A program made the position numbers and the translations under genes. From a virus, in the IMG/VR virus record IMGVR_UViG_3300011260_000073, positions 719 to 64,718 of that record: a DNA stretch of 64,000 bases; one strand, written 5' to 3'. Positions 1 to 64,000 of the stretch are shown piece by piece (positions within the stretch are counted from its first letter, which is position 1; each line of letters opens with the position of its first letter). Under the pieces are notes generated by a model. The model was not told where the DNA came from. It worked only from the letters and a program-made list of their open reading frames with translations, and did not search any database.

Positions 1-228
1 AGAGCAAGAACAACCTAGACAACGTGAAGCAAATAATAAACTCCTAACAGGAACAAAGACAGGGATAACAGAAGCAACAACAGGAACACTACTCACACCA
101 AAGGAAAAATAAGGACATCATTATATGGAGCAGCAAAGAAAATCACCAAGGCAGTAAGCGCTAAAAAAGATAAGAAACCATCGCACACTCTACCATGGGG
201 TGCCAGCGGTAGCCGCTTACTTCCTGCA
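1..228 (+). other. left edge: unresolved coding sequence upstream of the DUF3150 gene
   Basis: The frame of the downstream DUF3150 gene is open from position 40, where it follows a TAA at 37-39. The stretch 112-228 reads like coding sequence of that family: residues TLPWG at about 187-201 match what I remember of the DUF3150 N-terminal region. However, no ATG, GTG or TTG occurs in that frame before the GTG at 229. Frame 2 is open from 2 to a TAA at 110-112, immediately before an AAGGA. Frame 3 is open to a TAA at 45-47. One of these is probably the 3' end of the gene to the left. The ATG at 125 opens only a 10-codon frame. Confidence 0.35.
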
Positions 229-828
229 GTGGAGTACTTCAAGTATATGGAAAAGATGAATGCCCTGCAGCAGGACTTTAATACAGCTGTTGAAGCCTTC
301 ACCATTAACTACCCTATGTACATAGCCGATGCAAAGCTGCGGCTCAACACAATGTACAAACCTGAGGATTACCCACCAGTAGACGAAGTAAAGTATAAGT
401 TTGGTATGGCGGTGCATGTAGGTCCCGTCCCTCAGGACTCTGACTTTCGTATTGACCTCGGAGACATTGAAGTCAATAAGATTCGGGAAGATATGCGCCG
501 AAGGGCGGAAGCATCGCAGCGTGCTGCCCTTGGGGACCTCTGGGGACGTATGCGTGAGGTGGTACAGAATATGGCAACTCGTTTGGCAAACGAAAAGAGT
601 ACCTTCAGGAATAGTCTCGTGGAAAACATCAGTACGGTCGTTGCCCTACTACCTGGATTGAACATCACCAACGACCCAGCGCTGGAGAATATCCGCCGTG
701 AAGTAGAAGCTGACTTGTGTAGTCTGCATCCTGATACATTACGCACCAGCCCAGACAAGCGCAAAGAAACTGCTGCGAAGGCACAGGAGATTGCTGACCG
801 CATGGGCGCATTCATGGGGACTGTTTGA
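229..828 (+). CDS. DUF3150 domain protein (partner of MoxR and VWA proteins)
   Basis: This is a helical, charged protein of at least 199 residues. The order of conserved blocks agrees with the phage DUF3150 family as I recall it: a P-A-x-x-Y-x-x-Y-M-E-K-M block near the start, then an A-x-x-R-L-x-x-M-Y-x-x-x-D-Y-P block, a G-P-V-P-x-x-x-D-F-R block, and F-R-x-S-L-V-E-N followed by L-L-P-x-L-N-I-T. In other phages the family sits beside MoxR ATPases and VWA/metallopeptidase-like proteins, as here. Its biochemical role is unknown. GTG 229 is the first standard start, but the coding frame seems to extend further upstream (see 1-228), so the true N-terminus is uncertain. The stop overlaps the next start as TGATG. 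Confidence 0.75.
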   Translation: MEYFKYMEKMNALQQDFNTAVEAFTINYPMYIADAKLRLNTMYKPEDYPPVDEVKYKFGMAVHVGPVPQDSDFRIDLGDIEVNKIREDMRRRAEASQRAALGDLWGRMREVVQNMATRLANEKSTFRNSLVENISTVVALLPGLNITNDPALENIRREVEADLCSLHPDTLRTSPDKRKETAAKAQEIADRMGAFMGTV

Positions 829-1220
829 TGGGGTATAGGTCTGAAGTAGAGTACACAATTACTTGCCCAAATATGAAAGCGCGGCTTGCATTACTAAAAC
901 TCGTAGACGAGCACCAAAATGCCATTAAAGAAATGAGCTATATAGAAAGCGAAGGGCGTATCTTTTTTTCAGCTAACGATGTTAAATGGTATCCAGATTA
1001 CGAAGACGTAAGATGGCATACCAATCTTTGGGAATACTTCAAAGAACTACAAGAAACAGAAGAAGACTCTACAATACAAGGCACCTTTGTCCGTATAGGC
1101 GAAGACAATACTGATATAGAAGAAGACTACATAGGTGATTGGTCTGGAGACCTAGCAGTAGAAAGACATATTAGGGTAGATTTTAATATTACAGACGGAG
1201 TATCCCTCGATGGCAGTTGA
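828..1220 (+). CDS. hypothetical protein between DUF3150 and VWA genes
   Basis: This acidic protein of 130 residues begins M-G-Y-R-S-E-V-E-Y-T-I. The ATG at 828 shares its A with the stop of the DUF3150 gene (TGATG), a translational-coupling arrangement. A TTG one codon upstream is a less likely start. It is rich in Asp, Glu and Trp, with no signal peptide or membrane segment. The 3' end overlaps the VWA gene start by 11 bases. Its place inside the DUF3150-VWA cluster suggests a linked role, but I do not recognise the family. Confidence 0.75.
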   Translation: MGYRSEVEYTITCPNMKARLALLKLVDEHQNAIKEMSYIESEGRIFFSANDVKWYPDYEDVRWHTNLWEYFKELQETEEDSTIQGTFVRIGEDNTDIEEDYIGDWSGDLAVERHIRVDFNITDGVSLDGS

Positions 1221-2316
1221 ACCAATTATTAAGGCACGTACGCAGCTGCTACTCAGCCAACCGTTCTTCGGAGCTTTGGCACTACGGCTAAAGATGGAGC
1301 CGAACGATACAATTAAGACACTTGATGTAGACGGCAAGACTATGCGTTACAACCCTGAGTTCGTAGCCTCGCTTCCAATGAACGTACTTATCTCTGCTGT
1401 TGCGCACGAAGTATGTCACTGCATGCTCATGCACCATCTGCGAAGAAATCATCGTGAGCCCGAGAAGTGGAACATCGCCTGCGACTTCGCAGTCAACAAC
1501 ATCCTGAAAGCCGCTGGCTTCACCGTGGGGGATAGTTGGTATCAAAGCGATGAGATAGGCGAGGCTTCCGCTGACCATGTCTACACGATGCTACCGGACA
1601 TGCCAGGAATAAGCGCATACGACCAAGCCTCTGCCCCCGGCGATGTACTGGACGGTGTAGACCCAAGCAACGAAGCAGAAGTGCGTCGTGAAGAGGCTGA
1701 GTGGAAGGTAGCCATCTCTCAGTCGGCTAATGCTGCAAAGATGATGGGTAAGCTACCAGCGAACTTACAGCGCCTTGTAGGCGAGCTGGTTGATAGCAAG
1801 GTCTGCTGGAAGTCGATACTGCGCGAGTTCGTAAAAGCTACCTCTGCTGACGACTACACATGGTCGCGCCCTAACCGTCGCTTCATTGGTCAGGGCATGT
1901 ACTTCCCTTCCTTATATAACGAATCAATCGGTGAGATAGTCGTAGCCGTAGACACCTCTGGCAGTGTGACCGCCGATGAGATGAATCAGTTCGCCTCAGA
2001 AATTACAGCCATCATGGAAGACGTGTCTCCGTCAACAGTACATGTTGTGTATTGCGACACCCAGATAGCGCACACGGAGTCTTTCACCAAGGATGACATG
2101 CCGCTGCAACTCAATGCCAAGGGCGGTGGTGGTACGGACTTCAGACCACCGTTCGAATGGGTAGAAGAACAAGGCATCGACCCCGCGTGCTTTATCTACC
2201 TGACAGACATGTGCTGCCGTAGTTTTCCTGAACCACCCGCCTACCCTACTCTCTGGATAGACACCTCCGGACATAGTACAGCGCCGTTCGGCCAAGTAGT
2301 AGAGATGACTTTATGA
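1210..2316 (+). CDS. DUF2201-type zincin-like/VWA domain protein
   Basis: This 368-residue protein has two parts. The N-terminal putative metallopeptidase domain carries the zinc-binding signature H-E-V-C-H at residues 66-70, in the context A-H-E-V-C-H-C-M-L-M-H-H. The C-terminal VWA-like domain carries the MIDAS motif D-T-S-G-S at about residues 248-252, followed by a C-terminal block with the K-G-G-G-G-T-D-F element and an Asp for metal coordination. This is the DUF2201 N plus VWA architecture. Family members accompany MoxR AAA+ ATPases, which are thought to remodel or insert metal into partner proteins. The phage function is unknown. The ATG at 1210 overlaps the upstream gene. Confidence 0.85.
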   Translation: MAVEPIIKARTQLLLSQPFFGALALRLKMEPNDTIKTLDVDGKTMRYNPEFVASLPMNVLISAVAHEVCHCMLMHHLRRNHREPEKWNIACDFAVNNILKAAGFTVGDSWYQSDEIGEASADHVYTMLPDMPGISAYDQASAPGDVLDGVDPSNEAEVRREEAEWKVAISQSANAAKMMGKLPANLQRLVGELVDSKVCWKSILREFVKATSADDYTWSRPNRRFIGQGMYFPSLYNESIGEIVVAVDTSGSVTADEMNQFASEITAIMEDVSPSTVHVVYCDTQIAHTESFTKDDMPLQLNAKGGGGTDFRPPFEWVEEQGIDPACFIYLTDMCCRSFPEPPAYPTLWIDTSGHSTAPFGQVVEMTL

Positions 2317-2432
2317 AGGTACCATTCGAATATATCTTACATGGCCTATCACTAGTAGTACGCGTAGCGGAACTAATTATTGGGCGTAAGCCGACACCAA
2401 AACGTAAGTACCCAAGAAAACCGAGGAAGTAA
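2313..2432 (+). CDS. small basic hypothetical protein
   Basis: This is a 39-residue frame starting at an ATG that overlaps the VWA stop (ATGA). It has a hydrophobic stretch (residues 5-24) followed by a very basic Pro/Lys/Arg tail, P-T-P-K-R-K-Y-P-R-K-P-R-K. It ends two bases before the next gene, whose ribosome-binding site (GAGGAAG) lies inside this gene's last codons. Coupling on both sides supports translation. Function is unknown. Confidence 0.55.
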   Translation: MKVPFEYILHGLSLVVRVAELIIGRKPTPKRKYPRKPRK

Positions 2433-2433
2433 A

Positions 2434-2613
2434 ATGAGCAAGGACAAAACCTGGAAATTTACTGAAGCCCAAAGAAGTATTGTCTCTGAGGGTAAACTAT
2501 GCCCCGCTTGTTTAGGAACAGATATAGAATGTACTGGGTGTAATCCCGACGGGCTGCGTATGAACTACGGATACAGATGTAAAACGTGCAATGAAACTTG
2601 GGAAGGCTATTAG
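2434..2613 (+). CDS. small zinc-ribbon protein
   Basis: This 59-residue protein has C-P-A-C, C-x-x-C and C-K-T-C pairs, a zinc-ribbon arrangement. ATG 2434 was chosen because GAGGAAG lies at the right distance upstream. A longer reading from GTG 2380 would run through the upstream gene and has no ribosome-binding site. It may bind nucleic acid or another protein, but no specific function can be assigned. Confidence 0.7.
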   Translation: MSKDKTWKFTEAQRSIVSEGKLCPACLGTDIECTGCNPDGLRMNYGYRCKTCNETWEGY

Positions 2614-2616
2614 AAA

Positions 2617-3051
2617 GTGAGTGGCTTTTTGTTACAGATGCACGAGGACTATGACCCCCTCATGCGGTTGATTAGGGAGTACTACAGACAAAACACTGAG
2701 CCAGGGAATTGCTGGTTCGAGTACGGTAGCGCAGATTCTAGTGATATAGAAGAATTCCTAACAGAGAACGAAATCCCCTTCACTATTGAAGAAGACAGTG
2801 ATGACATGGAGTCAGTGGTATATATAACTCGCTTCTACGCGGCTGAACATAAAAACAATACGGACTACAGCTACCGAACAGCCCATGATGAATTAGTTGG
2901 ACTTCTTAACGACCCCCAAGATAAGAAGCTATACGCTCAGCTGCAAGACAAATACAACCCATCAGAATTTCCGCAAAACATAAAACCTACCAAAGAACAG
3001 ATTGCAAAAGTTGCGTACTACGTACTCGTTGGCGTACAGGGTAAGCTATAG
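2617..3051 (+). CDS. hypothetical protein, last plus-strand gene of the cluster
   Basis: This acidic protein of 144 residues starts at GTG 2617, or at ATG 2638 (M-H-E-D-Y-D), which would remove seven residues. It has no membrane segment. The C-terminal part (P-T-K-E-Q-I-A-K-V-A-Y-Y-V-L) looks helical. Its 3' end overlaps the 3' end of the convergent holin gene by 6 bases, so the early plus-strand and late minus-strand units meet tail to tail here. No terminator hairpin is obvious in the overlap. Confidence 0.65.
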   Translation: MSGFLLQMHEDYDPLMRLIREYYRQNTEPGNCWFEYGSADSSDIEEFLTENEIPFTIEEDSDDMESVVYITRFYAAEHKNNTDYSYRTAHDELVGLLNDPQDKKLYAQLQDKYNPSEFPQNIKPTKEQIAKVAYYVLVGVQGKL

Positions 3052-3513
3052 CTCGTCAGGGTTTACCCAGTCGCTCTCAGGCTTAGTTTTCTTCCTGCTC
3101 TTCTTATAGACTTTGAATATCGCGGGGATGTCCTTAAACAACATGCGTGAACCAAACCAGAACGTAATAACTGTCCAGACTATGTTCATCATGATTGGGT
3201 CGACGGTATTAACTGGTGGTAGTTTCCAGAACCCCATCAGCCCTCCAATCACCCAGTAGGTCACCGTGGGGCGCACCATGCGGTTCAGACCATCTGTAAG
3301 GATGTCGAACCAACTCTCGTGGTAAGGCAACACCATCTCTCTAGCCGACTTCTGGCTCGCATCTCCGACCTGCTGGTCTTCTACACTTTGTTCATGCAAC
3401 GTAGCATCACTCGGATACCACTTATCTACAGCATCAGAGACATCTCCTACAATACCTTTACCATTGCTAGTCGAACCAAATAACGTAGTAGCTAAAGCTG
3501 TAAGCCATCTCAT
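3046..3513 (-). CDS. holin, 3-TM family (GTA holin-like)
   Basis: This 155-residue protein resembles the 3TM/GTA holin family (PF11351 type). Its N-terminus is short and amphipathic. A hydrophilic middle with H-E-S-W-F-D-I-L-T-D-G-L-N is followed by two clear hydrophobic spans (about residues 80-95 and 105-125) and a Lys-rich C-terminal tail. Holins permeabilise the inner membrane at the end of infection and release the endolysin. The endolysin gene is two genes upstream on the same strand. This is the distal gene of the minus-strand late block. Confidence 0.75.
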   Translation of the reverse strand: MRWLTALATTLFGSTSNGKGIVGDVSDAVDKWYPSDATLHEQSVEDQQVGDASQKSAREMVLPYHESWFDILTDGLNRMVRPTVTYWVIGGLMGFWKLPPVNTVDPIMMNIVWTVITFWFGSRMLFKDIPAIFKVYKKSRKKTKPESDWVNPDEL

Positions 3514-3528
3514 GACGACACTCCTTGT

Positions 3529-3699
3529 CTATCGTAGTTTCTTCAGTGTTTGCGCAAAGCGTGCGCGTTGACCTAACTTACCCGGCTTCTTAGCCGCTGC
3601 AGTTAGTTTCTTGGCAGGAATAGTTTTACCTGACTTAATACCCAGCGACTTGCGCAGAGCACCTGGTTTCTTAATAGCTTTCTTAATGTTCAATACCAT
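3529..3699 (-). CDS. small very basic protein in the lysis cassette
   Basis: This 56-residue protein is dominated by Lys, Arg and Ala (I-K-K-A-I-K-K-P-G-A-L-R-K-S-L-G-I and K-K-P-G-K-L-G-Q-R-A-R-F-A-Q-T-L-K-K-L-R). Its ATG shares one base with the stop of the endolysin gene (TGATG on the minus strand), so translation is probably coupled. The size and charge suggest a nucleic-acid-binding or membrane-active peptide. A role in lysis or as a virion DNA-binding protein is only a guess from position. Confidence 0.7.
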   Translation of the reverse strand: MVLNIKKAIKKPGALRKSLGIKSGKTIPAKKLTAAAKKPGKLGQRARFAQTLKKLR

Positions 3700-4046
3700 C
3701 ACATAAACCCTCCATGGGTCATTGAATAATGGTTACCGTCAGGTCTTTTGAAACGACCGCCCCAACGACATAAAGAATGCATTGACTCCCACTTTTCTCC
3801 AAGTGGTCGGTGCGCTTCCGTAGTTGTCTGGTACACACCATCTATAAACAAATTCCAATCATGCGCCAGTTTAAGTTTATGGCATGAGTTCCTATGTCCA
3901 TATACTCCCTGCTCACCCATCGCACCGAAAGCTTTCTTGTTACGGTGTCCATCCCCCTCAGTAAACTCATACCCTTGCTCATGAGCCCACGCTAACCACT
4001 CAGTCTGGAGCTTAACAAACAGCCGTTGTTTATCTCCGAGTGTCAT
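3699..4046 (-). CDS. endolysin, M15 family peptidase (VanY-like)
   Basis: This 115-residue protein carries the M15 zinc peptidase signature. S-x-H-x-x-x-x-A-x-D lies at residues 54-63, so H56 and D63 are likely ligands. A C-terminal W-G-G-R-F-x-x-P-D-G-N-H-Y block supplies the third ligand, H107. M15 phage enzymes are L-alanyl-D-glutamate or D,D-peptidases that cut peptidoglycan cross-bridges. There is no signal peptide, so it would depend on the holin. It starts immediately after the coiled-coil membrane protein gene and overlaps the next gene by one base. Confidence 0.85.
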   Translation of the reverse strand: MTLGDKQRLFVKLQTEWLAWAHEQGYEFTEGDGHRNKKAFGAMGEQGVYGHRNSCHKLKLAHDWNLFIDGVYQTTTEAHRPLGEKWESMHSLCRWGGRFKRPDGNHYSMTHGGFM

Positions 4047-4450
4047 TAGAAAACTCCCATTAGTTTAAGGACAAATCCTGCTATGGTTATAACAACGGTT
4101 ATAGCTGTTGTAGTTTTTACCCATTGTCGGTCAACCTTACCTTCTAACTGTCCAACCCTGGTTATAAATTCTGGTTTAGTAACAAAATCTCGTTCAATCT
4201 CGTCTCGTAAATCATCACGACACGAAGTAACTTTATCCTGCATATCCCCAAACTTGGCATCGAACTTTTCATACAATCCGCCAATGTTAGCGTCAATTTT
4301 ACTATATTGTTCTGACATTGAACTTTGGACATGTGACACTGTTCTACGCAAGTGGTCAACATCATGCTTTACAACTCGCCGCTCCACAAGCTCAGCTACT
4401 TCAGCTTCTGAATACAGTTTCTCTTCACTTCCGTTATTTCCCGAGCCCAT
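4046..4450 (-). CDS. coiled-coil protein with C-terminal membrane anchor
   Basis: This is a 134-residue protein from ATG 4450, which has AAAGGGAG at good spacing. A 14-residue longer form is possible but would run into the giant virion gene. The body (about residues 12-95) is a heptad-like coiled coil, and the C-terminus is a single membrane span (T-A-I-T-V-V-I-T-I-A-G-F-V-L-K-L). Its position between the giant virion protein and the endolysin suggests a lysis accessory such as a spanin-like protein, but there is no lipobox partner here. Function is unproven. Confidence 0.7.
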   Translation of the reverse strand: MGSGNNGSEEKLYSEAEVAELVERRVVKHDVDHLRRTVSHVQSSMSEQYSKIDANIGGLYEKFDAKFGDMQDKVTSCRDDLRDEIERDFVTKPEFITRVGQLEGKVDRQWVKTTTAITVVITIAGFVLKLMGVF

Positions 4451-4473
4451 AAGCATCTCCCTTTGCAGCATCC

Positions 4474-7400
4474 TTACTGCGTGAAATCCCACCGTTTATA
4501 AATATTATTAGCAGGTAACGATTCAACGAATGCTTCCCATGCCGTGGTGTTGCTATTTTCCGTAAACAGTTTAGCGATGTCCCGCACGTGTCCAACCGTG
4601 GGGCCTGCCAATCCTGTTATACCATCGCCTCCATATTGCACGTCCTGCATTGCATCATAGCCAAGCTGGGGTATGCCATTCAACCCTGCGCGTTCTGCAC
4701 TGTTGGCCACATAATCGAAGAACGTCCAGTTCTTCTTGTAATCATCTGCGTCATCACCATCGAACAGGCCTTGAAACAGAACCTCACGGAGCAGGTCTGA
4801 GGCCATCATGACCGGCACATACCCACCCAGAAGCATCATAGGGGCATAATTTCCTTCATAGAACTCAGAGAACACCCTCCTCAAGATACGGTCATGGAAG
4901 GAGTATATGAACGCCTTGAGGTGGAATAGGAGCATCCAGTGCGGGTCTGAAGCCCAAATAGGCCTCTGAGCAGCGTCAGGACGCAGAATAGCCTCGTCAA
5001 CCCACCGATTTAAGGCCCCACGTACCCTCTCATCCCGTTTGAACTCAGCGGAGTCCACATCTAAGTCTTTGCGCTGTTCGTGCGTCAGGAGCTGCAGGGA
5101 GCCGTCCTTGTCGAGCTTTACGTCACTGGCAGACAGGTTCAGCTGGGTCAGGAACCGCTCACTGTGACGGCTGGTGCCCTTGGCATGGCTCTCGAGGAAC
5201 GCCTTCGCCCCGGCCAGCCCCATAATACGGGTCGCCCGAGTCCAACGCTGCAGCTGGATGTACTCGAAGAACTTCTCGTTAATCTGCTTGCCCAGACCGG
5301 TCAGGTGGTGACCACCATATTCCCAGCCCAAGGCCTCGTTAGTTGCATACTGGTCGATGGTACCCAGCGCCTCGGCCATCTGGCGCAAGGCTGTCTTGTT
5401 GCCTTTTATCTTGGCCTTGATTTCATCTACACCAGCTTTGTATGCCTGCCAAGCTGTGTTCAGGTCACCACGCACGGCGATGCCTGCCACGTCGACCAGT
5501 GAGGTCAGCGTAGACAAGGACAGCAAGCGCAAGTTCTCGTACACCATCACGCCACCTTGGAACTTGTGCCATTTAGGGTCGATGTCAGAACCAAGCGTAC
5601 CCATCATGGCTTCTATGTACTTGCGCGCCATGCTGATATCAGAGTCGCTGGCACCTGAGGCCTTAGCCTTTTCAATCAGCTCCTCGATACCCTTGCCGTC
5701 CTTACCGAACCGTGAAGTGTACTCGGCGCGCTTAACACTCTGCTCGATGTAAGTAGTAACAGTCAGGCCAAGTTCTTTAGACAGGAACGGCGCAAGGTCA
5801 GTCGCGTGAATCCATGCCAGGTCGCGCTTGTTGATAGACCCGAAGTAAGGCGTGTGAACTGTCTTCTCAGGATTGAGCTGAACATCAGCCAGCCCTTGAT
5901 TAGACAGCAGCGTTTCATAAATACGCTGCGCGGCCTTAATACGCTTTTCCTGCGTAGGCTTGAACTTGGCGTTGTTCTCAAACTCTTTAGCAAACAGGTT
6001 ACTGTCGTATTTAGATTGCGCCAGTGCATCAATGAACTTGTCGTGGTTACGCTTCAACTGCTCCATGTCATAAACACGTGGGAAGTATGTAGCCTCTTTT
6101 GAAGGTGAATTTAAATCCCCAACCTCAACACCATGCTCAACTGCGTAGTCACGCATCTCTTTAAACAGTGCGCGAACCTTGCCTACTGCTTGGCGTTCTT
6201 CTTCAGTGGCTGGCTTCTCGTTCGAATTCAACAAGTGAACCACGCGCTCACCGAAGACTTTATCCTTAGCGGCCTTCTCGAATATGGTAGACAGGCGTTT
6301 TTTGAAACGCCCCATACGCCGGTTACGTGCGGTGAACATTGTTTCCTCGATGCCCTCAGTACCTACACGCGCATGGAACTTCTCAGCCAGCTTAATAAGG
6401 TGGGCGTTCTTCGTGGCACGTATTGCGCCATCAGCTGTGTAGAAAACCTTACCAAGGAACGGAAGTATCGATGACGTAGTGAGCTCAGCGAAACGGGCAG
6501 ACTTCCTGACCATCGTGTCACTTACTCGCTGCTCTACGACGAAGGTTGCCTCGCCATCTGCGCGCTGCTTCAAGACACCGCTACGCAGAGCCTTGAATAA
6601 CTGCTCAGCTTGTTTATGTTCACGGACGATGCCAAGCACATCAGTAACGAAGCTCACTACGCGTTCAAACAAACCTGTTGCCTTGGGGCCGAGTTTCAAC
6701 TCCCCGGCAATCCAGAACTGGTACGCGTACGCAGCAGCTGCTTCAGGGTCGTTCTTAACTTCGTACTGCGCCTCAGGGTTGCCCTCCAGTAGCTTCCGCA
6801 ACTGGCGCTGCATGTGCAGGCTAGTGAACGCTGTACCGAGTATGCCACGTTCCTTAGGAGTCAGTAGGAAGTCGAACGCTGCACGTGCTGATTGATTAGC
6901 CAGTTCGTCATAAGGGTTATGGTCGAGGTTAGCCGACATGTTGATAGCACGCACGCCGTCTTTGTTGGTGTACTCGGCCGCTGCTTTTGTGCCCCGTTTG
7001 AAACGTGGGGTCAGACCTACAGCTTTCTGTACAGCCTCAAGTAAGTCCTTCGGCAATTTATTACGCGGGGTGCTGTTAAGGTTAGCCTTGGCACGAGCAG
7101 AAACTTCCTTCGCCAGCATGTCATCGAGGAACTGTCTTACCGCTTTATCTGGAGCGTTGGCCAATACGTTTTGTGCAAGCGACTTAATAAGGTCAGCAAT
7201 ATGTGAGAAGAACTGGTCGACTACACCGACTGCTTTGGTGTTCGTTACCATCCACTTCGCTGTGTTATCAGCGAACCACTCTTCAAAATCTAACAGGTAT
7301 GCACGGTCAGCATGTGACATGTCATCAAGTAGCTTGTTGCTACCTTCCTGACTCATAGCATCCATCATGATTTCCAACGGCTGCTTTGACAGGTAGATAT

Positions 7401-10400
7401 CAGACAATGTAGCTGACCGGCCGAACTGAGCACGCCATTCTTCGAATGATGCACGCACGGATTTAGCATTCTTCGTACTCAGGTCAAGGACAGTCTCTTT
7501 GAATATGATATGCCCAACTTCATGCCCGAGGATTTCCAGCGCTTGCTTCTTACCAACTATCGGGCTTATGTAGATAGAATACGTGCCGTCCTTGTTGGTC
7601 TTCATGAAGCCACGGTTCGTACCATCGATTAAGCGAATAGCATCACGGCCACGGTCTTCGAAAATCTTCTTAGCCTGGTCGTAGGTCAACATGGTGATGT
7701 CTTTCTTTATACCAAGGTCAGCCAGCCACTGCGTAGCTGTCTTTTGGAACGCATCGAGGTCGCCCGGCTTTTCCTGTTCACGCATGTACTCGTCAGAAGG
7801 AGCGATGCGATTTGAGAAACGCAGGTCTGAGGGCTCAGCTAATTCCTCTTTCAGATATTCGTCTAATTTCTTTTTTCTTCTTTCACGCTGTTCAATGAAC
7901 TTATATCCTGCGAGGCTTTCTGCTAACTCTATTGCTTCCGCTGCAGTATTGATATCCGTGCCAAGACCTAAACCTGTAGCAAGACCTAGCATATCCTCCT
8001 CATAAGTTTTTGACCCTGCGTTCAGATAATACTCCGACTTACGCAGAAACTCCTGCGCCACGGCTTCTACCTTAGACTTCTTACCTTTTAGTATCTGCGC
8101 GCCCTCGCCACCACCGGCACCTTGGCCAGCGGCTTCCCGTTCAGCAGCAGCTTTAGGCTCGCGCTCTGCTACACGGCGAGCTTCTTTACCAGCTTCAACA
8201 TCGCCCAGTACCTTCTTAATAGCCGAAGGCTTCGAGCGTTCTGAAACAACTTTTTCGCGCTTACGCACGCTGCTAAGTATATCCGATACCTTAGCATGCA
8301 CTTCTTCAAGTTCAGTGCGTTGAGTCGCATCCTTGGTAGTCTCCAGTGCAGCTTCAATAGCATCGAGGCTGCTCTTAATATTCTTCGCGCCGCTTGCTTT
8401 GATAGCACGGTACTTCACGCCACGGTCACCACGCTTGGGCGTGTATACGACAAGGTTGTCATCGAACGATTCGAGGAACTTTATATCCTTGGCCTTCGAG
8501 CTCAGCAATGAAGTAACACCCTCGAAGAAGGCTTGGGCTATTTCCTTTCGACTGGAAGTGAAGCCAATGCCCTTGGCTTCAAGAACCTTGCGGGTAATGT
8601 CATGGGCGTTAACGTTCTTATCGACACCGTCGACACTAACCTGAAACACACCACGAGGTAGCTTGGTGCCAGGCTTGCTTGCTTTCTTCAATAATGAATT
8701 AACTTCTGATTCATCGAAGTCCACTACTTCGGCCTTCGGCTCAACACCCGGCTGCTCGATAACCTCGAGGCTATCAAGGAACTGCTTGCTGCTTTTCACG
8801 CTCTTGGCGAGTGGTTCCAACTTGGGATTAGCCTTCAAAATGCGGCGTGCTTCAACATCGAATAGTGACTTCTTGTCACTGACCGTTCCCTTGCGTGATT
8901 CCTGTTCAAGGAAGACCTCTGTGTATTTACGAAGAGTAAACGCTTCTTCACCGGCCTGCTCGTTCAACTCACGTACGTTACGCACCTGTGAGTTCTCAAC
9001 TTCGCGGCCAGCAAGTTTGCTCGATGCTTCAGATGAAACGAATGGAACGCTCTGCTCCTGGTCGCGGAACATCGTCTTCTTACCATCGGTGTCTTGCACA
9101 TTAATAGACTGATACTCAGGGTCAGCTTCACCTGTTACGAATTCTTTCTGGACTTGCGTAGCTTCACCTTCGTCAAGACCTTCTTGGTCGGCAGTTTCTT
9201 GCAGCGACTCAAACTCAGGCGTTACGCCTTCACCTACCAACTGGTTAATACGGTTCTGTACTTCTGAAGTGGCCTCAATAGTACCGGCCTCAACTCCGCG
9301 CTCAAGTTCTAACAACTCGAACTGACCACCGGTGTGCACACCAGCCTGCTCAGCGAGCTTGTCCAACATCTTGCCGGGGTCATCGAAGTTCTCTTCAAGC
9401 TGCTGTTGTATCTCTGGAGTAATTTCTATATTACCGAGAGCTATTTCCTGCAGCGCGGGGAGCAGTTCATCTTGGAACGTTGCCTGGTCGGTAATGAAAT
9501 CCTTGGCGTGTCCGCGTGCAATACGTGAAGAACGTGTGTCTGGTACATCGATGTTGCGTGACTCAGCGATGTCATTAACTTCCTGCAGCGCGCCGGGAGC
9601 AGTTAAATCTATACCTTCTAAATCAGCGGCAGCTTCTGGGTCAGCAGCAGCTACAAACTCTGCTGTGCGTTGAGCCTCACCTACATCGAGTTCGTCCTGC
9701 GACTCCAAGTCTTCAACGCGCTGCTCGAACTTACCGGGGTCAGGGATACCACCAATACTACTAAGCGTACCGCCAACAAGACCACCGGCCACTGTAGCGT
9801 TGATTATTTCGTTGATGCCCTCCTCACCGAAGACCTCGAAGTTCTCATTAGCAAATTTATGCGTAGCGCGCTCGATGACAGTCTGCACACCTTCGGTCAG
9901 ACCTTCACGGCCAGTACCTGCGGCGGCTTCTTCAAGCATACGGCGAGAGATGCCCTTTTTCTTCAGAGCTTTCTTTATTGCGCTACGGCCAGCTTTGCCA
10001 ACACCGAACTTATCAAATACGTGCATAGGCTGTATAGCTTCAAGTGAGCCGGCAGCAGTACCACCAACTACAGCTTGGCCAGCCAGTTCCTGTAAAGAGT
10101 ATTTCTCTCTGGCTTCAGGGTCAGCGGCAGTCTCTGGAAATATGGAACCAGTCTCCAGTGCTGACGCACCACCAATAGTACCCGTGGTGCTACCAATCTT
10201 ACCGGCACGTTCGACAGCTTCAGGCGCTACTGCTGCCATACGCTTACGCCCACCGCGTCCAAGCACGCGGCCTACCCGATGTGTTGCTAACAACGTAGCA
10301 ATATTAGGTAGCTGCGAAACAACCGTGTTGCGAGTAAACGCTAACGCTGAAGGAACGTCTTTAACCTGTTCAAGAGTCTGTACCTCAGGTGCTTCTTCAG

Positions 10401-10617
10401 CTGCACGTTGAGATAGTTTTTCTGCTTCAGCCAGTTGCTCTTCAGCAAACTCTTCTTGGCCAACCAACGCACCACCAGCTGCGGCCGCGCCACTAAGAGA
10501 TGCGCGCAAATTAAGCACGCCCTGACGAAAAGCTTTGCTCGTCTCCGAGCGCTTTACAAGGTTCTTATCTACAGACCCTTTAAGGGCTTCTTCATCTTCA
10601 TCACGTAAAAAAGCCAT
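4474..10617 (-). CDS. giant internal virion protein with zincin motif and LPD38-like C-terminus
   Basis: This 2047-residue protein is the largest in the window. The first 500 residues are Ala/Glu-rich with two glycine-zipper hydrophobic stretches (about residues 140-200 and 270-290), as in ejected proteins that insert in membranes. A zinc-peptidase motif H-E-V-G-H lies at residues 1032-1036. The last 150 residues (M-A-S-D-L-L-R-E-V-L-F-Q, then L-A-G-P-T-V-G-H-V) resemble the large-polyvalent-protein domain LPD38 of phage virion proteins. Likely role: packaged in the capsid, injected with the DNA and possibly acting on cell wall or host proteins. It is the last structural gene before lysis. 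Confidence 0.8.
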   Translation of the reverse strand: MAFLRDEDEEALKGSVDKNLVKRSETSKAFRQGVLNLRASLSGAAAAGGALVGQEEFAEEQLAEAEKLSQRAAEEAPEVQTLEQVKDVPSALAFTRNTVVSQLPNIATLLATHRVGRVLGRGGRKRMAAVAPEAVERAGKIGSTTGTIGGASALETGSIFPETAADPEAREKYSLQELAGQAVVGGTAAGSLEAIQPMHVFDKFGVGKAGRSAIKKALKKKGISRRMLEEAAAGTGREGLTEGVQTVIERATHKFANENFEVFGEEGINEIINATVAGGLVGGTLSSIGGIPDPGKFEQRVEDLESQDELDVGEAQRTAEFVAAADPEAAADLEGIDLTAPGALQEVNDIAESRNIDVPDTRSSRIARGHAKDFITDQATFQDELLPALQEIALGNIEITPEIQQQLEENFDDPGKMLDKLAEQAGVHTGGQFELLELERGVEAGTIEATSEVQNRINQLVGEGVTPEFESLQETADQEGLDEGEATQVQKEFVTGEADPEYQSINVQDTDGKKTMFRDQEQSVPFVSSEASSKLAGREVENSQVRNVRELNEQAGEEAFTLRKYTEVFLEQESRKGTVSDKKSLFDVEARRILKANPKLEPLAKSVKSSKQFLDSLEVIEQPGVEPKAEVVDFDESEVNSLLKKASKPGTKLPRGVFQVSVDGVDKNVNAHDITRKVLEAKGIGFTSSRKEIAQAFFEGVTSLLSSKAKDIKFLESFDDNLVVYTPKRGDRGVKYRAIKASGAKNIKSSLDAIEAALETTKDATQRTELEEVHAKVSDILSSVRKREKVVSERSKPSAIKKVLGDVEAGKEARRVAEREPKAAAEREAAGQGAGGGEGAQILKGKKSKVEAVAQEFLRKSEYYLNAGSKTYEEDMLGLATGLGLGTDINTAAEAIELAESLAGYKFIEQRERRKKKLDEYLKEELAEPSDLRFSNRIAPSDEYMREQEKPGDLDAFQKTATQWLADLGIKKDITMLTYDQAKKIFEDRGRDAIRLIDGTNRGFMKTNKDGTYSIYISPIVGKKQALEILGHEVGHIIFKETVLDLSTKNAKSVRASFEEWRAQFGRSATLSDIYLSKQPLEIMMDAMSQEGSNKLLDDMSHADRAYLLDFEEWFADNTAKWMVTNTKAVGVVDQFFSHIADLIKSLAQNVLANAPDKAVRQFLDDMLAKEVSARAKANLNSTPRNKLPKDLLEAVQKAVGLTPRFKRGTKAAAEYTNKDGVRAINMSANLDHNPYDELANQSARAAFDFLLTPKERGILGTAFTSLHMQRQLRKLLEGNPEAQYEVKNDPEAAAAYAYQFWIAGELKLGPKATGLFERVVSFVTDVLGIVREHKQAEQLFKALRSGVLKQRADGEATFVVEQRVSDTMVRKSARFAELTTSSILPFLGKVFYTADGAIRATKNAHLIKLAEKFHARVGTEGIEETMFTARNRRMGRFKKRLSTIFEKAAKDKVFGERVVHLLNSNEKPATEEERQAVGKVRALFKEMRDYAVEHGVEVGDLNSPSKEATYFPRVYDMEQLKRNHDKFIDALAQSKYDSNLFAKEFENNAKFKPTQEKRIKAAQRIYETLLSNQGLADVQLNPEKTVHTPYFGSINKRDLAWIHATDLAPFLSKELGLTVTTYIEQSVKRAEYTSRFGKDGKGIEELIEKAKASGASDSDISMARKYIEAMMGTLGSDIDPKWHKFQGGVMVYENLRLLSLSTLTSLVDVAGIAVRGDLNTAWQAYKAGVDEIKAKIKGNKTALRQMAEALGTIDQYATNEALGWEYGGHHLTGLGKQINEKFFEYIQLQRWTRATRIMGLAGAKAFLESHAKGTSRHSERFLTQLNLSASDVKLDKDGSLQLLTHEQRKDLDVDSAEFKRDERVRGALNRWVDEAILRPDAAQRPIWASDPHWMLLFHLKAFIYSFHDRILRRVFSEFYEGNYAPMMLLGGYVPVMMASDLLREVLFQGLFDGDDADDYKKNWTFFDYVANSAERAGLNGIPQLGYDAMQDVQYGGDGITGLAGPTVGHVRDIAKLFTENSNTTAWEAFVESLPANNIYKRWDFTQ

Positions 10618-10620
10618 AGC

Positions 10621-12057
10621 TTAGTAATCCCGTAGTTTTTGGCCCTTGGCGGCGTTCTTGCGCATTATTGCGAGTAGCTTCATTGTCTTCGGAGAAAGCT
10701 CGGTCTTGCTCTCGTTCAACAACTCACCAAAGGCTTCATTATCGCCAACAAACGACCTAATCTGAGAAGCCGCTTCCTTGGCAGACAGTGGGCCGACCTT
10801 CGGGTCGTTCCATCCAAAAAACTTATCTATACCCTCGAGGAACCCACCAGATGAAACTAGACCAGTAGCTTCTTCAGCCGCTACGCGAGCTTGCTCGAGA
10901 ACATCTTGTAACTGCTTCGCCTGCTGGAAGTCCTGTGGAGTTCTGAAATCAGCTCCAGCCCAAGTTTCTTCGAACTGTGCATTAGCTGCTCCGCGTTCCT
11001 CTTCTGGTAGCCCTTGGTGCAGCCGGTCAATCTGGCCTTGCGCAAACTCAGTCCGTTCACGACTGGCTCCTTCAGCCGCTACACCTGCAGCACCTTTCGC
11101 TTTAGAGATGTCAAAACCAAGACGTTGCTGGCGTAGTTTAATATCAGCTGCTTCTTTACCAGTTAGCGCGCCTTCTTTAGGGCCGAGGTCAGCCTCTAAA
11201 TTTTTACGAAGCGCTTTCTCTACATCCTCTACACGACCGCCCGCATCAATGAACGGCAGAGCCTCGATAGGAATGCCCAACTGCGCAGCTCGTTGTGAAC
11301 GCACTGCTTGTGTCTGACTTTCAATACCAGCGACACCTCTATCAACAGCTTGCTGTTCTTCAGGTGTGCGGGTTTGTAAAACGTTCATCTGCGAACGAAG
11401 GCGCGGTGTCTGACCAGGCAACGCAGGCTGGCCAGGCTGACCCGGCTGCGTTGGTGGTACCGTTGTTGGAGCGGCTGGAGCAGATGGCGCAGTCGGTGCT
11501 ACTTGTTGTTGGCGAGTTCCTTCTCCGCGCAAAAAAGCCCCAGAGAAATTAGTAGGCATACCGGCCATGGCTTTTGAAATCTCACCACCCACAGCTGTAG
11601 CACGACCGCCAGTTAAGGTGTCGCCAAAGTCCTGTACTACGGACGGGATAAACCCACCGCGTTTTTGTATCTCAGGGACTGACCGCTCAGCCTGCTGGCG
11701 TAAAGCCCCACCGGCGGCGATAGGAGTTTCAATGGCAGCAGCAACACCAGCAACGCCCGGTATTTTCTTTAACACTTTACCAGCCGTCTTAGCAGCACCG
11801 CGTAATGTTACTGGAGCCTTGAGAGCTTTGACCGCTCTACTGACTCGCCCTGCAGGAGCAGCGGTCGGTTTAGGAGGAGCCCCAGCTGCGGGGCCACCAA
11901 TTCCGGGCGGCTTCGGAGCTGCGCCTATCTTCCTCTGAAACTTAATACCGTCTCCAGCAGGACGTAGCTTGGGGCCTCTACGAGCAGCGGCTTCTGCAGC
12001 TTTCTTTTTCTGCAAGCGCTTCTGAATTTCATCAGGTGAATCAAAATTAATAGCCAT
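10621..12057 (-). CDS. internal virion protein, Ala/Pro/Gly-rich
   Basis: This 478-residue protein has a basic N-terminus (Q-K-K-K-A-A-E-A-A-A-R-R-G-P-K-L-R-P), Pro/Ala-rich low-complexity linkers (about residues 45-75 and 185-225), one glycine-zipper hydrophobic stretch (residues 95-120) and a helical C-terminal half with K-E-A-A-D-I-K-L-R-Q-Q-R. It lies directly upstream of the giant virion gene with a 3-base gap. Together with the gene before it, this looks like the set of three ejected core proteins common in podoviruses (inference from position and composition). Confidence 0.65.
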   Translation of the reverse strand: MAINFDSPDEIQKRLQKKKAAEAAARRGPKLRPAGDGIKFQRKIGAAPKPPGIGGPAAGAPPKPTAAPAGRVSRAVKALKAPVTLRGAAKTAGKVLKKIPGVAGVAAAIETPIAAGGALRQQAERSVPEIQKRGGFIPSVVQDFGDTLTGGRATAVGGEISKAMAGMPTNFSGAFLRGEGTRQQQVAPTAPSAPAAPTTVPPTQPGQPGQPALPGQTPRLRSQMNVLQTRTPEEQQAVDRGVAGIESQTQAVRSQRAAQLGIPIEALPFIDAGGRVEDVEKALRKNLEADLGPKEGALTGKEAADIKLRQQRLGFDISKAKGAAGVAAEGASRERTEFAQGQIDRLHQGLPEEERGAANAQFEETWAGADFRTPQDFQQAKQLQDVLEQARVAAEEATGLVSSGGFLEGIDKFFGWNDPKVGPLSAKEAASQIRSFVGDNEAFGELLNESKTELSPKTMKLLAIMRKNAAKGQKLRDY

Positions 12058-12078
12058 ACCTTATCCCTCCATGGGAAT

Positions 12079-13080
12079 TTATTCTGAAGCAGTAGTCTCG
12101 TGACCAATAGAAGCGAATGAGTTCTGGCTACCCCAAGCAGCAGCAGCAATATCACCTACGGCTCTGGCAGCAGCATTAGCTCCACCAACCTTGGTAGATA
12201 CTAGCGCAACATCACCATCAACCCCAATGGAATGCACGCGTATGTCTTTGTTGATTTCCATCTCGTCATACTGCAGTAGCAACTGCGCCAGTGATACGTA
12301 GGTATCATAGTATTTTGTAGCCAGCCCATTGAACTGCTGCTCTGCGTTAACAAGCTGTGAGGAGTAAGTAGCTGCATCCCCAGCAGCGCGTCCAAGCACA
12401 CCGATATATTGAGCAGCGGCTGTGATGGATTGCATCTTCTGCGCCATCAAAGTTGTAAGGGCAAACTTCACATTATCAATCTCGAGCTCCATCTGACGAA
12501 TCATAATGTCCCGAGAGTGCGCTGAGATTCCTCTTGAAACTTCGCCACGGGTTTCGGCCAGCTGACCTACCTGTACACCCTGTGGTAAGTCCCAGCCCCT
12601 CGACGACCAGTAGTCATTAATCTCAACCTCTGTGCGACGGAGTTGCTTGTTCGCCACATCAGCATGGCGGTCAATGAGCGCTTGCTGTGTAGCCGCTGAC
12701 AACATGAGCGGGTTTGAACCATCAACGACTGCCATCATACGGTCAGACAACTGCACAACTTCTGAAGCGAGGTCAGGGAAGTAGTCATCTAAATACGTCG
12801 TGAACTCGAGCTTCAGCCTGTCCATCAGCTCACGATACTTAAGGTCGTAGCCTGCTGTGAACAGAGGTCCTAAATCAGTGTTAAGGAGTTCGGTCAAATC
12901 AGGCAGATTATCTGGGTCTATAATTTGCTCTGGTGGAGTCGACTCATGGATATCAGGAGCCACACCGTAATAGAAAATGGACGTGGCCTGTTCTGCCAAG
13001 TCCACCGCTTTATCTGATAAAGACGCAGCCTGGTTGCGTGCATCGTTGATTGTGGCCGATACTGTGTTTTCAGCTGTCAT
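12079..13080 (-). CDS. helical virion protein (probable ejection protein)
   Basis: This 333-residue protein is predicted almost wholly alpha-helical, with long heptad stretches (residues 1-35, 100-130, 200-270) and an Ala-rich C-terminus (A-N-A-A-A-R-A-V-G-D-I-A-A-A-A). It has no membrane segment or signal. It is the first of three consecutive genes ending in the giant virion protein, which suggests a small internal-core or ejection protein. I cannot assign a named family. Confidence 0.65.
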   Translation of the reverse strand: MTAENTVSATINDARNQAASLSDKAVDLAEQATSIFYYGVAPDIHESTPPEQIIDPDNLPDLTELLNTDLGPLFTAGYDLKYRELMDRLKLEFTTYLDDYFPDLASEVVQLSDRMMAVVDGSNPLMLSAATQQALIDRHADVANKQLRRTEVEINDYWSSRGWDLPQGVQVGQLAETRGEVSRGISAHSRDIMIRQMELEIDNVKFALTTLMAQKMQSITAAAQYIGVLGRAAGDAATYSSQLVNAEQQFNGLATKYYDTYVSLAQLLLQYDEMEINKDIRVHSIGVDGDVALVSTKVGGANAAARAVGDIAAAAWGSQNSFASIGHETTASE

Positions 13081-13081
13081 A

Positions 13082-14542
13082 TCAGATTCTCCGAGTTAGT
13101 TTGATTTCACGCAACTCTAAGCTGTCCAGTTCGAAGTCTGCACCAGCCTCGTTAACAAGCTCCCACTGCCAGTAGTGTGCCTTCACACCCTTGCCGAGCT
13201 TGATTCGTATATCGCGTATTGTATCACTTGTATTGCAAGTCTCGTACCACCGTTCTTTCTTCACGCCGTCTTTGTCACGTACTATGGTCTTCAGCACAAG
13301 CGAGCCGGTGTTACGCATCGCAAGGTAGGCGCGCTCGATGCGGACATAGTTCGTACCCATCCGGCGCTGGCCTGACCTGACCACAGCAGCGATATCCACA
13401 CCTGCGTCGTCGGCACCGTTCAGCAGATGGATACCGTCTGACTTGCATCCGTAATACTGTTTGCCAATCTTGGCGAGCGAGTTGAAATCAAAGTCCTGGT
13501 ACTCGGTGACAGCGTGGTTCTTCGAGTTCATAGCTACGCCGAGGTAGGACCCAGCTTCGCGCAGGGTGAACCCGGCCAGAGCGTTCAAGTCTTCGTTGAC
13601 CAGCAAGTCGAAAATCTGGTTAGTAGTAAGCTCGTCACCAACGGCTATTTGGTCTTCGGCCACAGCAACGAAGAGGCCATTCGGAGAAGATGTTTCATCG
13701 AACGCTGCTGTCTCGTTCAAAATGGCTTGTATCAATACTGACGTTGCTGAACTGTCGTCTACACCAAGAGCTTCAGCAATCATTATATGGTAGTCGGCTG
13801 TGGTAGCGTCGGTGATGTTTACGATTTCTATGAGCTTCGTAAACGAGTCGAATATCCGGTCGTGCATCCCGGCTGTGTCTAACAAGGATGCGTTGAGCAC
13901 AGCGTCATCGAAGTTACCAAGCTGGGTCAGAATCACATTCTCTGAGGCGGCAGCAAAAAACACATCGCCTTCGTATACTGCGCCTTCGTCCATTAGCATG
14001 CCGTCTTCGGCTTCATGGTTAAACGTACCGAGGTCTTCCAAGGTATCTGCTGTCAGTACGTGCTCAAGTATATGCACCTCTAGGACTGTGGATACGACAT
14101 TGCCAGTAACAATAGCATCGTTGTCACCAACAGCTACGTATACTGCATTGCCTATTGCCACATCCCATAAGTCATCTGTGATACCAGAAGCTAGGATTGT
14201 CCAGACAGTACCGTTCTGGCTCTGCACCATGGTGCCAACATTACCAACAGCGATGAATACGTTACCGCCGACAGCTATAGAGTTCAGGTCTTCACTGGAC
14301 TGGGTCGTTACCTGTGTCCAGATAATACCGTCGTCACTAACGAGTCCGAGGCCGTTTGCTCCAACGGCAACAAGTACCAGGCCATTGAACGCTACACCAT
14401 ACAGGTCTTCGACTGTGCCGCTGGTCTGTGCCGTCCATACGTTACCTGAATCAGACGGGTCTGGATTCGTTTCAATAGCGCCACCTGACCCGACTCGTAC
14501 AACGAAGTCACCAGTGTAAGTACTGTCATACCAATCTGTCAT
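13082..14542 (-). CDS. virion protein with Ycf48/BNR-like beta-propeller repeats
   Basis: This 486-residue protein has an N-terminal third with three or four repeats of about 40 residues of the form W-T-x-x-x-S-G-x-x-x-D-L-x-x-V-A-x-x-x-x-x-x-V-A-V-G, typical of BNR/Ycf48 propeller blades. The C-terminal third ends in a beta-rich block (R-R-M-G-T-N-Y-V-R-I-E-R-A-Y-L-A) resembling phage virion-associated domains. The gene upstream carries more blades of the same type and overlaps by 4 bases, so the two polypeptides may form one propeller. A role in host-surface recognition is inferred. Confidence 0.7.
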   Translation of the reverse strand: MTDWYDSTYTGDFVVRVGSGGAIETNPDPSDSGNVWTAQTSGTVEDLYGVAFNGLVLVAVGANGLGLVSDDGIIWTQVTTQSSEDLNSIAVGGNVFIAVGNVGTMVQSQNGTVWTILASGITDDLWDVAIGNAVYVAVGDNDAIVTGNVVSTVLEVHILEHVLTADTLEDLGTFNHEAEDGMLMDEGAVYEGDVFFAAASENVILTQLGNFDDAVLNASLLDTAGMHDRIFDSFTKLIEIVNITDATTADYHIMIAEALGVDDSSATSVLIQAILNETAAFDETSSPNGLFVAVAEDQIAVGDELTTNQIFDLLVNEDLNALAGFTLREAGSYLGVAMNSKNHAVTEYQDFDFNSLAKIGKQYYGCKSDGIHLLNGADDAGVDIAAVVRSGQRRMGTNYVRIERAYLAMRNTGSLVLKTIVRDKDGVKKERWYETCNTSDTIRDIRIKLGKGVKAHYWQWELVNEAGADFELDSLELREIKLTRRI

Positions 14543-15183
14543 ACCTGTCTCCAGCTTTGTTGGTCGTTACTGGTAAGGGCAATCCCTGACCTTCCTGAGA
14601 TAACTACATTGAGCGCGTTCGCTGTAATACAGCGCAGGGGTAAATCTGTGCCGGTATCACGACGCACCCATGTAGCGCCATCAGTGCTAGTCAGCAGTGT
14701 GCCGTTATCACCAACGGCATACAGCACACCAGCTATCTGCCGCACTTGCCATAAATCATCAAGCGCCCCGCTATCCCGTTCATCCCAGTTCTGACCGCTG
14801 TCGTCACTGGACAGTACCCGACCGTTAGCGCCAACAACTACGAACCGGTCACCCAGTACAGCTACACTCGATAGCGCAGTAGGGCGGCGAGCTTCTTTAG
14901 CTGTTGCCCCCAGTGGCTGGCGATAGAACACACGAACTTTGATAGCATCGACGCGAACGACAGCGCCCCCCGCTCCAGCAGTTGCCTTGAACGTCACACC
15001 GAACTCGGGCGAATTAAGCTCTTCAACAGTCAGGTCGGTCTTGATTAAATCTTCAGAGCCGCCGAACGTAGAATATGCTTCGGTCAGGGTGTAGTCACTA
15101 TGAGTCTCAGCTGCGGAGTCGACAGTACATACCCAGATAGCCTCATCTGCATTTATGTAACCTTCGTCGTATGTTTTGCTCAT
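14539..15183 (-). CDS. short Ycf48/BNR-like repeat protein
   Basis: This 214-residue protein has an N-terminal beta-rich domain (residues 1-95) and then three BNR-like blades, such as S-S-V-A-V-L-G-D-R-F-V-V-V-G-A-N-G-R-V and D-D-L-W-Q-V-R-Q-I-A-G-V-L-Y-A-V-G. The blade signature is the same as in the following gene, and the stop/start overlap (ATGA) couples their translation. The pair could be a split or re-assorted propeller adhesin. Confidence 0.65.
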   Translation of the reverse strand: MSKTYDEGYINADEAIWVCTVDSAAETHSDYTLTEAYSTFGGSEDLIKTDLTVEELNSPEFGVTFKATAGAGGAVVRVDAIKVRVFYRQPLGATAKEARRPTALSSVAVLGDRFVVVGANGRVLSSDDSGQNWDERDSGALDDLWQVRQIAGVLYAVGDNGTLLTSTDGATWVRRDTGTDLPLRCITANALNVVISGRSGIALTSNDQQSWRQV

Positions 15184-15187
15184 GTGA

Positions 15188-16438
15188 TTACCCTACATCG
15201 AACTGATACACAGTATCAGTAGACTGCCCAAGCATGTATAGTTTTGTACCATCCTCATTTAACCTTATACCCCGCATCGAGGAATCTATGAGTTTAGTGT
15301 ACAGGAAGCGCCCCCCATATACGGCCGTGGATACATCCCAAGGTACAGTCAAAGAGTACTCGTAGAGAGAATCTGTCGAGGTGCCTGTCATATACATTAC
15401 AGTGCCATCTGGCTTAAAGAATACGCTGGCAGGATTGCCCTCTTCGACACTGAAATCGAACTCGACTAAATCATAAGTAGCTGTAGAAACGTCCCACGGT
15501 GTTGATAAGGTTAATTGGTACACCGTATCGAAAGTAGAATCTACTTCGTACATTTTTATGCCGTCTGCTCTAATGTAAACCTCTTTCGCCAAACCACCAC
15601 CAGTAAACACGAAGAGCTTAGATGTATAACTAGCTGTAGTTATATCCCACGCAGTAGATAGTACGTACTGGTGTACCGTTTTATCAGAAGCATCTAGCAC
15701 AAACATATCTGTCCCTGCTGGACTGAACGATATTCCGTATGACAAATCTGATACGCCAGCTAAAGAATAAGAATCGCCACTGTACGATGCTGTCGATAAA
15801 TCCCACGCAGTAGACAAGTCATACATATACACAGACTCTGTTCCAGCAGAATCCACCACATAAACTTTTGTACCGTCTGCGGATATAGTAAATGCGGTTG
15901 GCGTATTTGGTTCGCTTGGGGACAGTGTGTCCCCACTAAGCGTAGCAGTAGATATATTCCAACTGGCAGCGAAAGCGCAATAGGCCACGCTACCAATATC
16001 ACTAATTATTTCGCCACGTATAAGAGACCGCTCAACTTCTATCTGAACACCAAGTAGCTCAGCATCTAAGGGCAAGTTAAAATTAAAGCCTTGTAAGAAT
16101 AATTCTTTCGATACGCCATCCGCGCCAAGCTCTACTGTCGCGTATACGTCGTCAGATGAAAAAACTGCGCTGATATTATCCCATGCTGTACCAGACCCAC
16201 GATTATCTACATAGTCGCCAGCCTGAGCGCCGCTATCCTTGTCATCGCCGTTGCTCATTAATAGGCCATCTTTCACAATTACGTCGAGTGTCTTTGGTAC
16301 AAACGCTGATGTAGGGTTAGAGAACTCAGTGGAGGGCGCACCGAAGCTGGTACCCCCACCACTGCCAGCTTGGTCATACACTTCACTAACCCCAATGAAG
16401 GAACCAGTAGCGTAACCATTATCAAGATTCAAAGACAT
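15188..16438 (-). CDS. seven-bladed-type beta-propeller tail protein
   Basis: This 416-residue protein has about 160 beta-rich N-terminal residues and then at least five near-identical blades of about 45-50 residues. Each is built around L-S-T-x-W-D-(I/L/V)-(S/T)-T-A-x-Y followed by F-(S/K)-x-D-G-T-x-(M/V)-Y. The repeats are typical of propellers in secreted or virion proteins that bind surfaces. With the two adjacent BNR proteins it makes three consecutive propeller genes in the tail region, so I infer a receptor- or glycan-binding function. Confidence 0.7.
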   Translation of the reverse strand: MSLNLDNGYATGSFIGVSEVYDQAGSGGGTSFGAPSTEFSNPTSAFVPKTLDVIVKDGLLMSNGDDKDSGAQAGDYVDNRGSGTAWDNISAVFSSDDVYATVELGADGVSKELFLQGFNFNLPLDAELLGVQIEVERSLIRGEIISDIGSVAYCAFAASWNISTATLSGDTLSPSEPNTPTAFTISADGTKVYVVDSAGTESVYMYDLSTAWDLSTASYSGDSYSLAGVSDLSYGISFSPAGTDMFVLDASDKTVHQYVLSTAWDITTASYTSKLFVFTGGGLAKEVYIRADGIKMYEVDSTFDTVYQLTLSTPWDVSTATYDLVEFDFSVEEGNPASVFFKPDGTVMYMTGTSTDSLYEYSLTVPWDVSTAVYGGRFLYTKLIDSSMRGIRLNEDGTKLYMLGQSTDTVYQFDVG

Positions 16439-16441
16439 AAT

Positions 16442-18055
16442 CTATCTCCTCGGATACCAGGCTGCGTTCAGCATGGGGACTGCGTTAATCGGTTGGCCAG
16501 TATCTTGTATAAGCGCTGGCAGCTCTGGCAATGGGTCAGGCGTTCCAGCAGCTAACTGCTTCGCCCGCAGATTATCGTACAGTTCTCTGTGTGTCGTCTC
16601 CAGCTCAGGGGTCAGTATAACAAAATCTAGCTCTAAATCCGGCAGAGTTACTGGGTATCCACCGGGAGTGTGCGTACCTGCGTCCACATCCAGCCAGCTC
16701 CCCCAGCCTTTACCGTCGCTAGTTACGGCCACGGCTCGGTTAGTCGTGGCTAGGTATCTGTTGTTGGCGTGACCAATCATCGGGTACACATCACCCGTCA
16801 CTGTATGCGCGTACTGAGGGAACGTCTGTGGTGTTACCGCCGCGTCGAAGCCGGGGACATCCTCTGGTGATAGTCCGGTCTCGACTATTTTGAATTTGTT
16901 CTTGGTTCTGGCTTTAGCAGATAGGTACTGGAGCAGGTCAGTGTCTTCCACCGGCTCGTCACCTTTCATCACGCCTGTGCCTACCACAGCAAGTCGGCTT
17001 ATATCTAGGTACGATATTAGGAACGTGTACCTGTAGTTATCCCACCAGACCCAAGTCGGTTCGAAGAATAACTCCTCGCCCTCAAGCGTCTCCATGACCA
17101 GAAACTCATTGAAGTTGGTCTCGTCACCGGTGGCATGCAAAGCGGCTATGGTCACCTCGTCGTTGTAGTAATCAACAGCGAACACCTCTTTACCGCGCTC
17201 GAGAGGGTACTCATCAACCTCAACGGCCAGCGTAACGTTACCGTCCACGTCACGGTCAGCGGTTATGGACAGTTCTATCACTGCCCCGAAATCGAAGCTG
17301 CCGGGCGGGTCACCGTTCTCATCAAACATCAGGGTTACAGCTTTAGTTCCGTCATGGTTAAAGCGCCAGTACGAAGTCCACTCCATGTCAGCACCAACCT
17401 TGTCGACCCATGACGGGTACACCGGTTCGTCTGTTATGAAGTCAGCTGTGTCAGATATGGATTCTGCTGCGTACACTACGCCGTTGGAGTCTACGCCAAC
17501 CAGTATGCCGTTGTTGATTGCAGCGGCGTTAATCAGCATGCCAGCAGGCCCACTGACACGAGTGTCAGCTGAGAAGTTAGTAACTTCGGGCGGTAGGTCT
17601 AAAGGGTCTGCGGCATCTGTATTGAACGTACTCACGTACCGTCGTTGCAACCCACCGGTCACAACCTTCTTACCACGATACCATGGGTTGTTGCACACAC
17701 CGCCAAGGTCAGGGTCGGGGCCAGCTACATCATAGTTGGTTAGTATGCGCGACTCATCTAATTGTGTGCTACTTACTTTCGAAGACTTAGGGGAGAACTG
17801 ATGTGCGGTTCGGTAGTTACCAACATCTTTGATGTAGGTGAAGAACTCATATCCAGGTACAGCTAGTTCAGCACGAATAACAATACGCTCGTTACCCCCG
17901 GACGTGCTGCTTATATTTACAAGCACGCCGTGGGTAGGAGCGTATGTCATAGTCATCGTACGCCATTGACGCATAGCTCGCAGGCGAACCATTGCGTGAG
18001 GGAGCCATTTAGCTGCTCTCAGCTTATCACCGAGTAGCTCCTTATGGACTGGCAT
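16442..18055 (-). CDS. virion structural protein
   Basis: This 537-residue protein is beta-rich with many Asp/Gly/Thr turns. The N-terminal region is basic (K-L-R-A-A-K-W-L-P-H-A-M-V-R-L-R-A-M-R-Q-W-R), followed by mixed beta domains. No catalytic motif is visible. It sits between the small virion protein and the propeller cluster in the late operon, with gaps of 3 and 6 bases. A tail-tube or tail-hub subunit is plausible from position, but the family is not recognised. Confidence 0.6.
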   Translation of the reverse strand: MPVHKELLGDKLRAAKWLPHAMVRLRAMRQWRTMTMTYAPTHGVLVNISSTSGGNERIVIRAELAVPGYEFFTYIKDVGNYRTAHQFSPKSSKVSSTQLDESRILTNYDVAGPDPDLGGVCNNPWYRGKKVVTGGLQRRYVSTFNTDAADPLDLPPEVTNFSADTRVSGPAGMLINAAAINNGILVGVDSNGVVYAAESISDTADFITDEPVYPSWVDKVGADMEWTSYWRFNHDGTKAVTLMFDENGDPPGSFDFGAVIELSITADRDVDGNVTLAVEVDEYPLERGKEVFAVDYYNDEVTIAALHATGDETNFNEFLVMETLEGEELFFEPTWVWWDNYRYTFLISYLDISRLAVVGTGVMKGDEPVEDTDLLQYLSAKARTKNKFKIVETGLSPEDVPGFDAAVTPQTFPQYAHTVTGDVYPMIGHANNRYLATTNRAVAVTSDGKGWGSWLDVDAGTHTPGGYPVTLPDLELDFVILTPELETTHRELYDNLRAKQLAAGTPDPLPELPALIQDTGQPINAVPMLNAAWYPRR

Positions 18056-18061
18056 AATTTC

Positions 18062-18640
18062 TTAGGCATCAGCTGCAGAAATTGTGTAGGTCATCAGCAA
18101 CTGGTCGACAGCAACAACGTCACGCGAGGCAGCAAACTTACTGGCTGACATCAACGTACCTGCTGTACCACCCTTCGTGCTTGAGGACGCAAGGAAAGCA
18201 CCGTAGATAGTCTTGGTTGCGTTCATGGTGAACGTAGCCTTACTGGCGCTGTTAGTAATCTGCTGACTCGACGGAGCCGCTTCAACCCATGCCGGGCGAA
18301 CTGTCTCATCATAGGCAGTAGACTCAGTAGCGTTGGCAGCGATATTCGCAGCAGTGTCGGTCGCTACAGGGGTGTAGTTGCCTTCGTAGATACCGACGAA
18401 CCACGCCGTAATCTGGGTACCGGCGTTGAACACCGCACTCAGGATATGGTCGAGGCCTTCGTTGACCACAATGTTATGGTCACTCTGTTCGCCAAGCAAC
18501 GAGCCGTCTCGAAGAACGTCATGAGTAAACACACCGCCCAGAAAGATTTTAGACTTGGGCATGTAGATTCGACCGTCGTCAGAAATGTCGTACTGGTTGT
18601 TGCGGAACTCACGTGCAAATTTACTTAAATTCTCTTCCAT
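18062..18640 (-). CDS. virion structural protein
   Basis: This 192-residue protein has an N-terminal segment followed by a Gly/Ala/Thr-rich beta domain (residues 40-192) with G-G-T-A-G-T-L-M-S-A-S and D-Q-L-L-M-T-Y-T-I. It has the look of small phage virion or decoration proteins, with no enzyme motif. A ribosome-binding site (TGGAGG) precedes the ATG on the minus strand. It lies between the P22 gp10-position protein and the 537-residue protein. Confidence 0.6.
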   Translation of the reverse strand: MEENLSKFAREFRNNQYDISDDGRIYMPKSKIFLGGVFTHDVLRDGSLLGEQSDHNIVVNEGLDHILSAVFNAGTQITAWFVGIYEGNYTPVATDTAANIAANATESTAYDETVRPAWVEAAPSSQQITNSASKATFTMNATKTIYGAFLASSSTKGGTAGTLMSASKFAASRDVVAVDQLLMTYTISAADA

Positions 18641-18667
18641 GGTAATCCTCCATGTGCGTTAATAGCA

Positions 18668-19924
18668 CTAATCAATAATCACACCGTTTCGAACAACTTC
18701 CGCAACAGCTATATCAGAAGCGTACAGTCTACCATTATTTCCGCCCTTTTTGACCAGGCCGACATATTGCGATATACCGTCTGCTTCCCGTAACATCGCA
18801 GACCCGGCTGAGCCGGTTTCCTGCGGAGCATACTTCTCATAGGTCAAATTGGTAAACCCGCCACCATTCGTCCCTACGCACACACCTTGTTCTGTGTAGC
18901 ACACAATAACTTCTTCATCGCCTTCCAGTCCCAAAGCAGTCGCATTGGATTTAACCATGGTGCCCTTAATAGCTTTGTATGGAGCCTTGGCTATTGGGCT
19001 AGCCTCTATGGTCTTAGAGAACGGTATGAAGTATATCTTGTCAGCCGAGACAAACAACCCATCCTCAACGGCACCGAGCATATCGATGTCCTTGGAGAAC
19101 TGGAAGAAGTCCTTGTACGGTCGGCACATGCCGTACGCGTGCGGGAGCGTGAAATATAGATAAGGCCCCGAAGCGATGTACAGCGCCCCGTTATACGATT
19201 CGAGTAGGTCGCCAGCAGGTGGCGGTGTCATCAAATAGTGTCGAAGCGGCACAGTTAGTTCGGCTGAAGTAATTGTGCGCGTAGTCACTCCGACCAAAAA
19301 TTCATCAGCTTTGTAGAACTCTTCGCCGCTGGCGGAGGTCATGTAAATACGAACCAAGCTAATATCTAATTCGATAGGCTGCGGTATGTTGCTAAGGGCG
19401 ATACCGCCAGCAGAATCAAGTACGATGCTACCTGCTTCGATGGCTCCCGACTCCTCACCATCGTCGCGTACAAAGCATAGGGTTAGAAAATATGTGCCGG
19501 GATGCAGAGCACCAGCCACTGCGGTCATGTCTGGAATTCGGGGAGGGAGTTCTACTCCCCAAGAACGCGCTACGCCGTTGCGTACCATTCCTGTTGATTT
19601 ACCATTGGAGAAGTACACGTCCCCCACAACATCTACGTAAGCCATTTCTCGCTCACGCTGTAACCCTGTTCTGAGGGCTGAAGCTATTCTTGAAATAGGG
19701 TCGAAGGACTTTAGTGTGTCCCCCTCAACAAAGAAGGCATCGGAGTTATTCCCCCAGAGGCTGTGGCAGTCAACTCCGTCGTAAATGCTGGATGTACCTT
19801 TGCGTAGGCGTAGCCGTTGCGTGTCATCGATGTCGACATTAGTGGCTTTACGAAGTTCTTTGCGGGACAAACGCTCTTCGGCGGAGACATTGTTAATCCC
19901 TTCAAATTTATCAAAGACCGGCAT
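18668..19924 (-). CDS. tail/head-completion structural protein (P22 gp10-position)
   Basis: This is a 418-residue protein from ATG 19924 (M-P-V-F-D-K-F-E-G-I-N-N). A start 23 residues further upstream would lie deeper in the adaptor gene and has a poor context. The N-terminal S-R-K-E-L-R-K-A-T-N-V-D-I block with R-L-R-L-R-K-G is typical of podovirus packaged-DNA stabilisation or tail-hub proteins, and the rest is beta-rich with repeated propeller-like strands. It follows the head-tail adaptor gene, the usual place for a P22 gp10-like or tail-tubular protein. The assignment rests on position and general features, not a recognised family. Confidence 0.6.
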   Translation of the reverse strand: MPVFDKFEGINNVSAEERLSRKELRKATNVDIDDTQRLRLRKGTSSIYDGVDCHSLWGNNSDAFFVEGDTLKSFDPISRIASALRTGLQREREMAYVDVVGDVYFSNGKSTGMVRNGVARSWGVELPPRIPDMTAVAGALHPGTYFLTLCFVRDDGEESGAIEAGSIVLDSAGGIALSNIPQPIELDISLVRIYMTSASGEEFYKADEFLVGVTTRTITSAELTVPLRHYLMTPPPAGDLLESYNGALYIASGPYLYFTLPHAYGMCRPYKDFFQFSKDIDMLGAVEDGLFVSADKIYFIPFSKTIEASPIAKAPYKAIKGTMVKSNATALGLEGDEEVIVCYTEQGVCVGTNGGGFTNLTYEKYAPQETGSAGSAMLREADGISQYVGLVKKGGNNGRLYASDIAVAEVVRNGVIID

Positions 19925-20594
19925 AGCGCACCGTACCTGGCTTGCGACGAAGTCTTTGGTAACGAAGGCGTGCTTCTTTCGCATAGTCATCAAAGTCGCT
20001 CTTCTTATCAGCAGCTATGCGTGCGTTGTATGTATCTGTATCTTGTTTGGAGTAGGCCAAATGCTGCATGTACAGCATAAGCGCTAACTGGTGCTCAGTA
20101 TCTGTAAGCTCAAGCGAAGAGTGTTCGTCTTCGATGTCAGTCAGTGGCATACGGAATACTACAAGATTCAGTGTATCGTCGGCTACTGGGATACCGACCA
20201 AGCGGCCGTTGTTAGCTTTCATATCGAGCACAATCACGTTCGGTGTACCAGCCAGCGCTTCCCAGTTAGTCTGGAAAATGTTCGACCCGTAATCATCGTC
20301 GTAGGATTCTGTCTCAATATCGGAGTAATTATATATGCGCAAGCTTCTTCCTGAAGAGGCCAGCTTAGCTGAACGAATTTTAGTAAAGCGGCTGCTTATA
20401 GCGACGAACTCATCATCGGTAGTAATAGCTGCAGTGTCTGTATCTGAAAAACAGTCTGTCTTCAGAGCGAAGCGCTTTTGCGCCCTGTCCATATAGCTGT
20501 AGACCTCGACCTCTGACCACAGTGGGTCAGAAGGGTCGAGGTCATCAACTTCGGCACGGAATAAATCATGTAGCTCTTCGGCTGTATATGCCAT
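19911..20594 (-). CDS. head-tail adaptor (connector) protein
   Basis: This 227-residue protein begins M-A-Y-T-A-E-E-L-H-D-L-F-R-A-E-V-D-D and has W-S-x-x-E-V-Y-S-Y-M-D-R-A-Q-K-R-F, which resembles the N-terminal part of podovirus adaptor proteins (P22 gp4 / T7 gp11-like, DUF6682 type). The C-terminal helices L-M-L-Y-M-Q-H-L-A-Y-S-K-Q-D-T-D-T-Y also fit. These proteins form the ring below the portal onto which the tail is built. The start overlaps the stop of the preceding gene by one base (TGATG). Confidence 0.7.
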   Translation of the reverse strand: MAYTAEELHDLFRAEVDDLDPSDPLWSEVEVYSYMDRAQKRFALKTDCFSDTDTAAITTDDEFVAISSRFTKIRSAKLASSGRSLRIYNYSDIETESYDDDYGSNIFQTNWEALAGTPNVIVLDMKANNGRLVGIPVADDTLNLVVFRMPLTDIEDEHSSLELTDTEHQLALMLYMQHLAYSKQDTDTYNARIAADKKSDFDDYAKEARLRYQRLRRKPGTVRYAGL

Positions 20595-21229
20595 CAGCCT
20601 TTAGCCGCATCCTTAACATCTTGGAAAATAGTATCCCGTTCTTCTTTGGTAACAGTCAGCCCGGTCAACTCATTTAGGAATTCTGTCTTCGGGAAATTAG
20701 TAGCAGTGAACTTGGTGCCTTCGTTCTCTGCATACATTTCTTCGCAGGCTTTGCGAATACGAGCAGTCCGGTCATCTGGTGTGACAGCAGCGGCCTTCGG
20801 CTCTGGCTTATTAGTCTGGTATCCTTTCGGACGTTGCGCACCAACAGCCATCACTTCCTTCTCCATGACAGGAGGGACGTGGCGAGGTACGTCTTCTTTA
20901 AAGCTTACGGAATGGCCAAAGATAGAAATGATATCCAAGTCACGGTTCAATACGAACGGATTGGCAATACCTTCAAAGTCTTTAGCATCAACGGCATCGA
21001 TGGCAGCTTTGGCAGCGGCCTGCGCTTCTTCAGCTTCGGCAGCTTCTTTGTCAGCGAGGGCCTGCGCTTCGGCAGCTTCCTTAGCTTCTTTGTCAGCAGT
21101 TTCCTGAGCAATACGAGCTTCTTCAGCTTCACCGTTTGCGGCGGCCACAGCTACGGCGGCAGCGGCTTCATCTTCTGCAGGTTTGGTTTGTTTGGTGGGT
21201 TGGGTCTTCTTTTTGGAGGGCTTAGCCAT
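20594..21229 (-). CDS. Ala/Glu/Lys-rich structural or scaffold-like protein
   Basis: This 211-residue protein starts at ATG 21229, where AAGGAG is well placed; the 15-residue longer reading has no ribosome-binding site. The N-terminal half is an extreme low-complexity Ala/Glu/Lys coiled coil (E-A-A-E-A-Q-A-L-A-D-K-E-A-A-E-A-E-E). The C-terminal half is globular, with a D-D-R-T-A-R-I-R-K-A-C-E-E-M-Y-A block. It lies between the decoration-like gene and the adaptor. A head assembly role is inferred. Confidence 0.6.
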   Translation of the reverse strand: MAKPSKKKTQPTKQTKPAEDEAAAAVAVAAANGEAEEARIAQETADKEAKEAAEAQALADKEAAEAEEAQAAAKAAIDAVDAKDFEGIANPFVLNRDLDIISIFGHSVSFKEDVPRHVPPVMEKEVMAVGAQRPKGYQTNKPEPKAAAVTPDDRTARIRKACEEMYAENEGTKFTATNFPKTEFLNELTGLTVTKEERDTIFQDVKDAAKG

Positions 21230-21247
21230 TAGGGGCTCCTTGGTTAA

Positions 21248-21276
21248 AATTGAGCCCGGACAATCCGGGCTCAATT
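21248..21276 (-). terminator. perfect 13-bp hairpin downstream of the decoration gene
   Basis: The arms AATTGAGCCCGGA and its complement flank a 3-base CAA loop. On the minus strand the second arm ends in AATTTTAA, giving a short U tract. It lies between the decoration-like gene and the next late gene, so it probably attenuates transcription or protects the capsid mRNA. Confidence 0.65.
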
Positions 21277-21292
21277 AGCAACTAACTAACGA

Positions 21293-21691
21293 TTAGTTAT
21301 TCTCGTTAGCTCGGTCGTCGATAACGTACTCAAGCTCAAGGTAACCAGCACCCTGAGAAGGAGCAGCACCGGCACCAGTCCATTCAAGGTCTACACTATC
21401 TGGAGCAGTGTAAATCTTTTCAGTTCCGGTTAGCGCGAAACGGCCAGCAGCAGACTTAACGTCCTGACTTGCCAGGAACCGAGCGACGGCATCGCCGTCA
21501 CCTACTTCGATGGCATCTGTAGTGGCTGAGTTAAACGCAGTTGTGATGACGAGAGCGCCACCGGTAACAACTGCACCGACCGGAAGGTCAATGGCTTCTT
21601 CGGCCACACCTGACGCACCGAAACTTGCGTAAGTAAAATCTACGCGAGCAACAAGTGGGTACTGGCGACCAATATCTTTAGTAATAGACAT
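21293..21691 (-). CDS. capsid decoration-like protein
   Basis: This 132-residue protein is beta-rich, with D-L-P-V-G-A-V-V-T-G-G-A-L-V-I-T and V-G-D-G-D-A-V-A-R-F strands as in phage head decoration or cement proteins. It lies directly downstream of the major capsid gene and between two strong hairpins, which fits a very abundant protein made in a fixed ratio to the capsid. The identification rests on context and beta composition. Confidence 0.6.
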   Translation of the reverse strand: MSITKDIGRQYPLVARVDFTYASFGASGVAEEAIDLPVGAVVTGGALVITTAFNSATTDAIEVGDGDAVARFLASQDVKSAAGRFALTGTEKIYTAPDSVDLEWTGAGAAPSQGAGYLELEYVIDDRANENN

Positions 21692-21718
21692 AATAGTTCT
21701 CCTGAATTTATCTAGTGG

Positions 21719-21744
21719 CCTGAGCCCTTTTCACAGGGCTCAGG
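21719..21744 (-). terminator. hairpin between major capsid and decoration genes
   Basis: The arms CCTGAGCCC and GGGCTCAGG pair perfectly (9 bp) around an 8-base loop. No clear U tract follows on the minus strand, so it may be a weak terminator or an mRNA-stabilising 3' hairpin for the capsid transcript. A second small stem (TTGGT/ACCAA) lies at about 21749-21762. Confidence 0.55.
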
Positions 21745-21765
21745 ACTATTGGTTTAGACCAAAGG

Positions 21766-22884
21766 TTAGACTGCGGTGTCGATACACAGGATGCCGAAGT
21801 CTTCGTCTGTGTCCGTAATCTGCGAACGGTAGACTGGCTTCTTCATACCCATGATTTTACCGACGCTGATACCTGGCTGGTTGTCGTAGTCGAAAGCTTT
21901 CTCGACCCAATCAGCCTTGCCAATATCTGCGAAGCCCATTGCCTGAGCACCACAGAACAGAACACGCTGACCATCAACAGTGTTAGACGCGCCCCACTTG
22001 GAACCAGAGGCGAGGCCCTTAGTGTTGTACACGTGGCGGTATTCATGAATAGCCATACCATCAACGTAGATAACACCTGCACCCTTGAACAGTGGGTGGT
22101 CTGGAGTACGAGGTAGAGACTCGCGCCAGTTCTTCAGGAAGTCCTGGTCCTGCTTCAGCTTGGCAATACCATCAGCAGTCATGAATACGTTGTAAACTTC
22201 TACACCGCCATCCATACGCATTGGCTTGATATAACTGTTATGCGCCTGAGCCTTGGCTTCAACCAACATCGCCCATGTAGCATAGTCGCCGGTACCGATG
22301 GCACCATTAACCAGAACATCATGGTTAAGAGCACTCAGGCCGTTCGCAGCATCCCACTGGAAAATACGATTAGCTGTCGGCGCGGTAACGGCAGCAACAA
22401 ATGCGAGAGCAGGGAAGTCTGAACCGACACGAGTAGCGCCACGGTTAGTCAGGGAGTAGGAGACACCAGACATGGTAAGGAAGGCCAGCTGGTCCATACG
22501 GTCGGCCACCAAATAAGCCAGCACGTCATTAGATTCCTTGCGGAACTTAATGACACGACGCTGTTCAGCCATCTTACCTTCATGACGGTTAGCGTGGCGT
22601 AACTGGTCAAGCTGAATGACTTGGTCGTATGACTTCATCTGTTCTTCGTTGCCTTCCAGAGTACGGTCGCCGGCTACACCGTCGCCTTCAAGGTCAGCAA
22701 CAAGGGTCATTACAGCTCGAGCACCCTTCTTGGTCTTTGTGAGCTCAGTAATTCGTTGAATCATTGCGCTCGGGCCATCGCCCATGAATTTGTGAAGGAA
22801 CTGAGCGTTACGCGCAGCTTTCCACACATCCATTGACCACATGGTCAATTCTTCGTTTGTAAGGTTTCCGAAATTAGTTAGCAT
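21766..22884 (-). CDS. major capsid protein (N4-gp56/DUF4043-like)
   Basis: This 372-residue protein has the conserved N-terminal blocks of the N4-gp56/DUF4043 major capsid family as I recall them: M-W-S-M-D-V-W-K-A-A-R-N, then I-T-E-L-T-K-T-K-K-G, then L-E-G-N-E-E and D-Q-L-R-H-A-N-R. A central D-R-M-D-Q-L-A-F-L-T-M-S-G and a C-terminal G-M-K-K-P-V-Y-R-S-Q-I follow. It forms the HK97-fold shell. The preceding gene is the scaffold-like protein and the following one the decoration-like protein. A strong AAGGAGG ribosome-binding site lies just before the ATG. Confidence 0.9.
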   Translation of the reverse strand: MLTNFGNLTNEELTMWSMDVWKAARNAQFLHKFMGDGPSAMIQRITELTKTKKGARAVMTLVADLEGDGVAGDRTLEGNEEQMKSYDQVIQLDQLRHANRHEGKMAEQRRVIKFRKESNDVLAYLVADRMDQLAFLTMSGVSYSLTNRGATRVGSDFPALAFVAAVTAPTANRIFQWDAANGLSALNHDVLVNGAIGTGDYATWAMLVEAKAQAHNSYIKPMRMDGGVEVYNVFMTADGIAKLKQDQDFLKNWRESLPRTPDHPLFKGAGVIYVDGMAIHEYRHVYNTKGLASGSKWGASNTVDGQRVLFCGAQAMGFADIGKADWVEKAFDYDNQPGISVGKIMGMKKPVYRSQITDTDEDFGILCIDTAV

Positions 22885-22912
22885 GGCACTAACCTCCTTG
22901 GTTTTAAGAAAA

Positions 22913-22932
22913 AGTAAAAATCCGTTTTTACT
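22913..22932 (-). promoter_or_regulatory. hairpin in the leader of the capsid gene
   Basis: AGTAAAAA and TTTTTACT pair perfectly around a 4-base loop and, on the minus strand, are followed by TTTTCTT. It sits between the scaffold stop and the capsid ribosome-binding site. It could be a weak terminator for the upstream transcript or a processing site that separates scaffold from capsid mRNA. A second stem, TTGGC/GCCAA, lies at about 22983-23000. Confidence 0.4.
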
Positions 22933-23019
22933 GAACTAACGTGCCAGCACCGAAACTCGACATTAAGAGGTCGGACTCTTTGTTGGCCTATCGCGCCAAC
23001 TTCTCGGAATATGTCAATA

Positions 23020-23973
23020 TTAGACCGTTACCTCGTCCCCGCGCAAGTTAGAAATCTGTTCATCGGTCAGATTGTCGAATTCTTTCTCGGACAACTGCAT
23101 TGGGTCGATGCCCTTATTCATGCCGTTGTTGCCATTATCCGCACCGCCCATCTTGCCGGGCTGCTTGTTATGGGTTTCGAGATTCTTGTCGACATTGGTC
23201 TGTCGTGGCTTGGCACCGTCTGCTGCAGGAGCTGCACCTAGCAGTACACTAGCCGCTTTTGATAACGCCTCAGCAGGAGCGTAGCCAATAGCTTCATAAC
23301 CCGATTTCATCTCTGCCATCTCGGTATCAAGCGCAGCATCATAGGTTGGAGAATCAGGGTCAATAACTGGGAAGTCTTTCTCGTAGCTAGACAGCAAAGT
23401 ACCGGCGGCAACTGCGTTTTGCGTCTTTGTGGAAGCCGCAGCAGTTTTCTCATCAACGTATGCCTGGTTAATCTGTCGCTCTACTTTGCGCATGTCCTGA
23501 CGAATTGCTCGAGCCTCGGCTGTAGTACCATCAGCAATAGCTGCATCGAGCTTATCGTCGAGAGCTTCGAGCTGTGTTTCCAGAGCACCGACACCACCTT
23601 CATCAGCCTTGGCAGCAGCACCGCCAGCGCCTTTTAAAGCCGCAAGTTCGTCTTCTGCAACAATACGAGCATCGCGTTCACGGTTGGCGCGCTGCGTTGC
23701 GGCATCCATCCGCGCCTTTGGCACGTGATAATTCTTTTCTTCGCCTTTACCATCATCACCTGCAGCGGCAGTTTTAGCAGCATCATCATCACCTGCAGCA
23801 GCAGCGACGGCAGCATCGTCGCCTGCAGCAGCGGCCTTGGCAGCATCGTCATCACCTGCAGCGGCAGCAGCGGCAGCGGCATCGTCATCACCTGCGCCAC
23901 CGAGGTCATTACCCGCACCATCAGTTTCGTCCATGTATCCGCTGCGTGCCAATAAGTTCATCCATTTGTTCAT
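23020..23973 (-). CDS. capsid scaffolding protein
   Basis: This 317-residue acidic protein has a conspicuous Ala/Gly/Asp repeat block at residues 25-75 (units like A-A-G-D-D-D-A-A-K), a coiled-coil centre (E-T-Q-L-E-A-L-D-D-K-L-D-A-A-I) and a short C-terminus ending in D-N-L-T-D-E-Q-I-S-N-L-R-G-D-E. Such a protein directly upstream of the major capsid gene is the usual scaffold, which guides shell assembly and then leaves. No protease motif is visible. Confidence 0.75.
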   Translation of the reverse strand: MNKWMNLLARSGYMDETDGAGNDLGGAGDDDAAAAAAAAGDDDAAKAAAAGDDAAVAAAAGDDDAAKTAAAGDDGKGEEKNYHVPKARMDAATQRANRERDARIVAEDELAALKGAGGAAAKADEGGVGALETQLEALDDKLDAAIADGTTAEARAIRQDMRKVERQINQAYVDEKTAAASTKTQNAVAAGTLLSSYEKDFPVIDPDSPTYDAALDTEMAEMKSGYEAIGYAPAEALSKAASVLLGAAPAADGAKPRQTNVDKNLETHNKQPGKMGGADNGNNGMNKGIDPMQLSEKEFDNLTDEQISNLRGDEVTV

Positions 23974-24062
23974 GTCGCTCTCCTAAAGAGGCCGGTATTG
24001 GCCAAGTCAAATTGTCAACGTACGTTATTATAGAGCTACTTACCTACAATCCGCAAACAGCT

Positions 24063-24515
24063 CTATGTAAGGACTGGATTACTAGGCCATACTACAGAAT
24101 AGTTCTCTGGGTCTGCTTCGGTTTGGAGGTCAACCTCCGCTTGGTCTATAGTTTGGTGTATGGCTTCAATATATTGCGCTTTGGCAACTATCACATCTAG
24201 TTCAGGGCCTCTATTTCCACCCCGTCTAGTCTGCTCATCTAACATAAGCAGAGCATTCATCTGTATTCGCATTTTCTGACGCTCGTCACCTACTTCAGAA
24301 TCTACTAGAGCATATCCGTTCTCACGTATTTCTTGTAAGCGAGCACTCCTTGCATAATCTAAATCTACGATAGCAGATAGTGCAATAGCTTCCACCAAAG
24401 TCTGCCCTATTGCTGCATGGCTTGGAGCAACCACATAATCGGGAGCATCTTCTGCTTTATCGACGACAATCAAATTCTCAATGACACCATTAATATCTAG
24501 TTTTGCAACTATCAT
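24063..24515 (-). CDS. tail-fibre-associated hypothetical (possible assembly factor)
   Basis: This 150-residue protein begins at ATG 24515, overlapping the stop of the glycine-rich fibre; an in-frame GTG lies one codon earlier. The N-terminus (M-I-V-A-K-L-D-I-N-G-V-I-E-N-L-I-V-V-D) and the small helical body resemble tail-fibre assembly chaperones, which are usually encoded just downstream of their fibre. The function is inferred from position. Confidence 0.55.
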   Translation of the reverse strand: MIVAKLDINGVIENLIVVDKAEDAPDYVVAPSHAAIGQTLVEAIALSAIVDLDYARSARLQEIRENGYALVDSEVGDERQKMRIQMNALLMLDEQTRRGGNRGPELDVIVAKAQYIEAIHQTIDQAEVDLQTEADPENYSVVWPSNPVLT

Positions 24516-25765
24516 CACACTATCTCCAATATGTATATCTTGGCAATCTGGCCAGCCCTACCGCCATTCGCTGGTGCACTAATTGACCCGGTAGTACCAA
24601 CATCGGGATGCTGTTGTCCTGTGTGCATACCACCGTGAGCACCCGCACCACCACCTGTATTGGTGCCATCGTTACCGGCATCAAAGGCCAGTGTACTTGG
24701 TGCGAATAAATCTGTGGGTAATACTATTACGCCAGTATCCTCGGCTGTTGCCGCTGCGCCACCGGTTGTGCCAGAAGCGTTATTGCCGCCAGTGCCGCCG
24801 CCGCCGCCGCCAATCCCACCACCAGAATCGCCGCCGTTACCGCCATTTCCTGCGCGACTACCAGCACCGCCGCCGCCACCCGGTTCATCAACTCCATCAC
24901 CGCCACCGCCGCCATCTGCATTATAATCGCCACCACTACCTATTCCACCAGTAGCGGCGCCGGTTGTGGAAGTGGTACCTGGCGAACCTGTTATAGATAT
25001 TTCAGCAGTGCCAAATGTTGTAGTACCACCATTACCTCCAGCAGAAGACCCAGCAGCACCTATCGCATAGGCATAAGAAGCAGCTGGTGAAGAGTAATAC
25101 TTTTCTGAATAACCCGGACCCCCAGGGCCACCATCAAGAAACCCTAATATACCGCCAGTTGCACCGTGAGCAAACACATATAATTCTGTAACATCAGAAG
25201 GCACCGTATAAAGGGTGCCAGCCGGAAGCTGAAAGAACCTTGCGACCGTACCGCCACCAGCAGCAAGAGCGGCAATGGCCTGAGCTACACGCAGAGCGTT
25301 CCAAGTTCGAGGGTCGGTTGCTATGCCCGCTTCTGCATCTGCTTGAGAGACAACAACTGTGGGGGTGTCTGCATCGAACGCTTGTACATCACTACCAATA
25401 GCCAATCCAAGTGCAGTACGAGCGCCACTGGCAGTAGCAGCATTAGTGCCCCCATTAGCAACAGGAAGGATGCCTGTTACATGACTAGTAAGGTTGATTA
25501 AGGCGCGAGTAATAACTTGGCCAATTATCGTTATATAGTTAGGCGTTCCTGCCAGCGTTACGTCACCAGTATTAGTACCAGTAATGCCATCTAACTTAGT
25601 GCCATCAGTAGCTACGTCTCGGCCATCAACAGTACCTGAGACAACAATGCTCCCTGTCACATCAATGGGACAAGGGAACGTGGCAGTATCCCCCGCCTGC
25701 AATTCCCCTGTGGCAATAACATCGGATGCGGCATATATACTTTTTACTACTTTTACAGCTGCCAT
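24515..25765 (-). CDS. glycine-rich tail fibre/adhesin
   Basis: This 416-residue protein has an N-terminal fibre stalk with a G-T-N-T-G-D module and a central region ending near V-A-Q-A-I-A-A-L-A-A-G. The C-terminal 200 residues are dominated by runs of Gly (G-G-G-G-G-D, G-N-G-G-N-G-G-D-S-G-G-G), ending in a hydrophobic I-A-K-I-Y-I-L-E-I-V. Gly-rich segments of this kind form polyglycine-type tips in T-even-like gp38 adhesins. A receptor-binding role is likely. It is the last fibre gene of a four-gene set. Confidence 0.75.
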   Translation of the reverse strand: MAAVKVVKSIYAASDVIATGELQAGDTATFPCPIDVTGSIVVSGTVDGRDVATDGTKLDGITGTNTGDVTLAGTPNYITIIGQVITRALINLTSHVTGILPVANGGTNAATASGARTALGLAIGSDVQAFDADTPTVVVSQADAEAGIATDPRTWNALRVAQAIAALAAGGGTVARFFQLPAGTLYTVPSDVTELYVFAHGATGGILGFLDGGPGGPGYSEKYYSSPAASYAYAIGAAGSSAGGNGGTTTFGTAEISITGSPGTTSTTGAATGGIGSGGDYNADGGGGGDGVDEPGGGGGAGSRAGNGGNGGDSGGGIGGGGGGTGGNNASGTTGGAAATAEDTGVIVLPTDLFAPSTLAFDAGNDGTNTGGGAGAHGGMHTGQQHPDVGTTGSISAPANGGRAGQIAKIYILEIV

Positions 25766-25766
25766 A

Positions 25767-26057
25767 TTAAGTCACCAGTAGTATGTTGTCTTGCGAGCCA
25801 TCTTCTTTATAAAACGGCATCTCGGTATCTCCAGACACAAGAGCAATAGTGTCCTGTGTACCGTCTTCTTTGTAGAACGGTATCGTCCCTACTGAACCAC
25901 CGCCAGCACCTATTTCAACAACGGATTCAGCGCCGTCGTCTTTCTTTATATAAACTTTGCCGTCACTTGTGTTGATAGCGAATTCACCTAAAGATAAATC
26001 CCCAACAGCTGGGACGGCCGAAGCAGTAGAGCTACGTTTGTGGAGTATGTCACTCAT
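25767..26057 (-). CDS. short fibre protein with LHKRS head module
   Basis: This 96-residue protein has an N-terminal module L-H-K-R-S-S-T-x-x-A-V-P-x-x-G-D-L-x-x-G-E-(F/L)-A-I-N-x-x-D-G-K that also starts the next fibre gene. It then carries two copies of P-F-Y-K-E-D-G-(T/S)-Q-D at its C-terminus. It may be an attachment or adaptor fibre, or the remnant of a duplication. It lies 1 base upstream of the glycine-rich fibre. Confidence 0.6.
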   Translation of the reverse strand: MSDILHKRSSTASAVPAVGDLSLGEFAINTSDGKVYIKKDDGAESVVEIGAGGGSVGTIPFYKEDGTQDTIALVSGDTEMPFYKEDGSQDNILLVT

Positions 26058-26063
26058 AAATTT

Positions 26064-27059
26064 TTAGTAAGCCCCGCCATCTATAGTACCGGTAGCTAAA
26101 GCCAATGGCGTAAGCGCTCGTGTATTATCTGTACCAGTTGTTAATTCAGCTGCTGTAGCTAACTCAACAACGCCTGATACGGTAGTAGAAGCGGCCAACT
26201 CATCACCTGTGTTAGTTCCAGATTGGCTACCAAGCAGAGTCTGTTCAGCATCACTAAACTCGTTAGTATCTGCATTACTTTCATACTGAGTTTTGATTGA
26301 CGCAGCAGTTAGGTTAGCCTGTACGATAGTCCAATCAGTAACAGCGGCTGCATCAACAGATGTTTCTTCAGCAATAAGAACATCGCCTACTTCAAGTGGT
26401 ACTGTGAAGAATGTGCCAGCAACTGTAACAGTGTAAGTATCACCTACTACAATAGAAGGCGAGCCTGTGTCTAATGCTGGTGTATTTGTTGAAGCGTTGT
26501 AAGCGCCTTTATAGGACATGCCAGCAGTAATCTGCGAGGCAACATATGCTTTAACAGATTGCTGAGTAGGTACTTTAGTATCAGAATCAGTCACCATAGT
26601 ATCTTCGTCGATAACGAAGCCCATCAGCGCTGTACTCGTATCCGACTCCATGACTGCACCAGCGGCGGCTACATTAGTGGCATCAGTTACATCAGCGAGA
26701 GCTTCAATACCATCGACTTTACTTTGTAAGTCAGAACTGGCCAAACCAAGAGGTGAGATAGTACGAGCGTCGTCAGTACCGGTGTTAATTTCTGCGGCGG
26801 TTGCAATCTCCGCGACACCAACAACAGTTGTACTGGCAGCTGGCTCATCGCCTGTGTTGGTACCAGAAGTGTTGCCAAGGACTACTTTTTCAGCATCAGT
26901 GACCGGGTTAAAGGTAACGATGGATGGAGAGCCGTCATCCTTCTCGATGAATAGTTTGCCGTCCCAATCGTTAATAGCAAGCTCACCAGCAACCAGGTCA
27001 CCAGTTGTTGGTACGGCTGTCGTAGTGGAACTGCGTTTATGTAGTAGTGTAGTAGCCAT
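26064..27059 (-). CDS. tail fibre with duplicated SGTNTGDE modules
   Basis: This 331-residue protein begins with the same L-H-K-R-S-S-T-T-T-A-V-P module as the short fibre. It then carries two copies of a module S-G-T-N-T-G-D-E-x-A-A-S-T-T-V-x-G-V-x-E-x-A-T-A-A-E (about residues 60-105 and 270-320). The C-terminus (A-L-T-P-L-A-L-A-T-G-T-I-D-G-G-A-Y) is related to that of the upstream 440-residue fibre. This suggests modular duplication and recombination of fibre parts. Confidence 0.7.
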   Translation of the reverse strand: MATTLLHKRSSTTTAVPTTGDLVAGELAINDWDGKLFIEKDDGSPSIVTFNPVTDAEKVVLGNTSGTNTGDEPAASTTVVGVAEIATAAEINTGTDDARTISPLGLASSDLQSKVDGIEALADVTDATNVAAAGAVMESDTSTALMGFVIDEDTMVTDSDTKVPTQQSVKAYVASQITAGMSYKGAYNASTNTPALDTGSPSIVVGDTYTVTVAGTFFTVPLEVGDVLIAEETSVDAAAVTDWTIVQANLTAASIKTQYESNADTNEFSDAEQTLLGSQSGTNTGDELAASTTVSGVVELATAAELTTGTDNTRALTPLALATGTIDGGAY

Positions 27060-27070
27060 AATTGACCCTC

Positions 27071-28393
27071 CTAAAATGAACCACCATCAAGTATGGCGTT
27101 TGCCAGTGTGGCCGGTGTTATTGCCCGAACCACATCAGCTCCGGCGTTTACTTCTCCTTGCGTAGCTAGTTCTAATATACCAGCTACTGCTTCAGTAGCT
27201 ACATCTGGTATATCATCAATATCAACTACCATCCGGTCTAGTCCAGATGGTAGGCCTATACGCAGTACAAAACCACTAGTTGGTTTCACCTGTGTCATTG
27301 TCCCGTTAGTACTTAAGTAAATCGGAGACCCGACAGACCAAGTCCACAGAGCGTTAGTAATCTCTCCTGAGTTTTGCACGGAGATAGCAACTCCTGTTGC
27401 CGCCGAAGTAAGAGCTATCCCTATAACGCGAACCTCGTCATCTGGAGTGGTGTTGTCTGCGTGGATGACAGCCCCTGTATTTTGTACTATAACTGCGTGG
27501 TACTGCATAACAATACCGCCAGTAGTTTTGGTAATAGCTGTGGCGGAAGGACCTTGTGGTCCTTCAAGCCCTTGCGGACCTTGCGGTCCATCATCTCCAA
27601 TTTCGCCAACTTTTCCATCAGTTGTAAACTCTATACCAATATGTTCAATAGCTACTCTGGTCGGGTCAGAGGAAGAGGCTACTCGCTTAATTCGAATATG
27701 TATTGCCTCAACATCATCAGGTGCAATAAGTCCGGCCGGTATTGTAAGCGCACCGCCTACTGTCTCATAGGCTGTGACAGGTAAGGGTATATCCGTCATA
27801 TACAGTATGTCGGATGGGACATCTAAGTTTGTGCCATGCACATCCGCCAAAAAATCTATTTGCCAAGTCACTGTCAAGCCAGCTTCAGATACTATAGGGA
27901 AGAAGCTGCCGGTAATCTGAGGGTCGACTGTGCGGTCTATACCAGCAGGTAAGACCCACTGCAAATACAACTCGTCGTCTACCCCAAAAGATTCTGCTAA
28001 TGTGGCATCCCCAATAATAATAGTTTGTGTCTTGGTAGAGCCGATACCCTTGCCGACAAACTCAAGTTTCTCAATCTCGGTACTGATACCTGTTGGGGGG
28101 CCGGGTATACCTTCAGGGCCTTGTATACCAACAGTAACAACTTCGACCTGTCGCTCATTAACTTCGACAATGGTTGGTGCGTCTTCGAGAGAAACCGTAA
28201 CGGCATTATCAGGAGCGACTACAGTAACAGTTGATGGGTCAGCGATGATGGTAATTCCGCCATCAATGACTTCAACAGTCGGCCCCCCATCAACATAAAT
28301 CTGAGGCTCGTCGTTAACAACCTCCACAGTATGTTCTAGTGGAGTTACCTCTACATATGCAGGCACATCCTGAGAAAGTACTTCAGCACTCAC
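27071..28393 (-). CDS. tail fibre with collagen-like segment
   Basis: This 440-residue protein has an N-terminal beta-rich region, with collagen-like G-x-Y triplets at about residues 85-95 and 245-265 (G-P-Q-G-P-Q-G-L-E-G-P-Q-G-P). It ends in the fibre motif E-L-A-T-Q-G-E-V-N-A-G-A-D-V-V-R-A-I-T-P-A-T-L-A. Collagen-like triplets in phage fibres form trimeric stalks. It comes after the small neck gene that follows the portal gene. Confidence 0.7.
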   Translation of the reverse strand: MSAEVLSQDVPAYVEVTPLEHTVEVVNDEPQIYVDGGPTVEVIDGGITIIADPSTVTVVAPDNAVTVSLEDAPTIVEVNERQVEVVTVGIQGPEGIPGPPTGISTEIEKLEFVGKGIGSTKTQTIIIGDATLAESFGVDDELYLQWVLPAGIDRTVDPQITGSFFPIVSEAGLTVTWQIDFLADVHGTNLDVPSDILYMTDIPLPVTAYETVGGALTIPAGLIAPDDVEAIHIRIKRVASSSDPTRVAIEHIGIEFTTDGKVGEIGDDGPQGPQGLEGPQGPSATAITKTTGGIVMQYHAVIVQNTGAVIHADNTTPDDEVRVIGIALTSAATGVAISVQNSGEITNALWTWSVGSPIYLSTNGTMTQVKPTSGFVLRIGLPSGLDRMVVDIDDIPDVATEAVAGILELATQGEVNAGADVVRAITPATLANAILDGGSF

Positions 28394-28761
28394 CGAGTTA
28401 CCTCAGTCCGTATTTTTACGCTACCCTCCAACAAACGACTTGGGTATCCGCTTGGAGATATAAGCTCGAGGTCATAAACACCTTTCGTCCATGTAAATGC
28501 TTCTGTCACAGCCGAGGCAATAACTATTTGGATAGTACCGGCAACACCACCTAATACAATTCCGCCGTTTTCAGTAGTCAGGTCGACCAGCGCAGTCGCA
28601 GCATCCTTGGTTGCACGAATCTGCATCCGCGCTGTGTAACTAGTCAGGATGACAAGCTCTTTAGCTGAGTCTTTATAAGTAAGCACTGGGTCAAAGCGGG
28701 AACCTTGTTCTATGACAAGGTTCAGCTTACCCGCTTTTTGAGATAATTCAGGCGTTGGCAT
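28390..28761 (-). CDS. small beta-rich neck/fibre-base protein
   Basis: This 123-residue protein starts just inside the 3' end of the portal gene and ends at the start of the collagen-type fibre. The sequence is beta-sandwich-like (Q-G-S-R-F-D-P-V-L-T-Y-K-D-S, then Y-D-L-E-L-I-S-P-S-G-Y-P-S-R-L-L-E-G). Small proteins of this kind are often fibre-base or neck proteins. The assignment is from context. Confidence 0.55.
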   Translation of the reverse strand: MPTPELSQKAGKLNLVIEQGSRFDPVLTYKDSAKELVILTSYTARMQIRATKDAATALVDLTTENGGIVLGGVAGTIQIVIASAVTEAFTWTKGVYDLELISPSGYPSRLLEGSVKIRTEVTR

Positions 28762-30907
28762 TAGCAGTCTCCCGTGTCTTTTGCGCAGCAGCGTCGGCTT
28801 GCTCTGCAGCTTGTGCAGCCTGTGCGCGTTTAATCAATGATTCTTGTCGAGCGCGCTCGCGTGCAATCTCAAGCTCTGCGTCTACACGACGACGCTGCCC
28901 CTCGAGGTCAGCTTCCAAACGTCTAGCGGCGATAGCTTGGTCAGCCACGGCTTTATCTCTATTAAGTTGTATGTCTGCAGCGGCCTTCTGCGCAGCTGAG
29001 TTGTCGCCACCGCCCTCGATGTCGTTGTTCTCGATGTTCTGAGCGACCTCTTCGGCGCGCATAGCGATGAGCGCTGCGTCGGCCTGTGTCTTCTCGGCCT
29101 GTGCCTGCGTAAGAGCATTGTTGACCTGCTTCTCTTCAAGCTCGAGCTGAGCAATCTGCAGCTCGGTCTCGCTTGGCTCGATGCCGCCCTTGGCTTCCTT
29201 GAGCAGCTGAATGAGCTCTGCCTTGCGACCGATGTGGCTGCTCTCGACCAACCACTCATCAGGTATGCTGATACCCAGTTCCTTGAGCTGTACGGCTTCA
29301 GCGAACTGACTCTGCAAGTATGTGTCGCGTGTTGGTACGGTAGTAACGCGCACGCTGTACTCACCAAGGGTAAGGTCATTAAGCATTAAGCCTTCTGGAG
29401 TTTGCTGGTTCACAACCATGTCAGTCGTTTCATTACTTACGGAACTACCGGTGACCTGCAGCACGCGTTCTTCTATGTAATATGTCTGCACGAGATTCAG
29501 CACGCGGTTAGCCAGGATGTGGCGAGTACGTGCGATGTTATCCATAGGCTTAGCGAGGTTAACCGAACCGGCAGCTTGCTTGGCCTGAATGGCCTTGGCA
29601 GCAACGTCGGCACGGTCGAATCCGCGCTTGGAGTCAGAGACCCCAGAAATATTCTTCATGTTCTCTTCAGCGTTACGGGCGATGTTCTCAAGCCCGGTCG
29701 GTACGCTGTTAGGAGTAATCTTTTCGAGGTCGTTGACATCATCCAGCTCGAATACGACACCGGTCTCTGAGCCACGTTGCTCGAGTTCCTCAACGTCCAT
29801 ATTCTGTAGCGAACCAGACTTAAGCTTGTAGCCGGAGTTCGCCGTAGTGTTGACAACGTGCAGCTCCTGACTCGCAGCCTTGTTCAGCTGTTCCTGGGGA
29901 GACAGCAGGTTCTCGACCAGGCCGATAGTCTTGCCGCGCAGGAAGAATGGGAAGTATGGTACTACAGTGAAAAACTTGTACGGGCTCCACTCGTCATGTA
30001 ACACGAGGTTGTCTACCGTGACGCGCCAGCGAATCTGTTCAACGATGCGCTCAATAATCTGCCAGCCGAACGAGGCCTGTGCGCTTTCGATGCGCTCTGG
30101 TTCCCAGTTGTCAGGTACCGGGCGTGTGTCGCCGGTCGTTGCATCTACGAAGTGCCGCGTTTTGCGCAGCTTTTTGAACTGGCGCTCGAGCACTCGGTAC
30201 AGCCTACGGGTATTGTTTTTGTCCGGTTCCGCGTCGGGCGTATTAAAACGGGAAGCCCCTCCGAATCCAGTTGGACGAGCTTCGACGAAGTCGAAATTAT
30301 ACGTGAAGTCGTCTTCTCCTCGTTTCCGCAGTACGTCAGCATCCTTCTTGTTGTACTGGGTTTCAATCTCATCTGCGGTCATCCATTTTGTTACGAACAC
30401 CTCTTTCCATTCATTAGGGTCATAACTTTCCGCATCCGGGTCGATGATGACGTTCTTTGGATTCAAATAGGATATGTCGACTTCGCCCTTCATATGGTCA
30501 TCGAAGCCGATGCGGCAGTCGAAGAAACCACGTCCGGTGATGAAGCCGTCATCAGCTACGTCACCTTCCAGCCAGTCCATATTGTTAGAGTAGGCAATCT
30601 GCATGTAGACCTTGGCCAGCGCCTCGGCGGTATCGTCGACACCGTTCTTAAATGGCAGGAAGGATACGTCGGCTTTGTTCTCGATGCGTTCGCCCATGAC
30701 GGTTGCCATGGTTGCGAGGGTCAAGTTGATAGTGAGGACAGGTTTGCCCTGTGCCTCGAGTTTCTTACGGATGTGTTCTTCCCACTGCAGGCCGCAGAAG
30801 AAGTCGTCACATTTCTTCGCCTTGGTTAGATAGTCGGTATGGCCGTTGTCACGTGCGTACACGTACCGTTCGACATTCTCGCGTGACTTAGCTGTATCTA
30901 CTGGCAT
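28748..30907 (-). CDS. portal protein (P22-like)
   Basis: This is a 719-residue protein from ATG 30907, which has AAGGA eight bases upstream. It matches P22-type portals: an early T-L-A-T-M-A-T-V-M-G-E-R-I-E-N-K block, then a G-R-G-F-F-D-C-R-I-G-F block, and I-S-Y-L-N-P-K-N-V-I-I-D-P-D-A-x-x-Y-D-P-N-E-W. The C-terminal 170 residues form long helices rich in Ala/Glu/Gln, the portal barrel. Twelve copies form the DNA entry and exit channel. It follows TerL and an intervening small protein, in the normal order. Confidence 0.85.
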   Translation of the reverse strand: MPVDTAKSRENVERYVYARDNGHTDYLTKAKKCDDFFCGLQWEEHIRKKLEAQGKPVLTINLTLATMATVMGERIENKADVSFLPFKNGVDDTAEALAKVYMQIAYSNNMDWLEGDVADDGFITGRGFFDCRIGFDDHMKGEVDISYLNPKNVIIDPDAESYDPNEWKEVFVTKWMTADEIETQYNKKDADVLRKRGEDDFTYNFDFVEARPTGFGGASRFNTPDAEPDKNNTRRLYRVLERQFKKLRKTRHFVDATTGDTRPVPDNWEPERIESAQASFGWQIIERIVEQIRWRVTVDNLVLHDEWSPYKFFTVVPYFPFFLRGKTIGLVENLLSPQEQLNKAASQELHVVNTTANSGYKLKSGSLQNMDVEELEQRGSETGVVFELDDVNDLEKITPNSVPTGLENIARNAEENMKNISGVSDSKRGFDRADVAAKAIQAKQAAGSVNLAKPMDNIARTRHILANRVLNLVQTYYIEERVLQVTGSSVSNETTDMVVNQQTPEGLMLNDLTLGEYSVRVTTVPTRDTYLQSQFAEAVQLKELGISIPDEWLVESSHIGRKAELIQLLKEAKGGIEPSETELQIAQLELEEKQVNNALTQAQAEKTQADAALIAMRAEEVAQNIENNDIEGGGDNSAAQKAAADIQLNRDKAVADQAIAARRLEADLEGQRRRVDAELEIARERARQESLIKRAQAAQAAEQADAAAQKTRETANANA

Positions 30908-30974
30908 CCATGCAATCCTTGCGGGATACACCCGACAGGTTATTTAATTAGGGTAGGCCATCCGTGGCCAGTTT

Positions 30975-30992
30975 CTCCCGTTCCTTCGGGAG
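30975..30992. promoter_or_regulatory. small hairpin between portal and upstream gene
   Basis: CTCCCG and CGGGAG pair perfectly around TTCCTT. It lies in a 98-base gap between the 142-residue gene and the portal gene. There is no U tract on either strand, so it is more likely an mRNA-stability or processing element than a terminator. Confidence 0.35.
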
Positions 30993-31005
30993 CAGTGGCT
31001 TATCC

Positions 31006-31434
31006 CTAAGCCGTAATATCGTCCGTGATAGTAATGCCGACATTCTTTCCTAGTAGCCGGCTGGTAGCGGGCTTCTTGCCCCCAAACTTCATGAGCTCTG
31101 CTGCGTAGGACAGCACGTCCATCTTGTCGTCTTTGTCGTACTCGATTATGCCGCCGGGTTTAGCGTTCAGCATAGCGTTACGTAGCTCCTGAATCCTTGT
31201 CGCCTTTGGAGCTGCGGACATAGAGCCATACAGGTCGTTCGCGTGAATCCGAGTACCCACCATCGTCGCCATACCTGATTTATTAGGAGCAGCTGGGTCG
31301 ACACCCATGTTTACAGGTGTGCCTTGCAGAGTGAGCATTACTACTTTAGCGTTGAGTCGTTCGATGAGGTCGTCTTGTTCGTCTACGCGTTTAACGAGAG
31401 TTTCGAGAGTTTTTTCGATTTCTTTATGCTTCAT
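31006..31434 (-). CDS. hypothetical protein between terminase and portal
   Basis: This 142-residue protein has an N-terminal coiled coil (K-H-K-E-I-E-K-T-L-E-T-L-V-K-R-V-D-E-Q) and a basic/hydrophobic C-terminal half containing S-R-L-L-G-K-N-V-G-I-T-I-T-D-D. It may be a head-assembly accessory. I do not recognise the family. Its place between TerL and portal is shared with accessory proteins in other podoviruses. Confidence 0.6.
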   Translation of the reverse strand: MKHKEIEKTLETLVKRVDEQDDLIERLNAKVVMLTLQGTPVNMGVDPAAPNKSGMATMVGTRIHANDLYGSMSAAPKATRIQELRNAMLNAKPGGIIEYDKDDKMDVLSYAAELMKFGGKKPATSRLLGKNVGITITDDITA

Positions 31435-31451
31435 GGAGACCGCCTCATTAT

Positions 31452-33272
31452 TTATTGAGCCATCGGCGCTTTACTACGCCCGTTGGCTACGTGTGCATTA
31501 AGTCCGTCTCTCCATGACTTCCTCCGTCGCGCTTTCGGAGGTCTTGGTGGTTCTGCAGCTATAGCCATCCTGGCTAACCATGATACAGCATCTACGATGT
31601 CATCATGAACCCCACCAGGGAATCGTAGCATCTCATGCTGGGTAACTTCAAGCCATGATGCCGTCGCAGGGAAGTATACCATACCTTGCTGCATCCGCCC
31701 CTGTAACGGTCTTGCCCGGATAGTTTTGTCATTTATCGGCACGAGGTTGTTATCGTAGGTCGGATATAACCGACGCTCTTTCTGCAGCTTCTTGAGCGTG
31801 GGCTTCATCGACAGTTCCAGCTGACCGCGCTCAATGCCTATTACTACAGGGCTGTACTTGTTGTACTTGGAGTACATGTTGAGGATAGCGTCGGCGCATT
31901 CGTGGGTATTCATCCGTGCGCGTATCACGTCGACGATGTATAACTGGTCGTCATAATCCAAGCCGCCGACCACACCTACCGAATAATCGTTGGTCTGTTT
32001 CTCACCTACGGCCAAGTCCCACGCCATAAATAATTTCATATCCGAGAGGTTGGGTATGCTCGGTGTAAACCTGAACATCGGCTTGGTGAAGAATACGCCT
32101 TCGTCTGGTACCGGGTTCTGCTGGTATAGAGCTGACCAATGCCTCGGCTGTAGCGACCGGCGTATACGACGCAGCCGCTTGGTAGGGAATCGCGCATCGT
32201 GCAGCGCTTCCCCTTTATTACGCAGCAACTTGGCACCATCACGTGGCACGTCGATAATCATGCCGCCTCTGGCCAGATACTCATCAGAGGTAGCCTCGGC
32301 TGGGTAGGAAACTATCTCCCAGTTGTCGATTTCCTCTTCTGGGATACCCTCTTCGCGTAGGTTCTTCATCTGCTGGATGAGCCGGCCACTTAAATCGTCA
32401 TCGTGCCAGCGGGTCTGAATAACCAATACGCCACCACCGGGAGATAACCGGGTGTAGGCCGTTGAACCGTACCAGTCCCAGTTGGACTCACGTATTGTTT
32501 CGGAGTCAGCTTCTTGTGCGTCCTTAATCGGGTCGTCGATAATCAGGCAATGCGCACCTTTACCGGTGATACCACCACCAACACCAGCTGCAACATAGCC
32601 ACCACCTGCTGTGGTATTCCACTGCTCTGCGGCTGTGCTCTCCGGGTCGAGCATAGTGTCGGGGAACATCGCTTTATACGCGGGGTCCTTAATACGGCCA
32701 CGCACTTTACGCGAGAATCCGAGCGGTAGGCTCACCGCATATGAACTGGCGATGACCTCGAAGTCGGGGTTGTGGCCAAGTAACCATGACGGGAAGTAGT
32801 CGGAGGCAATAAGCGACTTGCCGTGCCGTGGTGGCATGAACAACATTAGTCGCGGGGACTCTCCGCGCTCGATGGCGTGCATGAATTTCTCGAGCCTGGT
32901 GCAAATATCGTGGTGTACCCAGCCTGCATCGTACTTGGGCTGGAACCGCTTGATAAAGTATATGAGCTTCTTCTTGGCGAGTGTGCGTACGGCAAGTTCT
33001 TTCTGCCCTTCACCGAGCAATTTCTTCTTCTCACGCGCAATTTTACGCACGTAGGCCATTTTATTTACGCGCTTGTCACGCGCAACCTGCTGCTCTTTCT
33101 TCTTTAAGGCTTTTTCGTCACGGCGCTGCTGTACCTGTAGGGCGAGCTCATCACCTTCGGCTTTAGCTATGCAGACAAGGCACACTTTTGAGTAAGTCTG
33201 TGGCTTTGTGCCCAACCGACTAAAGTGTTTGAGGTGTTTTTCCTGTTCACAGGTGATGCAGGTTCTAGGCAT
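31452..33272 (-). CDS. terL: terminase large subunit
   Basis: This is a 606-residue protein from ATG 33272, which overlaps the TerS stop by 8 bases (ATGCCTAG). The N-terminal 36 residues hold a four-Cys zinc-binding motif (C-I-T-C then C-L-V-C), unusual in TerL. The ATPase domain has Walker A P-P-R-H-G-K-S at about residues 147-153 and a Walker B hydrophobic strand ending in D-D (L-I-I-D-D-P-I-K-D). The C-terminal RNase-H-like nuclease domain has M-A-W-D-L-A-V-G and later D-D-I-V-D-A acidic residues. It packages DNA into the procapsid. Confidence 0.9.
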   Translation of the reverse strand: MPRTCITCEQEKHLKHFSRLGTKPQTYSKVCLVCIAKAEGDELALQVQQRRDEKALKKKEQQVARDKRVNKMAYVRKIAREKKKLLGEGQKELAVRTLAKKKLIYFIKRFQPKYDAGWVHHDICTRLEKFMHAIERGESPRLMLFMPPRHGKSLIASDYFPSWLLGHNPDFEVIASSYAVSLPLGFSRKVRGRIKDPAYKAMFPDTMLDPESTAAEQWNTTAGGGYVAAGVGGGITGKGAHCLIIDDPIKDAQEADSETIRESNWDWYGSTAYTRLSPGGGVLVIQTRWHDDDLSGRLIQQMKNLREEGIPEEEIDNWEIVSYPAEATSDEYLARGGMIIDVPRDGAKLLRNKGEALHDARFPTKRLRRIRRSLQPRHWSALYQQNPVPDEGVFFTKPMFRFTPSIPNLSDMKLFMAWDLAVGEKQTNDYSVGVVGGLDYDDQLYIVDVIRARMNTHECADAILNMYSKYNKYSPVVIGIERGQLELSMKPTLKKLQKERRLYPTYDNNLVPINDKTIRARPLQGRMQQGMVYFPATASWLEVTQHEMLRFPGGVHDDIVDAVSWLARMAIAAEPPRPPKARRRKSWRDGLNAHVANGRSKAPMAQ

Positions 33273-33759
33273 CGTCGTCAGTCTCGGCGTTTTCGTCCAC
33301 TTCGTTCGGAATTTCATAGAACTCGGCGTCGATAATCATCTCGTCACCGGCTTCTGCAATTAATTCAACCAAGGCCTGCTCCGAGAGGTCTTCGAGCTGG
33401 GTGACAATACGTTTTTGGGCACCGGTAATCTCCAGTGTGCGCTTCTCGGGGGCGTAGTTACCCTGCATTTTGTTCAGTTCGCCATAGCCACGAATCATTC
33501 CAAGCGGGTCTGCCTGCAATTTGGCAATATTTATAGCATCGAGGACACCCGCTTCGATATCTTTACGGGTAATCCGTGCTTCAGAGCGAATTTGTTCCTT
33601 AATGGCTTCGTATTGGGCGAGTATTTCAGGCTTGGCGAGCAAATCTCTGCATGATTTATCAGCATTCTTGTAACCGGCGTAGCCAGCAGCCTGAATAGGC
33701 ACCATGCCCATCTGTATACCTTCAAGAAACTTTTCCGGGGTAGGATTATGCTTCGCCAT
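33265..33759 (-). CDS. terS: terminase small subunit
   Basis: This is a 164-residue protein from ATG 33759, chosen because GGAGG lies 9 bases upstream. It has an N-terminal helical DNA-recognition region (P-T-P-E-K-F-L-E-G-I-Q-M-G, A-A-G-Y-A-G-Y) and an acidic C-terminal tail rich in Glu and Asp, the usual TerS architecture. It selects the packaging start site and stimulates TerL. The 3' end overlaps TerL by 8 bases and the 5' end overlaps the small basic gene by 14 bases. Confidence 0.85.
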   Translation of the reverse strand: MAKHNPTPEKFLEGIQMGMVPIQAAGYAGYKNADKSCRDLLAKPEILAQYEAIKEQIRSEARITRKDIEAGVLDAINIAKLQADPLGMIRGYGELNKMQGNYAPEKRTLEITGAQKRIVTQLEDLSEQALVELIAEAGDEMIIDAEFYEIPNEVDENAETDDDA

Positions 33760-33886
33760 ATGCGACACCCTCCTTGAATCTCTTCAATTCACGGTTAGAA
33801 TTCCCTTCTCTCTGGGTGTTTGAGAACACTCGACGATTTTTTTTAGTCTTATCCTGCCGGTGCTGCGGTTTCTGCTTGCGGTTCAT
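33746..33886 (-). CDS. very basic small protein upstream of TerS
   Basis: This 46-residue frame is rich in Arg, Lys and Gln (N-R-K-Q-K-P-Q-H-R-Q-D-K-T-K-K-N-R-R-V-F). It starts at an ATG with AAGGA 8 bases upstream and ends inside the TerS start region. It may be a DNA-binding leader peptide or nothing more than an overlapping frame. The good ribosome-binding site is the main support. Confidence 0.45.
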   Translation of the reverse strand: MNRKQKPQHRQDKTKKNRRVFSNTQREGNSNRELKRFKEGVAYGEA

Positions 33887-33919
33887 TGTCTCTATCCTTG
33901 AGAACTAGATTTCATGGAT

Positions 33920-33925
33920 ATTATA
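33920..33925 (-). promoter_or_regulatory. possible -10 element upstream of the TerS operon
   Basis: On the minus strand a perfect TATAAT occurs about 35 bases before the small basic gene. No convincing -35 hexamer lies 16-18 bases further upstream, so this is only a weak promoter candidate for packaging and structural genes. Confidence 0.3.
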
Positions 33926-33946
33926 GACAGAGTATGGGGTGTTTTG

Positions 33947-34138
33947 CTAATGCAGCTCCCTACCATCAAGCGGCGAGTTGTTTTCTATCCAATCTAACGG
34001 GGTTAATTTAGGGTCACCTTCCACTGCGTCAATCATTTCAAAGACACGGTCTCTCGCAACGTCGTCATCATCGCAGATAGCATAAATCATCCGAATGGCT
34101 TGGCAAAAATAATAAATTTCATCTGGACTGTCGGACAT
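33947..34138 (-). CDS. small acidic hypothetical protein
   Basis: This 63-residue protein has C-D-D-D-D-V-A-R-D-R-V-F-E-M-I-D-A. It starts two bases after the stop of the gene upstream and has no membrane segment. It belongs to the two-gene start of the minus-strand unit and is therefore possibly expressed early in that direction. Function is unknown. Confidence 0.65.
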   Translation of the reverse strand: MSDSPDEIYYFCQAIRMIYAICDDDDVARDRVFEMIDAVEGDPKLTPLDWIENNSPLDGRELH

Positions 34139-34139
34139 A

Positions 34140-34388
34140 TCAGCAGGCAGGCCTGTTCGGATTATAAAACGGTCTGAATGGAGAGGACTGTCGTGGTTCA
34201 GATAATTTTAGTGGCCTGAACGTAGGGTCTATTTCTCTCAGCGGGAATTCTCTGTCTACTTCCGGCGTGACTTTGTTAAATACCAGCGCGAGGTGGTTCC
34301 TAATACTAAGTATCTCGTTTACTTCCAGCTCACCTTCTCTGTCTTCGAATTTACCTTGCAGCCAATAGCAGAATTGTTCTGGTGACAT
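34140..34388 (-). CDS. first gene of the leftward transcription unit, unknown
   Basis: This is an 82-residue protein from ATG 34388 (M-S-P-E-Q-F-C-Y-W-L-Q-G-K-F-E-D), with AAGGAG before the start. The N-terminus resembles a helix-turn-helix-sized helical region and the C-terminus is Pro/Arg-rich (R-P-F-Y-N-P-N-R-P). It is the promoter-proximal gene of the leftward unit and faces the divergent control region. A regulator role is possible but not shown. Confidence 0.65.
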   Translation of the reverse strand: MSPEQFCYWLQGKFEDREGELEVNEILSIRNHLALVFNKVTPEVDREFPLREIDPTFRPLKLSEPRQSSPFRPFYNPNRPAC

Positions 34389-34704
34389 GTCGAATCTCCT
34401 TGAGTGAGGTTGCATTATAGCTTGGTTTCTTTGTGAAAAATAATAATAATTTTTTTGTTATTTTGCTATAGAGAGCGTGGGGGTGGGGGGTACCCTACCT
34501 CTGTAATTGGTACCCCCACTTCGGATTCGTGTTTCAGATTCGGCAAAGGGGACCCTAATGGTTACCGCGAAGGGCCACCCCCTCACCCCCACCCCCCTGA
34601 GCACAGTGCCTGTGGGCATGTGTCAGTAATACTCTTATTCTCGTCGCTCGCGTTGCACGCTCCCGTTCGGATTCCTTACAGTATCATTAACGAGGAGAAA
34701 CAAC
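34389..34704. promoter_or_regulatory. divergent control region with G-rich inverted repeats
   Basis: This 316-base gap separates leftward and rightward transcription units. It contains a T/A-rich tract (34440-34462). A G-rich block at about 34476-34492 (GTGGGGGTGGGGGG) has its C-rich counterpart near 34577-34598. A shorter inverted pair is GGTACC with surrounding Gs (34488-34493) and GGTACCCCCAC (34509-34519). A minus-strand TATAAT lies at 34414-34419. The element TCGGATTCC then TATCATTAAC-AGGAG lies at 34667-34697 and is repeated before 36364. It probably carries divergent promoters and perhaps an origin or operator. Confidence 0.6.
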
Positions 34705-34806
34705 ATGAAACAACTCATCATCAACTTCCTGCTACGCATCGGGTACCTCAGTCACTACGACAACTACACAGGCCCTGTATGCACCGACGATGAAATCACC
34801 TACTAA
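34705..34806 (+). CDS. small hypothetical protein, first rightward gene
   Basis: This 33-residue protein has a short hydrophobic stretch (L-I-I-N-F-L-L-R-I-G-Y-L). The ATG is preceded by CGAGGAG at good spacing. It ends 11 bases before the next start. It is the first product of the rightward unit, the place where small host-takeover proteins are often found, but the role is unknown. Confidence 0.55.
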   Translation: MKQLIINFLLRIGYLSHYDNYTGPVCTDDEITY

Positions 34807-34817
34807 GGAGAAACACC

Positions 34818-35036
34818 ATGCAGTTCATATCCAGCTCACAGACACCGGGTCGCATCACACGCAAAGTCCTACTCACTACTGAGGAAGCTCAGTTCTCAGA
34901 CGCAGACCTCATCACCGTAGCAGACAACAGCGGGCGCCACGGCAAACCAGCTCGCCACTTCGGCGGCAACGTCAAAAAAGCTAAAGGCCTCAAGACCGAC
35001 CGCATTTATGCACTCATCGATATCTACACAGATTAA
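34818..35036 (+). CDS. small basic hypothetical protein
   Basis: This 72-residue protein has a central A-D-N-S-G-R-H-G-K-P-A-R-H-F-G-G-N-V-K-K-A-K-G block. An AGGAG ribosome-binding site precedes ATG 34818. Gly, His and Lys dominate the middle. It shows no membrane segment. Function is unknown. Confidence 0.65.
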   Translation: MQFISSSQTPGRITRKVLLTTEEAQFSDADLITVADNSGRHGKPARHFGGNVKKAKGLKTDRIYALIDIYTD

Positions 35037-35039
35037 GGA

Positions 35040-35054
35040 GGCGGCTTCGCCGCC
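35040..35054 (+). promoter_or_regulatory. tight GC-rich hairpin
   Basis: GGCGGC-TTC-GCCGCC is a 6-bp GC-only stem directly after a stop codon. No U tract follows, so it is probably an mRNA-stability or processing hairpin rather than a terminator. A second GC-rich stretch follows (CCGCCGGCAACCGCCG). Confidence 0.4.
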
Positions 35055-35101
35055 CCGCCGGCAACCGCCGTGGGAATTTACCATCAACGAGGAGAAACAA
35101 C

Positions 35102-35245
35102 ATGAAGACCAAGACAGTAGCAGCCATCATCTTAGTAGGCACCATCGCCAGCATGGTACAGAATGACATGTTCACTATAGTACATGCTGGTGTAGTAGTG
35201 CTTAGCGCCGCAGTAATCCTCTTCGCTAAAGGAGCAAAGCCATAA
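35102..35245 (+). CDS. small membrane protein
   Basis: This 47-residue protein has two hydrophobic segments (V-A-A-I-I-L-V-G-T-I-A, then H-A-G-V-V-V-L-S-A-A-V-I-L-F-A). It starts after CGAGGAG. The stop overlaps the next ATG (TAATG). It may be a holin-like or inner-membrane early protein of unknown role. Confidence 0.55.
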   Translation: MKTKTVAAIILVGTIASMVQNDMFTIVHAGVVVLSAAVILFAKGAKP

Positions 35246-35418
35246 TGCAAATACATCACATGCCTTGGATGGACACAGTTCCAGTGTTCAAAGTTACTGC
35301 ACACGACCTTATTATCATCAAGAGCCTTGGCGGTAGCCCGCGTGGCCTTGGACACGAGTACAAAAACAAAGCAGCAGATACCGCCAACGCAGTAATACAT
35401 AGGATGATGACATCATGA
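35245..35418 (+). CDS. small hypothetical protein
   Basis: This is a 57-residue soluble protein with F-K-V-T-A-H-D-L-I-I-I-K-S-L-G-G and G-H-E-Y-K-N-K-A-A-D-T-A-N-A-V. The start shares one base with the upstream stop and the end overlaps the next start by four bases (ATGA), giving coupled translation. The function is unrecognised. Confidence 0.55.
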   Translation: MQIHHMPWMDTVPVFKVTAHDLIIIKSLGGSPRGLGHEYKNKAADTANAVIHRMMTS

Positions 35419-35555
35419 ACAGAGCACGCAGAGCATGGCACCGCAAGTGGGATGACATCATCTTCACAGCAGGTGTTATATTTTTAATGACGTTCTTTAC
35501 TGCCCTGTGCATGGGCGTTATCTATGCAAAGTCACTACAACCCGTTTACCTCTAG
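35415..35555 (+). CDS. small single-pass membrane protein
   Basis: This 46-residue protein has a basic N-terminus (N-R-A-R-R-A-W-H-R-K-W) and then one hydrophobic span (I-I-F-T-A-G-V-I-F-L-M-T-F-F-T-A-L-C). The basic-in topology is clear. The function is unknown. Confidence 0.55.
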   Translation: MNRARRAWHRKWDDIIFTAGVIFLMTFFTALCMGVIYAKSLQPVYL

Positions 35556-35565
35556 GAGACACACC

Positions 35566-35769
35566 ATGAAGAAAGTAACACTCAGTTTCAACGTTCCAAC
35601 ATTCTCAATGCCAAACATTCCAAGCGTCGATGTTACCGTGCTCAAAGATGCTGCGAGTGCAGTGCTGGTGGACACCACCTCAGCTGCACGCGGCAGCGTA
35701 GCTCGGCAACTTAGCTGCTTGGCTTCTTATATCGAACCTTCAAAAGAGGCAGCAACTAAACCAGAGTAA
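35566..35769 (+). CDS. small hypothetical protein
   Basis: This is a 67-residue protein from ATG 35566, chosen because AGGAG lies 9 bases upstream; an alternative ATG at 35524 lacks one. It contains V-P-T-F-S-M-P-N-I-P-S-V-D-V-T-V and an amphipathic C-terminal half. It is the last gene before the 594-base iteron region. Confidence 0.6.
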   Translation: MKKVTLSFNVPTFSMPNIPSVDVTVLKDAASAVLVDTTSAARGSVARQLSCLASYIEPSKEAATKPE

Positions 35770-35955
35770 CGAAACCCCTATATTCATAGGCTCTAAGCAT
35801 TCTAAAACACTTAGCGTCTATGTTTATAGGTACTTTTGTCTGTGTACATGAGAGAGGGGGAGCGGGGTCGTAGAGCCCATATTCACCGACCTGAGGGAAA
35901 CACAAAAACTTAACTCTTTGATTTCACTACAGCAGTATATTAGGAAAACCCTATG
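35770..35955. other. gene-free left part of the iteron region
   Basis: No start codon with a ribosome-binding site and no coding composition is seen here. Just after the preceding gene are two small hairpins: CCTAT-ATTC-ATAGG (about 35779-35792) and a CTAAG/CTTAG pair, followed by CTAT-GTTT-ATAG at about 35818-35829. They may end the upstream transcript, but there is no U run. Confidence 0.4.
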
Positions 35956-36297
35956 TGTTACGAAAATGGCCTGCACTTGCCCCATACAGATATAGTGTTT
36001 TACTCTTACCCCAATAATACATACCTTTTTTGTTCTACTAACTTTAACCTCTTTTTGGAACAAATAGCCTTATATCCTATATTCTCCCTGTAAATCAGTC
36101 ACTTAGAGTGTTACGAAATTTCGTAACAGTTACGATATTTTTCGTAACATAGCCCTTATGCTCAAAAACCAAGAAACAGCAAAACCGTGCTACTCGCCTA
36201 CCCAGATACCAAGGTGTTACGAAAATGACCTCTCTAAGTCATTGATGTTCCAAAAACGTTCCAATAAATAACCCAGTTTCGTAACACTTTCGTAACA
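35956..36297. repeat. iteron-like cluster of TGTTACGAAA repeats
   Basis: Seven exact copies and one degenerate copy of the 10-mer TGTTACGAAA occur in 342 bases of gene-free DNA. Plus orientation: 35956-35965, 36109-36118 and 36215-36224. Minus orientation: 36119-36128, 36140-36149, 36277-36286 and 36288-36297. The degenerate plus copy is at 36128-36137. Copies 36109 and 36119 abut to form a perfect 20-bp palindrome. Paired, spaced copies of this kind are typical of replication-origin iterons or repressor operators. A second motif, TGTTCCAAAAA, is present at 36246-36256 and inverted at 36052-36062. Confidence 0.7.
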
Positions 36298-36323
36298 CCC
36301 ACGCTTTTCGTGCCTCAAAGCGC

Positions 36324-36355
36324 TCGGATTCCACTCAAATATCATTAACAAGGAG
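36324..36355 (+). promoter_or_regulatory. repeated leader element before SLOG gene
   Basis: TCGGATTCC is followed 7 bases later by TATCATTAACAAGGAG. The same pair, with 6 bases between and GAGGAG in the second part, occurs at 34667-34697 upstream of the first rightward gene. The second half includes the ribosome-binding site. This looks like a shared translation or promoter element. Confidence 0.45.
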
Positions 36356-36363
36356 TAACAAAC

Positions 36364-36714
36364 ATGTCAGAACTTCGACTAATCATTGCTGGGTCACGTG
36401 CTTTTAATAACTACGACTCATTGGTCAATGCTATGGAACAACTTAATATCCAACCTACTACTATAATCAGTGGCACTGCTCGTGGCGCTGACCGTCTGGG
36501 AGAACGCTACGCTAAAGAACACAACATCAAATTAATACGCATGCCTGCTGACTGGAATACATATGGTAAAAGCGCTGGGTACCTGCGCAACAAAGCCATG
36601 GCTGAACGAGCTGATATGTTAATAGCCCTTTGGGATGGTATCAGTCCCGGCACGCAGCACATGATTAACATTGCTACTGCCAAACACCTCACCATCCACG
36701 TAATTAAGGAGTAA
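36364..36714 (+). CDS. YspA-like SLOG family protein (DUF2493)
   Basis: This 116-residue protein has the SLOG/YspA signature. G-S-R-A-F-N-N-Y is at the start, then I-S-G-T-A-R-G-A-D-R-L-G-E-R-Y-A. The C-terminal block is G-Y-L-R-N-K-A-M-A-E-R-A-D, then W-D-G-I-S-P-G-T. The Rossmann-like fold is thought to bind a nucleotide or ADP-ribose-like ligand. It is common in phages, and its role in infection is not settled. AAGGAG precedes the ATG, just after the iteron region. Confidence 0.85.
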   Translation: MSELRLIIAGSRAFNNYDSLVNAMEQLNIQPTTIISGTARGADRLGERYAKEHNIKLIRMPADWNTYGKSAGYLRNKAMAERADMLIALWDGISPGTQHMINIATAKHLTIHVIKE

Positions 36715-36719
36715 TTAAA

Positions 36720-36893
36720 ATGCTCACTAAAGCCTACACTGCCAAAGGACAACGAGTGCTACTTTCAGAAGTACCTTGCCCACGTTCAGACAAACTCCAA
36801 TGGGCATGGGTATGTGGCGCAAACCACAAAGCACTCTTCCCCAACAAAGTAATTGCTGTTGAGAACTACGGACTAACACGCATTCACGACTAG
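36720..36893 (+). CDS. small hypothetical protein
   Basis: This 57-residue protein has C-P-R-S and W-V-C-G-A-N-H-K-A-L-F-P-N-K-V-I-A-V-E-N-Y. It starts six bases after the SLOG gene stop, with AAGGAG inside that gene's end. It may be a small zinc-binding protein, but the Cys/His set is not clear. Function is unknown. Confidence 0.5.
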   Translation: MLTKAYTAKGQRVLLSEVPCPRSDKLQWAWVCGANHKALFPNKVIAVENYGLTRIHD

Positions 36894-36903
36894 GAGAAAT
36901 AAC

Positions 36904-37131
36904 ATGCCAGATGACTACACAGCGAATAACCCAGACATCGTCATCACCCCAACCGAAACGATGATTTCATTCCCTAAAACAAGAGAGGTCACAACCCTGA
37001 CCCCAGCTAGTATCACGCTGTACTTAGACCAAGCAGACTTCGTCACCGGAGTACCCGCATCACTGAGCATTGATGAAATATTACACATCATTAAAACTCA
37101 CTATGAAGGAGACCATAATGACTCGGATTGA
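36904..37131 (+). CDS. small hypothetical protein, beta-rich
   Basis: This 75-residue protein has a Thr/Pro-rich N-terminal half (N-P-D-I-V-I-T-P-T-E-T-M-I-S-F-P) and a helical C-terminus (S-I-D-E-I-L-H-I-I-K-T-H-Y). An AGGAG site precedes the ATG. It resembles the 63-residue protein at 37302 in having a V-I-I-S-P/V-I-T-P beta start, so the two may be diverged paralogues. Confidence 0.55.
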   Translation: MPDDYTANNPDIVITPTETMISFPKTREVTTLTPASITLYLDQADFVTGVPASLSIDEILHIIKTHYEGDHNDSD

Positions 37132-37309
37132 ATATATGGAAAAACGCATGCAACTCACCGAGCAACTGCTCACAGCTATCCTAGAAACCGAGTACGACCC
37201 AACCGAGGAGAACAAAGTAAGCCTGAGACAAAGAAAGCTATTCTACCAAGTAGACCTGCTTGCCCTAAAAGCCAAAGCCGTTAGTGAAGGAGTAATACCC
37301 CATGAGTAA
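37118..37309 (+). CDS. small helical protein
   Basis: This is a 63-residue protein from ATG 37118, with GAAGGAGA upstream; earlier in-frame ATGs lie inside the previous gene. The sequence (M-E-K-R-M-Q-L-T-E-Q-L-L-T-A-I-L-E-T-E-Y) predicts an amphipathic helix pair. It overlaps both neighbours. Confidence 0.6.
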   Translation: MTRIEYMEKRMQLTEQLLTAILETEYDPTEENKVSLRQRKLFYQVDLLALKAKAVSEGVIPHE

Positions 37310-37493
37310 AACACGCGTTGTTATATCCCCACAAGTTGTCACTATCTTTGATGATAGACACAACATCATTACTCACCTTAACCCCGAAGACCTAACCATC
37401 GACATCCAGGTCGCCCATGACGAATACCAAACCGTCGACTTACAAGCCCTTAGCAGCATAATACAAGGAACATCATCATGTCCCCAGAACTAA
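37302..37493 (+). CDS. small beta-rich hypothetical protein
   Basis: This 63-residue protein has K-T-R-V-V-I-S-P-Q-V-V-T-I-F-D and an amphipathic second half ending in a polar tail. It is translationally coupled to its neighbours by overlaps of 8 and 16 bases. Function is unknown. Confidence 0.55.
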   Translation: MSKTRVVISPQVVTIFDDRHNIITHLNPEDLTIDIQVAHDEYQTVDLQALSSIIQGTSSCPQN

Positions 37494-37687
37494 AACAATT
37501 CCTTTACCTCTGCGCTGATTCAGCACGTAAACTCTCAGCCAATCCAATGATGTACAAAATGAACGAGACCCTCATGGTCGAACTTTCTGTATACATCGCA
37601 GACAAAGACAGAGCCCTCGCCCTGCAACAGGATGTCATTGACGCTCAGGTCGACCGTATACAAGGGCTAGGAAGGGCAATACGATGA
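37478..37687 (+). CDS. small helical hypothetical protein
   Basis: This 69-residue protein is helical throughout (F-L-Y-L-C-A-D-S-A-R-K-L-S, then K-D-R-A-L-A-L-Q-Q-D-V-I-D-A-Q-V-D-R-I), and the end forms a coiled-coil-like stretch. ATG 37478 overlaps the preceding gene by 16 bases. The stop overlaps the next start (ATGA). Confidence 0.55.
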   Translation: MSPELKQFLYLCADSARKLSANPMMYKMNETLMVELSVYIADKDRALALQQDVIDAQVDRIQGLGRAIR

Positions 37688-37824
37688 TTACCTACCCAGA
37701 AATAGAAGCCTTTGCTAAAAAGCACAAGCTCTCCAACGTAACAGCCCACAAGATACTAAGGCGCATAAACAAGCATAGTCATATGCTACAACTACTACGC
37801 CTTGAAAAACTATATCCAAATTAA
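37684..37824 (+). CDS. very small basic helical protein
   Basis: This 46-residue protein has the pattern K-K-H-K-L-S-N-V-T-A-H-K-I-L-R-R-I-N-K-H, possibly a minimal helix-turn-helix or nucleic-acid-binding peptide. It starts in an ATGA overlap with the previous gene. Function is unknown. Confidence 0.5.
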   Translation: MITYPEIEAFAKKHKLSNVTAHKILRRINKHSHMLQLLRLEKLYPN

Positions 37825-37871
37825 AAACTGTCATTAAGAAGCAATCAATGTAAATCAAAAAGGTAAAACAA

Positions 37872-38090
37872 ATGTCAGATACATATCAAGCAGCAACACA
37901 TATCGTTACTCATCATGAGCTAGCGATTTCCTTATCCGAAGAAGACGGATATGCAGAGAGTCCAGAAGAGTTGTTATCAGCTCTTGAATCAGTAGCAGAA
38001 CGGATTTATGAACGTAATCCAGCTGTTGCTACCTCATTACGGGAGTTCATCAACCAATACGTAGAAGACCGGTTGCAGTACTTCATGTAA
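37872..38090 (+). CDS. small acidic hypothetical protein
   Basis: This 72-residue protein has S-L-S-E-E-D-G-Y-A-E-S-P-E-E-L-L-S-A-L-E-S-V-A-E-R-I. AGGTAAAACAA before the ATG is a weak ribosome-binding site. The leader before it (AAGAAGC-ATCAATGTAA-TCAAA) recurs, slightly changed, after its stop codon near 38094-38118. Confidence 0.55.
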   Translation: MSDTYQAATHIVTHHELAISLSEEDGYAESPEELLSALESVAERIYERNPAVATSLREFINQYVEDRLQYFM

Positions 38091-38167
38091 TAAAGAAGCA
38101 GTAAATGTAATTCAAATGAACGAGATGTCTGAATTAAAACTAATCTTAAATCAAAGGAAATATTATC

Positions 38168-38896
38168 ATGAAAAAGAAAACAATATCAGCAACACCTTCA
38201 AAGAACGCAGTTGTTAAGAAAACACCTGCTAAGGAAGCAGTTGCCGAAGCACCAGCAGGCGACGCTCCTGAAATTGGCGGTGGTAGTAGCAATACCCCAG
38301 CCAAAGAAGCAAAGTCAGTGACTCTCGACAACCTCGAAGACCTCGAAGCACACCGTGAAGTCATCGTTCCACCAGTGCTCGCTATGCACGGCGGTATGAT
38401 TTCCATCCTCATTCATGATGAGTCAATGGCTGACGACAGCTTCACCGTTACCAGCATCCTGCAAGGCATTGCCAACAACCTGCAACGTCAGAAAATCAAG
38501 GCTGAAGACATCATCAATGACCTCGAGACACAGGAAAAGCACAACCTCGAAGGTAAGTTCGATGCCGAGGGCACGATGGTACAAGGTCCGAAGGTCGACG
38601 AAGCCGGCAACACGGTTGGCCTGTCCGACAATCAGCACATCCTCATGGATAAGCTGGATGACCAGTTGGACTGCATCAGCCACGCGTACATCGACCTCCA
38701 GAAGTTCTGGGACGACAACAACGACAACCCAAACTACAAGTTGTTCTTCCAGACCGACAGCCAGCGTCGTATTGCAGCTGCTAAGTACGCAGCCGCTAAC
38801 ACGCAAAATGCCAACACCGGCACCACCGAAGCTGCCAAACTGGTACGCGAGGAACGCAAGCTCAAGCGTGAAGCTCGCTTCGCACAACAGCACTAA
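38168..38896 (+). CDS. hypothetical protein with Lys/Ala-rich N-terminus
   Basis: This 242-residue protein has a Lys/Pro/Ala-rich N-terminal 45 residues, a central conserved-looking segment (V-P-P-V-L-A-M-H-G-G-M-I-S-I-L-I-H-D-E) and helical regions with W-D-D-N-N-D-N-P-N-Y-K-L-F-F-Q-T-D-S. The C-terminus is Arg/Lys-rich. It has the size and charge pattern of phage DNA-metabolism accessories but no family that I can name. It is followed by a structured non-coding region. Confidence 0.6.
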   Translation: MKKKTISATPSKNAVVKKTPAKEAVAEAPAGDAPEIGGGSSNTPAKEAKSVTLDNLEDLEAHREVIVPPVLAMHGGMISILIHDESMADDSFTVTSILQGIANNLQRQKIKAEDIINDLETQEKHNLEGKFDAEGTMVQGPKVDEAGNTVGLSDNQHILMDKLDDQLDCISHAYIDLQKFWDDNNDNPNYKLFFQTDSQRRIAAAKYAAANTQNANTGTTEAAKLVREERKLKREARFAQQH

Positions 38897-38910
38897 GCAG
38901 AAAAGAGCTC

Positions 38911-39132
38911 GTTAAGGGTGACCACTCATACCAACTTGAAAACCCTCAGTCAGGTGAAATGCCTGACACTTATTCCGGGATAAGTACCCTGCCCTGAAAT
39001 AGTGTTCTTAGTCGTTCGCACCTAGTCCAAGCGAAACGTCCTGTTCGGGTGAGATGCCCGCCGTCTTAAACTATTTAGCAGTATGGTGTCCAGGTTGCAC
39101 TTGGACGCAATACTACTAAATACTTTTTTTTT
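38911..39132 (+). ncRNA. structured non-coding RNA candidate with U-rich end
   Basis: No coding frame is convincing here, but paired arms are many: AGGGT (38915) with ACCCT (38942), GTCAGG (38949) with CCTGAC (38962), ACTTAT (38968) with ATAAGT (38980), AAATAGT (38997) with ACTATTT (39070) enclosing TTCGC/GCGAA and CGGG/CCCG hairpins. A final stem GTCCA/TGGAC, extended by AGTAT/ATACT (39080-39114), ends near a run of nine T (39124-39132). The loops TGAAATG and TGAGATG are similar. This looks like a compact RNA with its own terminator. Confidence 0.5.
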
Positions 39133-39162
39133 AAACACTAATTACCCCGTGGGGAGAGCAAC

Positions 39163-39624
39163 ATGCAATTTAACAGAAACTCTTGGCACTACAAACTACT
39201 CACAGAAGGTGAGTTCAAAACAGACTCACTTGCATACAAAATCAAATGGAGCCCAATTTCACTCTGCCCATACGCTCGTGCAGTACTCAAGCAATTAATA
39301 GTAAGCATCCTAGTGTACGGAATAATTGTTAGTGTAGCAGTATCCCTACTGTACGCACCAGCAATCGTAATAACCTGGTTAGTATATGGAATTCCATGGA
39401 TTAACCCACCAGCAGAATTCCTATATCTTGTAGGTAGTGCTATATATACCTTTATAGCAATCATAGCTGCCATAATCGGAACTACCATTAGTATAAAATG
39501 GATACGAACAAAACTCCCAAAGCGGAAGCAAGCCACTTCAGTACATAAAGAACCGAACTTACTTGTAGAATATATAAAAGCAGTTCACAAAAAAGTATGC
39601 CCAATAATTACCTTTAAAGACTAA
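39163..39624 (+). CDS. membrane protein
   Basis: This 153-residue protein has two to three hydrophobic spans: residues about 48-72 (V-L-K-Q-L-I-V-S-I-L-V-Y-G-I-I-V), then residues 85-95 and 100-125. It has a basic C-terminal tail (K-W-I-R-T-K-L-P-K-R-K-Q). GGGGAGAG precedes the ATG. It is probably an early inner-membrane protein, possibly affecting the host envelope, but the function is unknown. Confidence 0.6.
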   Translation: MQFNRNSWHYKLLTEGEFKTDSLAYKIKWSPISLCPYARAVLKQLIVSILVYGIIVSVAVSLLYAPAIVITWLVYGIPWINPPAEFLYLVGSAIYTFIAIIAAIIGTTISIKWIRTKLPKRKQATSVHKEPNLLVEYIKAVHKKVCPIITFKD

Positions 39625-39628
39625 AGCA

Positions 39629-39751
39629 ATGAGACTTTGGATATCAACTTGCTACATACTCGGCTTTCTCTTTGGAGCAGCGTTTGTAATCAGCTTCCTA
39701 CTTAGCACACAGCTAATCACATATGACGACCTAACAGGACTACTGCCATGA
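39629..39751 (+). CDS. small membrane protein
   Basis: This 40-residue frame has one hydrophobic span (C-Y-I-L-G-F-L-F-G-A-A-F-V-I-S-F-L-L). It starts four bases after the previous stop (TAAAGCAATG) and its stop overlaps the next ATG. Its compact coupling supports expression. Confidence 0.45.
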   Translation: MRLWISTCYILGFLFGAAFVISFLLSTQLITYDDLTGLLP

Positions 39752-41073
39752 GCATGAGCTGGGAATTAGACTTACTTAAAACCCTACAAGCATTAGATGT
39801 AGGTAGGGGTTTTCAGTTACAAGAAGGCGTAATACGCAACAAATGCTTTATCCACGTTGCGTGGGAAGACCTAGCTATATATGTAGAAAGATACATGGAA
39901 AAAAGCCTGTTCGAAAAAGCCAGATATGTAACTAAATATACTGGCCACTATACTTTCGAACTAAGAAACTTTGCTCCTAACTGGGATAACCAAAGAACTT
40001 TGTTCGCAAAACCTAAAGGTGCTGGCCAAGGGCTATCCATAGAACCATTCGAAGGCTTCAAAGAAACCCCAATAAAGGAAATTGGTATGTTCGAAGAAAA
40101 CAGCGAAGGTCAATGTTGGGAGAAGCAGTTATCAGATAGCTTAGTAGCTGACCTCCAAAGCGGTATGCACAGAAAGTATCCAGTCTCTTCAGAAACAAAT
40201 ACTGAGTACGTAACAATCTTAAGAGTGCATGAACAAGATGTAGAAAAATACATTAATTCATGTATGACCATGAGTGAACGAAAAGTATTATTTAAGGTAA
40301 CAAGAAATACTGATATTTTCACTTTCTACTTCAACAAAAACTCAGGAAGACTAAGAAGCGAGTATTATTATAATACCGAAGATAACAATGAACAAGCAAC
40401 ACAGAAACCTGATTATTGGGATGAACCAGAACCGGAGGAAACGCCAATGCCTGTAGAAACGTGGGAAAACGAATTACTATTGCTACTCAACAATATGGCG
40501 AGAGGCAATGTAACATTCAATGCCGTCCGTACAAGTACAAGTACAGCGACAGTAATAGTTCGTAACGAAGACGTATCAAAATATGTCAGAGCCTGCATGA
40601 CAAGCTCTGAACGTACAAAGCTGAAAAAAGTCACACGCTACGAGAATTGCTACAAATTCTTCTTCAACCTATCAACAGGTTATAATGACTACTACTACAT
40701 GCGCGATTGTAACAGCGACCGCATGCGAGAAATACCTTCCAGTTGGGACGAACTCGTCCTGCAAGGGACAAAAGAAACACCGACACCACTTGATTCACCA
40801 ACTGAAACACCAACCGAGGAACCTCCAATGTCACAGTTCTACAAAGCAGAAACAATCCACTACATCAATGGCCGCGATGCCCGCAACCTGGATGAAAACG
40901 AGCTCTATGATGCCATTCTGGCTCAAGAAAACGCAATCAACAAGTTCGATAACCTGAGTCGTAAGCCACCTACCATCAAAAAGCGTATCAACGTAATGCG
41001 CGGTGAGCTCACCGACCTCATGGCACATCTGGAAGCTGAAAACGAAAAAGAAAAAACTCCCGACAAGGGATAA
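39748..41073 (+). CDS. protein with three tandem repeats and internal start sites
   Basis: This 441-residue protein has three diverged copies of a domain of about 75 residues. They begin at about residues 3 (S-W-E-L-D-L-L), 123 (C-W-E-K-Q-L) and 239 (T-W-E-N-E-L-L). Each contains a hydrophobic core, then a conserved Y-(V/I)-x-(R/S)-C-M-x-x-S-E-R-x-x-(L/F)-x-K-V-T-R pattern and a Y-x-F-x-F ending. A separate C-terminal domain (about residues 362-441) starts M-S-Q-F-Y-K-A-E-T. Two in-frame ATGs, 40447 (GGAGGAA before it) and 40828 (GAGGAA before it), could make shorter products. Family not recognised. Confidence 0.7.
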   Translation: MSMSWELDLLKTLQALDVGRGFQLQEGVIRNKCFIHVAWEDLAIYVERYMEKSLFEKARYVTKYTGHYTFELRNFAPNWDNQRTLFAKPKGAGQGLSIEPFEGFKETPIKEIGMFEENSEGQCWEKQLSDSLVADLQSGMHRKYPVSSETNTEYVTILRVHEQDVEKYINSCMTMSERKVLFKVTRNTDIFTFYFNKNSGRLRSEYYYNTEDNNEQATQKPDYWDEPEPEETPMPVETWENELLLLLNNMARGNVTFNAVRTSTSTATVIVRNEDVSKYVRACMTSSERTKLKKVTRYENCYKFFFNLSTGYNDYYYMRDCNSDRMREIPSSWDELVLQGTKETPTPLDSPTETPTEEPPMSQFYKAETIHYINGRDARNLDENELYDAILAQENAINKFDNLSRKPPTIKKRINVMRGELTDLMAHLEAENEKEKTPDKG

Positions 41074-41222
41074 GCTGGAAGCCCCGCTAATCCCGAGGGC
41101 TAAGACTGAAAAAATATCGGGAAAATGAACGACGTCGCTACCAGCAACGCAATTATAAGTTCGGCGGTAAACTGTAACTTACTATGGGGTGGGATGCCCC
41201 CCCGAATTTAGAGGAACTCAGT
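41074..41222 (+). other. short gap with two tiny frames
   Basis: A 28-codon frame (41125-41211) ends at the ribosome-binding site of the next gene. Another frame reads R-E-N-E-R-R-R-Y-Q-Q-R-N-Y-K-F-G-G-K-L to a stop near 41178 without a standard start. A short GGGG/CCCC hairpin is at 41184-41203. No gene is firmly supported. Confidence 0.3.
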
Positions 41223-41492
41223 ATGAAAATCCGTAAAACAAAACCGCAACTACCTACACCACCAACCTACCCGCTTGTAGTCAGCGGCGATACTGTGCAA
41301 CTTCTACCTCCAAAAGGGACTACCATATTAACTGTAGCTGACAGTGAGTACTGGTATGTCATCAGAATAAATGGTGACCTAAGACTAACCAACTTATACA
41401 ACGGCCTTATGTGGACAGTTGACTCTTTATGGGGCACTGCACCACCTGAGCGTTGGAAAAAAGTAAACGCACACGTAGTAATCGAACAATAA
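41223..41492 (+). CDS. hypothetical protein, possible SH3-like fold
   Basis: This is an 89-residue protein from ATG 41223, which has GAGGAAC before it; a longer reading from 41184 would need no ribosome-binding site. The sequence is beta-rich (S-G-D-T-V-Q-L-L-P-P-K-G-T-T-I-L-T-V-A-D-S-E-Y-W-Y-V-I-R-I) like small KOW/SH3-type domains. Function is unknown. It is the last gene before the RNA island. Confidence 0.55.
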   Translation: MKIRKTKPQLPTPPTYPLVVSGDTVQLLPPKGTTILTVADSEYWYVIRINGDLRLTNLYNGLMWTVDSLWGTAPPERWKKVNAHVVIEQ

Positions 41493-41510
41493 GGCAATCT
41501 AAACATCTTT

Positions 41511-41609
41511 TGGTGTTTATAATACAGCTCCTACCCCAGAGGGAGTTTGCCGAATATTCTGGGGAACAACAAAGGCCAGTGGCTGGCCTATGGTAGCCCT
41601 GCTACCATA
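41511..41609 (+). ncRNA. hairpin cluster at the start of the tRNA island
   Basis: Three stems follow each other: CCCCAG (41534) with CTGGGG (41559), GGCCA (41574) with TGGCC (41584), and TATGGTAGC (41589) with GCTACCATA (41601), a perfect 9-bp stem with a 3-base loop. No start codon with ribosome-binding site is present. The stems may be processing signals for the tRNAs downstream or a small RNA. Confidence 0.45.
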
Positions 41610-41640
41610 AAGCTCCCCCCCTAAGCAGCCTCACAATTAC

Positions 41641-41733
41641 GGGTAAGAGGCAGATATTGGCTTTAGCTGCAGCAGACTGTAAATCTGTATTCGGCTTGAC
41701 CGGGTGTTGGTTCGATTCCAACCTTACCCACCA
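41641..41733 (+). tRNA. tRNA-Tyr (GTA)
   Basis: The acceptor arms GGGTAAG (41641) and CTTACCC pair, and CCA is encoded. The anticodon stem GCAGA/TCTGT holds the loop CTGTAAA with anticodon GTA (Tyr). A long variable arm and the T arm GTTGG-TTCGATT-CCAAC complete a type II bacterial tRNA-Tyr. Confidence 0.85.
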
Positions 41734-41739
41734 TACAAC

Positions 41740-41857
41740 GGACGAGTGGCGGAATCGGTATACGCGCCGGCCAAGGCTGGTTTGGTAGACTTCGAAACCC
41801 TAGGTAAAGTAGAAGTCGTTAAATCCTTTGCGGGTTCGAATCCTGCCTCGTCCACCA
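41740..41857 (+). tRNA. oversized tRNA-like gene (type II, Leu/Ser-like)
   Basis: The acceptor arms GGACGAG (41740) and CTCGTCC with encoded ACCA pair perfectly. The D region (G-C-G-G-A-A-T-C-G-G-T) is Leu-like and the T arm is GCGGG-TTCGAAT-CCTGC. The total length is 118 bases instead of about 85-90, and no anticodon arm of normal 7-base loop can be placed with certainty. Candidates include a 6-base CCAAGG loop and a GACTTC/GAAGTC stem. It could be a tRNA with an inserted segment, a degenerate tRNA, or a tRNA-like RNA. Confidence 0.6.
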
Positions 41858-41968
41858 TACAGGCTCAAAACGGATGGTTGAGAATGACACTCACCATAAA
41901 CCCCTAGCTTAATAGGGCACCACCCGCTATAGATTAAGCGCCTTCCAAACATGTCCTTACTGGCGTGT

Positions 41969-42130
41969 ATCTAGTACAGGTAATACCAATAAGCCGGGCG
42001 GTTTTCTGGTTGTTTCCTCCCATCCCAGCGGGAGTCCGGCGACGAGTCTGGGTTCTGTACTACCTTAAGTAAACGATGTAAGGCTGGCTTTCCTCACTTC
42101 ACGATACGGGAAAGCCGGCCAAGCATTTAC
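41969..42130 (+). ncRNA. structured RNA candidate upstream of HNH gene
   Basis: TAGTACAG (41972-41979) pairs with CTGTACTA (42055-42062), enclosing GCCGG/CCGGC (41993/42036) and CTCCC/GGGAG (42017/42030) stems. Next comes a long 12-bp stem, GGCTGGCTTTCC (42082-42093) with GGAAAGCCGGCC (42109-42120), flanked by GTAAA/TTTAC. No coding frame competes. It sits between tRNAs and an HNH gene. It could be a cis-regulatory or intron-like RNA, but I found no group I core. Confidence 0.45.
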
Positions 42131-42139
42131 GGAAAAGTA

Positions 42140-42457
42140 ATGATAACTAAAACTCAACGTTACTTACTAAGTAAACTACCAACCAAAATACAAAATAAAA
42201 TTACTATTATAACTAATGGTTGCTGGCTATGGTCAGGCGAGCTTAATAGAAACGGATATGGTCGCTGCTGATATAACGGCAAGCGCCATATGGCACATCG
42301 CTTAACATACACATTATTAAAAAGCTGTATAGGCGAAGGCTTATTACTCGACCATAACTGTCGTACCCGTAATTGTTGTAACCCAACACATGCTAGTCCA
42401 GTAACACACCAACATAATACTCACCGAGGCAAAGCGAGGCTATTCAAAAATGCTTAA
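42140..42457 (+). pseudogene. HNH endonuclease interrupted by an in-frame TGA
   Basis: The 105-codon reading shows an HNH_3-type endonuclease: W-L-W-S-G-E-L-N-R-N-G-Y-G-R, then A-H-R-L-T-Y, then L-D-H-N-C-R-T-R-N-C-C-N-P-T-H. Codon 44 (42269-42271) is TGA, where the family often has an aromatic residue (a Trp codon TGG to TGA change would do it). The rest of the frame is intact to a TAA at 42455-42457, overlapping the next gene. A nonsense mutation, TGA read-through or sequencing error are the options. Weak ribosome-binding site GGAAAAG. Confidence 0.65.
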
Positions 42458-42665
42458 TACAATACCCTGTCCCTTCTGCGGCGAAACTGAACATCTAAGA
42501 ATAGATGATGCTTCTGAAAAAGACAGTTGCTGTACTGGTCTTGGTGTAATCTGCGACGCTACCAAAGGCGGCTGTGGTGCCACAGGCGGCTATGCGCCAA
42601 CCAAAGAAGAAGCTGTTACTAAATGGGAAAAAAGGAAGAAAAATGAAACTTATTTACACTCGTAG
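42450..42665 (+). CDS. Lar-like restriction-alleviation zinc-finger protein
   Basis: This 71-residue protein has C-P-F-C-G near the N-terminus, further Cys residues (C-C, C-D, G-G-C-G) and W-E-K-R. That layout matches the Lar-family restriction-alleviation proteins that many phages carry. It may help the phage evade type I restriction. It overlaps the HNH remnant by 8 bases. Confidence 0.65.
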   Translation: MLNTIPCPFCGETEHLRIDDASEKDSCCTGLGVICDATKGGCGATGGYAPTKEEAVTKWEKRKKNETYLHS

Positions 42666-42798
42666 AGGCAAAACCCTCACCAACATCAATACCGGTAAAG
42701 AGCAGGTATTCAAATTCATCAATGAAGCTAAACGTGAAAGCCGCGCCATTCAACAAGCCAATGGCGGTCTTGGACGCGGAGCTATAAAAATACAATGA
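42643..42798 (+). CDS. small basic protein
   Basis: This is a 51-residue protein from ATG 42643, with GGAAGAAAA upstream. It is basic with T-R-R-G-K-T-L-T-N-I-N-T-G-K-E-Q. It overlaps the previous gene in a different frame and the next one by four bases (ATGA). Function is unknown. Confidence 0.55.
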   Translation: MKLIYTRRGKTLTNINTGKEQVFKFINEAKRESRAIQQANGGLGRGAIKIQ

Positions 42799-42971
42799 CT
42801 CTAACTAGAGCTCAACGAGAAGCAGTATGCACACTGTACTACAGAAATAACAACGGTTGCACAACCTACAAAGCTTTTCGTAAGCAAGTACAATTAGGCT
42901 ATGACTGCATAATGATACGTTGGTGTAGCATGTGGGTTGGTATAGAAGCTGACGGATATACACACACTTAA
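42795..42971 (+). CDS. small Trp/Tyr-rich hypothetical protein
   Basis: This 58-residue protein has C-T-L-Y-Y-R-N-N-N-G-C-T-T-Y and C-I-M-I-R-W-C-S-M-W-V-G. Four Cys could make it a metal-binding domain. It starts in an ATGA overlap. Function is unknown. Confidence 0.5.
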   Translation: MTLTRAQREAVCTLYYRNNNGCTTYKAFRKQVQLGYDCIMIRWCSMWVGIEADGYTHT

Positions 42972-42981
42972 AGGAACCATC

Positions 42982-43185
42982 ATGATTGTAACAATGCTTG
43001 ATGGAAGACGGTTTGAGAACCGCCACCCTTATCATTTCTGTACAGGCTATAAAGCAGCATCTATTGAAATGCAACGTGGTGATTTCGAGTCCCTTCGCAA
43101 ATTAGCTTACGAAGACCCAGTAAATTTTAATGCCGTAATGCTACAATTAAATAACAGATTCCAAACTAAAAAATCAGGAGAATAG
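42982..43185 (+). CDS. small hypothetical protein
   Basis: This 67-residue protein has N-R-H-P-Y-H-F-C-T-G-Y-K-A-A-S-I-E-M-Q-R-G. AAGGAAC precedes the ATG. It is probably a small soluble protein. No family is recognised. Confidence 0.55.
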   Translation: MIVTMLDGRRFENRHPYHFCTGYKAASIEMQRGDFESLRKLAYEDPVNFNAVMLQLNNRFQTKKSGE

Positions 43186-43187
43186 TC

Positions 43188-43463
43188 ATGATATTAGCAG
43201 GCTTACTCACCGTGCTTGCCATAGTAGCTGTATTCTTCAAACTCAGCCCTGACACCAAGCAGAAGCTGCTGGGATATGACATTGCACTGGATATCCTGGT
43301 CACGGGATTCCTTGCCTGGCTATTGGCCGGCACCTACTCAGGCATGATGGCCGCTATTGTAGGCGGGCTGGCGTTCAGTATTACATTAATTATCTCAAAG
43401 TTTTTTATGGGATATCAACGATTTAACTGGCGGCAACGTGAATGGATAACTCCTACCTGCTAG
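43188..43463 (+). CDS. membrane protein with three spans
   Basis: This 91-residue protein has hydrophobic spans at about residues 3-20, 35-50 and 52-72, with a positive C-terminus (R-F-N-W-R-Q-R-E-W). CAGGAGAATAG provides a ribosome-binding site. It is a possible second holin-like or envelope protein expressed in the early unit, but the function is unknown. Confidence 0.55.
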   Translation: MILAGLLTVLAIVAVFFKLSPDTKQKLLGYDIALDILVTGFLAWLLAGTYSGMMAAIVGGLAFSITLIISKFFMGYQRFNWRQREWITPTC

Positions 43464-43531
43464 ACAGCCCAATAAATCCGGCGTATCCTAATCGGCCGAA
43501 CTAAAACCAAAAACATGGAGACCGTCTCGAT

Positions 43532-45898
43532 ATGCGCATCACGTTCCTTAGTGCTGGCAACACGCCACTGACAAAAAAATTCGAACGTGGGGCGCAAAAA
43601 CAGCTAATCAAGCATAACTATCCGCACGTTCGTAACTTCTCATCCGAAACCTATGAAATAAAAGACCTCAAGAATTTCACTCTTCTGCTACAGTCAGAAG
43701 CTAATGCAAACCACTGTCTGCTTAAAGGTGAAATCCAGCGCGAACTCATTAACGAATCCCGTGCAGGAAGCACAACCAGTGGAGTATCAACTGAATGGTT
43801 ATGCCTCGATATCGATGGCCTCCCCGGCGTAACTACTGTAGCTGAATTCTTGTGGCTTATGCCTAAAGAGTTCCGTGGGGTGCAACACGTTATTCAATAC
43901 TCAGCAAGTATGGGCGTTGACCCTAAGAAAGGACTCAGCGCACACATATTCTTCCAACTGGATAAACCATATTTTCCAGCGGAACTAAAAGAATGGCTGG
44001 TATACCTTAACCACACTGTCCCAATCCTTGAGTCTAATCTAAACCTCGCACGTAGTAACTGCGTCCTAAAATGGCCACTTGATATATCAGTGGTACAAAA
44101 CGACAAGCTCATCTACATCGCACCACCAGTACTTGGTAAAGGCGTTGTAGATAAACTACGAGGCAAGCGCATAGCGTTTGTCGCTGGCAAAGCCAAACTC
44201 AAACCAAGCATGGCCGGAGCATTACCAGATGCCAACGCAAAGAAAACTAAAGCAAAAATCAATGCTTTACGAGACAAGCTCGACCTTCCTAAGCGAACTC
44301 GTGTGGACGACAAAATGGTCCAAGGTATTATGGTGGCATGCGCACCGGGAACTGCTCGCGTTACTCAGCGACGCGAAGCTGACGACTTCATCTACCTCAA
44401 CATCAATGGTGGCGACTCATTTGGCTACTACCACCCAAAGAATAACTTCGAATTTCTATATAACTTCAAAGGTGAACCGAATTATAGGATTAAAGAGTTC
44501 TTACCTGATTACTATGCAAGCCTTGCGGTTACCCCCAAAGTTATCACCCCCGGCATCGAGTACCTTGCTTTTCTTGACCCTAAAGAAGACCAGTATTATC
44601 GAGGAACTTATGAAGCCGCCTCAGGCTTTTATGACATACATCGAGCAGGCAATGTCACAAAGGTTCAAAGTTTCCTCGGTCAACATGGGCAACCGGTACC
44701 CGAAAACATACCTGAATGGGAAGTTGCTTTCGAGTTTGACAACCCCACCGTAGTAGACAGCAAGCAACAGTTCCTTAATAAATATGCGCCATCCGAACAT
44801 ATGAGCGCTGATAACCTTAAAAGAAAAGTCACTACTATCCCACCAACCATTAAGAAAGTAATCTTACATGCGCTTGGCAATGATAAAGACAGCTATGATT
44901 ATTTCCTTAACTGGCTTGCTGCAATCATTCAACATCGAACAAAGACTGGCACCGCCTGGATTCTCCATGGTACTCAAGGAACCGGTAAAGGACTTTTGTT
45001 TCACAACATTCTCACGCCCCTTGTTGGACGTGACTATGCCTCGAGCACCGGACTCTACGCCTTTGAAAAAGAATTCAATGGCTTCATGGAACAAAGTGTC
45101 TTCCTACTTATCGACGAGGCCGAGATATCCTCCTTGCGTAATCAGGAAGAAGTCATGGCGAAACTTAAGTCCTCTATAACAGAGAACGAGATACCTATTC
45201 GCAAAATGCGTACTGATTATTACAATGCCCGCAACTACACAAACATAATTATCGCTTCAAACAAACATGATGCAGCACAAATTGACGACAATGACCGTCG
45301 CTTTAATGTAGCGCGTCGTCAAGAAAAGAGTTTAAAAATAACTGACAGAGAACTAGATAAAATAAAAGCAGAACTACCTAACTTCGCATCTTACCTACAA
45401 CACTGTAAATGCAATGTTGCACAGGCTCGCAAGCCGCTAATCAATAAAGACCGCGAGATGATGCAAAAGATTACACGAGATTCCAACGAGGCTATTGCTG
45501 ATGCGGTACATAAAGCTGACTTTGACTTCTTTTTTGATTTCAGACCTACCGAGGAAGACCCAGCTACCCTGGCACTATTATCGGGAAGTAGTAGCATGCC
45601 TAGTTATGACGAAGCTATGCTCCAACTCTTCATTCACAACCGCCTTACTCGAGATGCACTTAGAACCTTGTTCTATTACATTAACGCAGTCTCTTTCAAG
45701 ACAGCACATAAAGCAACAAAATTCTTGGCGCATAAAGAACTACCAACAACACGTATCCGCGTTGATGGCAGGATACAACACGGATATGCGCGTGAAGAGA
45801 ACATTAACCCGCTCTCGTACACCAAGGACGCGCAAGCATGGCTGAACAAATTAATGTCCCAGAGCAAAGACAAACCGAAGCTGAGAAGCGTCAAATAA
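43532..45898 (+). CDS. phage primase-helicase (AEP-like primase plus SF3-type helicase)
   Basis: This 788-residue protein has an N-terminal half fitting an archaeo-eukaryotic-type primase region, with the acidic strand W-L-C-L-D-I-D-G-L-P-G and Y-S-A-S-M-G-V-D-P-K-K-G. The C-terminal D5/VapE-like helicase (PF19263 type) has Walker A G-T-Q-G-T-G-K-G at about residues 480-487, Walker B F-L-L-I-D-E-A-E at about 525-531 and the sensor strand I-I-I-A-S-N-K-H-D. It would prime and unwind DNA at the fork. It starts after a clear gap, so a promoter may lie upstream. It partners with the family-A polymerase further on. Confidence 0.85.
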   Translation: MRITFLSAGNTPLTKKFERGAQKQLIKHNYPHVRNFSSETYEIKDLKNFTLLLQSEANANHCLLKGEIQRELINESRAGSTTSGVSTEWLCLDIDGLPGVTTVAEFLWLMPKEFRGVQHVIQYSASMGVDPKKGLSAHIFFQLDKPYFPAELKEWLVYLNHTVPILESNLNLARSNCVLKWPLDISVVQNDKLIYIAPPVLGKGVVDKLRGKRIAFVAGKAKLKPSMAGALPDANAKKTKAKINALRDKLDLPKRTRVDDKMVQGIMVACAPGTARVTQRREADDFIYLNINGGDSFGYYHPKNNFEFLYNFKGEPNYRIKEFLPDYYASLAVTPKVITPGIEYLAFLDPKEDQYYRGTYEAASGFYDIHRAGNVTKVQSFLGQHGQPVPENIPEWEVAFEFDNPTVVDSKQQFLNKYAPSEHMSADNLKRKVTTIPPTIKKVILHALGNDKDSYDYFLNWLAAIIQHRTKTGTAWILHGTQGTGKGLLFHNILTPLVGRDYASSTGLYAFEKEFNGFMEQSVFLLIDEAEISSLRNQEEVMAKLKSSITENEIPIRKMRTDYYNARNYTNIIIASNKHDAAQIDDNDRRFNVARRQEKSLKITDRELDKIKAELPNFASYLQHCKCNVAQARKPLINKDREMMQKITRDSNEAIADAVHKADFDFFFDFRPTEEDPATLALLSGSSSMPSYDEAMLQLFIHNRLTRDALRTLFYYINAVSFKTAHKATKFLAHKELPTTRIRVDGRIQHGYAREENINPLSYTKDAQAWLNKLMSQSKDKPKLRSVK

Positions 45899-46140
45899 AT
45901 GCAATACTGGTTGCAGCTAAACTACAAGGATTTATTTTTCCGAATATTCATTATTTAGGATTATACAAAGGGTATTTATTAATAGGCGTAAAGAAAAAGA
46001 ACTACTACTATATTTATAAAGACGGAAAGTCTGATGCTCGAAAAATGCCTTCTACAATATCAGACCCTATAGATGTATTAAAAAGAGCTGTAGATAACGA
46101 TGCGTTTATTTGGGATAAAACGCAAGCAGTTCCACAATGA
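45838..46140 (+). CDS. small paralogue 1 of the YKGYL family
   Basis: This 100-residue protein starts inside the 3' end of the primase-helicase gene (61-base overlap). The core L-Y-K-G-Y-L-L-I-G-V then Y-Y-I-Y-K-D-G-K-S-D recurs in the next gene, and the end D-A-F-I-W-D is repeated as I-I-W-D in the 91-residue protein. The first 20 residues are polar. Function is unknown. The family is a tandem array. Confidence 0.65.
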   Translation: MAEQINVPEQRQTEAEKRQINAILVAAKLQGFIFPNIHYLGLYKGYLLIGVKKKNYYYIYKDGKSDARKMPSTISDPIDVLKRAVDNDAFIWDKTQAVPQ

Positions 46141-46391
46141 CTCCACAAATAAATGCTACTTTAGTTTCAGCCGCGCTACAGGATATTGTATTCCCAGATA
46201 TATTTCATGCAGAAATATACAAAGGATATTTAATAGTCGGCTGCATTAAAGACCACTATTATATTTACAAGAATGGAAAAACTGATAAACGCCGTTGGCG
46301 GCATTCAAATAACGACTCTCTTAGTATTTTACGTAATCTTATAGACGTAGATATTGTTCGCTGGGACCCTTATTATTCACCACCACTATGA
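46137..46391 (+). CDS. small paralogue 2 of the YKGYL family
   Basis: This 84-residue protein has the closest match to paralogue 1: I-N-A-T-L-V-S-A-A-L-Q, then I-Y-K-G-Y-L-I-V-G, then Y-Y-I-Y-K-N-G-K-T-D, ending V-R-W-D. It starts in an ATGA overlap with paralogue 1. A probable duplicate. Confidence 0.65.
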   Translation: MTPQINATLVSAALQDIVFPDIFHAEIYKGYLIVGCIKDHYYIYKNGKTDKRRWRHSNNDSLSILRNLIDVDIVRWDPYYSPPL

Positions 46392-46615
46392 CACCTTACT
46401 TACATCCACGCGACTTACTGCTTATCAAGCTTAACCTATCTGGGATGCTCGATAGCCCTGTAGACAAAAGCAAAGGCTTTAGCGAAGGCACCGGCTTTTT
46501 ATTATTTGCTACTCAAAATAAATGGTATAAATATAGTAAGAATCTCGATAAAGTAGCTACTTGGAGAATAGCTACTTTTAAAGACCTCGATGGATTTTAC
46601 CTACATGTTATGTGA
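46388..46615 (+). CDS. small paralogue 3, diverged
   Basis: This 75-residue protein has L-L-L-I-K-L-N-L-S-G-M and then F-L-L-F-A-T-Q-N-K-W-Y-K-Y-S, with the same length and beta-strand layout as paralogues 1 and 2. It overlaps the previous gene by four bases (ATGA) and the following one in a different frame. Confidence 0.55.
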   Translation: MTPYLHPRDLLLIKLNLSGMLDSPVDKSKGFSEGTGFLLFATQNKWYKYSKNLDKVATWRIATFKDLDGFYLHVM

Positions 46616-46877
46616 CCTACCAAAAGCAATTATAACCAAACTAGCTATCAAGAAGCTGCAGGGGGATAAATTTAAAGGCATAATCCACACCAGTAAATAT
46701 GAGGAGTACTGGTTTATCATAACTGAAGGCATTGGAAAGAACTTTATCTCTGATGGTACCAATCTTGATTATAGGTACCCCCCACTTCATAATAGTAAAC
46801 ACTCTATAGAACCTCAAATAAAAGCACTAGAAGACGTAGTTAATAACCACAAAATAATATGGGATGACCCGACATGA
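46605..46877 (+). CDS. small paralogue 4, diverged
   Basis: This 90-residue protein has I-I-T-K-L-A-I-K-K-L-Q-G, Y-E-E-Y-W-F-I-I-T-E-G-I-G-K and the ending H-K-I-I-W-D, related to the D-A-F-I-W-D ending of paralogue 1. The start could be ATG 46605 or 46590. It overlaps the end of paralogue 3. Confidence 0.55.
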   Translation: MLCDLPKAIITKLAIKKLQGDKFKGIIHTSKYEEYWFIITEGIGKNFISDGTNLDYRYPPLHNSKHSIEPQIKALEDVVNNHKIIWDDPT

Positions 46878-47065
46878 TTTACTTTTTATGGTTTGCGCTT
46901 TATATTCTCATCGGTACTGAAATACTTATCTGCTTAGACAGATATGAACCCCCTGAGTATAAATCACTAATATTCGAATTAATCATATTCATTATAGCCT
47001 GGCTCCCGCTTCTGATTGTATTCATAGCTCTTGAGGCGAAACGACATGTCCAAAAGAGAAGTTAA
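46874..47065 (+). CDS. small membrane protein
   Basis: This 63-residue protein has two hydrophobic segments, residues 2-20 (I-Y-F-L-W-F-A-L-Y-I-L-I-G-T-E-I-L-I-C-L) and 33-53, separated by Y-E-P-P-E-Y-K. It overlaps both neighbours. Topology suggests a two-pass inner-membrane protein. Confidence 0.6.
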   Translation: MIYFLWFALYILIGTEILICLDRYEPPEYKSLIFELIIFIIAWLPLLIVFIALEAKRHVQKRS

Positions 47066-47414
47066 TTGCGATTATTGCGGCAAACCAGCTATTCTTATAG
47101 ACAGTAAAGAAATCTACGGTAAAAGCTACGGCATGGTATGGAGCTGCAAACCTTGCGGTGCTCATGTGGGAACACATAAAAACAGCGAAGATTATAAGCC
47201 ACTAGGGCGCTTAGCTAATAGCCACCTACGCCGTTTAAAAAGCGCCGCACATAAAGCCTTCGACCTATTATGGAAATATGGTGAGCTATCTCGTACAGAA
47301 GCTTATGACTGGCTAGCTACTAAATTAAACATACCACTAAAGGAATGCCATATAGGTATGTTCGGACCAAAAGAATGCAAACAAGTGGTAATCCTTTGTG
47401 AAAAATTCACGTAA
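47046..47414 (+). CDS. DUF3268-type zinc-finger domain protein
   Basis: This is a 122-residue protein from ATG 47046, where GAGGCGAAACG is upstream. It has C-D-Y-C-G and later C-K-P-C-G-A-H-V-G-T-H-K, then P-L-G-R-L-A-N, then A-Y-D-W-L-A-T-K-L-N-I. This matches my memory of the DUF3268 zinc-finger family of phages and bacteria. It probably binds nucleic acid, and its function in phage is unclear. Confidence 0.75.
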   Translation: MSKREVNCDYCGKPAILIDSKEIYGKSYGMVWSCKPCGAHVGTHKNSEDYKPLGRLANSHLRRLKSAAHKAFDLLWKYGELSRTEAYDWLATKLNIPLKECHIGMFGPKECKQVVILCEKFT

Positions 47415-47577
47415 CAGAAACTGTCCTTGCGGCAGCAACCGTAAATATAAGCGCTGCTGCGAACCGAAAGAGAAAGAAGCTGCTAAGCGAACACGCATGA
47501 AGCTGATTGGTAAGAAAGTAAGAAGCGCCATATGGCAAAGATTTTGGACTAAAATATTTGGAATATTTACTCGATGA
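47398..47577 (+). CDS. small SEC-C motif protein (GTG start)
   Basis: This 59-residue protein is read in a second frame that overlaps the end of the DUF3268 gene by 17 bases. It has the SEC-C signature C-P-C-G-S-N-R-K-Y-K-R-C-C, followed by a Lys/Arg-rich tail. SEC-C motifs bind zinc and occur at the C-terminus of SecA and in small nucleic-acid-associated proteins. The start GTG 47398 is the only reasonable one in frame. Confidence 0.55.
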   Translation: MKNSRNRNCPCGSNRKYKRCCEPKEKEAAKRTRMKLIGKKVRSAIWQRFWTKIFGIFTR

Positions 47578-47720
47578 CAGAAATATTCAGTAATGTAATT
47601 ATTCCCTTTGCAATACTCGACTTACTTGCCTTCAACGTCACTGCTTTAATATGGCTATATACGGATATAAGGAAACATAAAGCTAAAGCTGTTTATAAAA
47701 AATTAATAACTGGAGTTTGA
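47574..47720 (+). CDS. small membrane protein
   Basis: This 48-residue protein starts in an ATGA overlap with the SEC-C gene. It has one strong hydrophobic span (V-I-I-P-F-A-I-L-D-L-L-A-F-N-V-T-A-L-I-W-L) and a basic tail. Function is unknown. Confidence 0.5.
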   Translation: MTEIFSNVIIPFAILDLLAFNVTALIWLYTDIRKHKAKAVYKKLITGV

Positions 47721-47723
47721 ACT

Positions 47724-47912
47724 ATGCACCCAGCCAAATTTATATTAATCCTGTGTGCTATGCTCATAAGCTCTGTTCTTATAGACCGTGGCATGCAATA
47801 TATAGCTCTTGACTGGGGGAAGTACCGCCCTAATAAAACTACAGAATGCGCTGCTTTTTATTATGACCATGTGTACACAATTAAGCGCTACCTGATTAAG
47901 GAGGAAGGATGA
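47724..47912 (+). CDS. small membrane or secreted protein
   Basis: This 62-residue protein has a hydrophobic N-terminal segment (F-I-L-I-L-C-A-M-L-I-S-S-V-L-I) that may be a signal anchor. The rest is polar. It starts 3 bases after the upstream stop. Function is unknown. Confidence 0.5.
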   Translation: MHPAKFILILCAMLISSVLIDRGMQYIALDWGKYRPNKTTECAAFYYDHVYTIKRYLIKEEG

Positions 47913-48133
47913 GTGACCCTAAATACGAAGCCGGACGTAATAATGAAGGGTTTGATTGCGTTATTGGGAAAGGTAATGGGCTTGGTTACTATGCCCATAC
48001 ACTAAACGAAGGCTTAACTTGTCGTGACAAAGAAGAATCCACACGAGCTGCTAAAATAGCAAACATAGCTTACGCTACTGGGTATGAACAAGCACAGTAT
48101 GATATTCGAAAGTCTATGGGACTTGATAAGTAG
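47909..48133 (+). CDS. small hypothetical protein
   Basis: This 74-residue protein has R-N-N-E-G-F-D-C-V-I-G-K-G-N-G-L-G-Y-Y and A-Y-A-T-G-Y-E-Q-A-Q-Y-D-I. AAGGAGGAAGG lies just before the ATG, a strong ribosome-binding site. Function is unknown. Confidence 0.6.
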   Translation: MSDPKYEAGRNNEGFDCVIGKGNGLGYYAHTLNEGLTCRDKEESTRAAKIANIAYATGYEQAQYDIRKSMGLDK

Positions 48134-48321
48134 TGCCCTACCCCGACGGCACTCCCGGCTGGTTCACCCGTGACGATGAAAGAGATAAATGCTTTGGATG
48201 GCTGAAGAATGGAGTATGTTTATTGCTCAGATTCAGCGACCCTAAGCTCACGCACTACTCAGGAAAATTTACTCACTTTGAGCCATTGCTTGAACCAATA
48301 CTGCCTTACAAGGAAAACTAA
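48133..48321 (+). CDS. small hypothetical protein, GTG start
   Basis: This 62-residue protein begins at GTG 48133, sharing one base with the upstream stop. It contains W-F-T-R-D-D-E-R-D-K-C-F-G-W-L-K-N-G-V-C-L-L-L-R-F. It may be a small beta-rich protein. No family is recognised. Confidence 0.5.
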   Translation: MPYPDGTPGWFTRDDERDKCFGWLKNGVCLLLRFSDPKLTHYSGKFTHFEPLLEPILPYKEN

Positions 48322-48518
48322 TGAGTGCAACTAATGATTTATATGATGAGTTAGAGGCTAAGTATTTTACAGTAAAACAACAGCTAACCGAAACCAAACA
48401 AGCTTTAGCCGCTCTAGTCGAAGCTAAAGACCATAAAGATTTATATGGCAAAACTACTATATATCTAACAATGAAAGACCAAGCTTGGGAAAAAGCAAGA
48501 AAGCTACTTAGTAAATGA
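48321..48518 (+). CDS. small coiled-coil protein
   Basis: This 65-residue protein is helical (L-E-A-K-Y-F-T-V-K-Q-Q-L-T-E-T-K-Q-A-L-A). It is coupled with both neighbours by one- and four-base overlaps. Function is unknown. Confidence 0.55.
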   Translation: MSATNDLYDELEAKYFTVKQQLTETKQALAALVEAKDHKDLYGKTTIYLTMKDQAWEKARKLLSK

Positions 48519-48700
48519 AAGCCCCACAACTCCCTACCTACGAACAAGCCCTTGCATGGGTTGAAGAAGAATATCGTAAATCCCTCAGTACTAACCGCAC
48601 ATCCAAAGAGTTACTTGTTGCCCAAGCACTTATAGTAAAAATACACGAGCTACAAACCAAGCTGCAAAAGCCAGTTGACAGCATAATTGAAGTCAAGTAA
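48515..48700 (+). CDS. small helical protein
   Basis: This 61-residue protein has Y-E-Q-A-L-A-W-V-E-E-E-Y-R-K-S-L and a C-terminal helix with coiled-coil character. It starts in an ATGA overlap. Function is unknown. Confidence 0.5.
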   Translation: MKAPQLPTYEQALAWVEEEYRKSLSTNRTSKELLVAQALIVKIHELQTKLQKPVDSIIEVK

Positions 48701-48709
48701 GGTCGAACA

Positions 48710-49438
48710 ATGAAAAAAATAGCAAAAACAATCTCCGCCTGGTCATTCTCAGCCCTTTCCGTATTCGAGCAATGTAAGTTTCGCTCTAAACTCGCTCGTA
48801 TCGATAAGATACCAGAACCAGACCGTGGTGAACCACCTGCTAGATACGGTGGTGAGTGGCCTAACGACCGTGGCAACCGTGTACATGATGAATGCGAAAA
48901 TTATGTACGTGACAAAGGCAATTTCCCTAAAGAAGCCGGCAAGTTCAGCTTGGAACTTGACCGTGTAAGAGAGCTTTTCAGACGCGGCATGGTAGTGATG
49001 GAAGACATGTGGTGCTTCGATGTTAACTGGTGTGTCGTAGCTAGTGACGACTACGCCAACATCTGGACTCGAATCAAACTCGACGTTGCTGTATTCATGA
49101 CTGACGAATACGCAGTCGCTATTGACTACAAAACAGGTAAGCGCTTCGGCAACGAAGTAAAACATGCTGAACAAGTAACTCTCTATGCACTGGCTATGTT
49201 CCTCAGATATCCCAAACTTCAAAAGGTCACGGCTGAGCTTTGGTACCTTGACCAGGATGAACTATCCTCTTTAACCTTCACACGTAAACAAGCGTTACGC
49301 TTCTTCAAAGGCTTCAACACTCGGGGCTTAGCAATGACCACATGTGTAGCCTTCCCTCCTAACGCTAACTCATACTCTTGTAAATGGTGTCCATACGGCC
49401 CTGCTAATTCAGGTGACTGTAAAGTAGGCGTTCAATGA
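48710..49438 (+). CDS. PDDEXK-family nuclease (RecB/Cas4-like)
   Basis: This 242-residue protein has a beginning I-S-A-W-S-F-S-A-L-S-V-F-E-Q-C that is typical of RecB-like nucleases. The active-site strand is I-D-Y-K-T-G-K at about residues 138-144, preceded by an acidic strand (I-K-L-D-V-A-V-F). The C-terminus has four Cys-like residues (C-K-W-C-P, then C-K-V) that could hold an iron-sulphur or zinc site, as in Cas4. It is probably involved in recombination, repair or packaging. Confidence 0.8.
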   Translation: MKKIAKTISAWSFSALSVFEQCKFRSKLARIDKIPEPDRGEPPARYGGEWPNDRGNRVHDECENYVRDKGNFPKEAGKFSLELDRVRELFRRGMVVMEDMWCFDVNWCVVASDDYANIWTRIKLDVAVFMTDEYAVAIDYKTGKRFGNEVKHAEQVTLYALAMFLRYPKLQKVTAELWYLDQDELSSLTFTRKQALRFFKGFNTRGLAMTTCVAFPPNANSYSCKWCPYGPANSGDCKVGVQ

Positions 49439-49689
49439 AATTAGGCCCTATCCCTAAATGTCGAATGAATACTGCTAAAATAAACGACTTGCCTATTAAT
49501 GATATAGAGCACACAAAAGGCAGTACTCGTTATGGGTTAGAACTACTCGGGGTAAACGAATCATTAGTTGTATTCATGACTACCCATCCAAAGATATATG
49601 GCTCTATAAAAAACTATGAAGCCAAGCACGATGCCCGTTTTGTATTTGACAAAATAAATAAGGGCTACAGGATATGGCGAACTGTATAA
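49435..49689 (+). CDS. small hypothetical protein
   Basis: This 84-residue protein has D-I-E-H-T-K-G-S-T-R-Y-G-L-E-L-L and K-N-Y-E-A-K-H-D-A-R-F. It overlaps the nuclease gene by four bases (ATGA) and the following zinc-ribbon gene by 16. Function is unknown. Confidence 0.5.
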   Translation: MKLGPIPKCRMNTAKINDLPINDIEHTKGSTRYGLELLGVNESLVVFMTTHPKIYGSIKNYEAKHDARFVFDKINKGYRIWRTV

Positions 49690-49859
49690 AACATAAAAAA
49701 CATAAATGGAAGTTTGAACAAGTAGCTGACTATACAGATGATGCTGCTTGGTTCGAATGTACTCGTTGTGGGAATGTTGACCTTCTACCTTTCAAACAAG
49801 ACTCTGAAAAACGTAATATGAGACGTAGTGAGCGAATGATTAAAGCATTAAGCGAATGA
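49674..49859 (+). CDS. zinc-ribbon protein, array member 1
   Basis: This 61-residue protein has H-K-W-K-F and then W-F-E-C-T-R-C-G-N-V-D, one C-x-x-C knuckle that would pair with the upstream C/H. It is the first of four tandem, coupled genes of the same form. Basic residues dominate the end. Confidence 0.6.
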   Translation: MANCIKHKKHKWKFEQVADYTDDAAWFECTRCGNVDLLPFKQDSEKRNMRRSERMIKALSE

Positions 49860-50041
49860 ACTTTCCTAAATGTACTGATACAAAAGCTTTTAGAGGAAAC
49901 CATTTATGGACACTTATAGGAGCTGTAGGCAGTTCACATATAACTAAAATGAAATGCTTATATTGTGATGCAATAATTTTTAGAGAACATGGGGAACGAA
50001 TCTCTAAAGAAGAAGCTGCTCTTAAAGTATTAGTATCATGA
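49856..50041 (+). CDS. zinc-ribbon protein, array member 2
   Basis: This 61-residue protein has H-L-W-T-L-I-G, then S-S-H-I-T-K-M-K-C-L-Y-C-D-A-I-I-F-R-E, and ends in a helical segment. The same spacing appears in members 1, 3 and 4. Start and stop overlap the neighbours by four bases. Confidence 0.6.
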   Translation: MNFPKCTDTKAFRGNHLWTLIGAVGSSHITKMKCLYCDAIIFREHGERISKEEAALKVLVS

Positions 50042-50238
50042 ATAAACCACCAACAGTATTTGATTGTACTGCAGAACGTCATTGCTTTGATACAGAAACT
50101 ACTGGAAACAAAACTATAATTAAAGTTACTTGCATGCACTGTAATATGATACGGTACCGTAAACATGATACTACAAATAAAAGACATCCGTATTTAACAG
50201 AAGCAGAAATGGTAGCCGCAGTGCTGCAAGGGGAGTAG
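50038..50238 (+). CDS. zinc-ribbon protein, array member 3
   Basis: This 66-residue protein has H-C-F-D-T, then K-V-T-C-M-H-C-N-M-I-R-Y-R-K-H-D and a C-terminal helix (T-E-A-E-M-V-A-A). It is closest to member 2. It is coupled by an ATGA overlap upstream. Confidence 0.6.
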   Translation: MNKPPTVFDCTAERHCFDTETTGNKTIIKVTCMHCNMIRYRKHDTTNKRHPYLTEAEMVAAVLQGE

Positions 50239-50240
50239 TA

Positions 50241-50405
50241 ATGACTAATAAATTACATAATTGGAAAATCCAAGAATCAAATCTTGAAGAAACAACTTAT
50301 TGTTGTAAAAATTGTGGTGAACTATTTTATGCTGATGAAAGCGATTTCACTTCTTCTCAACCACCTCCACGTAAAGGTTGTACGCCAGAGAAAAATAATG
50401 AATGA
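50241..50405 (+). CDS. zinc-ribbon protein, array member 4
   Basis: This 54-residue protein has H-N-W-K-I, then T-Y-C-C-K-N-C-G-E-L-F-Y-A. AGGGGAG lies close to the start. The C-terminal part is polar with P-P-P-R-K-G. It is the most diverged of the four. Confidence 0.6.
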   Translation: MTNKLHNWKIQESNLEETTYCCKNCGELFYADESDFTSSQPPPRKGCTPEKNNE

Positions 50406-50619
50406 CAGAGTGTATGTTTTCGGTGTTACGTCTCTTGAGTCTGTAACAGGTAAATTAGAAATCTCGAATATCGAGCTACGCGTTCTTGATGAAGACCTTG
50501 AGGAACTATGCAAAATACACGGTATGCATATTATGCAGCAGGACATACCCGTCACTAAACGCTTTCTAGTACAGCAGGCAAAAGCATTAATATCAAACTC
50601 CTCTGCTACCAGCGCATAG
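50398..50619 (+). CDS. small hypothetical protein
   Basis: This is a 73-residue protein from ATG 50398 (M-N-D-R-V-Y-V-F-G-V-T-S-L-E-S-V); upstream frames lack a start with a ribosome-binding site. It overlaps the end of zinc-ribbon member 4. It may be a small beta-helical fold. Function is unknown. Confidence 0.55.
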   Translation: MNDRVYVFGVTSLESVTGKLEISNIELRVLDEDLEELCKIHGMHIMQQDIPVTKRFLVQQAKALISNSSATSA

Positions 50620-50765
50620 AAGGTGTTACTAAAACACCATTCAAGACTGTCGCTATTGGCGAAACTACATCTTACTGGGTTATAGAACATGGCAACAAGA
50701 AACATAGGGTTAACAAAGGCGCGTGTCGCAGCCCGACGCAAAGCCGCAAAAAAGGCAAAGCCTAG
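50586..50765 (+). CDS. candidate small gene with a non-standard start
   Basis: This frame has no ATG, GTG or TTG between its upstream stop and its end. The composition is convincing: R-I-E-G-V-T-K-T-P-F-K-T-V-A-I-G-E-T-T-S-Y-W-V-I, then K-K-H-R-V-N-K-G-A-C-R-S. An ATT at 50586 has AGG seven bases upstream. Both neighbours overlap it. Either ATT starts translation, or it is a non-coding frame that looks good by chance. Confidence 0.3.
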   Translation: MNIKLLCYQRIEGVTKTPFKTVAIGETTSYWVIEHGNKKHRVNKGACRSPTQSRKKGKA

Positions 50766-52113
50766 TTGGAAGCACCAGAAGAAAACGCTTAAGCTTGCGA
50801 AAGCCTCCCCGCTTGTTATGGACGGCAGTGACCCTGGCACTGGTAAGACTCGTGCTCATCTTGAAAGCTTCGCAGAACGACGTGCTGCCGGTAGTGGCTG
50901 TGCCCTGGTACTCGCCCCCAAAACTCTATTAGAAACATCATGGGACGCTGATGCATTCGAGTTCACGCCTGACATGATAACTAGCGTGGCCTATGCCAGT
51001 AACCGCCAGAAAGCTTTCGACTTCGACGCTGACATCTACATCACCAACCTCGATGCTATTAAATGGGTAGCTAAGCAACCAGCGAAATTCTTTAAGAGGT
51101 TCGACACACTCATCATCGATGAAGCTACTGCTTATAAGAACCGCACCAGCCAGCGCAGCAAGGCCACGGCCAAGGTTGCTCGGCACTTCACCCACAAGGC
51201 CATACTATCAGGCACCTTCATGGCTAAGTCAGTACTGGACGTGTGGCATCCTATATTCATACTTGACGGGGGGCAGCGCCTCGGCAAGAGTTTCTTCCAG
51301 TTCCGCGCCTCAGTCTGTCACCCTCAACAAGTAGGGCCTCGACCAGAGCACATACAATGGGTAGACAAGCCCGGCGCAGAAGAAGCCGTGACCTTCCTGT
51401 TGAAAGACATCGCCATCAGACACGACTTCGATGACTGCATGGATATCCCACCAAACTATTCATATACACGTAGGATTATCCTACCACCTAAACTACAAAA
51501 ATCTTATGAAGAGTTCGCTGACCACGCAATACTTGAACTAACTAACGACAGAGTATCAGCAGTCAACGCCGCTAACGTGCAGGACAAGCTATTGCAAATT
51601 GCGTCAGGCGCTGTGTACTCAGAAGGCGGGTACCAGGTACTTGATACGTATCGTTACGAATACATTGTCGACTTGATTAAACAACGCAAGCACAGCGTTA
51701 CATTCTTTAACTGGCGACACCAGCGCCAACTGCTAACAGAGATAGCTGAAAACGAGGGGCTTGATTATGCAGTCATTGATGGAAATACTCCTAACAGAGA
51801 GCGAAAAGGAATTGTTGAACGGTATCAAGCAGGCGAGTATCAAACTATTTTCCTGCATCCACAAACCGGCGCACATGGACTTACGCTTACTAAAGGCACG
51901 CGAACAATTTGGTCTTCCCCGGTCTACATGCCCGATTTTGTTAAGCAGGGCAAGCACCGCATCTACCGTGGTGGGCAGACCAAACGTACAGAGACGATAT
52001 TTGTCTGCGCAAAGGGCACAGTAGAAGAAGCTGTTTACGAGAAACTAAATAACCGTCATGCCAAGATGGTTAACTTCCTCGACCTATTGAAGGAGTCGCA
52101 GAGCAATGAGTGA
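50689..52113 (+). CDS. SNF2-like DEAD-box-type helicase
   Basis: This 474-residue protein has Walker A D-P-G-T-G-K-T at about residues 48-54, a DEAT box (I-I-D-E-A-T-A-Y) at about 144, motif III L-S-G-T, and a helicase C domain ending in H-R-I-Y-R-G-G-Q-T-K-R-T-E-T-I. The Q-x-x-R-x-x-R-like block and the V-x-E-A-V-Y element agree with SNF2-family phage helicases. Probable role: DNA or RNA remodelling in replication or recombination. The start ATG 50689 lies within the candidate gene at 50586-50765. Confidence 0.85.
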   Translation: MATRNIGLTKARVAARRKAAKKAKPSWKHQKKTLKLAKASPLVMDGSDPGTGKTRAHLESFAERRAAGSGCALVLAPKTLLETSWDADAFEFTPDMITSVAYASNRQKAFDFDADIYITNLDAIKWVAKQPAKFFKRFDTLIIDEATAYKNRTSQRSKATAKVARHFTHKAILSGTFMAKSVLDVWHPIFILDGGQRLGKSFFQFRASVCHPQQVGPRPEHIQWVDKPGAEEAVTFLLKDIAIRHDFDDCMDIPPNYSYTRRIILPPKLQKSYEEFADHAILELTNDRVSAVNAANVQDKLLQIASGAVYSEGGYQVLDTYRYEYIVDLIKQRKHSVTFFNWRHQRQLLTEIAENEGLDYAVIDGNTPNRERKGIVERYQAGEYQTIFLHPQTGAHGLTLTKGTRTIWSSPVYMPDFVKQGKHRIYRGGQTKRTETIFVCAKGTVEEAVYEKLNNRHAKMVNFLDLLKESQSNE

Positions 52114-52273
52114 TACTATCGCTATACTCATCCCTCAAGAAGAAATGGAAACCGCCCTAACCAAACTATTAAAAAAATCTATATGGTTTGAAGTTACTCC
52201 ATTTCCTGAAGAAAAGTTTGAAGTAAAAATAAAAAACTGTGACATGGATACCATATTTAAGGAGCAACCATGA
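52106..52273 (+). CDS. small acidic protein
   Basis: This 55-residue protein has E-E-M-E-T-A-L-T-K-L-L-K-K-S and F-P-E-E-K-F-E-V-K-I. It starts inside the helicase's 3' end with AAGGAGTCGC in front. Function is unknown. Confidence 0.5.
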   Translation: MSDTIAILIPQEEMETALTKLLKKSIWFEVTPFPEEKFEVKIKNCDMDTIFKEQP

Positions 52274-52404
52274 GTAAGTTTATATTTATAGCTGCTGGGT
52301 CAAGCGTAGTCGCCTACCACCTTGGTATGATACTTTTGCAAGCAGCTTTCCTTGGAGCGATAGTATTTGGCGTGGCTATGCTTATTAAAACACTTGCTGA
52401 CTGA
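52270..52404 (+). CDS. small two-segment membrane protein
   Basis: This 44-residue protein has hydrophobic stretches F-I-F-I-A-A-G-S-S-V-V-A and L-L-Q-A-A-F-L-G-A-I-V-F-G-V-A-M-L-I. AAGGAG lies before the ATG and it is coupled by ATGA and TGATG overlaps. Function is unknown. Confidence 0.5.
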   Translation: MSKFIFIAAGSSVVAYHLGMILLQAAFLGAIVFGVAMLIKTLAD

Positions 52405-52499
52405 TGGTGACCAAGCTAATACTCATCTTGACCATAGTGCATCGTGGACTAATCATTTGGCAGAATATTCAAGAGGCGAAAAAGAACGATGTCAGCTGA
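52404..52499 (+). CDS. very small membrane protein
   Basis: This 31-residue frame (V-T-K-L-I-L-I-L-T-I-V-H-R-G-L-I-I-W) has one short hydrophobic segment. It starts in a TGATG overlap. The size is small and support is mainly positional. Confidence 0.35.
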   Translation: MVTKLILILTIVHRGLIIWQNIQEAKKNDVS

Positions 52500-52728
52500 A
52501 GACTGGATATCAGGCGAAGACCCTTACTCAGACGATAGAGATGCGGAAGACCAAGTCCTCAGTTATGAAAAGATAGAACATGAAACCGAGAAGGCAGTAT
52601 TCTTCTGTGTATCTAAAGATAAAAACCAATATGTATGGCTACCTAAATCTCAGATAGTCATTCATGAACAGAGCAAAGAAATACAAGTTCCTGCTTGGCT
52701 ATCTATAAATAAGGTACCTAAAAAATGA
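52489..52728 (+). CDS. small acidic hypothetical protein
   Basis: This 79-residue protein has E-D-W-I-S-G-E-D-P-Y-S-D-D-R-D-A-E-D and a beta-rich centre (A-V-F-F-C-V-S-K-D-K-N-Q-Y-V-W-L-P). GAGGCG lies before the ATG. It overlaps the RtcB start by four bases. Function is unknown. Confidence 0.55.
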   Translation: MSAEDWISGEDPYSDDRDAEDQVLSYEKIEHETEKAVFFCVSKDKNQYVWLPKSQIVIHEQSKEIQVPAWLSINKVPKK

Positions 52729-53957
52729 GCGACCAACGTAAATTTTTAGTCGATAACACTCAGCGTAATGTAATTAAACATTGGACTCGTGGTGTAATGC
52801 TTGATGACCGCGCTTTAGAACAACTACGTAATGTTGCTTCAATGCCCTTCGTCCATAAACATGTAGCCGCAATGCCCGATGCACACTGGGGTATGGGAGC
52901 AACTATTGGTTCGGTCATCGCTACCAAAGGTGCAATAATACCTGCAGCAGTTGGTGTTGATATTGGCTGTGGCATGATGGCCATCCAAACAACTTTAACA
53001 GCTAACGACTTACCAGATAACTTACATGCCTTGCGCTCCCATATTGAACAAGTTGTTCCTCATGGTCGTACTAATAATGGGCAAAAAGGTGACCGTGGAG
53101 CTTTTAGCACTCCACGTACTCTTAGCCATGCTATTCGTTGGGATGCTTTAGCTTCTCGATATAATACTATTCTTGAAAAACATCCTAAAGCCAAAGCATT
53201 CAATACATGGCAACATATGGGTACTCTTGGTACAGGCAACCACTTTATTGAAATTTGTCTTGATGAAGCTGACCAAGTATGGGTAATGCTTCATTCAGGC
53301 TCACGTGGAGCTGGTAATAGAATTGGTAGCTATTTCATTGAACGAGCTAAACGTGAAATGGAAAAGTATTTCATTGGTGACTATCTACCAGATAAAGATT
53401 TATCTTATCTTGTAGAACATACTGAACTGTTTGATGATTATGTTGAAGCTGTACAATGGGCGCAAGACTTCGCCCAAAGCAATCGCCAAGCTATGATGCA
53501 TGTAGTTATGAACGTCATTCGTACACAAGTACGTGACTTTTCATTAACAGAGCACGCAGTAAATTGCCACCACAATTACATTTCTAAGGAACACCATTTT
53601 AAAGAAAACGTATGGGTAACCCGTAAAGGCGCTGTACGCGCCAGAGAAGGCGACCTCGGCATTATTCCGGGCTCTATGGGCACTGGCTCCTTCATTGTAC
53701 GAGGCTTAGGCAGTGCTGATTCCTTCTGTAGTTGCTCTCACGGAGCAGGTCGTGTAATGTCTCGCGGTCAGGCCAAGAAAGAAATCTCTCTTGAGCAGCA
53801 TGCTACAGCCATGCAAGGCATCGAAGCTCGTCTGGACGCTGATGTACTGGATGAGAGCCCAGCTGCTTACAAGGATATTGGCGCTGTCATGAACGCTCAA
53901 AGCGACCTTGTAGAAGTCCTATACCGACTACGTCAAGTAGTTAACGTTAAAGGGTAA
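52725..53957 (+). CDS. rtcB: RNA-splicing ligase RtcB
   Basis: This 410-residue protein matches the RtcB family. Key sites: G-V-D-I-G-C-G-M with metal-binding Cys at residue 82, G-N-H-F-I-E, H-S-G-S-R-G-A-G-N, and S-C-S-H-G-A-G-R with the guanylylated His at about residue 339. RtcB joins 2',3'-cyclic phosphate RNA ends to 5'-OH ends, which repairs tRNAs cut by host nucleases such as PrrC-type anticodon nucleases. It is directly followed by a tRNA-Pro gene. Base composition and codon use do not look foreign. Confidence 0.95.
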   Translation: MSDQRKFLVDNTQRNVIKHWTRGVMLDDRALEQLRNVASMPFVHKHVAAMPDAHWGMGATIGSVIATKGAIIPAAVGVDIGCGMMAIQTTLTANDLPDNLHALRSHIEQVVPHGRTNNGQKGDRGAFSTPRTLSHAIRWDALASRYNTILEKHPKAKAFNTWQHMGTLGTGNHFIEICLDEADQVWVMLHSGSRGAGNRIGSYFIERAKREMEKYFIGDYLPDKDLSYLVEHTELFDDYVEAVQWAQDFAQSNRQAMMHVVMNVIRTQVRDFSLTEHAVNCHHNYISKEHHFKENVWVTRKGAVRAREGDLGIIPGSMGTGSFIVRGLGSADSFCSCSHGAGRVMSRGQAKKEISLEQHATAMQGIEARLDADVLDESPAAYKDIGAVMNAQSDLVEVLYRLRQVVNVKG

Positions 53958-53965
53958 TAGATAAT

Positions 53966-54043
53966 CCGTGTGTAGCTCAGTCTGGTTAGAGTTCTCGCTT
54001 TGGAAGCGAGATGTCAAAGGTTCAAATCCTTTCATGCGGACCA
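53966..54043 (+). tRNA. tRNA-Pro (TGG)
   Basis: The acceptor arms CCGTGTG (53966) and CATGCGG pair with two G.T pairs, then ACCA is encoded. The anticodon stem CTCGC/GCGAG holds the loop TTTGGAA with anticodon TGG (Pro). The T arm has GGTTCAAATCC. A T run follows (54044-54049), suggesting a terminator-like end. It starts 8 bases after the RtcB stop. Confidence 0.85.
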
Positions 54044-54062
54044 TTTTTTATAAGGATTCAAA

Positions 54063-54389
54063 ATGAATCAAGTAACCGTTCCGACTGAAATGGATGCACT
54101 GCTACTCAAATTGATAGCTAAACAAACTGAAGCAGCAGAAACAATAAATAAACTTCAGCGCTCTATGCTAATTAGGAAGCTATGGCCAGAAGCTTTTAAA
54201 TGCGGGAACTGCTATGTTGGCATTACTCAATACCCAATGCAAACAAGTAGGTCTATACGTCTACTACTTAAAAAAAAGAAGCCAGTACCAGGCAGAGTTA
54301 CATTACGCAGACCAGACGGTGCTGAGAAAGTATTTCCAACAAGCGAAGTTCCAAACGAGTTACTACCAGAGAATATGAGGAGCTTATGA
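54063..54389 (+). CDS. hypothetical protein with Lys-rich centre
   Basis: This 108-residue protein has an N-terminal helix (E-M-D-A-L-L-L-K-L-I-A-K-Q-T-E), a C-G-N-C pair and a basic beta-like part (L-L-L-K-K-K-K-P-V-P-G-R-V-T-L-R-R). It starts after the tRNA with a weak AAGGATT leader. Function is unknown. Confidence 0.55.
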   Translation: MNQVTVPTEMDALLLKLIAKQTEAAETINKLQRSMLIRKLWPEAFKCGNCYVGITQYPMQTSRSIRLLLKKKKPVPGRVTLRRPDGAEKVFPTSEVPNELLPENMRSL

Positions 54390-54661
54390 TGTGGCCATTT
54401 CATAAAAAACCAGCCAAAAAAACAAGGGGGGTAATTTACACGAGTTTTGAATTCGTAAGCTTTGATAATTCAAGCTATACGATTATACGTTGTAAGCAAC
54501 CACGCGCTGATGAAATACAAAAGATTCTGGAAGACAATAAATATAGAGGAACCCTATCTTTCCCGCTAACTTCTGGTACGGTCACAATAAAGATGAGAGA
54601 TATAAAGCGTACCGTTATCCAGAAACACGTAGTAACGGAAATTATAAATGAACCGTCCTAA
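54386..54661 (+). CDS. small hypothetical protein
   Basis: This 91-residue protein has a basic start (H-K-K-P-A-K-K-T-R-G) and beta-rich remainder (F-E-F-V-S-F-D-N-S-S-Y-T-I-I-R). It overlaps both neighbours. Function is unknown. Confidence 0.55.
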   Translation: MMWPFHKKPAKKTRGVIYTSFEFVSFDNSSYTIIRCKQPRADEIQKILEDNKYRGTLSFPLTSGTVTIKMRDIKRTVIQKHVVTEIINEPS

Positions 54662-56555
54662 AGATATAGTCGGGCTCGACTTTGAAACCTATTTTGACCA
54701 GAAATACTCACTCCGTAGCCCAAAGATGTCTACCAGTGAGTACGTACGTGATGAACGCTTTAAAATGCAATGCGTAGGTATTCGTACTAATCGTCAACGT
54801 AAAGCTCGCTGGTATACAGGCTACAATGCAATCAAAGCATTAAAATCTTTTGATTGGAAGAACACAGCTTTGCTCTGTCACAACACAGCATTCGATGGAC
54901 TTATCCTCAGCCATCATTACGATATCGTTCCAGCATACTATTACGACACACTGTCTATGGCACGCGCACTACACAGCAACCATATTGGTGCTGGTCTGGA
55001 TGAAGTCGCTAAATATTATGGTTACGCCGGTAAGGTGAAGGCCGATGCACTGAAGGCCACCAAGGGCATACGTGACCTGCCAGAAGAATTAATGACACCT
55101 CTTGGTGAATACTGCGCAGATGATGTCACCGACATGTGGAATATCTTTAAGCACATGGGCGAGAACTATCCGCAAGACGAACTGGATTTGATACACTACA
55201 CAATCAACGCATTCTGTAATCCTGTGCTCGACGTAGATGTTCCAAGGGCATCCAAGGAGTTAGTCCGTGCAACAAAAGAATCCAGAAAGCTCATACTCAG
55301 GACAACTAAGCTTGTTGGCACAGCAGGCCTCGCACCTAGAGACAAATACGATGCTACTATTAAAGCTTTACGAAGCAGAGAGATATTTGCTTCCTCCCTT
55401 AGACAGCAAGGTATCGAACCGCCAACAAAAATAAGTAAAGACACTGGCGAAGAAACGTACGCCTTCGCCAAGTCCGACCTCGACTTCCAAGCACTGTTCA
55501 AGCATCCTGATAAGAACATACGTACTTTATGCGAAGCCAAAAGCGAAGCCAGTTCTTCTATCTCCATCACGCGTGCTACGCGACTGATACAACGTGTAGA
55601 TGACGGTAATAAGCTGCCTATCATGCTCAACTACTGCCGAGCGCATACCTTCAGATGGTCAGGCGGTGACAAGCTCAACCCACAGAACTTCCCGGCACGT
55701 GGTAAGAACGGCAACGAATTACGCCGGTCTATCATCGCTCCTCGGGGTCAAAAGATTGTAGTCGTAGACAGCGGTCAAATTGAAGCACGGGTCATTGCAT
55801 GGCTTGCCGGCCAAGACGACTTACTCGATGTGTTCCGCGCCTCAGATAAAGGTAAGGGACCTGACCCGTACGTACTGCTTGCCTCAGACATCTACAATAG
55901 AACCATAACCAAAAAGGACAAAGAGGAGCGCTTCGTAGGCAAGGTCGGTGTACTAGGCCTCGGCTTCCAGATGGGCGCTCCACGCTATCAGGAGACGCTG
56001 GAGGCCGGTGTGATGGGGCCACCCGTCATTATCGACATGGCATTGGCACGCAAGACAGTGAGCACCTACCGCGCTAAGAACAAGCATATAGCCAATTACT
56101 GGGACTTCTTACAACGCATGATTCAGTTCATGCACCACGGTAAGGGTGAGCGAGAAGCCGGTGTACTGAACTTCCACGCAGACGGCGTAGATGTCCCTAA
56201 CGGGCTTACGCTGCTATACCCGGACATACGCCGTAAGCCTAGCGAGCGCTGGCCTGGTTCCCATGAGTACTCCTATCAGAACGGACGACAGCGCGGCAAG
56301 CTATACGGCGGTCTGTTCTCAGAGAACATTACCCAGTGTGTAGCACGTATTATCGTAGGTGAGCAGATGCTTAAAATCGCTGACCGTTACCGAGTAGTGA
56401 TGATGTCCCATGATGAAGTTGTATACCTAGCTCCAGACAAACAAGCTGAACGTGCTTACAACTTCGGCATCAAATGCTTAACCACGCCTCCGACATGGGG
56501 GACAGATATTCCTCTATCGGCAGAAGGCGGCTGGGATGACTGCTACAGTAAATAA
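54648..56555 (+). CDS. family-A DNA polymerase with 3'-5' exonuclease domain
   Basis: This 635-residue protein has a DnaQ-like N-terminal exonuclease domain with D-F-E-T-Y at about residues 10-14. The polymerase domain follows: motif A is D-S-G-Q-I-E-A-R-V-I-A-W, motif B region is R-F-V-G-K-V-G-V-L-G-L-G-F-Q-M-G, and motif C is H-D-E-V-V-Y at about residue 588. It is shorter than Pol I but usual for phages. It is the main replicative polymerase. No thioredoxin-binding loop is obvious. It overlaps neighbours at both ends. Confidence 0.92.
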   Translation: MNRPKDIVGLDFETYFDQKYSLRSPKMSTSEYVRDERFKMQCVGIRTNRQRKARWYTGYNAIKALKSFDWKNTALLCHNTAFDGLILSHHYDIVPAYYYDTLSMARALHSNHIGAGLDEVAKYYGYAGKVKADALKATKGIRDLPEELMTPLGEYCADDVTDMWNIFKHMGENYPQDELDLIHYTINAFCNPVLDVDVPRASKELVRATKESRKLILRTTKLVGTAGLAPRDKYDATIKALRSREIFASSLRQQGIEPPTKISKDTGEETYAFAKSDLDFQALFKHPDKNIRTLCEAKSEASSSISITRATRLIQRVDDGNKLPIMLNYCRAHTFRWSGGDKLNPQNFPARGKNGNELRRSIIAPRGQKIVVVDSGQIEARVIAWLAGQDDLLDVFRASDKGKGPDPYVLLASDIYNRTITKKDKEERFVGKVGVLGLGFQMGAPRYQETLEAGVMGPPVIIDMALARKTVSTYRAKNKHIANYWDFLQRMIQFMHHGKGEREAGVLNFHADGVDVPNGLTLLYPDIRRKPSERWPGSHEYSYQNGRQRGKLYGGLFSENITQCVARIIVGEQMLKIADRYRVVMMSHDEVVYLAPDKQAERAYNFGIKCLTTPPTWGTDIPLSAEGGWDDCYSK

Positions 56556-56829
56556 TTGTAGAACTTGTATATGGGTTACTGAGCGCAAAGATACAGAGCA
56601 AGCTAGGACCAGAATTAATTGCATACTCGGTAAAAACCCCAACCTTCCGTTTACTACTCTACTTTATTATTGGGAACGCGATAAACAATATACTGCCTGT
56701 GACTCTTATGAAACGGGCGACCATATGGTTATAACAGACGGATGCAGGCATCAAAGCGCACCTGATAAGGTACGAGCCTTTTTACGTATTACTGAAAGGT
56801 CTCCTTGGGAAGTTGAGCATGGCACGTGA
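56536..56829 (+). CDS. small Cys-rich hypothetical protein
   Basis: This 97-residue protein has C-R-T-C, C-I-L-G, C-D-S and C-R-H, so it may bind zinc. It starts inside the polymerase gene. Function is unknown. Confidence 0.55.
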   Translation: MTATVNNCRTCIWVTERKDTEQARTRINCILGKNPNLPFTTLLYYWERDKQYTACDSYETGDHMVITDGCRHQSAPDKVRAFLRITERSPWEVEHGT

Positions 56830-57100
56830 CACAGACCTATACGCTCAAGTAATGAATGAATATTTCATTGGTCCATTATGCCGTGCTATGAGAGACGACG
56901 CTTCGCAACACTTCATAGGCTTTGAATTCAAAAAAGAAGCTGACTGTGAGTACTGGGCTGATATAACAGGCTGGGCAAGAAAAGGCCGTACAGAACTTTA
57001 TATAACTCCAGTTACAAAAGAGATACGAATCTTTCTCCAGACTAAAGAAGAAGTGGAGAAGCTCAATCACGCAAAACTATTGCAGAGGTTACTCGGATGA
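56819..57100 (+). CDS. small hypothetical protein
   Basis: This is a 93-residue protein from ATG 56819 (M-A-R-D-T-D-L-Y-A-Q-V-M-N-E-Y). It is helical with an acidic, Lys-rich end. It overlaps the preceding gene by 11 bases and the following by four. Function is unknown. Confidence 0.55.
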   Translation: MARDTDLYAQVMNEYFIGPLCRAMRDDASQHFIGFEFKKEADCEYWADITGWARKGRTELYITPVTKEIRIFLQTKEEVEKLNHAKLLQRLLG

Positions 57101-57564
57101 GTGATGTAGAAAAGTATGCACAAGAGCTACTAAAAATAAAAGACGCTGCAAAAGCCTTTACCACAGCAATGAGTAAAGCCTGCGGTGGCTCATTTGAATG
57201 GGGCATACAACAAGTTGTGGAATCCTACTTATCAATGTATGACCGCTTCTGCCCATACAAAAAAGGCGACAGAGTACAACTGAGCCGGAACATTGATGTG
57301 AATAGCAGTAGTGGCTGGTTTCACTCCAGGCATTTCTTGATAAAGGGTAGCAAGGCTACAGTAGCAAATCGTGGCTACAGCAATGGAGCCTTCACCTTTG
57401 ATGTTATTTTCGATGATGAATCATGGATAGATAATAACGGAGAGAAACAGCCAACGCCTGACAGCAACAAACATACTTACGGCTTCGCAGAAAAATATCT
57501 TGAACCTATTCCTAACGAACATATGTGTGGAGAATGCGGTACCATACTAGCAGACGAAAAATGA
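57097..57564 (+). CDS. hypothetical protein with SH3/KOW-like part
   Basis: This 155-residue protein has a helical start, then K-K-G-D-R-V-Q-L-S-R and G-S-K-A-T-V-A-N-R-G-Y, like a small SH3-type or KOW domain, and a C-terminal C-G-E-C-G zinc-knuckle end. It overlaps both neighbours by four bases (ATGA). Function is unknown. Confidence 0.55.
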   Translation: MSDVEKYAQELLKIKDAAKAFTTAMSKACGGSFEWGIQQVVESYLSMYDRFCPYKKGDRVQLSRNIDVNSSSGWFHSRHFLIKGSKATVANRGYSNGAFTFDVIFDDESWIDNNGEKQPTPDSNKHTYGFAEKYLEPIPNEHMCGECGTILADEK

Positions 57565-57920
57565 GCGGAATTAAGAAGCTGTATCTGCAGTTATCTCATG
57601 GCCGGGATAGTATGGAAGAAGACATGGATGATTGGGGGTTTGAAGGCCCTTACATAGGTCCTCTAACAGATATCGTTCAAGACTATGAGTCTCGCTACAT
57701 ACGCTTCTGCGAGGATGTAGATTTAACATACTGGCACATGGTCACTGGCTGGAAGTTTGGAGTCGTCGAAAGGTCGCTTGAAGTACCGGTAGTAAATAAA
57801 GACCTGACACCCTGCGCCAGCGCCTTCTATGGATACTATTCAGTAGGACAAGGAATACCCAAAGTCATTGAAACACATAACAAAAAACTGTTGACGCAGC
57901 GTTTAGCAGGTATGCGTTGA
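57561..57920 (+). CDS. hypothetical protein
   Basis: This is a 119-residue protein from ATG 57561, in an ATGA overlap. It is Tyr/Asp-rich with E-D-V-D-L-T-Y-W-H-M-V-T-G-W-K-F-G, a motif partly shared with the gene at 56819 (D-I-T-G-W-A-R-K-G). The two may be distant paralogues. The stop overlaps the -35 box of the next promoter. Confidence 0.55.
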   Translation: MSGIKKLYLQLSHGRDSMEEDMDDWGFEGPYIGPLTDIVQDYESRYIRFCEDVDLTYWHMVTGWKFGVVERSLEVPVVNKDLTPCASAFYGYYSVGQGIPKVIETHNKKLLTQRLAGMR

Positions 57921-57956
57921 CTTTAGTTCAACAATACGTATAATTAAGTTCAACAA
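57917..57956 (+). promoter_or_regulatory. sigma-70 promoter flanked by direct repeats
   Basis: TTGACT (57917-57922) is followed by 16 bases and a perfect TATAAT (57939-57944), a near-consensus sigma-70 promoter. Two copies of AGTTCAACAA (57925-57934 and 57947-57956) flank the -10 box, 22 bases apart. Such an arrangement suits a repressor or activator site. It drives the operon starting at 57966. Confidence 0.8.
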
Positions 57957-57965
57957 GGAGCTATC

Positions 57966-58352
57966 ATGGCTACAAAGAAAGTTACTCTCGGCACAATGGT
58001 CGACAAATGGCAAAAAGCCGCTGATAAGAAAAGTAAGCTGGCAAAGGACCTTAAAGCAGCTACTTCAGATGCTTTTAAGTTGGAAGCCGAACTCATGGAA
58101 GCCATGGACGAACAAGACACAAGCATCACTGCAGGCTCGTTTAAGAAGGCTACCATCAGTGAATCCGAAGTCGCCAACATCGAAGACGTGGATGCTCTGA
58201 ACAAATTTATCAAACGTACAAATTCGTTTTACCTGTACGAGCGTCGTGTATCACAAGTTGCTTTCCGTGAACTGCTCGACTCACGTAAAGGTAAAGCAAT
58301 CCCCGGCTTGAAACAGTTTACCAAACGGAAGCTGGGCTTGACCAAACTTTAA
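57966..58352 (+). CDS. hypothetical protein, early operon
   Basis: This 128-residue protein has T-L-G-T-M-V-D-K-W-Q-K-A-A-D-K-K-S-K and a basic C-terminus (L-K-Q-F-T-K-R-K-L-G-L-T-K-L). It is helical and resembles small phage proteins that accompany DNA-binding proteins, but no named family. AAGGAG precedes the ATG, 22 bases after the promoter's -10. Confidence 0.6.
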   Translation: MATKKVTLGTMVDKWQKAADKKSKLAKDLKAATSDAFKLEAELMEAMDEQDTSITAGSFKKATISESEVANIEDVDALNKFIKRTNSFYLYERRVSQVAFRELLDSRKGKAIPGLKQFTKRKLGLTKL

Positions 58353-58381
58353 TCCCCAACCCTCATGAGGAGGATGCCATT

Positions 58382-59140
58382 ATGGCTAGTAAGAAGAAAG
58401 CAAGTAAGAAGAAAGCAAGTAAGAAAGGTCTCGCTGTTAAAGACCAAAAGACAGGTATGGCTACTGTCGATGAACAGATGGCTGCAGATGCTGCTGCTAT
58501 TGCAGATAAGATTGGTGCTGCTGAGACCAACAAAATCCGCACCGGTGAGAAGACCTTCACAATGCCTGACGGTTTTCAAACGGCTGACCCGATTGAATTG
58601 GTTGTTATCGGTTTCACATCAATGAACAAGTTCTATGACGTGCCGTATAACGAAGATAACCCGACGCCACCAGCTTGTTTTGCTATCGGTGACAATCCAA
58701 AACAGTTGGTTCCAAGCAAGAACTCACCAGCAGCTGAAAGTAAAGCCTGCGAAGGTTGTCCGAACAACGAGTTCGGTTCAGCAGGTGCTGGTAAGGCCTG
58801 TAAGAACAGCCGCCTGTTGATTGTTATGCAGCCTGACGCTGACCCTGAAGAAGGTGAGCTGATGACGCTGGAAGTATCGCCAACAGCACTGAAGGCATAT
58901 GACGGTTACGTTGCTTCAATCGCCAAGCAGTACAACGCTCCACCGGTCAAAGTAATTACCCTCGTCGGTATGAACGAGACCAAGAAGCACACTTGCCTAA
59001 CCTTCCAGTTCTCGGCACCAAACCCTGACTACGCTGCACACTACGGTCGTAAGGCTGAAGCACAGGCAATGCTGGAAGCTGAACCGGACGTATCTGGCTA
59101 TGAAAAACCAAAGCCAGCTCGTCGTGGACGCGGACGTTAA
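58382..59140 (+). CDS. putative ssDNA-binding-like protein with Lys/Ser repeat N-terminus
   Basis: This 252-residue protein has a repetitive N-terminus (S-K-K-K-A-S-K-K-K-A-S-K-K) encoded by a 15-bp DNA repeat, and a putative zinc region C-E-G-C-P-N-N then C-K-N-S. The C-terminus is G/R-rich (P-A-R-R-G-R-G-R). The body (F-A-I-G-D-N-P-K-Q-L-V-P-S, then L-T-L-E-V-S) resembles proteins that I have seen annotated as phage single-stranded DNA-binding, but I cannot confirm the family. Confidence 0.6.
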   Translation: MASKKKASKKKASKKGLAVKDQKTGMATVDEQMAADAAAIADKIGAAETNKIRTGEKTFTMPDGFQTADPIELVVIGFTSMNKFYDVPYNEDNPTPPACFAIGDNPKQLVPSKNSPAAESKACEGCPNNEFGSAGAGKACKNSRLLIVMQPDADPEEGELMTLEVSPTALKAYDGYVASIAKQYNAPPVKVITLVGMNETKKHTCLTFQFSAPNPDYAAHYGRKAEAQAMLEAEPDVSGYEKPKPARRGRGR

Positions 59141-59402
59141 GTTAGATGAAATCCTTGCCGAGGTTCCGATTAGTAATGAAGGGCTTCGGCAAGGGCACAT
59201 CAACCGCGCAGTACAATCAGTAAGAGGCATGGAAGAAATACTTCCTTATTTAAACGCATCTGAGCTGTTGTACTTACTCCAACTAGAAGCAGATTCACAA
59301 CGTCGTTCAACTGTCACTGACCGCCTGGTACAAAGGTTAGGACGACTCATCGAAGAACGTACCAGGATAACTTTAACTAGGAGATTTACCCATGTCACGT
59401 AG
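59100..59402 (+). CDS. hypothetical protein overlapping the previous gene
   Basis: This 100-residue protein starts 41 bases inside the previous gene's end, in another frame. It has L-V-V-D-A-D-V-K-L-D-E-I-L-A-E-V-P and G-L-R-Q-G-H-I-N-R-A-V-Q-S-V-R. It looks like a helical protein. Function is unknown. Confidence 0.5.
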   Translation: MKNQSQLVVDADVKLDEILAEVPISNEGLRQGHINRAVQSVRGMEEILPYLNASELLYLLQLEADSQRRSTVTDRLVQRLGRLIEERTRITLTRRFTHVT

Positions 59403-59685
59403 TAGCTCAGCAATCATGACCGAGGCGCAGAAAGCCAAGGTCGAAAAGCAGAAAGAAAAAGAAGCCACGGCCAAGCAGAAGCTGAAAGACCAGAAGGTCG
59501 AAGCCAAGCTTGCCAAGACAGAAGCCGCTGACCGTAAGAAGGTCGTAGCTTCATCCCTGAAGATGTTTGTCAGTAATCCGACCAAGGACAACGCCAAAGA
59601 CTACAAGAACGATGTAGCTGCACACATCAAGTCTGTAAATGTCGCTGTCCGTCTCGCCGCTAAGCTGCCTAAGAAGGCTGCTTAA
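59392..59685 (+). CDS. basic coiled-coil protein
   Basis: This 97-residue protein is rich in Lys, Ala and Glu (K-V-E-K-Q-K-E-K-E-A-T-A-K-Q-K-L). The C-terminal part is helical. AGGAG lies before the ATG. It may be a histone-like or DNA-binding protein; that is a guess from composition. Confidence 0.5.
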   Translation: MSRSSSAIMTEAQKAKVEKQKEKEATAKQKLKDQKVEAKLAKTEAADRKKVVASSLKMFVSNPTKDNAKDYKNDVAAHIKSVNVAVRLAAKLPKKAA

Positions 59686-59707
59686 TACCTAGCAAGACGT
59701 AGTATCA

Positions 59708-59735
59708 CCAACTGGCCTATTGCCAGTTGGTTTTT
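59708..59735 (+). terminator. rho-independent terminator
   Basis: CCAACTGGC (59708-59716) and GCCAGTTGG (59722-59730) pair perfectly around a 5-base loop and are followed by five T. This is a textbook terminator ending the operon from 57966 to 59685. Confidence 0.85.
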
Positions 59736-59737
59736 GT

Positions 59738-59807
59738 AAGCCCTTTGCAATTTCTCGCTGTCTGCCTACAGCAAACCTGAAAGAGTAATCTTTCTCGCAA
59801 AGGGCTT
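59738..59807 (+). ncRNA. three-way-junction RNA candidate
   Basis: AAGCCCTTTGC (59738-59748) pairs with GCAAAGGGCTT (59797-59807), an 11-bp closing stem. Inside are GCTG/CAGC and GAAAGA-GTAA-TCTTTC, whose loop is a GNRA type. It lies directly after the terminator in gene-free DNA. It has no hammerhead core. Another perfect stem (AATTAAAG/CTTTAATT) is at 59856-59874. Confidence 0.5.
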
Positions 59808-59903
59808 TCAAAAACTTAAAGGTGTTTAATAGAAACAAAAATTACTTTACTTACGAATTAAAGATTCTTTAATTTTTACACTCCATACACCATCGGAATA
59901 ATT

Positions 59904-60446
59904 ATGAAATATGATTCAGTAGTTGTAGACCTTGAAACTCTTGATACAGCAAACACAGCTGTTATTTTAAGCATCGGTGCTGTTGCATTCAACCATCAAG
60001 ACAATGACAAATGGGGAGACTTCAAAGAGTCCCGCTCTTTCTATCAAGTTCTTGAAACTGATACTCAGAAAGCTGCTGGATTGACCACATCGAAAAGCAC
60101 TGAGCAATGGTGGGCAAAACAAAGCGCAGAAGCAAAGCAAGCTTTCGATGTACCAAAAGTTGACACCAAGACAGCACTGGAGCAGTTCTACCAGTTCTGT
60201 GCTGGCACCAAAGTCTTGTGGGGTAATGGCAACATGTTTGACAACGCCATCATCCGTAATGCTTGTACACAGCTTGATACTCCGTACCCATACAAGTTCT
60301 GGGAAGACCTGGATATGCGCACAATCATATTCTTGGCAGGAAAGAACAACAGGATTCAGTTCAAAGGCACTCCACACAACGCCCTCGATGACGCGAAGCA
60401 TGAAGCCCTGCTCATCCAAGATGCCTACTATCGCTTAAAAGGATAA
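59904..60446 (+). CDS. DnaQ-like 3'-5' exonuclease
   Basis: This 180-residue protein has the DEDDh layout: D-L-E-T at residues 9-12, N-M-F-D-N-A in the middle and H-N-A-L-D-D-A-K-H at about 159-167. It resembles T4 DexA-like or YP-type exoribonucleases. It would degrade single-stranded RNA or DNA ends. No clear ribosome-binding site is seen in the leader (GGAATAATT). Confidence 0.8.
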   Translation: MKYDSVVVDLETLDTANTAVILSIGAVAFNHQDNDKWGDFKESRSFYQVLETDTQKAAGLTTSKSTEQWWAKQSAEAKQAFDVPKVDTKTALEQFYQFCAGTKVLWGNGNMFDNAIIRNACTQLDTPYPYKFWEDLDMRTIIFLAGKNNRIQFKGTPHNALDDAKHEALLIQDAYYRLKG

Positions 60447-60451
60447 TAGCT

Positions 60452-60706
60452 ATGAAGCCTTTAATTATTTTCAGCTTACTAATTGCATTATTCGGGTGTG
60501 AGAACGGCGAAGTTGTATTATCGACCGAAGAAAGAGCAGCTATAAAACAAAAACACAAAGCCGCAGGCGCAGAAAGAAGAGCTCTTTTTGTCGAGTGTAT
60601 GGAGCTAGCAGCAAAAATGCCGAGACAATCAGATGATGATGTTGCTGACATTGTTGAAGAATGCTCATCGTCTTCTTACTACGTAACTAACTACCTTAGA
60701 AGATAA
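60452..60706 (+). CDS. small lipoprotein-like protein
   Basis: This 84-residue protein has a signal-like start with hydrophobic core and L-F-G-C at residues 13-16, a plausible lipobox (second position unusual). The mature part is helical and polar. A role in envelope modification or exclusion is possible but not shown. Confidence 0.6.
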   Translation: MKPLIIFSLLIALFGCENGEVVLSTEERAAIKQKHKAAGAERRALFVECMELAAKMPRQSDDDVADIVEECSSSSYYVTNYLRR

Positions 60707-60718
60707 AGGACATCCATC

Positions 60719-61045
60719 ATGGGATTACTCGCAAAAGCAACGTATACCATGACTTACCATCGTGGTAACAAACGTCTCTGGCTAGAAGGCGCTCGCTTAA
60801 CAAATAGCGGCTTTGCCAAAGGTGTCATGTACACTTCAAAGTTCGATGCCAAAACCAAATCAATCATACTAAAGGTTGCTACTGATGGAGTCCGCGTAGT
60901 CTCGGGGCGTAAGCGCAAAGGGCAAATCAAGTGGACACCTATTATTGATATCTGCTGCCCCGAAGTAGCAGACATTATAAAAGATACGTTGTGTATTGAA
61001 GCGAAGTTTTACAAAGGCCAGATAACTATCAAGGCTCATCCATGA
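60719..61045 (+). CDS. hypothetical protein, beta-rich
   Basis: This 108-residue protein has W-L-E-G-A-R-L-T-N-S-G-F, then V-R-V-V-S-G-R-K-R-K-G and P-I-I-D-I-C-C-P. The pattern resembles a small beta domain that in some phages precedes DNA methyltransferases, but no methyltransferase is present. AAGGACATC precedes the ATG. Confidence 0.5.
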   Translation: MGLLAKATYTMTYHRGNKRLWLEGARLTNSGFAKGVMYTSKFDAKTKSIILKVATDGVRVVSGRKRKGQIKWTPIIDICCPEVADIIKDTLCIEAKFYKGQITIKAHP

Positions 61046-61302
61046 TGGACACCTCGAGGCTATCATTTAAAGCCGATGCAAGAGGCTACATGATTACCTA
61101 CAAAGGCCAAAATCTTGGTGGCGCAGGAGTTATGAATAAGCCCAAACATTGGCGGCATCAACAAAAGAACATTCAACAGTTCACTGAACACGCACGCATG
61201 GAAATACGTGATATAAAAGCTGGACGCGTAATTCCACGTTATGCGGAAATGATTGAAGAAATCGATAACCTATCTCTGGAGTCATTAGATGGCAAAGCCT
61301 GA
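61042..61302 (+). CDS. small hypothetical protein
   Basis: This 86-residue protein is basic and helical with N-I-Q-Q-F-T-E-H-A-R-M-E-I-R-D-I. It is coupled by an ATGA overlap. Function is unknown. Confidence 0.5.
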   Translation: MMDTSRLSFKADARGYMITYKGQNLGGAGVMNKPKHWRHQQKNIQQFTEHARMEIRDIKAGRVIPRYAEMIEEIDNLSLESLDGKA

Positions 61303-61756
61303 AGCAGTCGCTGTACGCAACGTCAATAGCTGGTTACCTAAAGAAGTACACCATGAAGGCAACGGCGGAGGCTTCGGTGTCAATGGCACTCCAGACCAAT
61401 ACTATGAAGGCGATAGAGATACTCTCCGAGTAGAATACAAATACGCTGTCAAACTCCCTAAAATACTAGACCTTGCCGACACCACAAAAAAGCCGCACCT
61501 AAGCAAACTGCAAAACACTTGGCTAAGCCGTGCTTATGATAATAATGTACGTGTCGCTGTAATCCTATGTACTAAAGATGATGGTAACTATATATTCACT
61601 AACAGGTCATGGGAATCAATATGGACCAAGAACAGATTAGTACAACAACAGTACACTCGTACAGAGGTTGCAATGTGGATTGCTTCTACCGTTTTGAAGA
61701 CTTGTCCGAAAGTGCTCAGCAAACGGTCCTCGACGCGAACCACCAACGCAACGTAG
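61289..61756 (+). CDS. VRR-NUC-like nuclease
   Basis: This 155-residue protein has G-T-P-D-Q-Y-Y, then V-E-Y-K-Y-A-V-K-L-P, then L-S-K-L-Q-N-T-W-L. These fit the acid/E-x-K strand and the helix of VRR-NUC nucleases (PDDEXK class). Its end overlaps the next gene by 136 bases, an unusually long overlap. Probable role: Holliday-junction or flap cutting during replication. Confidence 0.7.
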   Translation: MAKPEAVAVRNVNSWLPKEVHHEGNGGGFGVNGTPDQYYEGDRDTLRVEYKYAVKLPKILDLADTTKKPHLSKLQNTWLSRAYDNNVRVAVILCTKDDGNYIFTNRSWESIWTKNRLVQQQYTRTEVAMWIASTVLKTCPKVLSKRSSTRTTNAT

Positions 61757-62271
61757 ATTATGACGGTTGGTGGGAATCAGTTTATGAGCAATATGATGAA
61801 AAGATGAAAGCCATAGGCTTTAATGTATCAGGCAAATATTTTTCAGGCTTCAGTTCACAAGGTGACGGCGCAGTTATTCTAGGCACCATTAGCTATTTCG
61901 ATTTCCTCAAACAAACTCCTGAAGGTATTGCACTTTTAACTGTTTTTAAACTTCGTTCTTTACAAGACGAGGAACTATACGATGGAGCTGCTAGATTTAC
62001 TCACGAAGGACGCTACTATCACGAACGCAGCTTCACAACCGGCTTAGAAACAAACGCTGACAACTGGAACGCTGCTGATTGCGTAGAAGACCTTGCAGAT
62101 AACATACATACTTTTGTAGAAGCTAACATAAATGAATGGCTGACTGATATCTGCAAAGAATTCTACAAAGCCCTAGAAGCTGAATATGACTATCTCACTT
62201 CTGATAAATGCCTGCGTGAGCACTACGAGCACGACGACGACTTATACGACATCGACGGGGAGCCAGTATGA
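61621..62271 (+). CDS. antitoxin-like or phage-conserved protein
   Basis: This 216-residue protein from ATG 61621 is strongly acidic. It has F-S-G-F-S-S-Q-G-D-G-A-V, a motif seen in phage proteins annotated as antitoxin-like, and an acidic tail ending in L-Y-D-I-D-G-E-P. A long overlap with the VRR-NUC gene hints at coupled expression. The antitoxin label is weak. Confidence 0.6.
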   Translation: MDQEQISTTTVHSYRGCNVDCFYRFEDLSESAQQTVLDANHQRNVDYDGWWESVYEQYDEKMKAIGFNVSGKYFSGFSSQGDGAVILGTISYFDFLKQTPEGIALLTVFKLRSLQDEELYDGAARFTHEGRYYHERSFTTGLETNADNWNAADCVEDLADNIHTFVEANINEWLTDICKEFYKALEAEYDYLTSDKCLREHYEHDDDLYDIDGEPV

Positions 62272-62501
62272 TAGCGCCTATCCCACCTACTGCTACTTGG
62301 CAAGAGCAGCTTTTTGATTTCGAAACTCAGCACGGTTTTAATCTGACCATCGATATTAAAAACTATCAATACCGGCATGCCATAAGAAGTCCACATAAGG
62401 CTAACGGTATAAAGGTTGGCGGTTTCAAAAGAACAGTACTCAACACTCTGAATAAGCAAACTTTAATAAAGCGCTTCTGGCGCAGACTTGGAGCCATGTA
62501 A
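62268..62501 (+). CDS. small basic hypothetical protein
   Basis: This 77-residue protein has W-Q-E-Q-L-F-D-F-E-T-Q-H-G-F-N-L-T-I-D and a basic end (L-I-K-R-F-W-R-R-L-G). It starts in an ATGA overlap. Function is unknown. Confidence 0.5.
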   Translation: MIAPIPPTATWQEQLFDFETQHGFNLTIDIKNYQYRHAIRSPHKANGIKVGGFKRTVLNTLNKQTLIKRFWRRLGAM

Positions 62502-62683
62502 TGGAAACTGTAATCATATGCAGGATACTCCATAAGATAGGCAGATTTAATAAAGTGTATATGGAGCTAGATGGTGAATGGATAACTTCTACCAAAACCA
62601 TCGAAGACTTTGAAGAAGCTGTTAAGAGACGAGAAATCAAACAAGAATATAGAAAGAGCGTAAACCAAAAGGAATCAAAATGA
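62501..62683 (+). CDS. small hypothetical protein
   Basis: This 60-residue protein has K-I-G-R-F-N-K-V-Y-M-E-L-D-G-E-W and a Lys/Glu-rich helical end. It shares one base with the previous stop. Function is unknown. Confidence 0.5.
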   Translation: METVIICRILHKIGRFNKVYMELDGEWITSTKTIEDFEEAVKRREIKQEYRKSVNQKESK

Positions 62684-62757
62684 ATCCACTCGAACTGATT
62701 GAACCTATTGTTCCAGTAGCTGTAGCTGCGTTTAAAAAAGGAATAGACCGTGGATAA
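62680..62757 (+). CDS. tiny hypothetical peptide
   Basis: This 25-residue frame ([19 protein letters not shown]) starts after AAAGGAAT and overlaps the end of the previous gene by four bases. It may be a leader peptide. Support is from coupling only. Confidence 0.35.
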
Positions 62758-63088
62758 AACAACACCACCACAAGCCGCTCGAAATAACGACGGCAAAGTA
62801 GAACTTTCGTACCTACTCGATGCTCCATATGCAAACGAAGGTCTATGCCGTGTACTTATGTTTGGCGCAGAGAAATACGAACGTAATAACTGGAAGAAAG
62901 GCCTGCCTTGGAAAAGCGTTATTGATTCTGCACTCAGACATCTGACTGCTTTTCAAAAAGGCGAAGAAGTTGATTCAGAATCTGGGTTACCGCATATCGA
63001 CCATGTGCTTTGTAACATTATGTTTTTATCAGAATTCACACGCACGCATAGTGAATTCGATGACCGTACTAACAAGGAACCAAAATGA
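62750..63088 (+). CDS. DUF5664: dATP/dGTP diphosphohydrolase-like
   Basis: This 112-residue protein starts at GTG 62750. It has [11 protein letters not shown], then [15 protein letters not shown], then [12 protein letters not shown], then H-I-D-H-V-L-C-N, the DUF5664/MazG-like pattern. Members remove dATP or dGTP, and relatives act in making 2-aminoadenine DNA together with PurZ. No PurZ or DatZ-type partner is seen here. Confidence 0.75.
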
Positions 63089-64000
63089 AGCCATCAGAAA
63101 TCAGTACTGCAATGCAAGCATGTATCGCCGCACGTCGTCCAGGTATGTTGTGGGGAGCGCCCGGAGTAGGTAAGTCACAAGTCACCGCACAGCTTGCTAA
63201 AGATATGGATATGAATATTATCGATGTCCGGGCAATTCTGTTCGACCCTGTTGACCTTCGTGGTATCCCGCATATCAAAGATGACCGGACAACATGGGCA
63301 ATCCCTGACTTCCTTCCTAACGTAGAGCGACATGGCGAGAAGGGCATCCTGTTCATCGATGAAATCAACGCAGCGCCACAGTCAGTACAGGCCGCGTTCT
63401 ACCAACTGATGCTCGACCGTCGTCTTGGTGATTACATCATGCCTGATGGCTGGTACATCTTTGCGGCTGGCAACCGTGAGAAAGACCGCGCTGTTGTTAA
63501 TAAGATGCCAACGGCACTATCCAACCGCCTCATCCATATCGACTTTGATGTGAACCTCGAGGACTGGGTCAAATGGGCAATCGGTGCAAGCATCGCTCCA
63601 GAAATCATCGCCTTCATTAACTTCCGCAAAGAGCTGCTACATAAGTTCGACCCTGCACAGCGAGCTTTCCCAACACCGCGTACATGGGAGTTCGCTTCTG
63701 ATTTACTTCCACACACGAACCCACTCAATGAACTTGACTTACTTACTGGCACAGTTGGTGAAGGCCCTGCTGGAGAGTTCATCGCATTCCTACGCGTATG
63801 GCGTGACCTACCTTCAGTCCAATCAGTTGTCATGAATCCTATGACAACTGCTGTCTCTCAGAACCCAAGTATCATCTACGCTATCACCGGAGCACTGGCA
63901 CATGATAGTGATGAGTCTACGTTCGAACCAATCCTGAAGTACATCTCTCGTCTGCCAACTGAGTACCAGGTACTGTTCATGCGTGATGTCGGCCAGCGTA
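63085..64000 (+). CDS. MoxR-type AAA+ ATPase (cut by window end)
   Basis: 305 residues are visible. Walker A G-A-P-G-V-G-K-S lies at residues 24-31 and Walker B I-L-F-I-D-E-I-N near residue 92. An R-finger block D-R-R-L-G-D-Y and sensor-1 A-A-G-N-R follow. MoxR ATPases activate or assemble partner proteins, often with DUF3150 and VWA/zincin proteins, both of which occur at the left end of the window. The start overlaps the DUF5664 stop by four bases (ATGA). Confidence 0.85.

What the first reader, a model, noticed from the sequence alone, without database searches (positions are those of the whole stretch)
35956..36297. Iteron-like cluster of TGTTACGAAA with a 20-bp palindrome
Seven exact copies and a degenerate one lie in 342 bases of gene-free DNA, two of them abutting in a perfect palindrome. 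This is what an origin or a multi-site operator looks like. No replication initiator or CI-type repressor is recognisable, so the binding protein would be new.
Basis: partly seen in the sequence, partly recalled or inferred. Interest (0 to 1): 0.7.

Follow-up and report, generated by a model that had tools for sequence, protein, structure and literature searches.

The report
Phage replication origin with iterons
This stretch is very probably where a KPP25-like phage starts copying its DNA: repeated short sites that its own primase-helicase would bind, beside an easily melted stretch; relatives use different site 'words' and mostly carry a second such origin on the other side of the genome.

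Summary
Seven exact TGTTACGAAA copies, one degenerate copy and a 20-bp palindrome lie at 35956-36297, and there are none elsewhere in the phage's 65.7-kb record. The best reading is a replication origin. Pseudomonas phage KPP25 (terminase 38%, primase 35% identical) has the same word clustered in a syntenic gap, on the least stable DNA of its genome. Further relatives of this phage's primase carry iteron clusters around AT-rich DNA, usually just 5' of the primase gene. The word differs by lineage (TATTACG, GTTCCGAA, AAGTGTAA, TTGGAAG).

ORF 43532-45898 is a D5/DUF5906 primase-helicase close to NrS-1 phage polymerase (E 5e-58), with a predicted C-terminal winged helix like that of SaPI/SCCmec initiators, whose origins are iterons. 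NrS-1 itself has 11 AGTGTAAC iterons directly after its polymerase gene.

Unexpectedly, eight relatives, KPP25 included, have a second, mostly paralogous AT-rich iteron region at the 3' end of a giant structural gene, 0.39-0.5 genome away. The window phage has one cluster only.

Binding and origin activity are inferred, not shown. The kind is known (SaPI/NrS-1-like); the two-origin layout and changing site words are new.

The parts
35770..36363 (.). gene-free gap holding the proposed origin
   Evidence: between ORFs 35524-35769 and 36364-36714; 61% AT against 53% for the window
35956..35965 (+). iteron TGTTACGAAA, copy 1
   Evidence: exact
36109..36118 (+). iteron copy 2 (left half of palindrome)
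   Evidence: exact
36119..36128 (-). iteron copy 3 (right half of palindrome)
   Evidence: exact
36128..36137 (+). degenerate iteron AGTTACGATA
   Evidence: 2 mismatches; KPP25 and G001 carry TGTTACGATGTTACGATCTT beside their AT-rich cores
36140..36149 (-). iteron copy 4, 21 bp from copy 3
   Evidence: exact
36215..36224 (+). iteron copy 5
   Evidence: exact
36277..36286 (-). iteron copy 6
   Evidence: exact
36288..36297 (-). iteron copy 7, 11 bp from copy 6
   Evidence: exact
35984..36099 (.). AT-rich, easily melted segment between iterons 1 and 2 (proposed unwinding element)
   Evidence: 63-69% AT in 100-bp steps; less stable than 99.6-99.9% of 80-100-bp segments of the window
43532..45898 (+). 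D5/DUF5906 primase-helicase, proposed initiator
   Evidence: DUF5906 1.3e-17; profile matches NrS-1 primase CTR 6k9c/6k9e E=5e-58; model matches NrS-1 CTR, poxvirus D5/E5, SaPI5 PriRep1
44963..45301 (+). SF3 helicase domain (aa 478-590)
   Evidence: PF19263 match aa 478-590
45605..45790 (+). predicted winged-helix domain (about aa 692-753), proposed iteron reader
   Evidence: conserved C-terminal signature; AlphaFold pLDDT 81, order H-b-H-H-b-b
54648..56555 (+). family-A DNA polymerase of the same replication module
   Evidence: PF00476 7.6e-16
50689..52113 (+). SNF2-type helicase of the replication module

Best explanation
35770-36363 is the phage's origin of DNA replication. Copies of the winged-helix domain at the C-terminus of the phage's D5/DUF5906 primase-helicase (43532-45898) bind the TGTTACGA(AA) iterons on both strands. 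Helicase hexamers assemble there, melt the AT-rich DNA at about 35984-36099, unwind outward and lay primers for the phage's family-A polymerase. Shown here: the sites, their exclusivity, their conservation in KPP25, the AT-rich core, the family-wide pairing of iterons with this primase, and the primase's fold class. Inferred: binding, melting, loading and direction of replication.
For: (1) KPP25 has the same word in the syntenic gap 26218-26895 although its proteins are only 35-40% identical. (2) Its two clusters coincide with the two least stable 80-bp segments of 64 kb. (3) Primase relatives have clusters of lineage-specific words around AT-rich DNA, usually 0-1 kb 5' of the primase: G040/G042 TTGGAAG, G043 AAGTGTAA, G045 GTTCCGAA, L197 ATTCCAA; 2.6 kb in G025, TATTACG. 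(4) NrS-1 has 11 copies of AGTGTAAC right after its polymerase gene. (5) Other phages with TGTTACGA clusters carry them at the 3' end of D5-type primase-helicase genes: G031 DUF5906, G032 DUF927+Cch HTH, G033 Prim-Pol. (6) Structure and profile place the protein with NrS-1, D5/E5 and SaPI5 PriRep1. (7) Among the loci of 84,980 bacterial genomes that hold the inverted pair, only one has 4 or more copies clustered, so a host regulator is unlikely.
Against: In the window phage the cluster is 7.2 kb from the primase gene, not adjacent. Its AT-rich core is among the least stable 0.1-0.4% but is not the minimum of the genome. GC skew shows no turn there. The Foldseek match of the isolated C-terminal domain to winged helices is weak (best E 0.075; NrS-1 CTR probability 0.82 but E 0.31). 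No binding or replication data exist. Most early ORFs have no known domain, so another binder cannot be excluded.
Confidence: 0.78

Rival explanations
1. A multi-site operator: a phage transcription factor binds the sites to control the rightward early genes that start at 36364.
For: The gap lies upstream of plus-strand genes and relatives' clusters often lie in the primase 5' region. A palindromic pair suits a dimeric repressor.
Against: In NrS-1 and in G031, G032 and G033 the clusters lie 3' of the gene, not at its promoter. Second copies lie between late genes at the 3' end of a structural gene. The consistent AT-rich core is not an operator feature. No repressor-type HTH protein was recognised.
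Confidence: 0.1
2. The origin is real but the iterons are read by another, unrecognised phage protein; the primase-helicase is only loaded there.
For: Many early ORFs have no domain assignment. In the window phage the cluster is 7 kb from the primase.
Against: The early proteins shared by KPP25, phiA008 and the window are replication enzymes and one zinc-finger protein. In most relatives the cluster abuts or is close to the primase gene. SaPI Rep and SCCmec Cch2 bind iterons with their own C-terminal domain (PMC7581432).
Confidence: 0.15
3. A packaging, partition or copy-control (titration) site rather than an origin, above all for the second copies in late regions.
For: KPP25, G001 and G045 carry two clusters, one among late genes. 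Iterons can also act in copy control (general knowledge).
Against: The window cluster is single and lies in the early module. Both copies have the same kind of AT-rich core.
Confidence: 0.06

Closest known systems
SaPI Rep / SaPI5 PriRep1 origin (staphylococcal pathogenicity islands)
   Same: Short iterons at the origin; initiator helicase whose C-terminal domain reads them (PMC7581432); PriRep1 is a structural match of the window primase.
   Different: SaPI origins lie directly 3' of rep. Here the cluster is 7.2 kb upstream of the primase; the element is a roughly 65-kb phage with its own polymerase. Iteron words were not compared.
NrS-1 phage primase-polymerase (Nitratiruptor phage)
   Same: Closest solved protein (E 5e-58). 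Its genome has 11 AGTGTAAC iterons directly after the polymerase gene, the same core word as relative G043.
   Different: The window has a separate family-A polymerase, a different iteron word, and the origin is not next to the gene. The NrS-1 structure paper suggests the 8-nt recognition sites as possible origin and, in the passages read, does not mention iterons (PMC7102993).
SCCmec Cch2 with AAGTG iterons
   Same: The isolated C-terminal domain binds origin iterons; A-family polymerase partner (PMC7581432).
   Different: Staphylococcal cassette; three 5-nt iterons; priming by CCPol-MP rather than by the helicase polypeptide.
Phage P4 alpha protein and its ori/crr
   Same: Primase-helicase-initiator in one protein; short type I iterons at ori and at a second site, crr (own knowledge, not tested here).
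   Different: P4's repeats are another word; P4 is a satellite; crr lies near ori, whereas the second clusters here are 26-34 kb away.
Pseudomonas phage KPP25 (Kochitakasuvirus)
   Same: Same genome layout, same iteron word, syntenic cluster.
   Different: KPP25 has two clusters 31.8 kb apart; the window phage has one.

Membership tests
Iteron origin of D5-type primase-helicase replicons (SaPI / NrS-1 / P4 kind) | several copies of a short word within a few hundred bp, absent elsewhere | tested here: met
   7 in 342 bp, 0 elsewhere in 65.7 kb
Iteron origin of D5-type primase-helicase replicons (SaPI / NrS-1 / P4 kind) | AT-rich unwinding element within the repeats | tested here: met
   63-69% AT at 35984-36099; least stable 0.1-0.4% of segments
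Iteron origin of D5-type primase-helicase replicons (SaPI / NrS-1 / P4 kind) | genome encodes an SF3/D5 primase-helicase | tested here: met
   43532-45898
Iteron origin of D5-type primase-helicase replicons (SaPI / NrS-1 / P4 kind) | C-terminal winged-helix DNA-binding domain on that protein | tested here: inconclusive
   predicted H-b-H-H-b-b fold, pLDDT 81, conserved signature; Foldseek support weak
Iteron origin of D5-type primase-helicase replicons (SaPI / NrS-1 / P4 kind) | origin adjacent to the initiator gene (usual, not universal) | tested here: not met
   7.2 kb apart in the window; adjacent or within about 1 kb in G040, G042, G043, G045, L197 and NrS-1
Iteron origin of D5-type primase-helicase replicons (SaPI / NrS-1 / P4 kind) | initiator binds the iterons and the DNA replicates from them | not testable with these tools
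   needs EMSA/footprint and an origin-activity assay
RepA-type plasmid iteron origin | Rep_1/Rep_3/RepA initiator gene | tested here: not met
   none among about 45 window ORFs scanned, mostly early and replication genes
DnaA/oriC-type origin | TTATNCACA DnaA boxes in the cluster | not tested
   none seen on reading 35700-36400; no formal scan
CI-type multi-operator | repressor gene with HTH beside the sites | tested here: not met
   neighbours 35524-35769, 36364-36714 (matches 'GTP-binding domain' and DprA-like PHROGs) and 36904-37131 show no HTH match

The most novel reading that the evidence does not exclude
KPP25-like phages replicate from two paralogous iteron origins on nearly opposite sides of the genome, one by the primase or early genes and one at the 3' end of a ~2000-aa structural gene. 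The two copies within a genome stay matched to one another and to the primase's winged helix while the shared site word changes between lineages. The window phage and its sister G025 have only one origin.
Probability: 0.5. Interest if true: 0.72.

Novelty: new variant of a known kind. Interest (0 to 1): 0.6.

Why it matters
It names an origin and an initiator for a phage group (Kochitakasuvirus and relatives) for which none was found in the papers read. It gives a natural series in which one initiator family is paired with several different words, so how the winged helix sets the site can be tested directly. The paired origins raise a concrete question: does such a phage genome fire both? It also points to an iteron array directly behind the well-studied NrS-1 polymerase gene.

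Tried and rejected
GC skew: no inflection at the cluster. Nucleotide BLAST of the gap against phages: no match, so the KPP25 match is only in the words and the layout. Host-regulator idea: the inverted pair occurs at 63 loci in 84,980 bacterial genomes, mostly as lone pairs, and only L260 has 5 copies, with no Pfam domain in its largest upstream ORF. A second cluster in the window: none by word, by BLAST of the gap against the window, or by stability. A single-sequence primase search of viral contigs found nothing; the alignment search found 17. phiA008 (primase 27%) shows no cluster. The tree does not resolve whether the window+G025 and KPP25+G001 pairs are sisters, so TGTTACGA may be ancestral or regained. 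L122, L116, L135 and L136 have runs of the word that were not followed up. Clusters in G038 near 62.3 kb and in G051 near 7.3 kb look like coding or simple repeats, not iterons.

Full report
OBSERVATION. The seven exact TGTTACGAAA copies, the degenerate AGTTACGATA and the 20-bp palindrome are at the stated coordinates. Shuffled sequence gives 0.13 copies per 64 kb, and none lies elsewhere in the 65,748-bp record. The record's ends overlap by about 443 bp at 89% identity, so it is essentially a complete genome. Within sub-clusters the sites are spaced by 10, 11 and 21 bp, close to whole helical turns. The near-identical contig L008 keeps all seven; its six differences in the gap fall outside them.

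WHAT PHAGE. Structural genes read leftward (about 4.0-34.4 kb) and early/replication genes rightward (34.4-64 kb). Among named phages, terminase, primase and DNA polymerase are closest or nearly closest to Pseudomonas phage KPP25 (Kochitakasuvirus) and its kin, at 35-40% identity. The replication module holds a DUF5906 primase-helicase, a RecB-like nuclease, a SNF2 helicase and a family-A polymerase.

THE SAME WORD IN KPP25. KPP25 has a 676-bp gap between genes (26219-26894) in the same place, early in the rightward genes. The gap holds five exact TGTTACGAAA and eight TGTTACGA. It is conserved at 97-100% in the other KPP25-like records of the phage collection. KPP25 has a second cluster at 58257-58542. 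The two least stable 80-bp segments of the whole KPP25 genome start at 26473 and 58328, inside the two clusters. The uncultured relative G001 also has two (2718-3023 and 33704-34020).

THE FAMILY. An alignment search found 16 clear relatives of the primase. Most lack TGTTACGA clusters but have clusters of other words: G045 GTTCCGAA (two clusters), G043 AAGTGTAA, G025 TATTACG, G040 and G042 TTGGAAG, L197 ATTCCAA. These usually flank an AT-rich core 0-1 kb upstream of the primase start; in G025 it is 2.6 kb. In G038, G051, L188, G049, G050, G041 and L196 weaker arrays were seen by eye or with low scores. G025, whose word differs from the window's by one base (TATTACG against TGTTACG), is also the window's sister by primase (44% identity, support 100/99).

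BEYOND THE FAMILY. The nearest characterised protein is the NrS-1 phage primase-polymerase (E 5e-58 over aa 389-674). Directly after its gene (14895-17051) NrS-1 has 11 copies of AGTGTAAC at 17062-17377. The structure paper suggests the 8-nt recognition sites as possible origin and, in the passages read, does not mention these repeats (PMC7102993). Other phages with TGTTACGA clusters carry them at the 3' end of a DUF5906 (G031), DUF927 + Cch-HTH (G032) or Prim-Pol (G033) gene. SaPI Rep and SCCmec Cch2 bind iterons through their C-terminal domain at origins just downstream of their genes (PMC7581432).

THE INITIATOR. The full-length AlphaFold model of 43532-45898 (pLDDT 82.8) matches NrS-1 CTR (E 5.8e-26), poxvirus D5/E5 and SaPI5 PriRep1. 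The C-terminal domain carries the signature RDEL..LF.Y...P..PNKFTS.LKHH...V.G..V.GI across relatives. Modelled alone (pLDDT 81) it has the order H-b-H-H-b-b of a winged helix. Its Foldseek hits are winged-helix regulators and NrS-1 CTR, but at weak E-values, so this step is probable rather than shown. No other initiator or repressor was recognised among the ORFs scanned.

TWO ORIGINS. In KPP25, G001, G045, G038, G051, G040, G042 and G049 a second AT-rich iteron region lies at the 3' end of the homologue of the window's 2047-aa gene (4474-10617), 0.39-0.50 genome away from the first. In seven of the eight the two regions are detectably related by sequence (best E from 1e-8 to 1e-63; G049 91% over 162 bp, inverted); in G038 the similarity is weak (E 0.001). 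The shared synteny means this may be one inherited event, not eight. The window, G025 and G043 lack the second copy; G041 is undecided.

MECHANISM. The best reading is that primase-helicase molecules bind the iterons by their winged helix, assemble as hexamers, melt 35984-36099, and prime synthesis by the family-A polymerase. Direct binding, melting and origin firing are inferences. Confidence is about 0.85 for 'origin' and about 0.78 for 'origin read by this primase-helicase'.

NOVELTY. The kind, an iteron origin with a D5-type initiator, is known. New here are its assignment to KPP25-like phages, the lineage-specific words, the paired origins, and the NrS-1 array. The window phage itself lacks one usual feature, adjacency of origin and initiator gene, so it is filed as a variant that works like these systems.

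Noticed in passing
L186:17062-17377 (NrS-1 phage): 11 copies of AGTGTAAC/GTTACACT directly after the NrS-1 polymerase gene, within a stretch annotated as hypothetical ORF NRS1_29; probably the NrS-1 origin.
   Followed up: partly
window 36053-36062 and 36246-36266: GTTCCAA/TTGGAAC words lie among the iterons; they resemble the words of other lineages (GTTCCGAA, TTGGAAG) and may be a second site type or relics.
   Followed up: no
window 52725-54043: An RtcB RNA ligase gene sits directly beside a tRNA-Pro gene; a second tRNA (Tyr) is at 41641-41733.
   Followed up: no
window 1210-2316 and 63085-64000: Distant relatives of a DUF2201 (VWA-like) protein and an AAA ATPase of contig G010, a possible phage AAA-VWA pair.
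   Followed up: no
window 42450-42665 and 47031-47414: A small Lar-like (restriction alleviation) protein and a DUF3268 zinc-finger protein.
   Followed up: no
L102:29981-30125 (KPP25): 16 tandem copies of AGCCAGCCCA in the early region.
   Followed up: no
L254, L261, L263, L271, L284, L287, L295, L302, L303: In several Rhodobacteraceae-type genomes the inverted TGTTACGAAA pair recurs with spans of 37-38 bp, perhaps a chromosomal operator unrelated to the phage.
   Followed up: no
L249 and L267 (Saccharibacteria): Two 29-bp inverted TGTTACGAAA pairs 1.73 kb apart in two genomes.
   Followed up: no
window 23753-23894: Four copies of CAGGTGATGA within a structural gene region, probably a coding repeat.
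   Followed up: no
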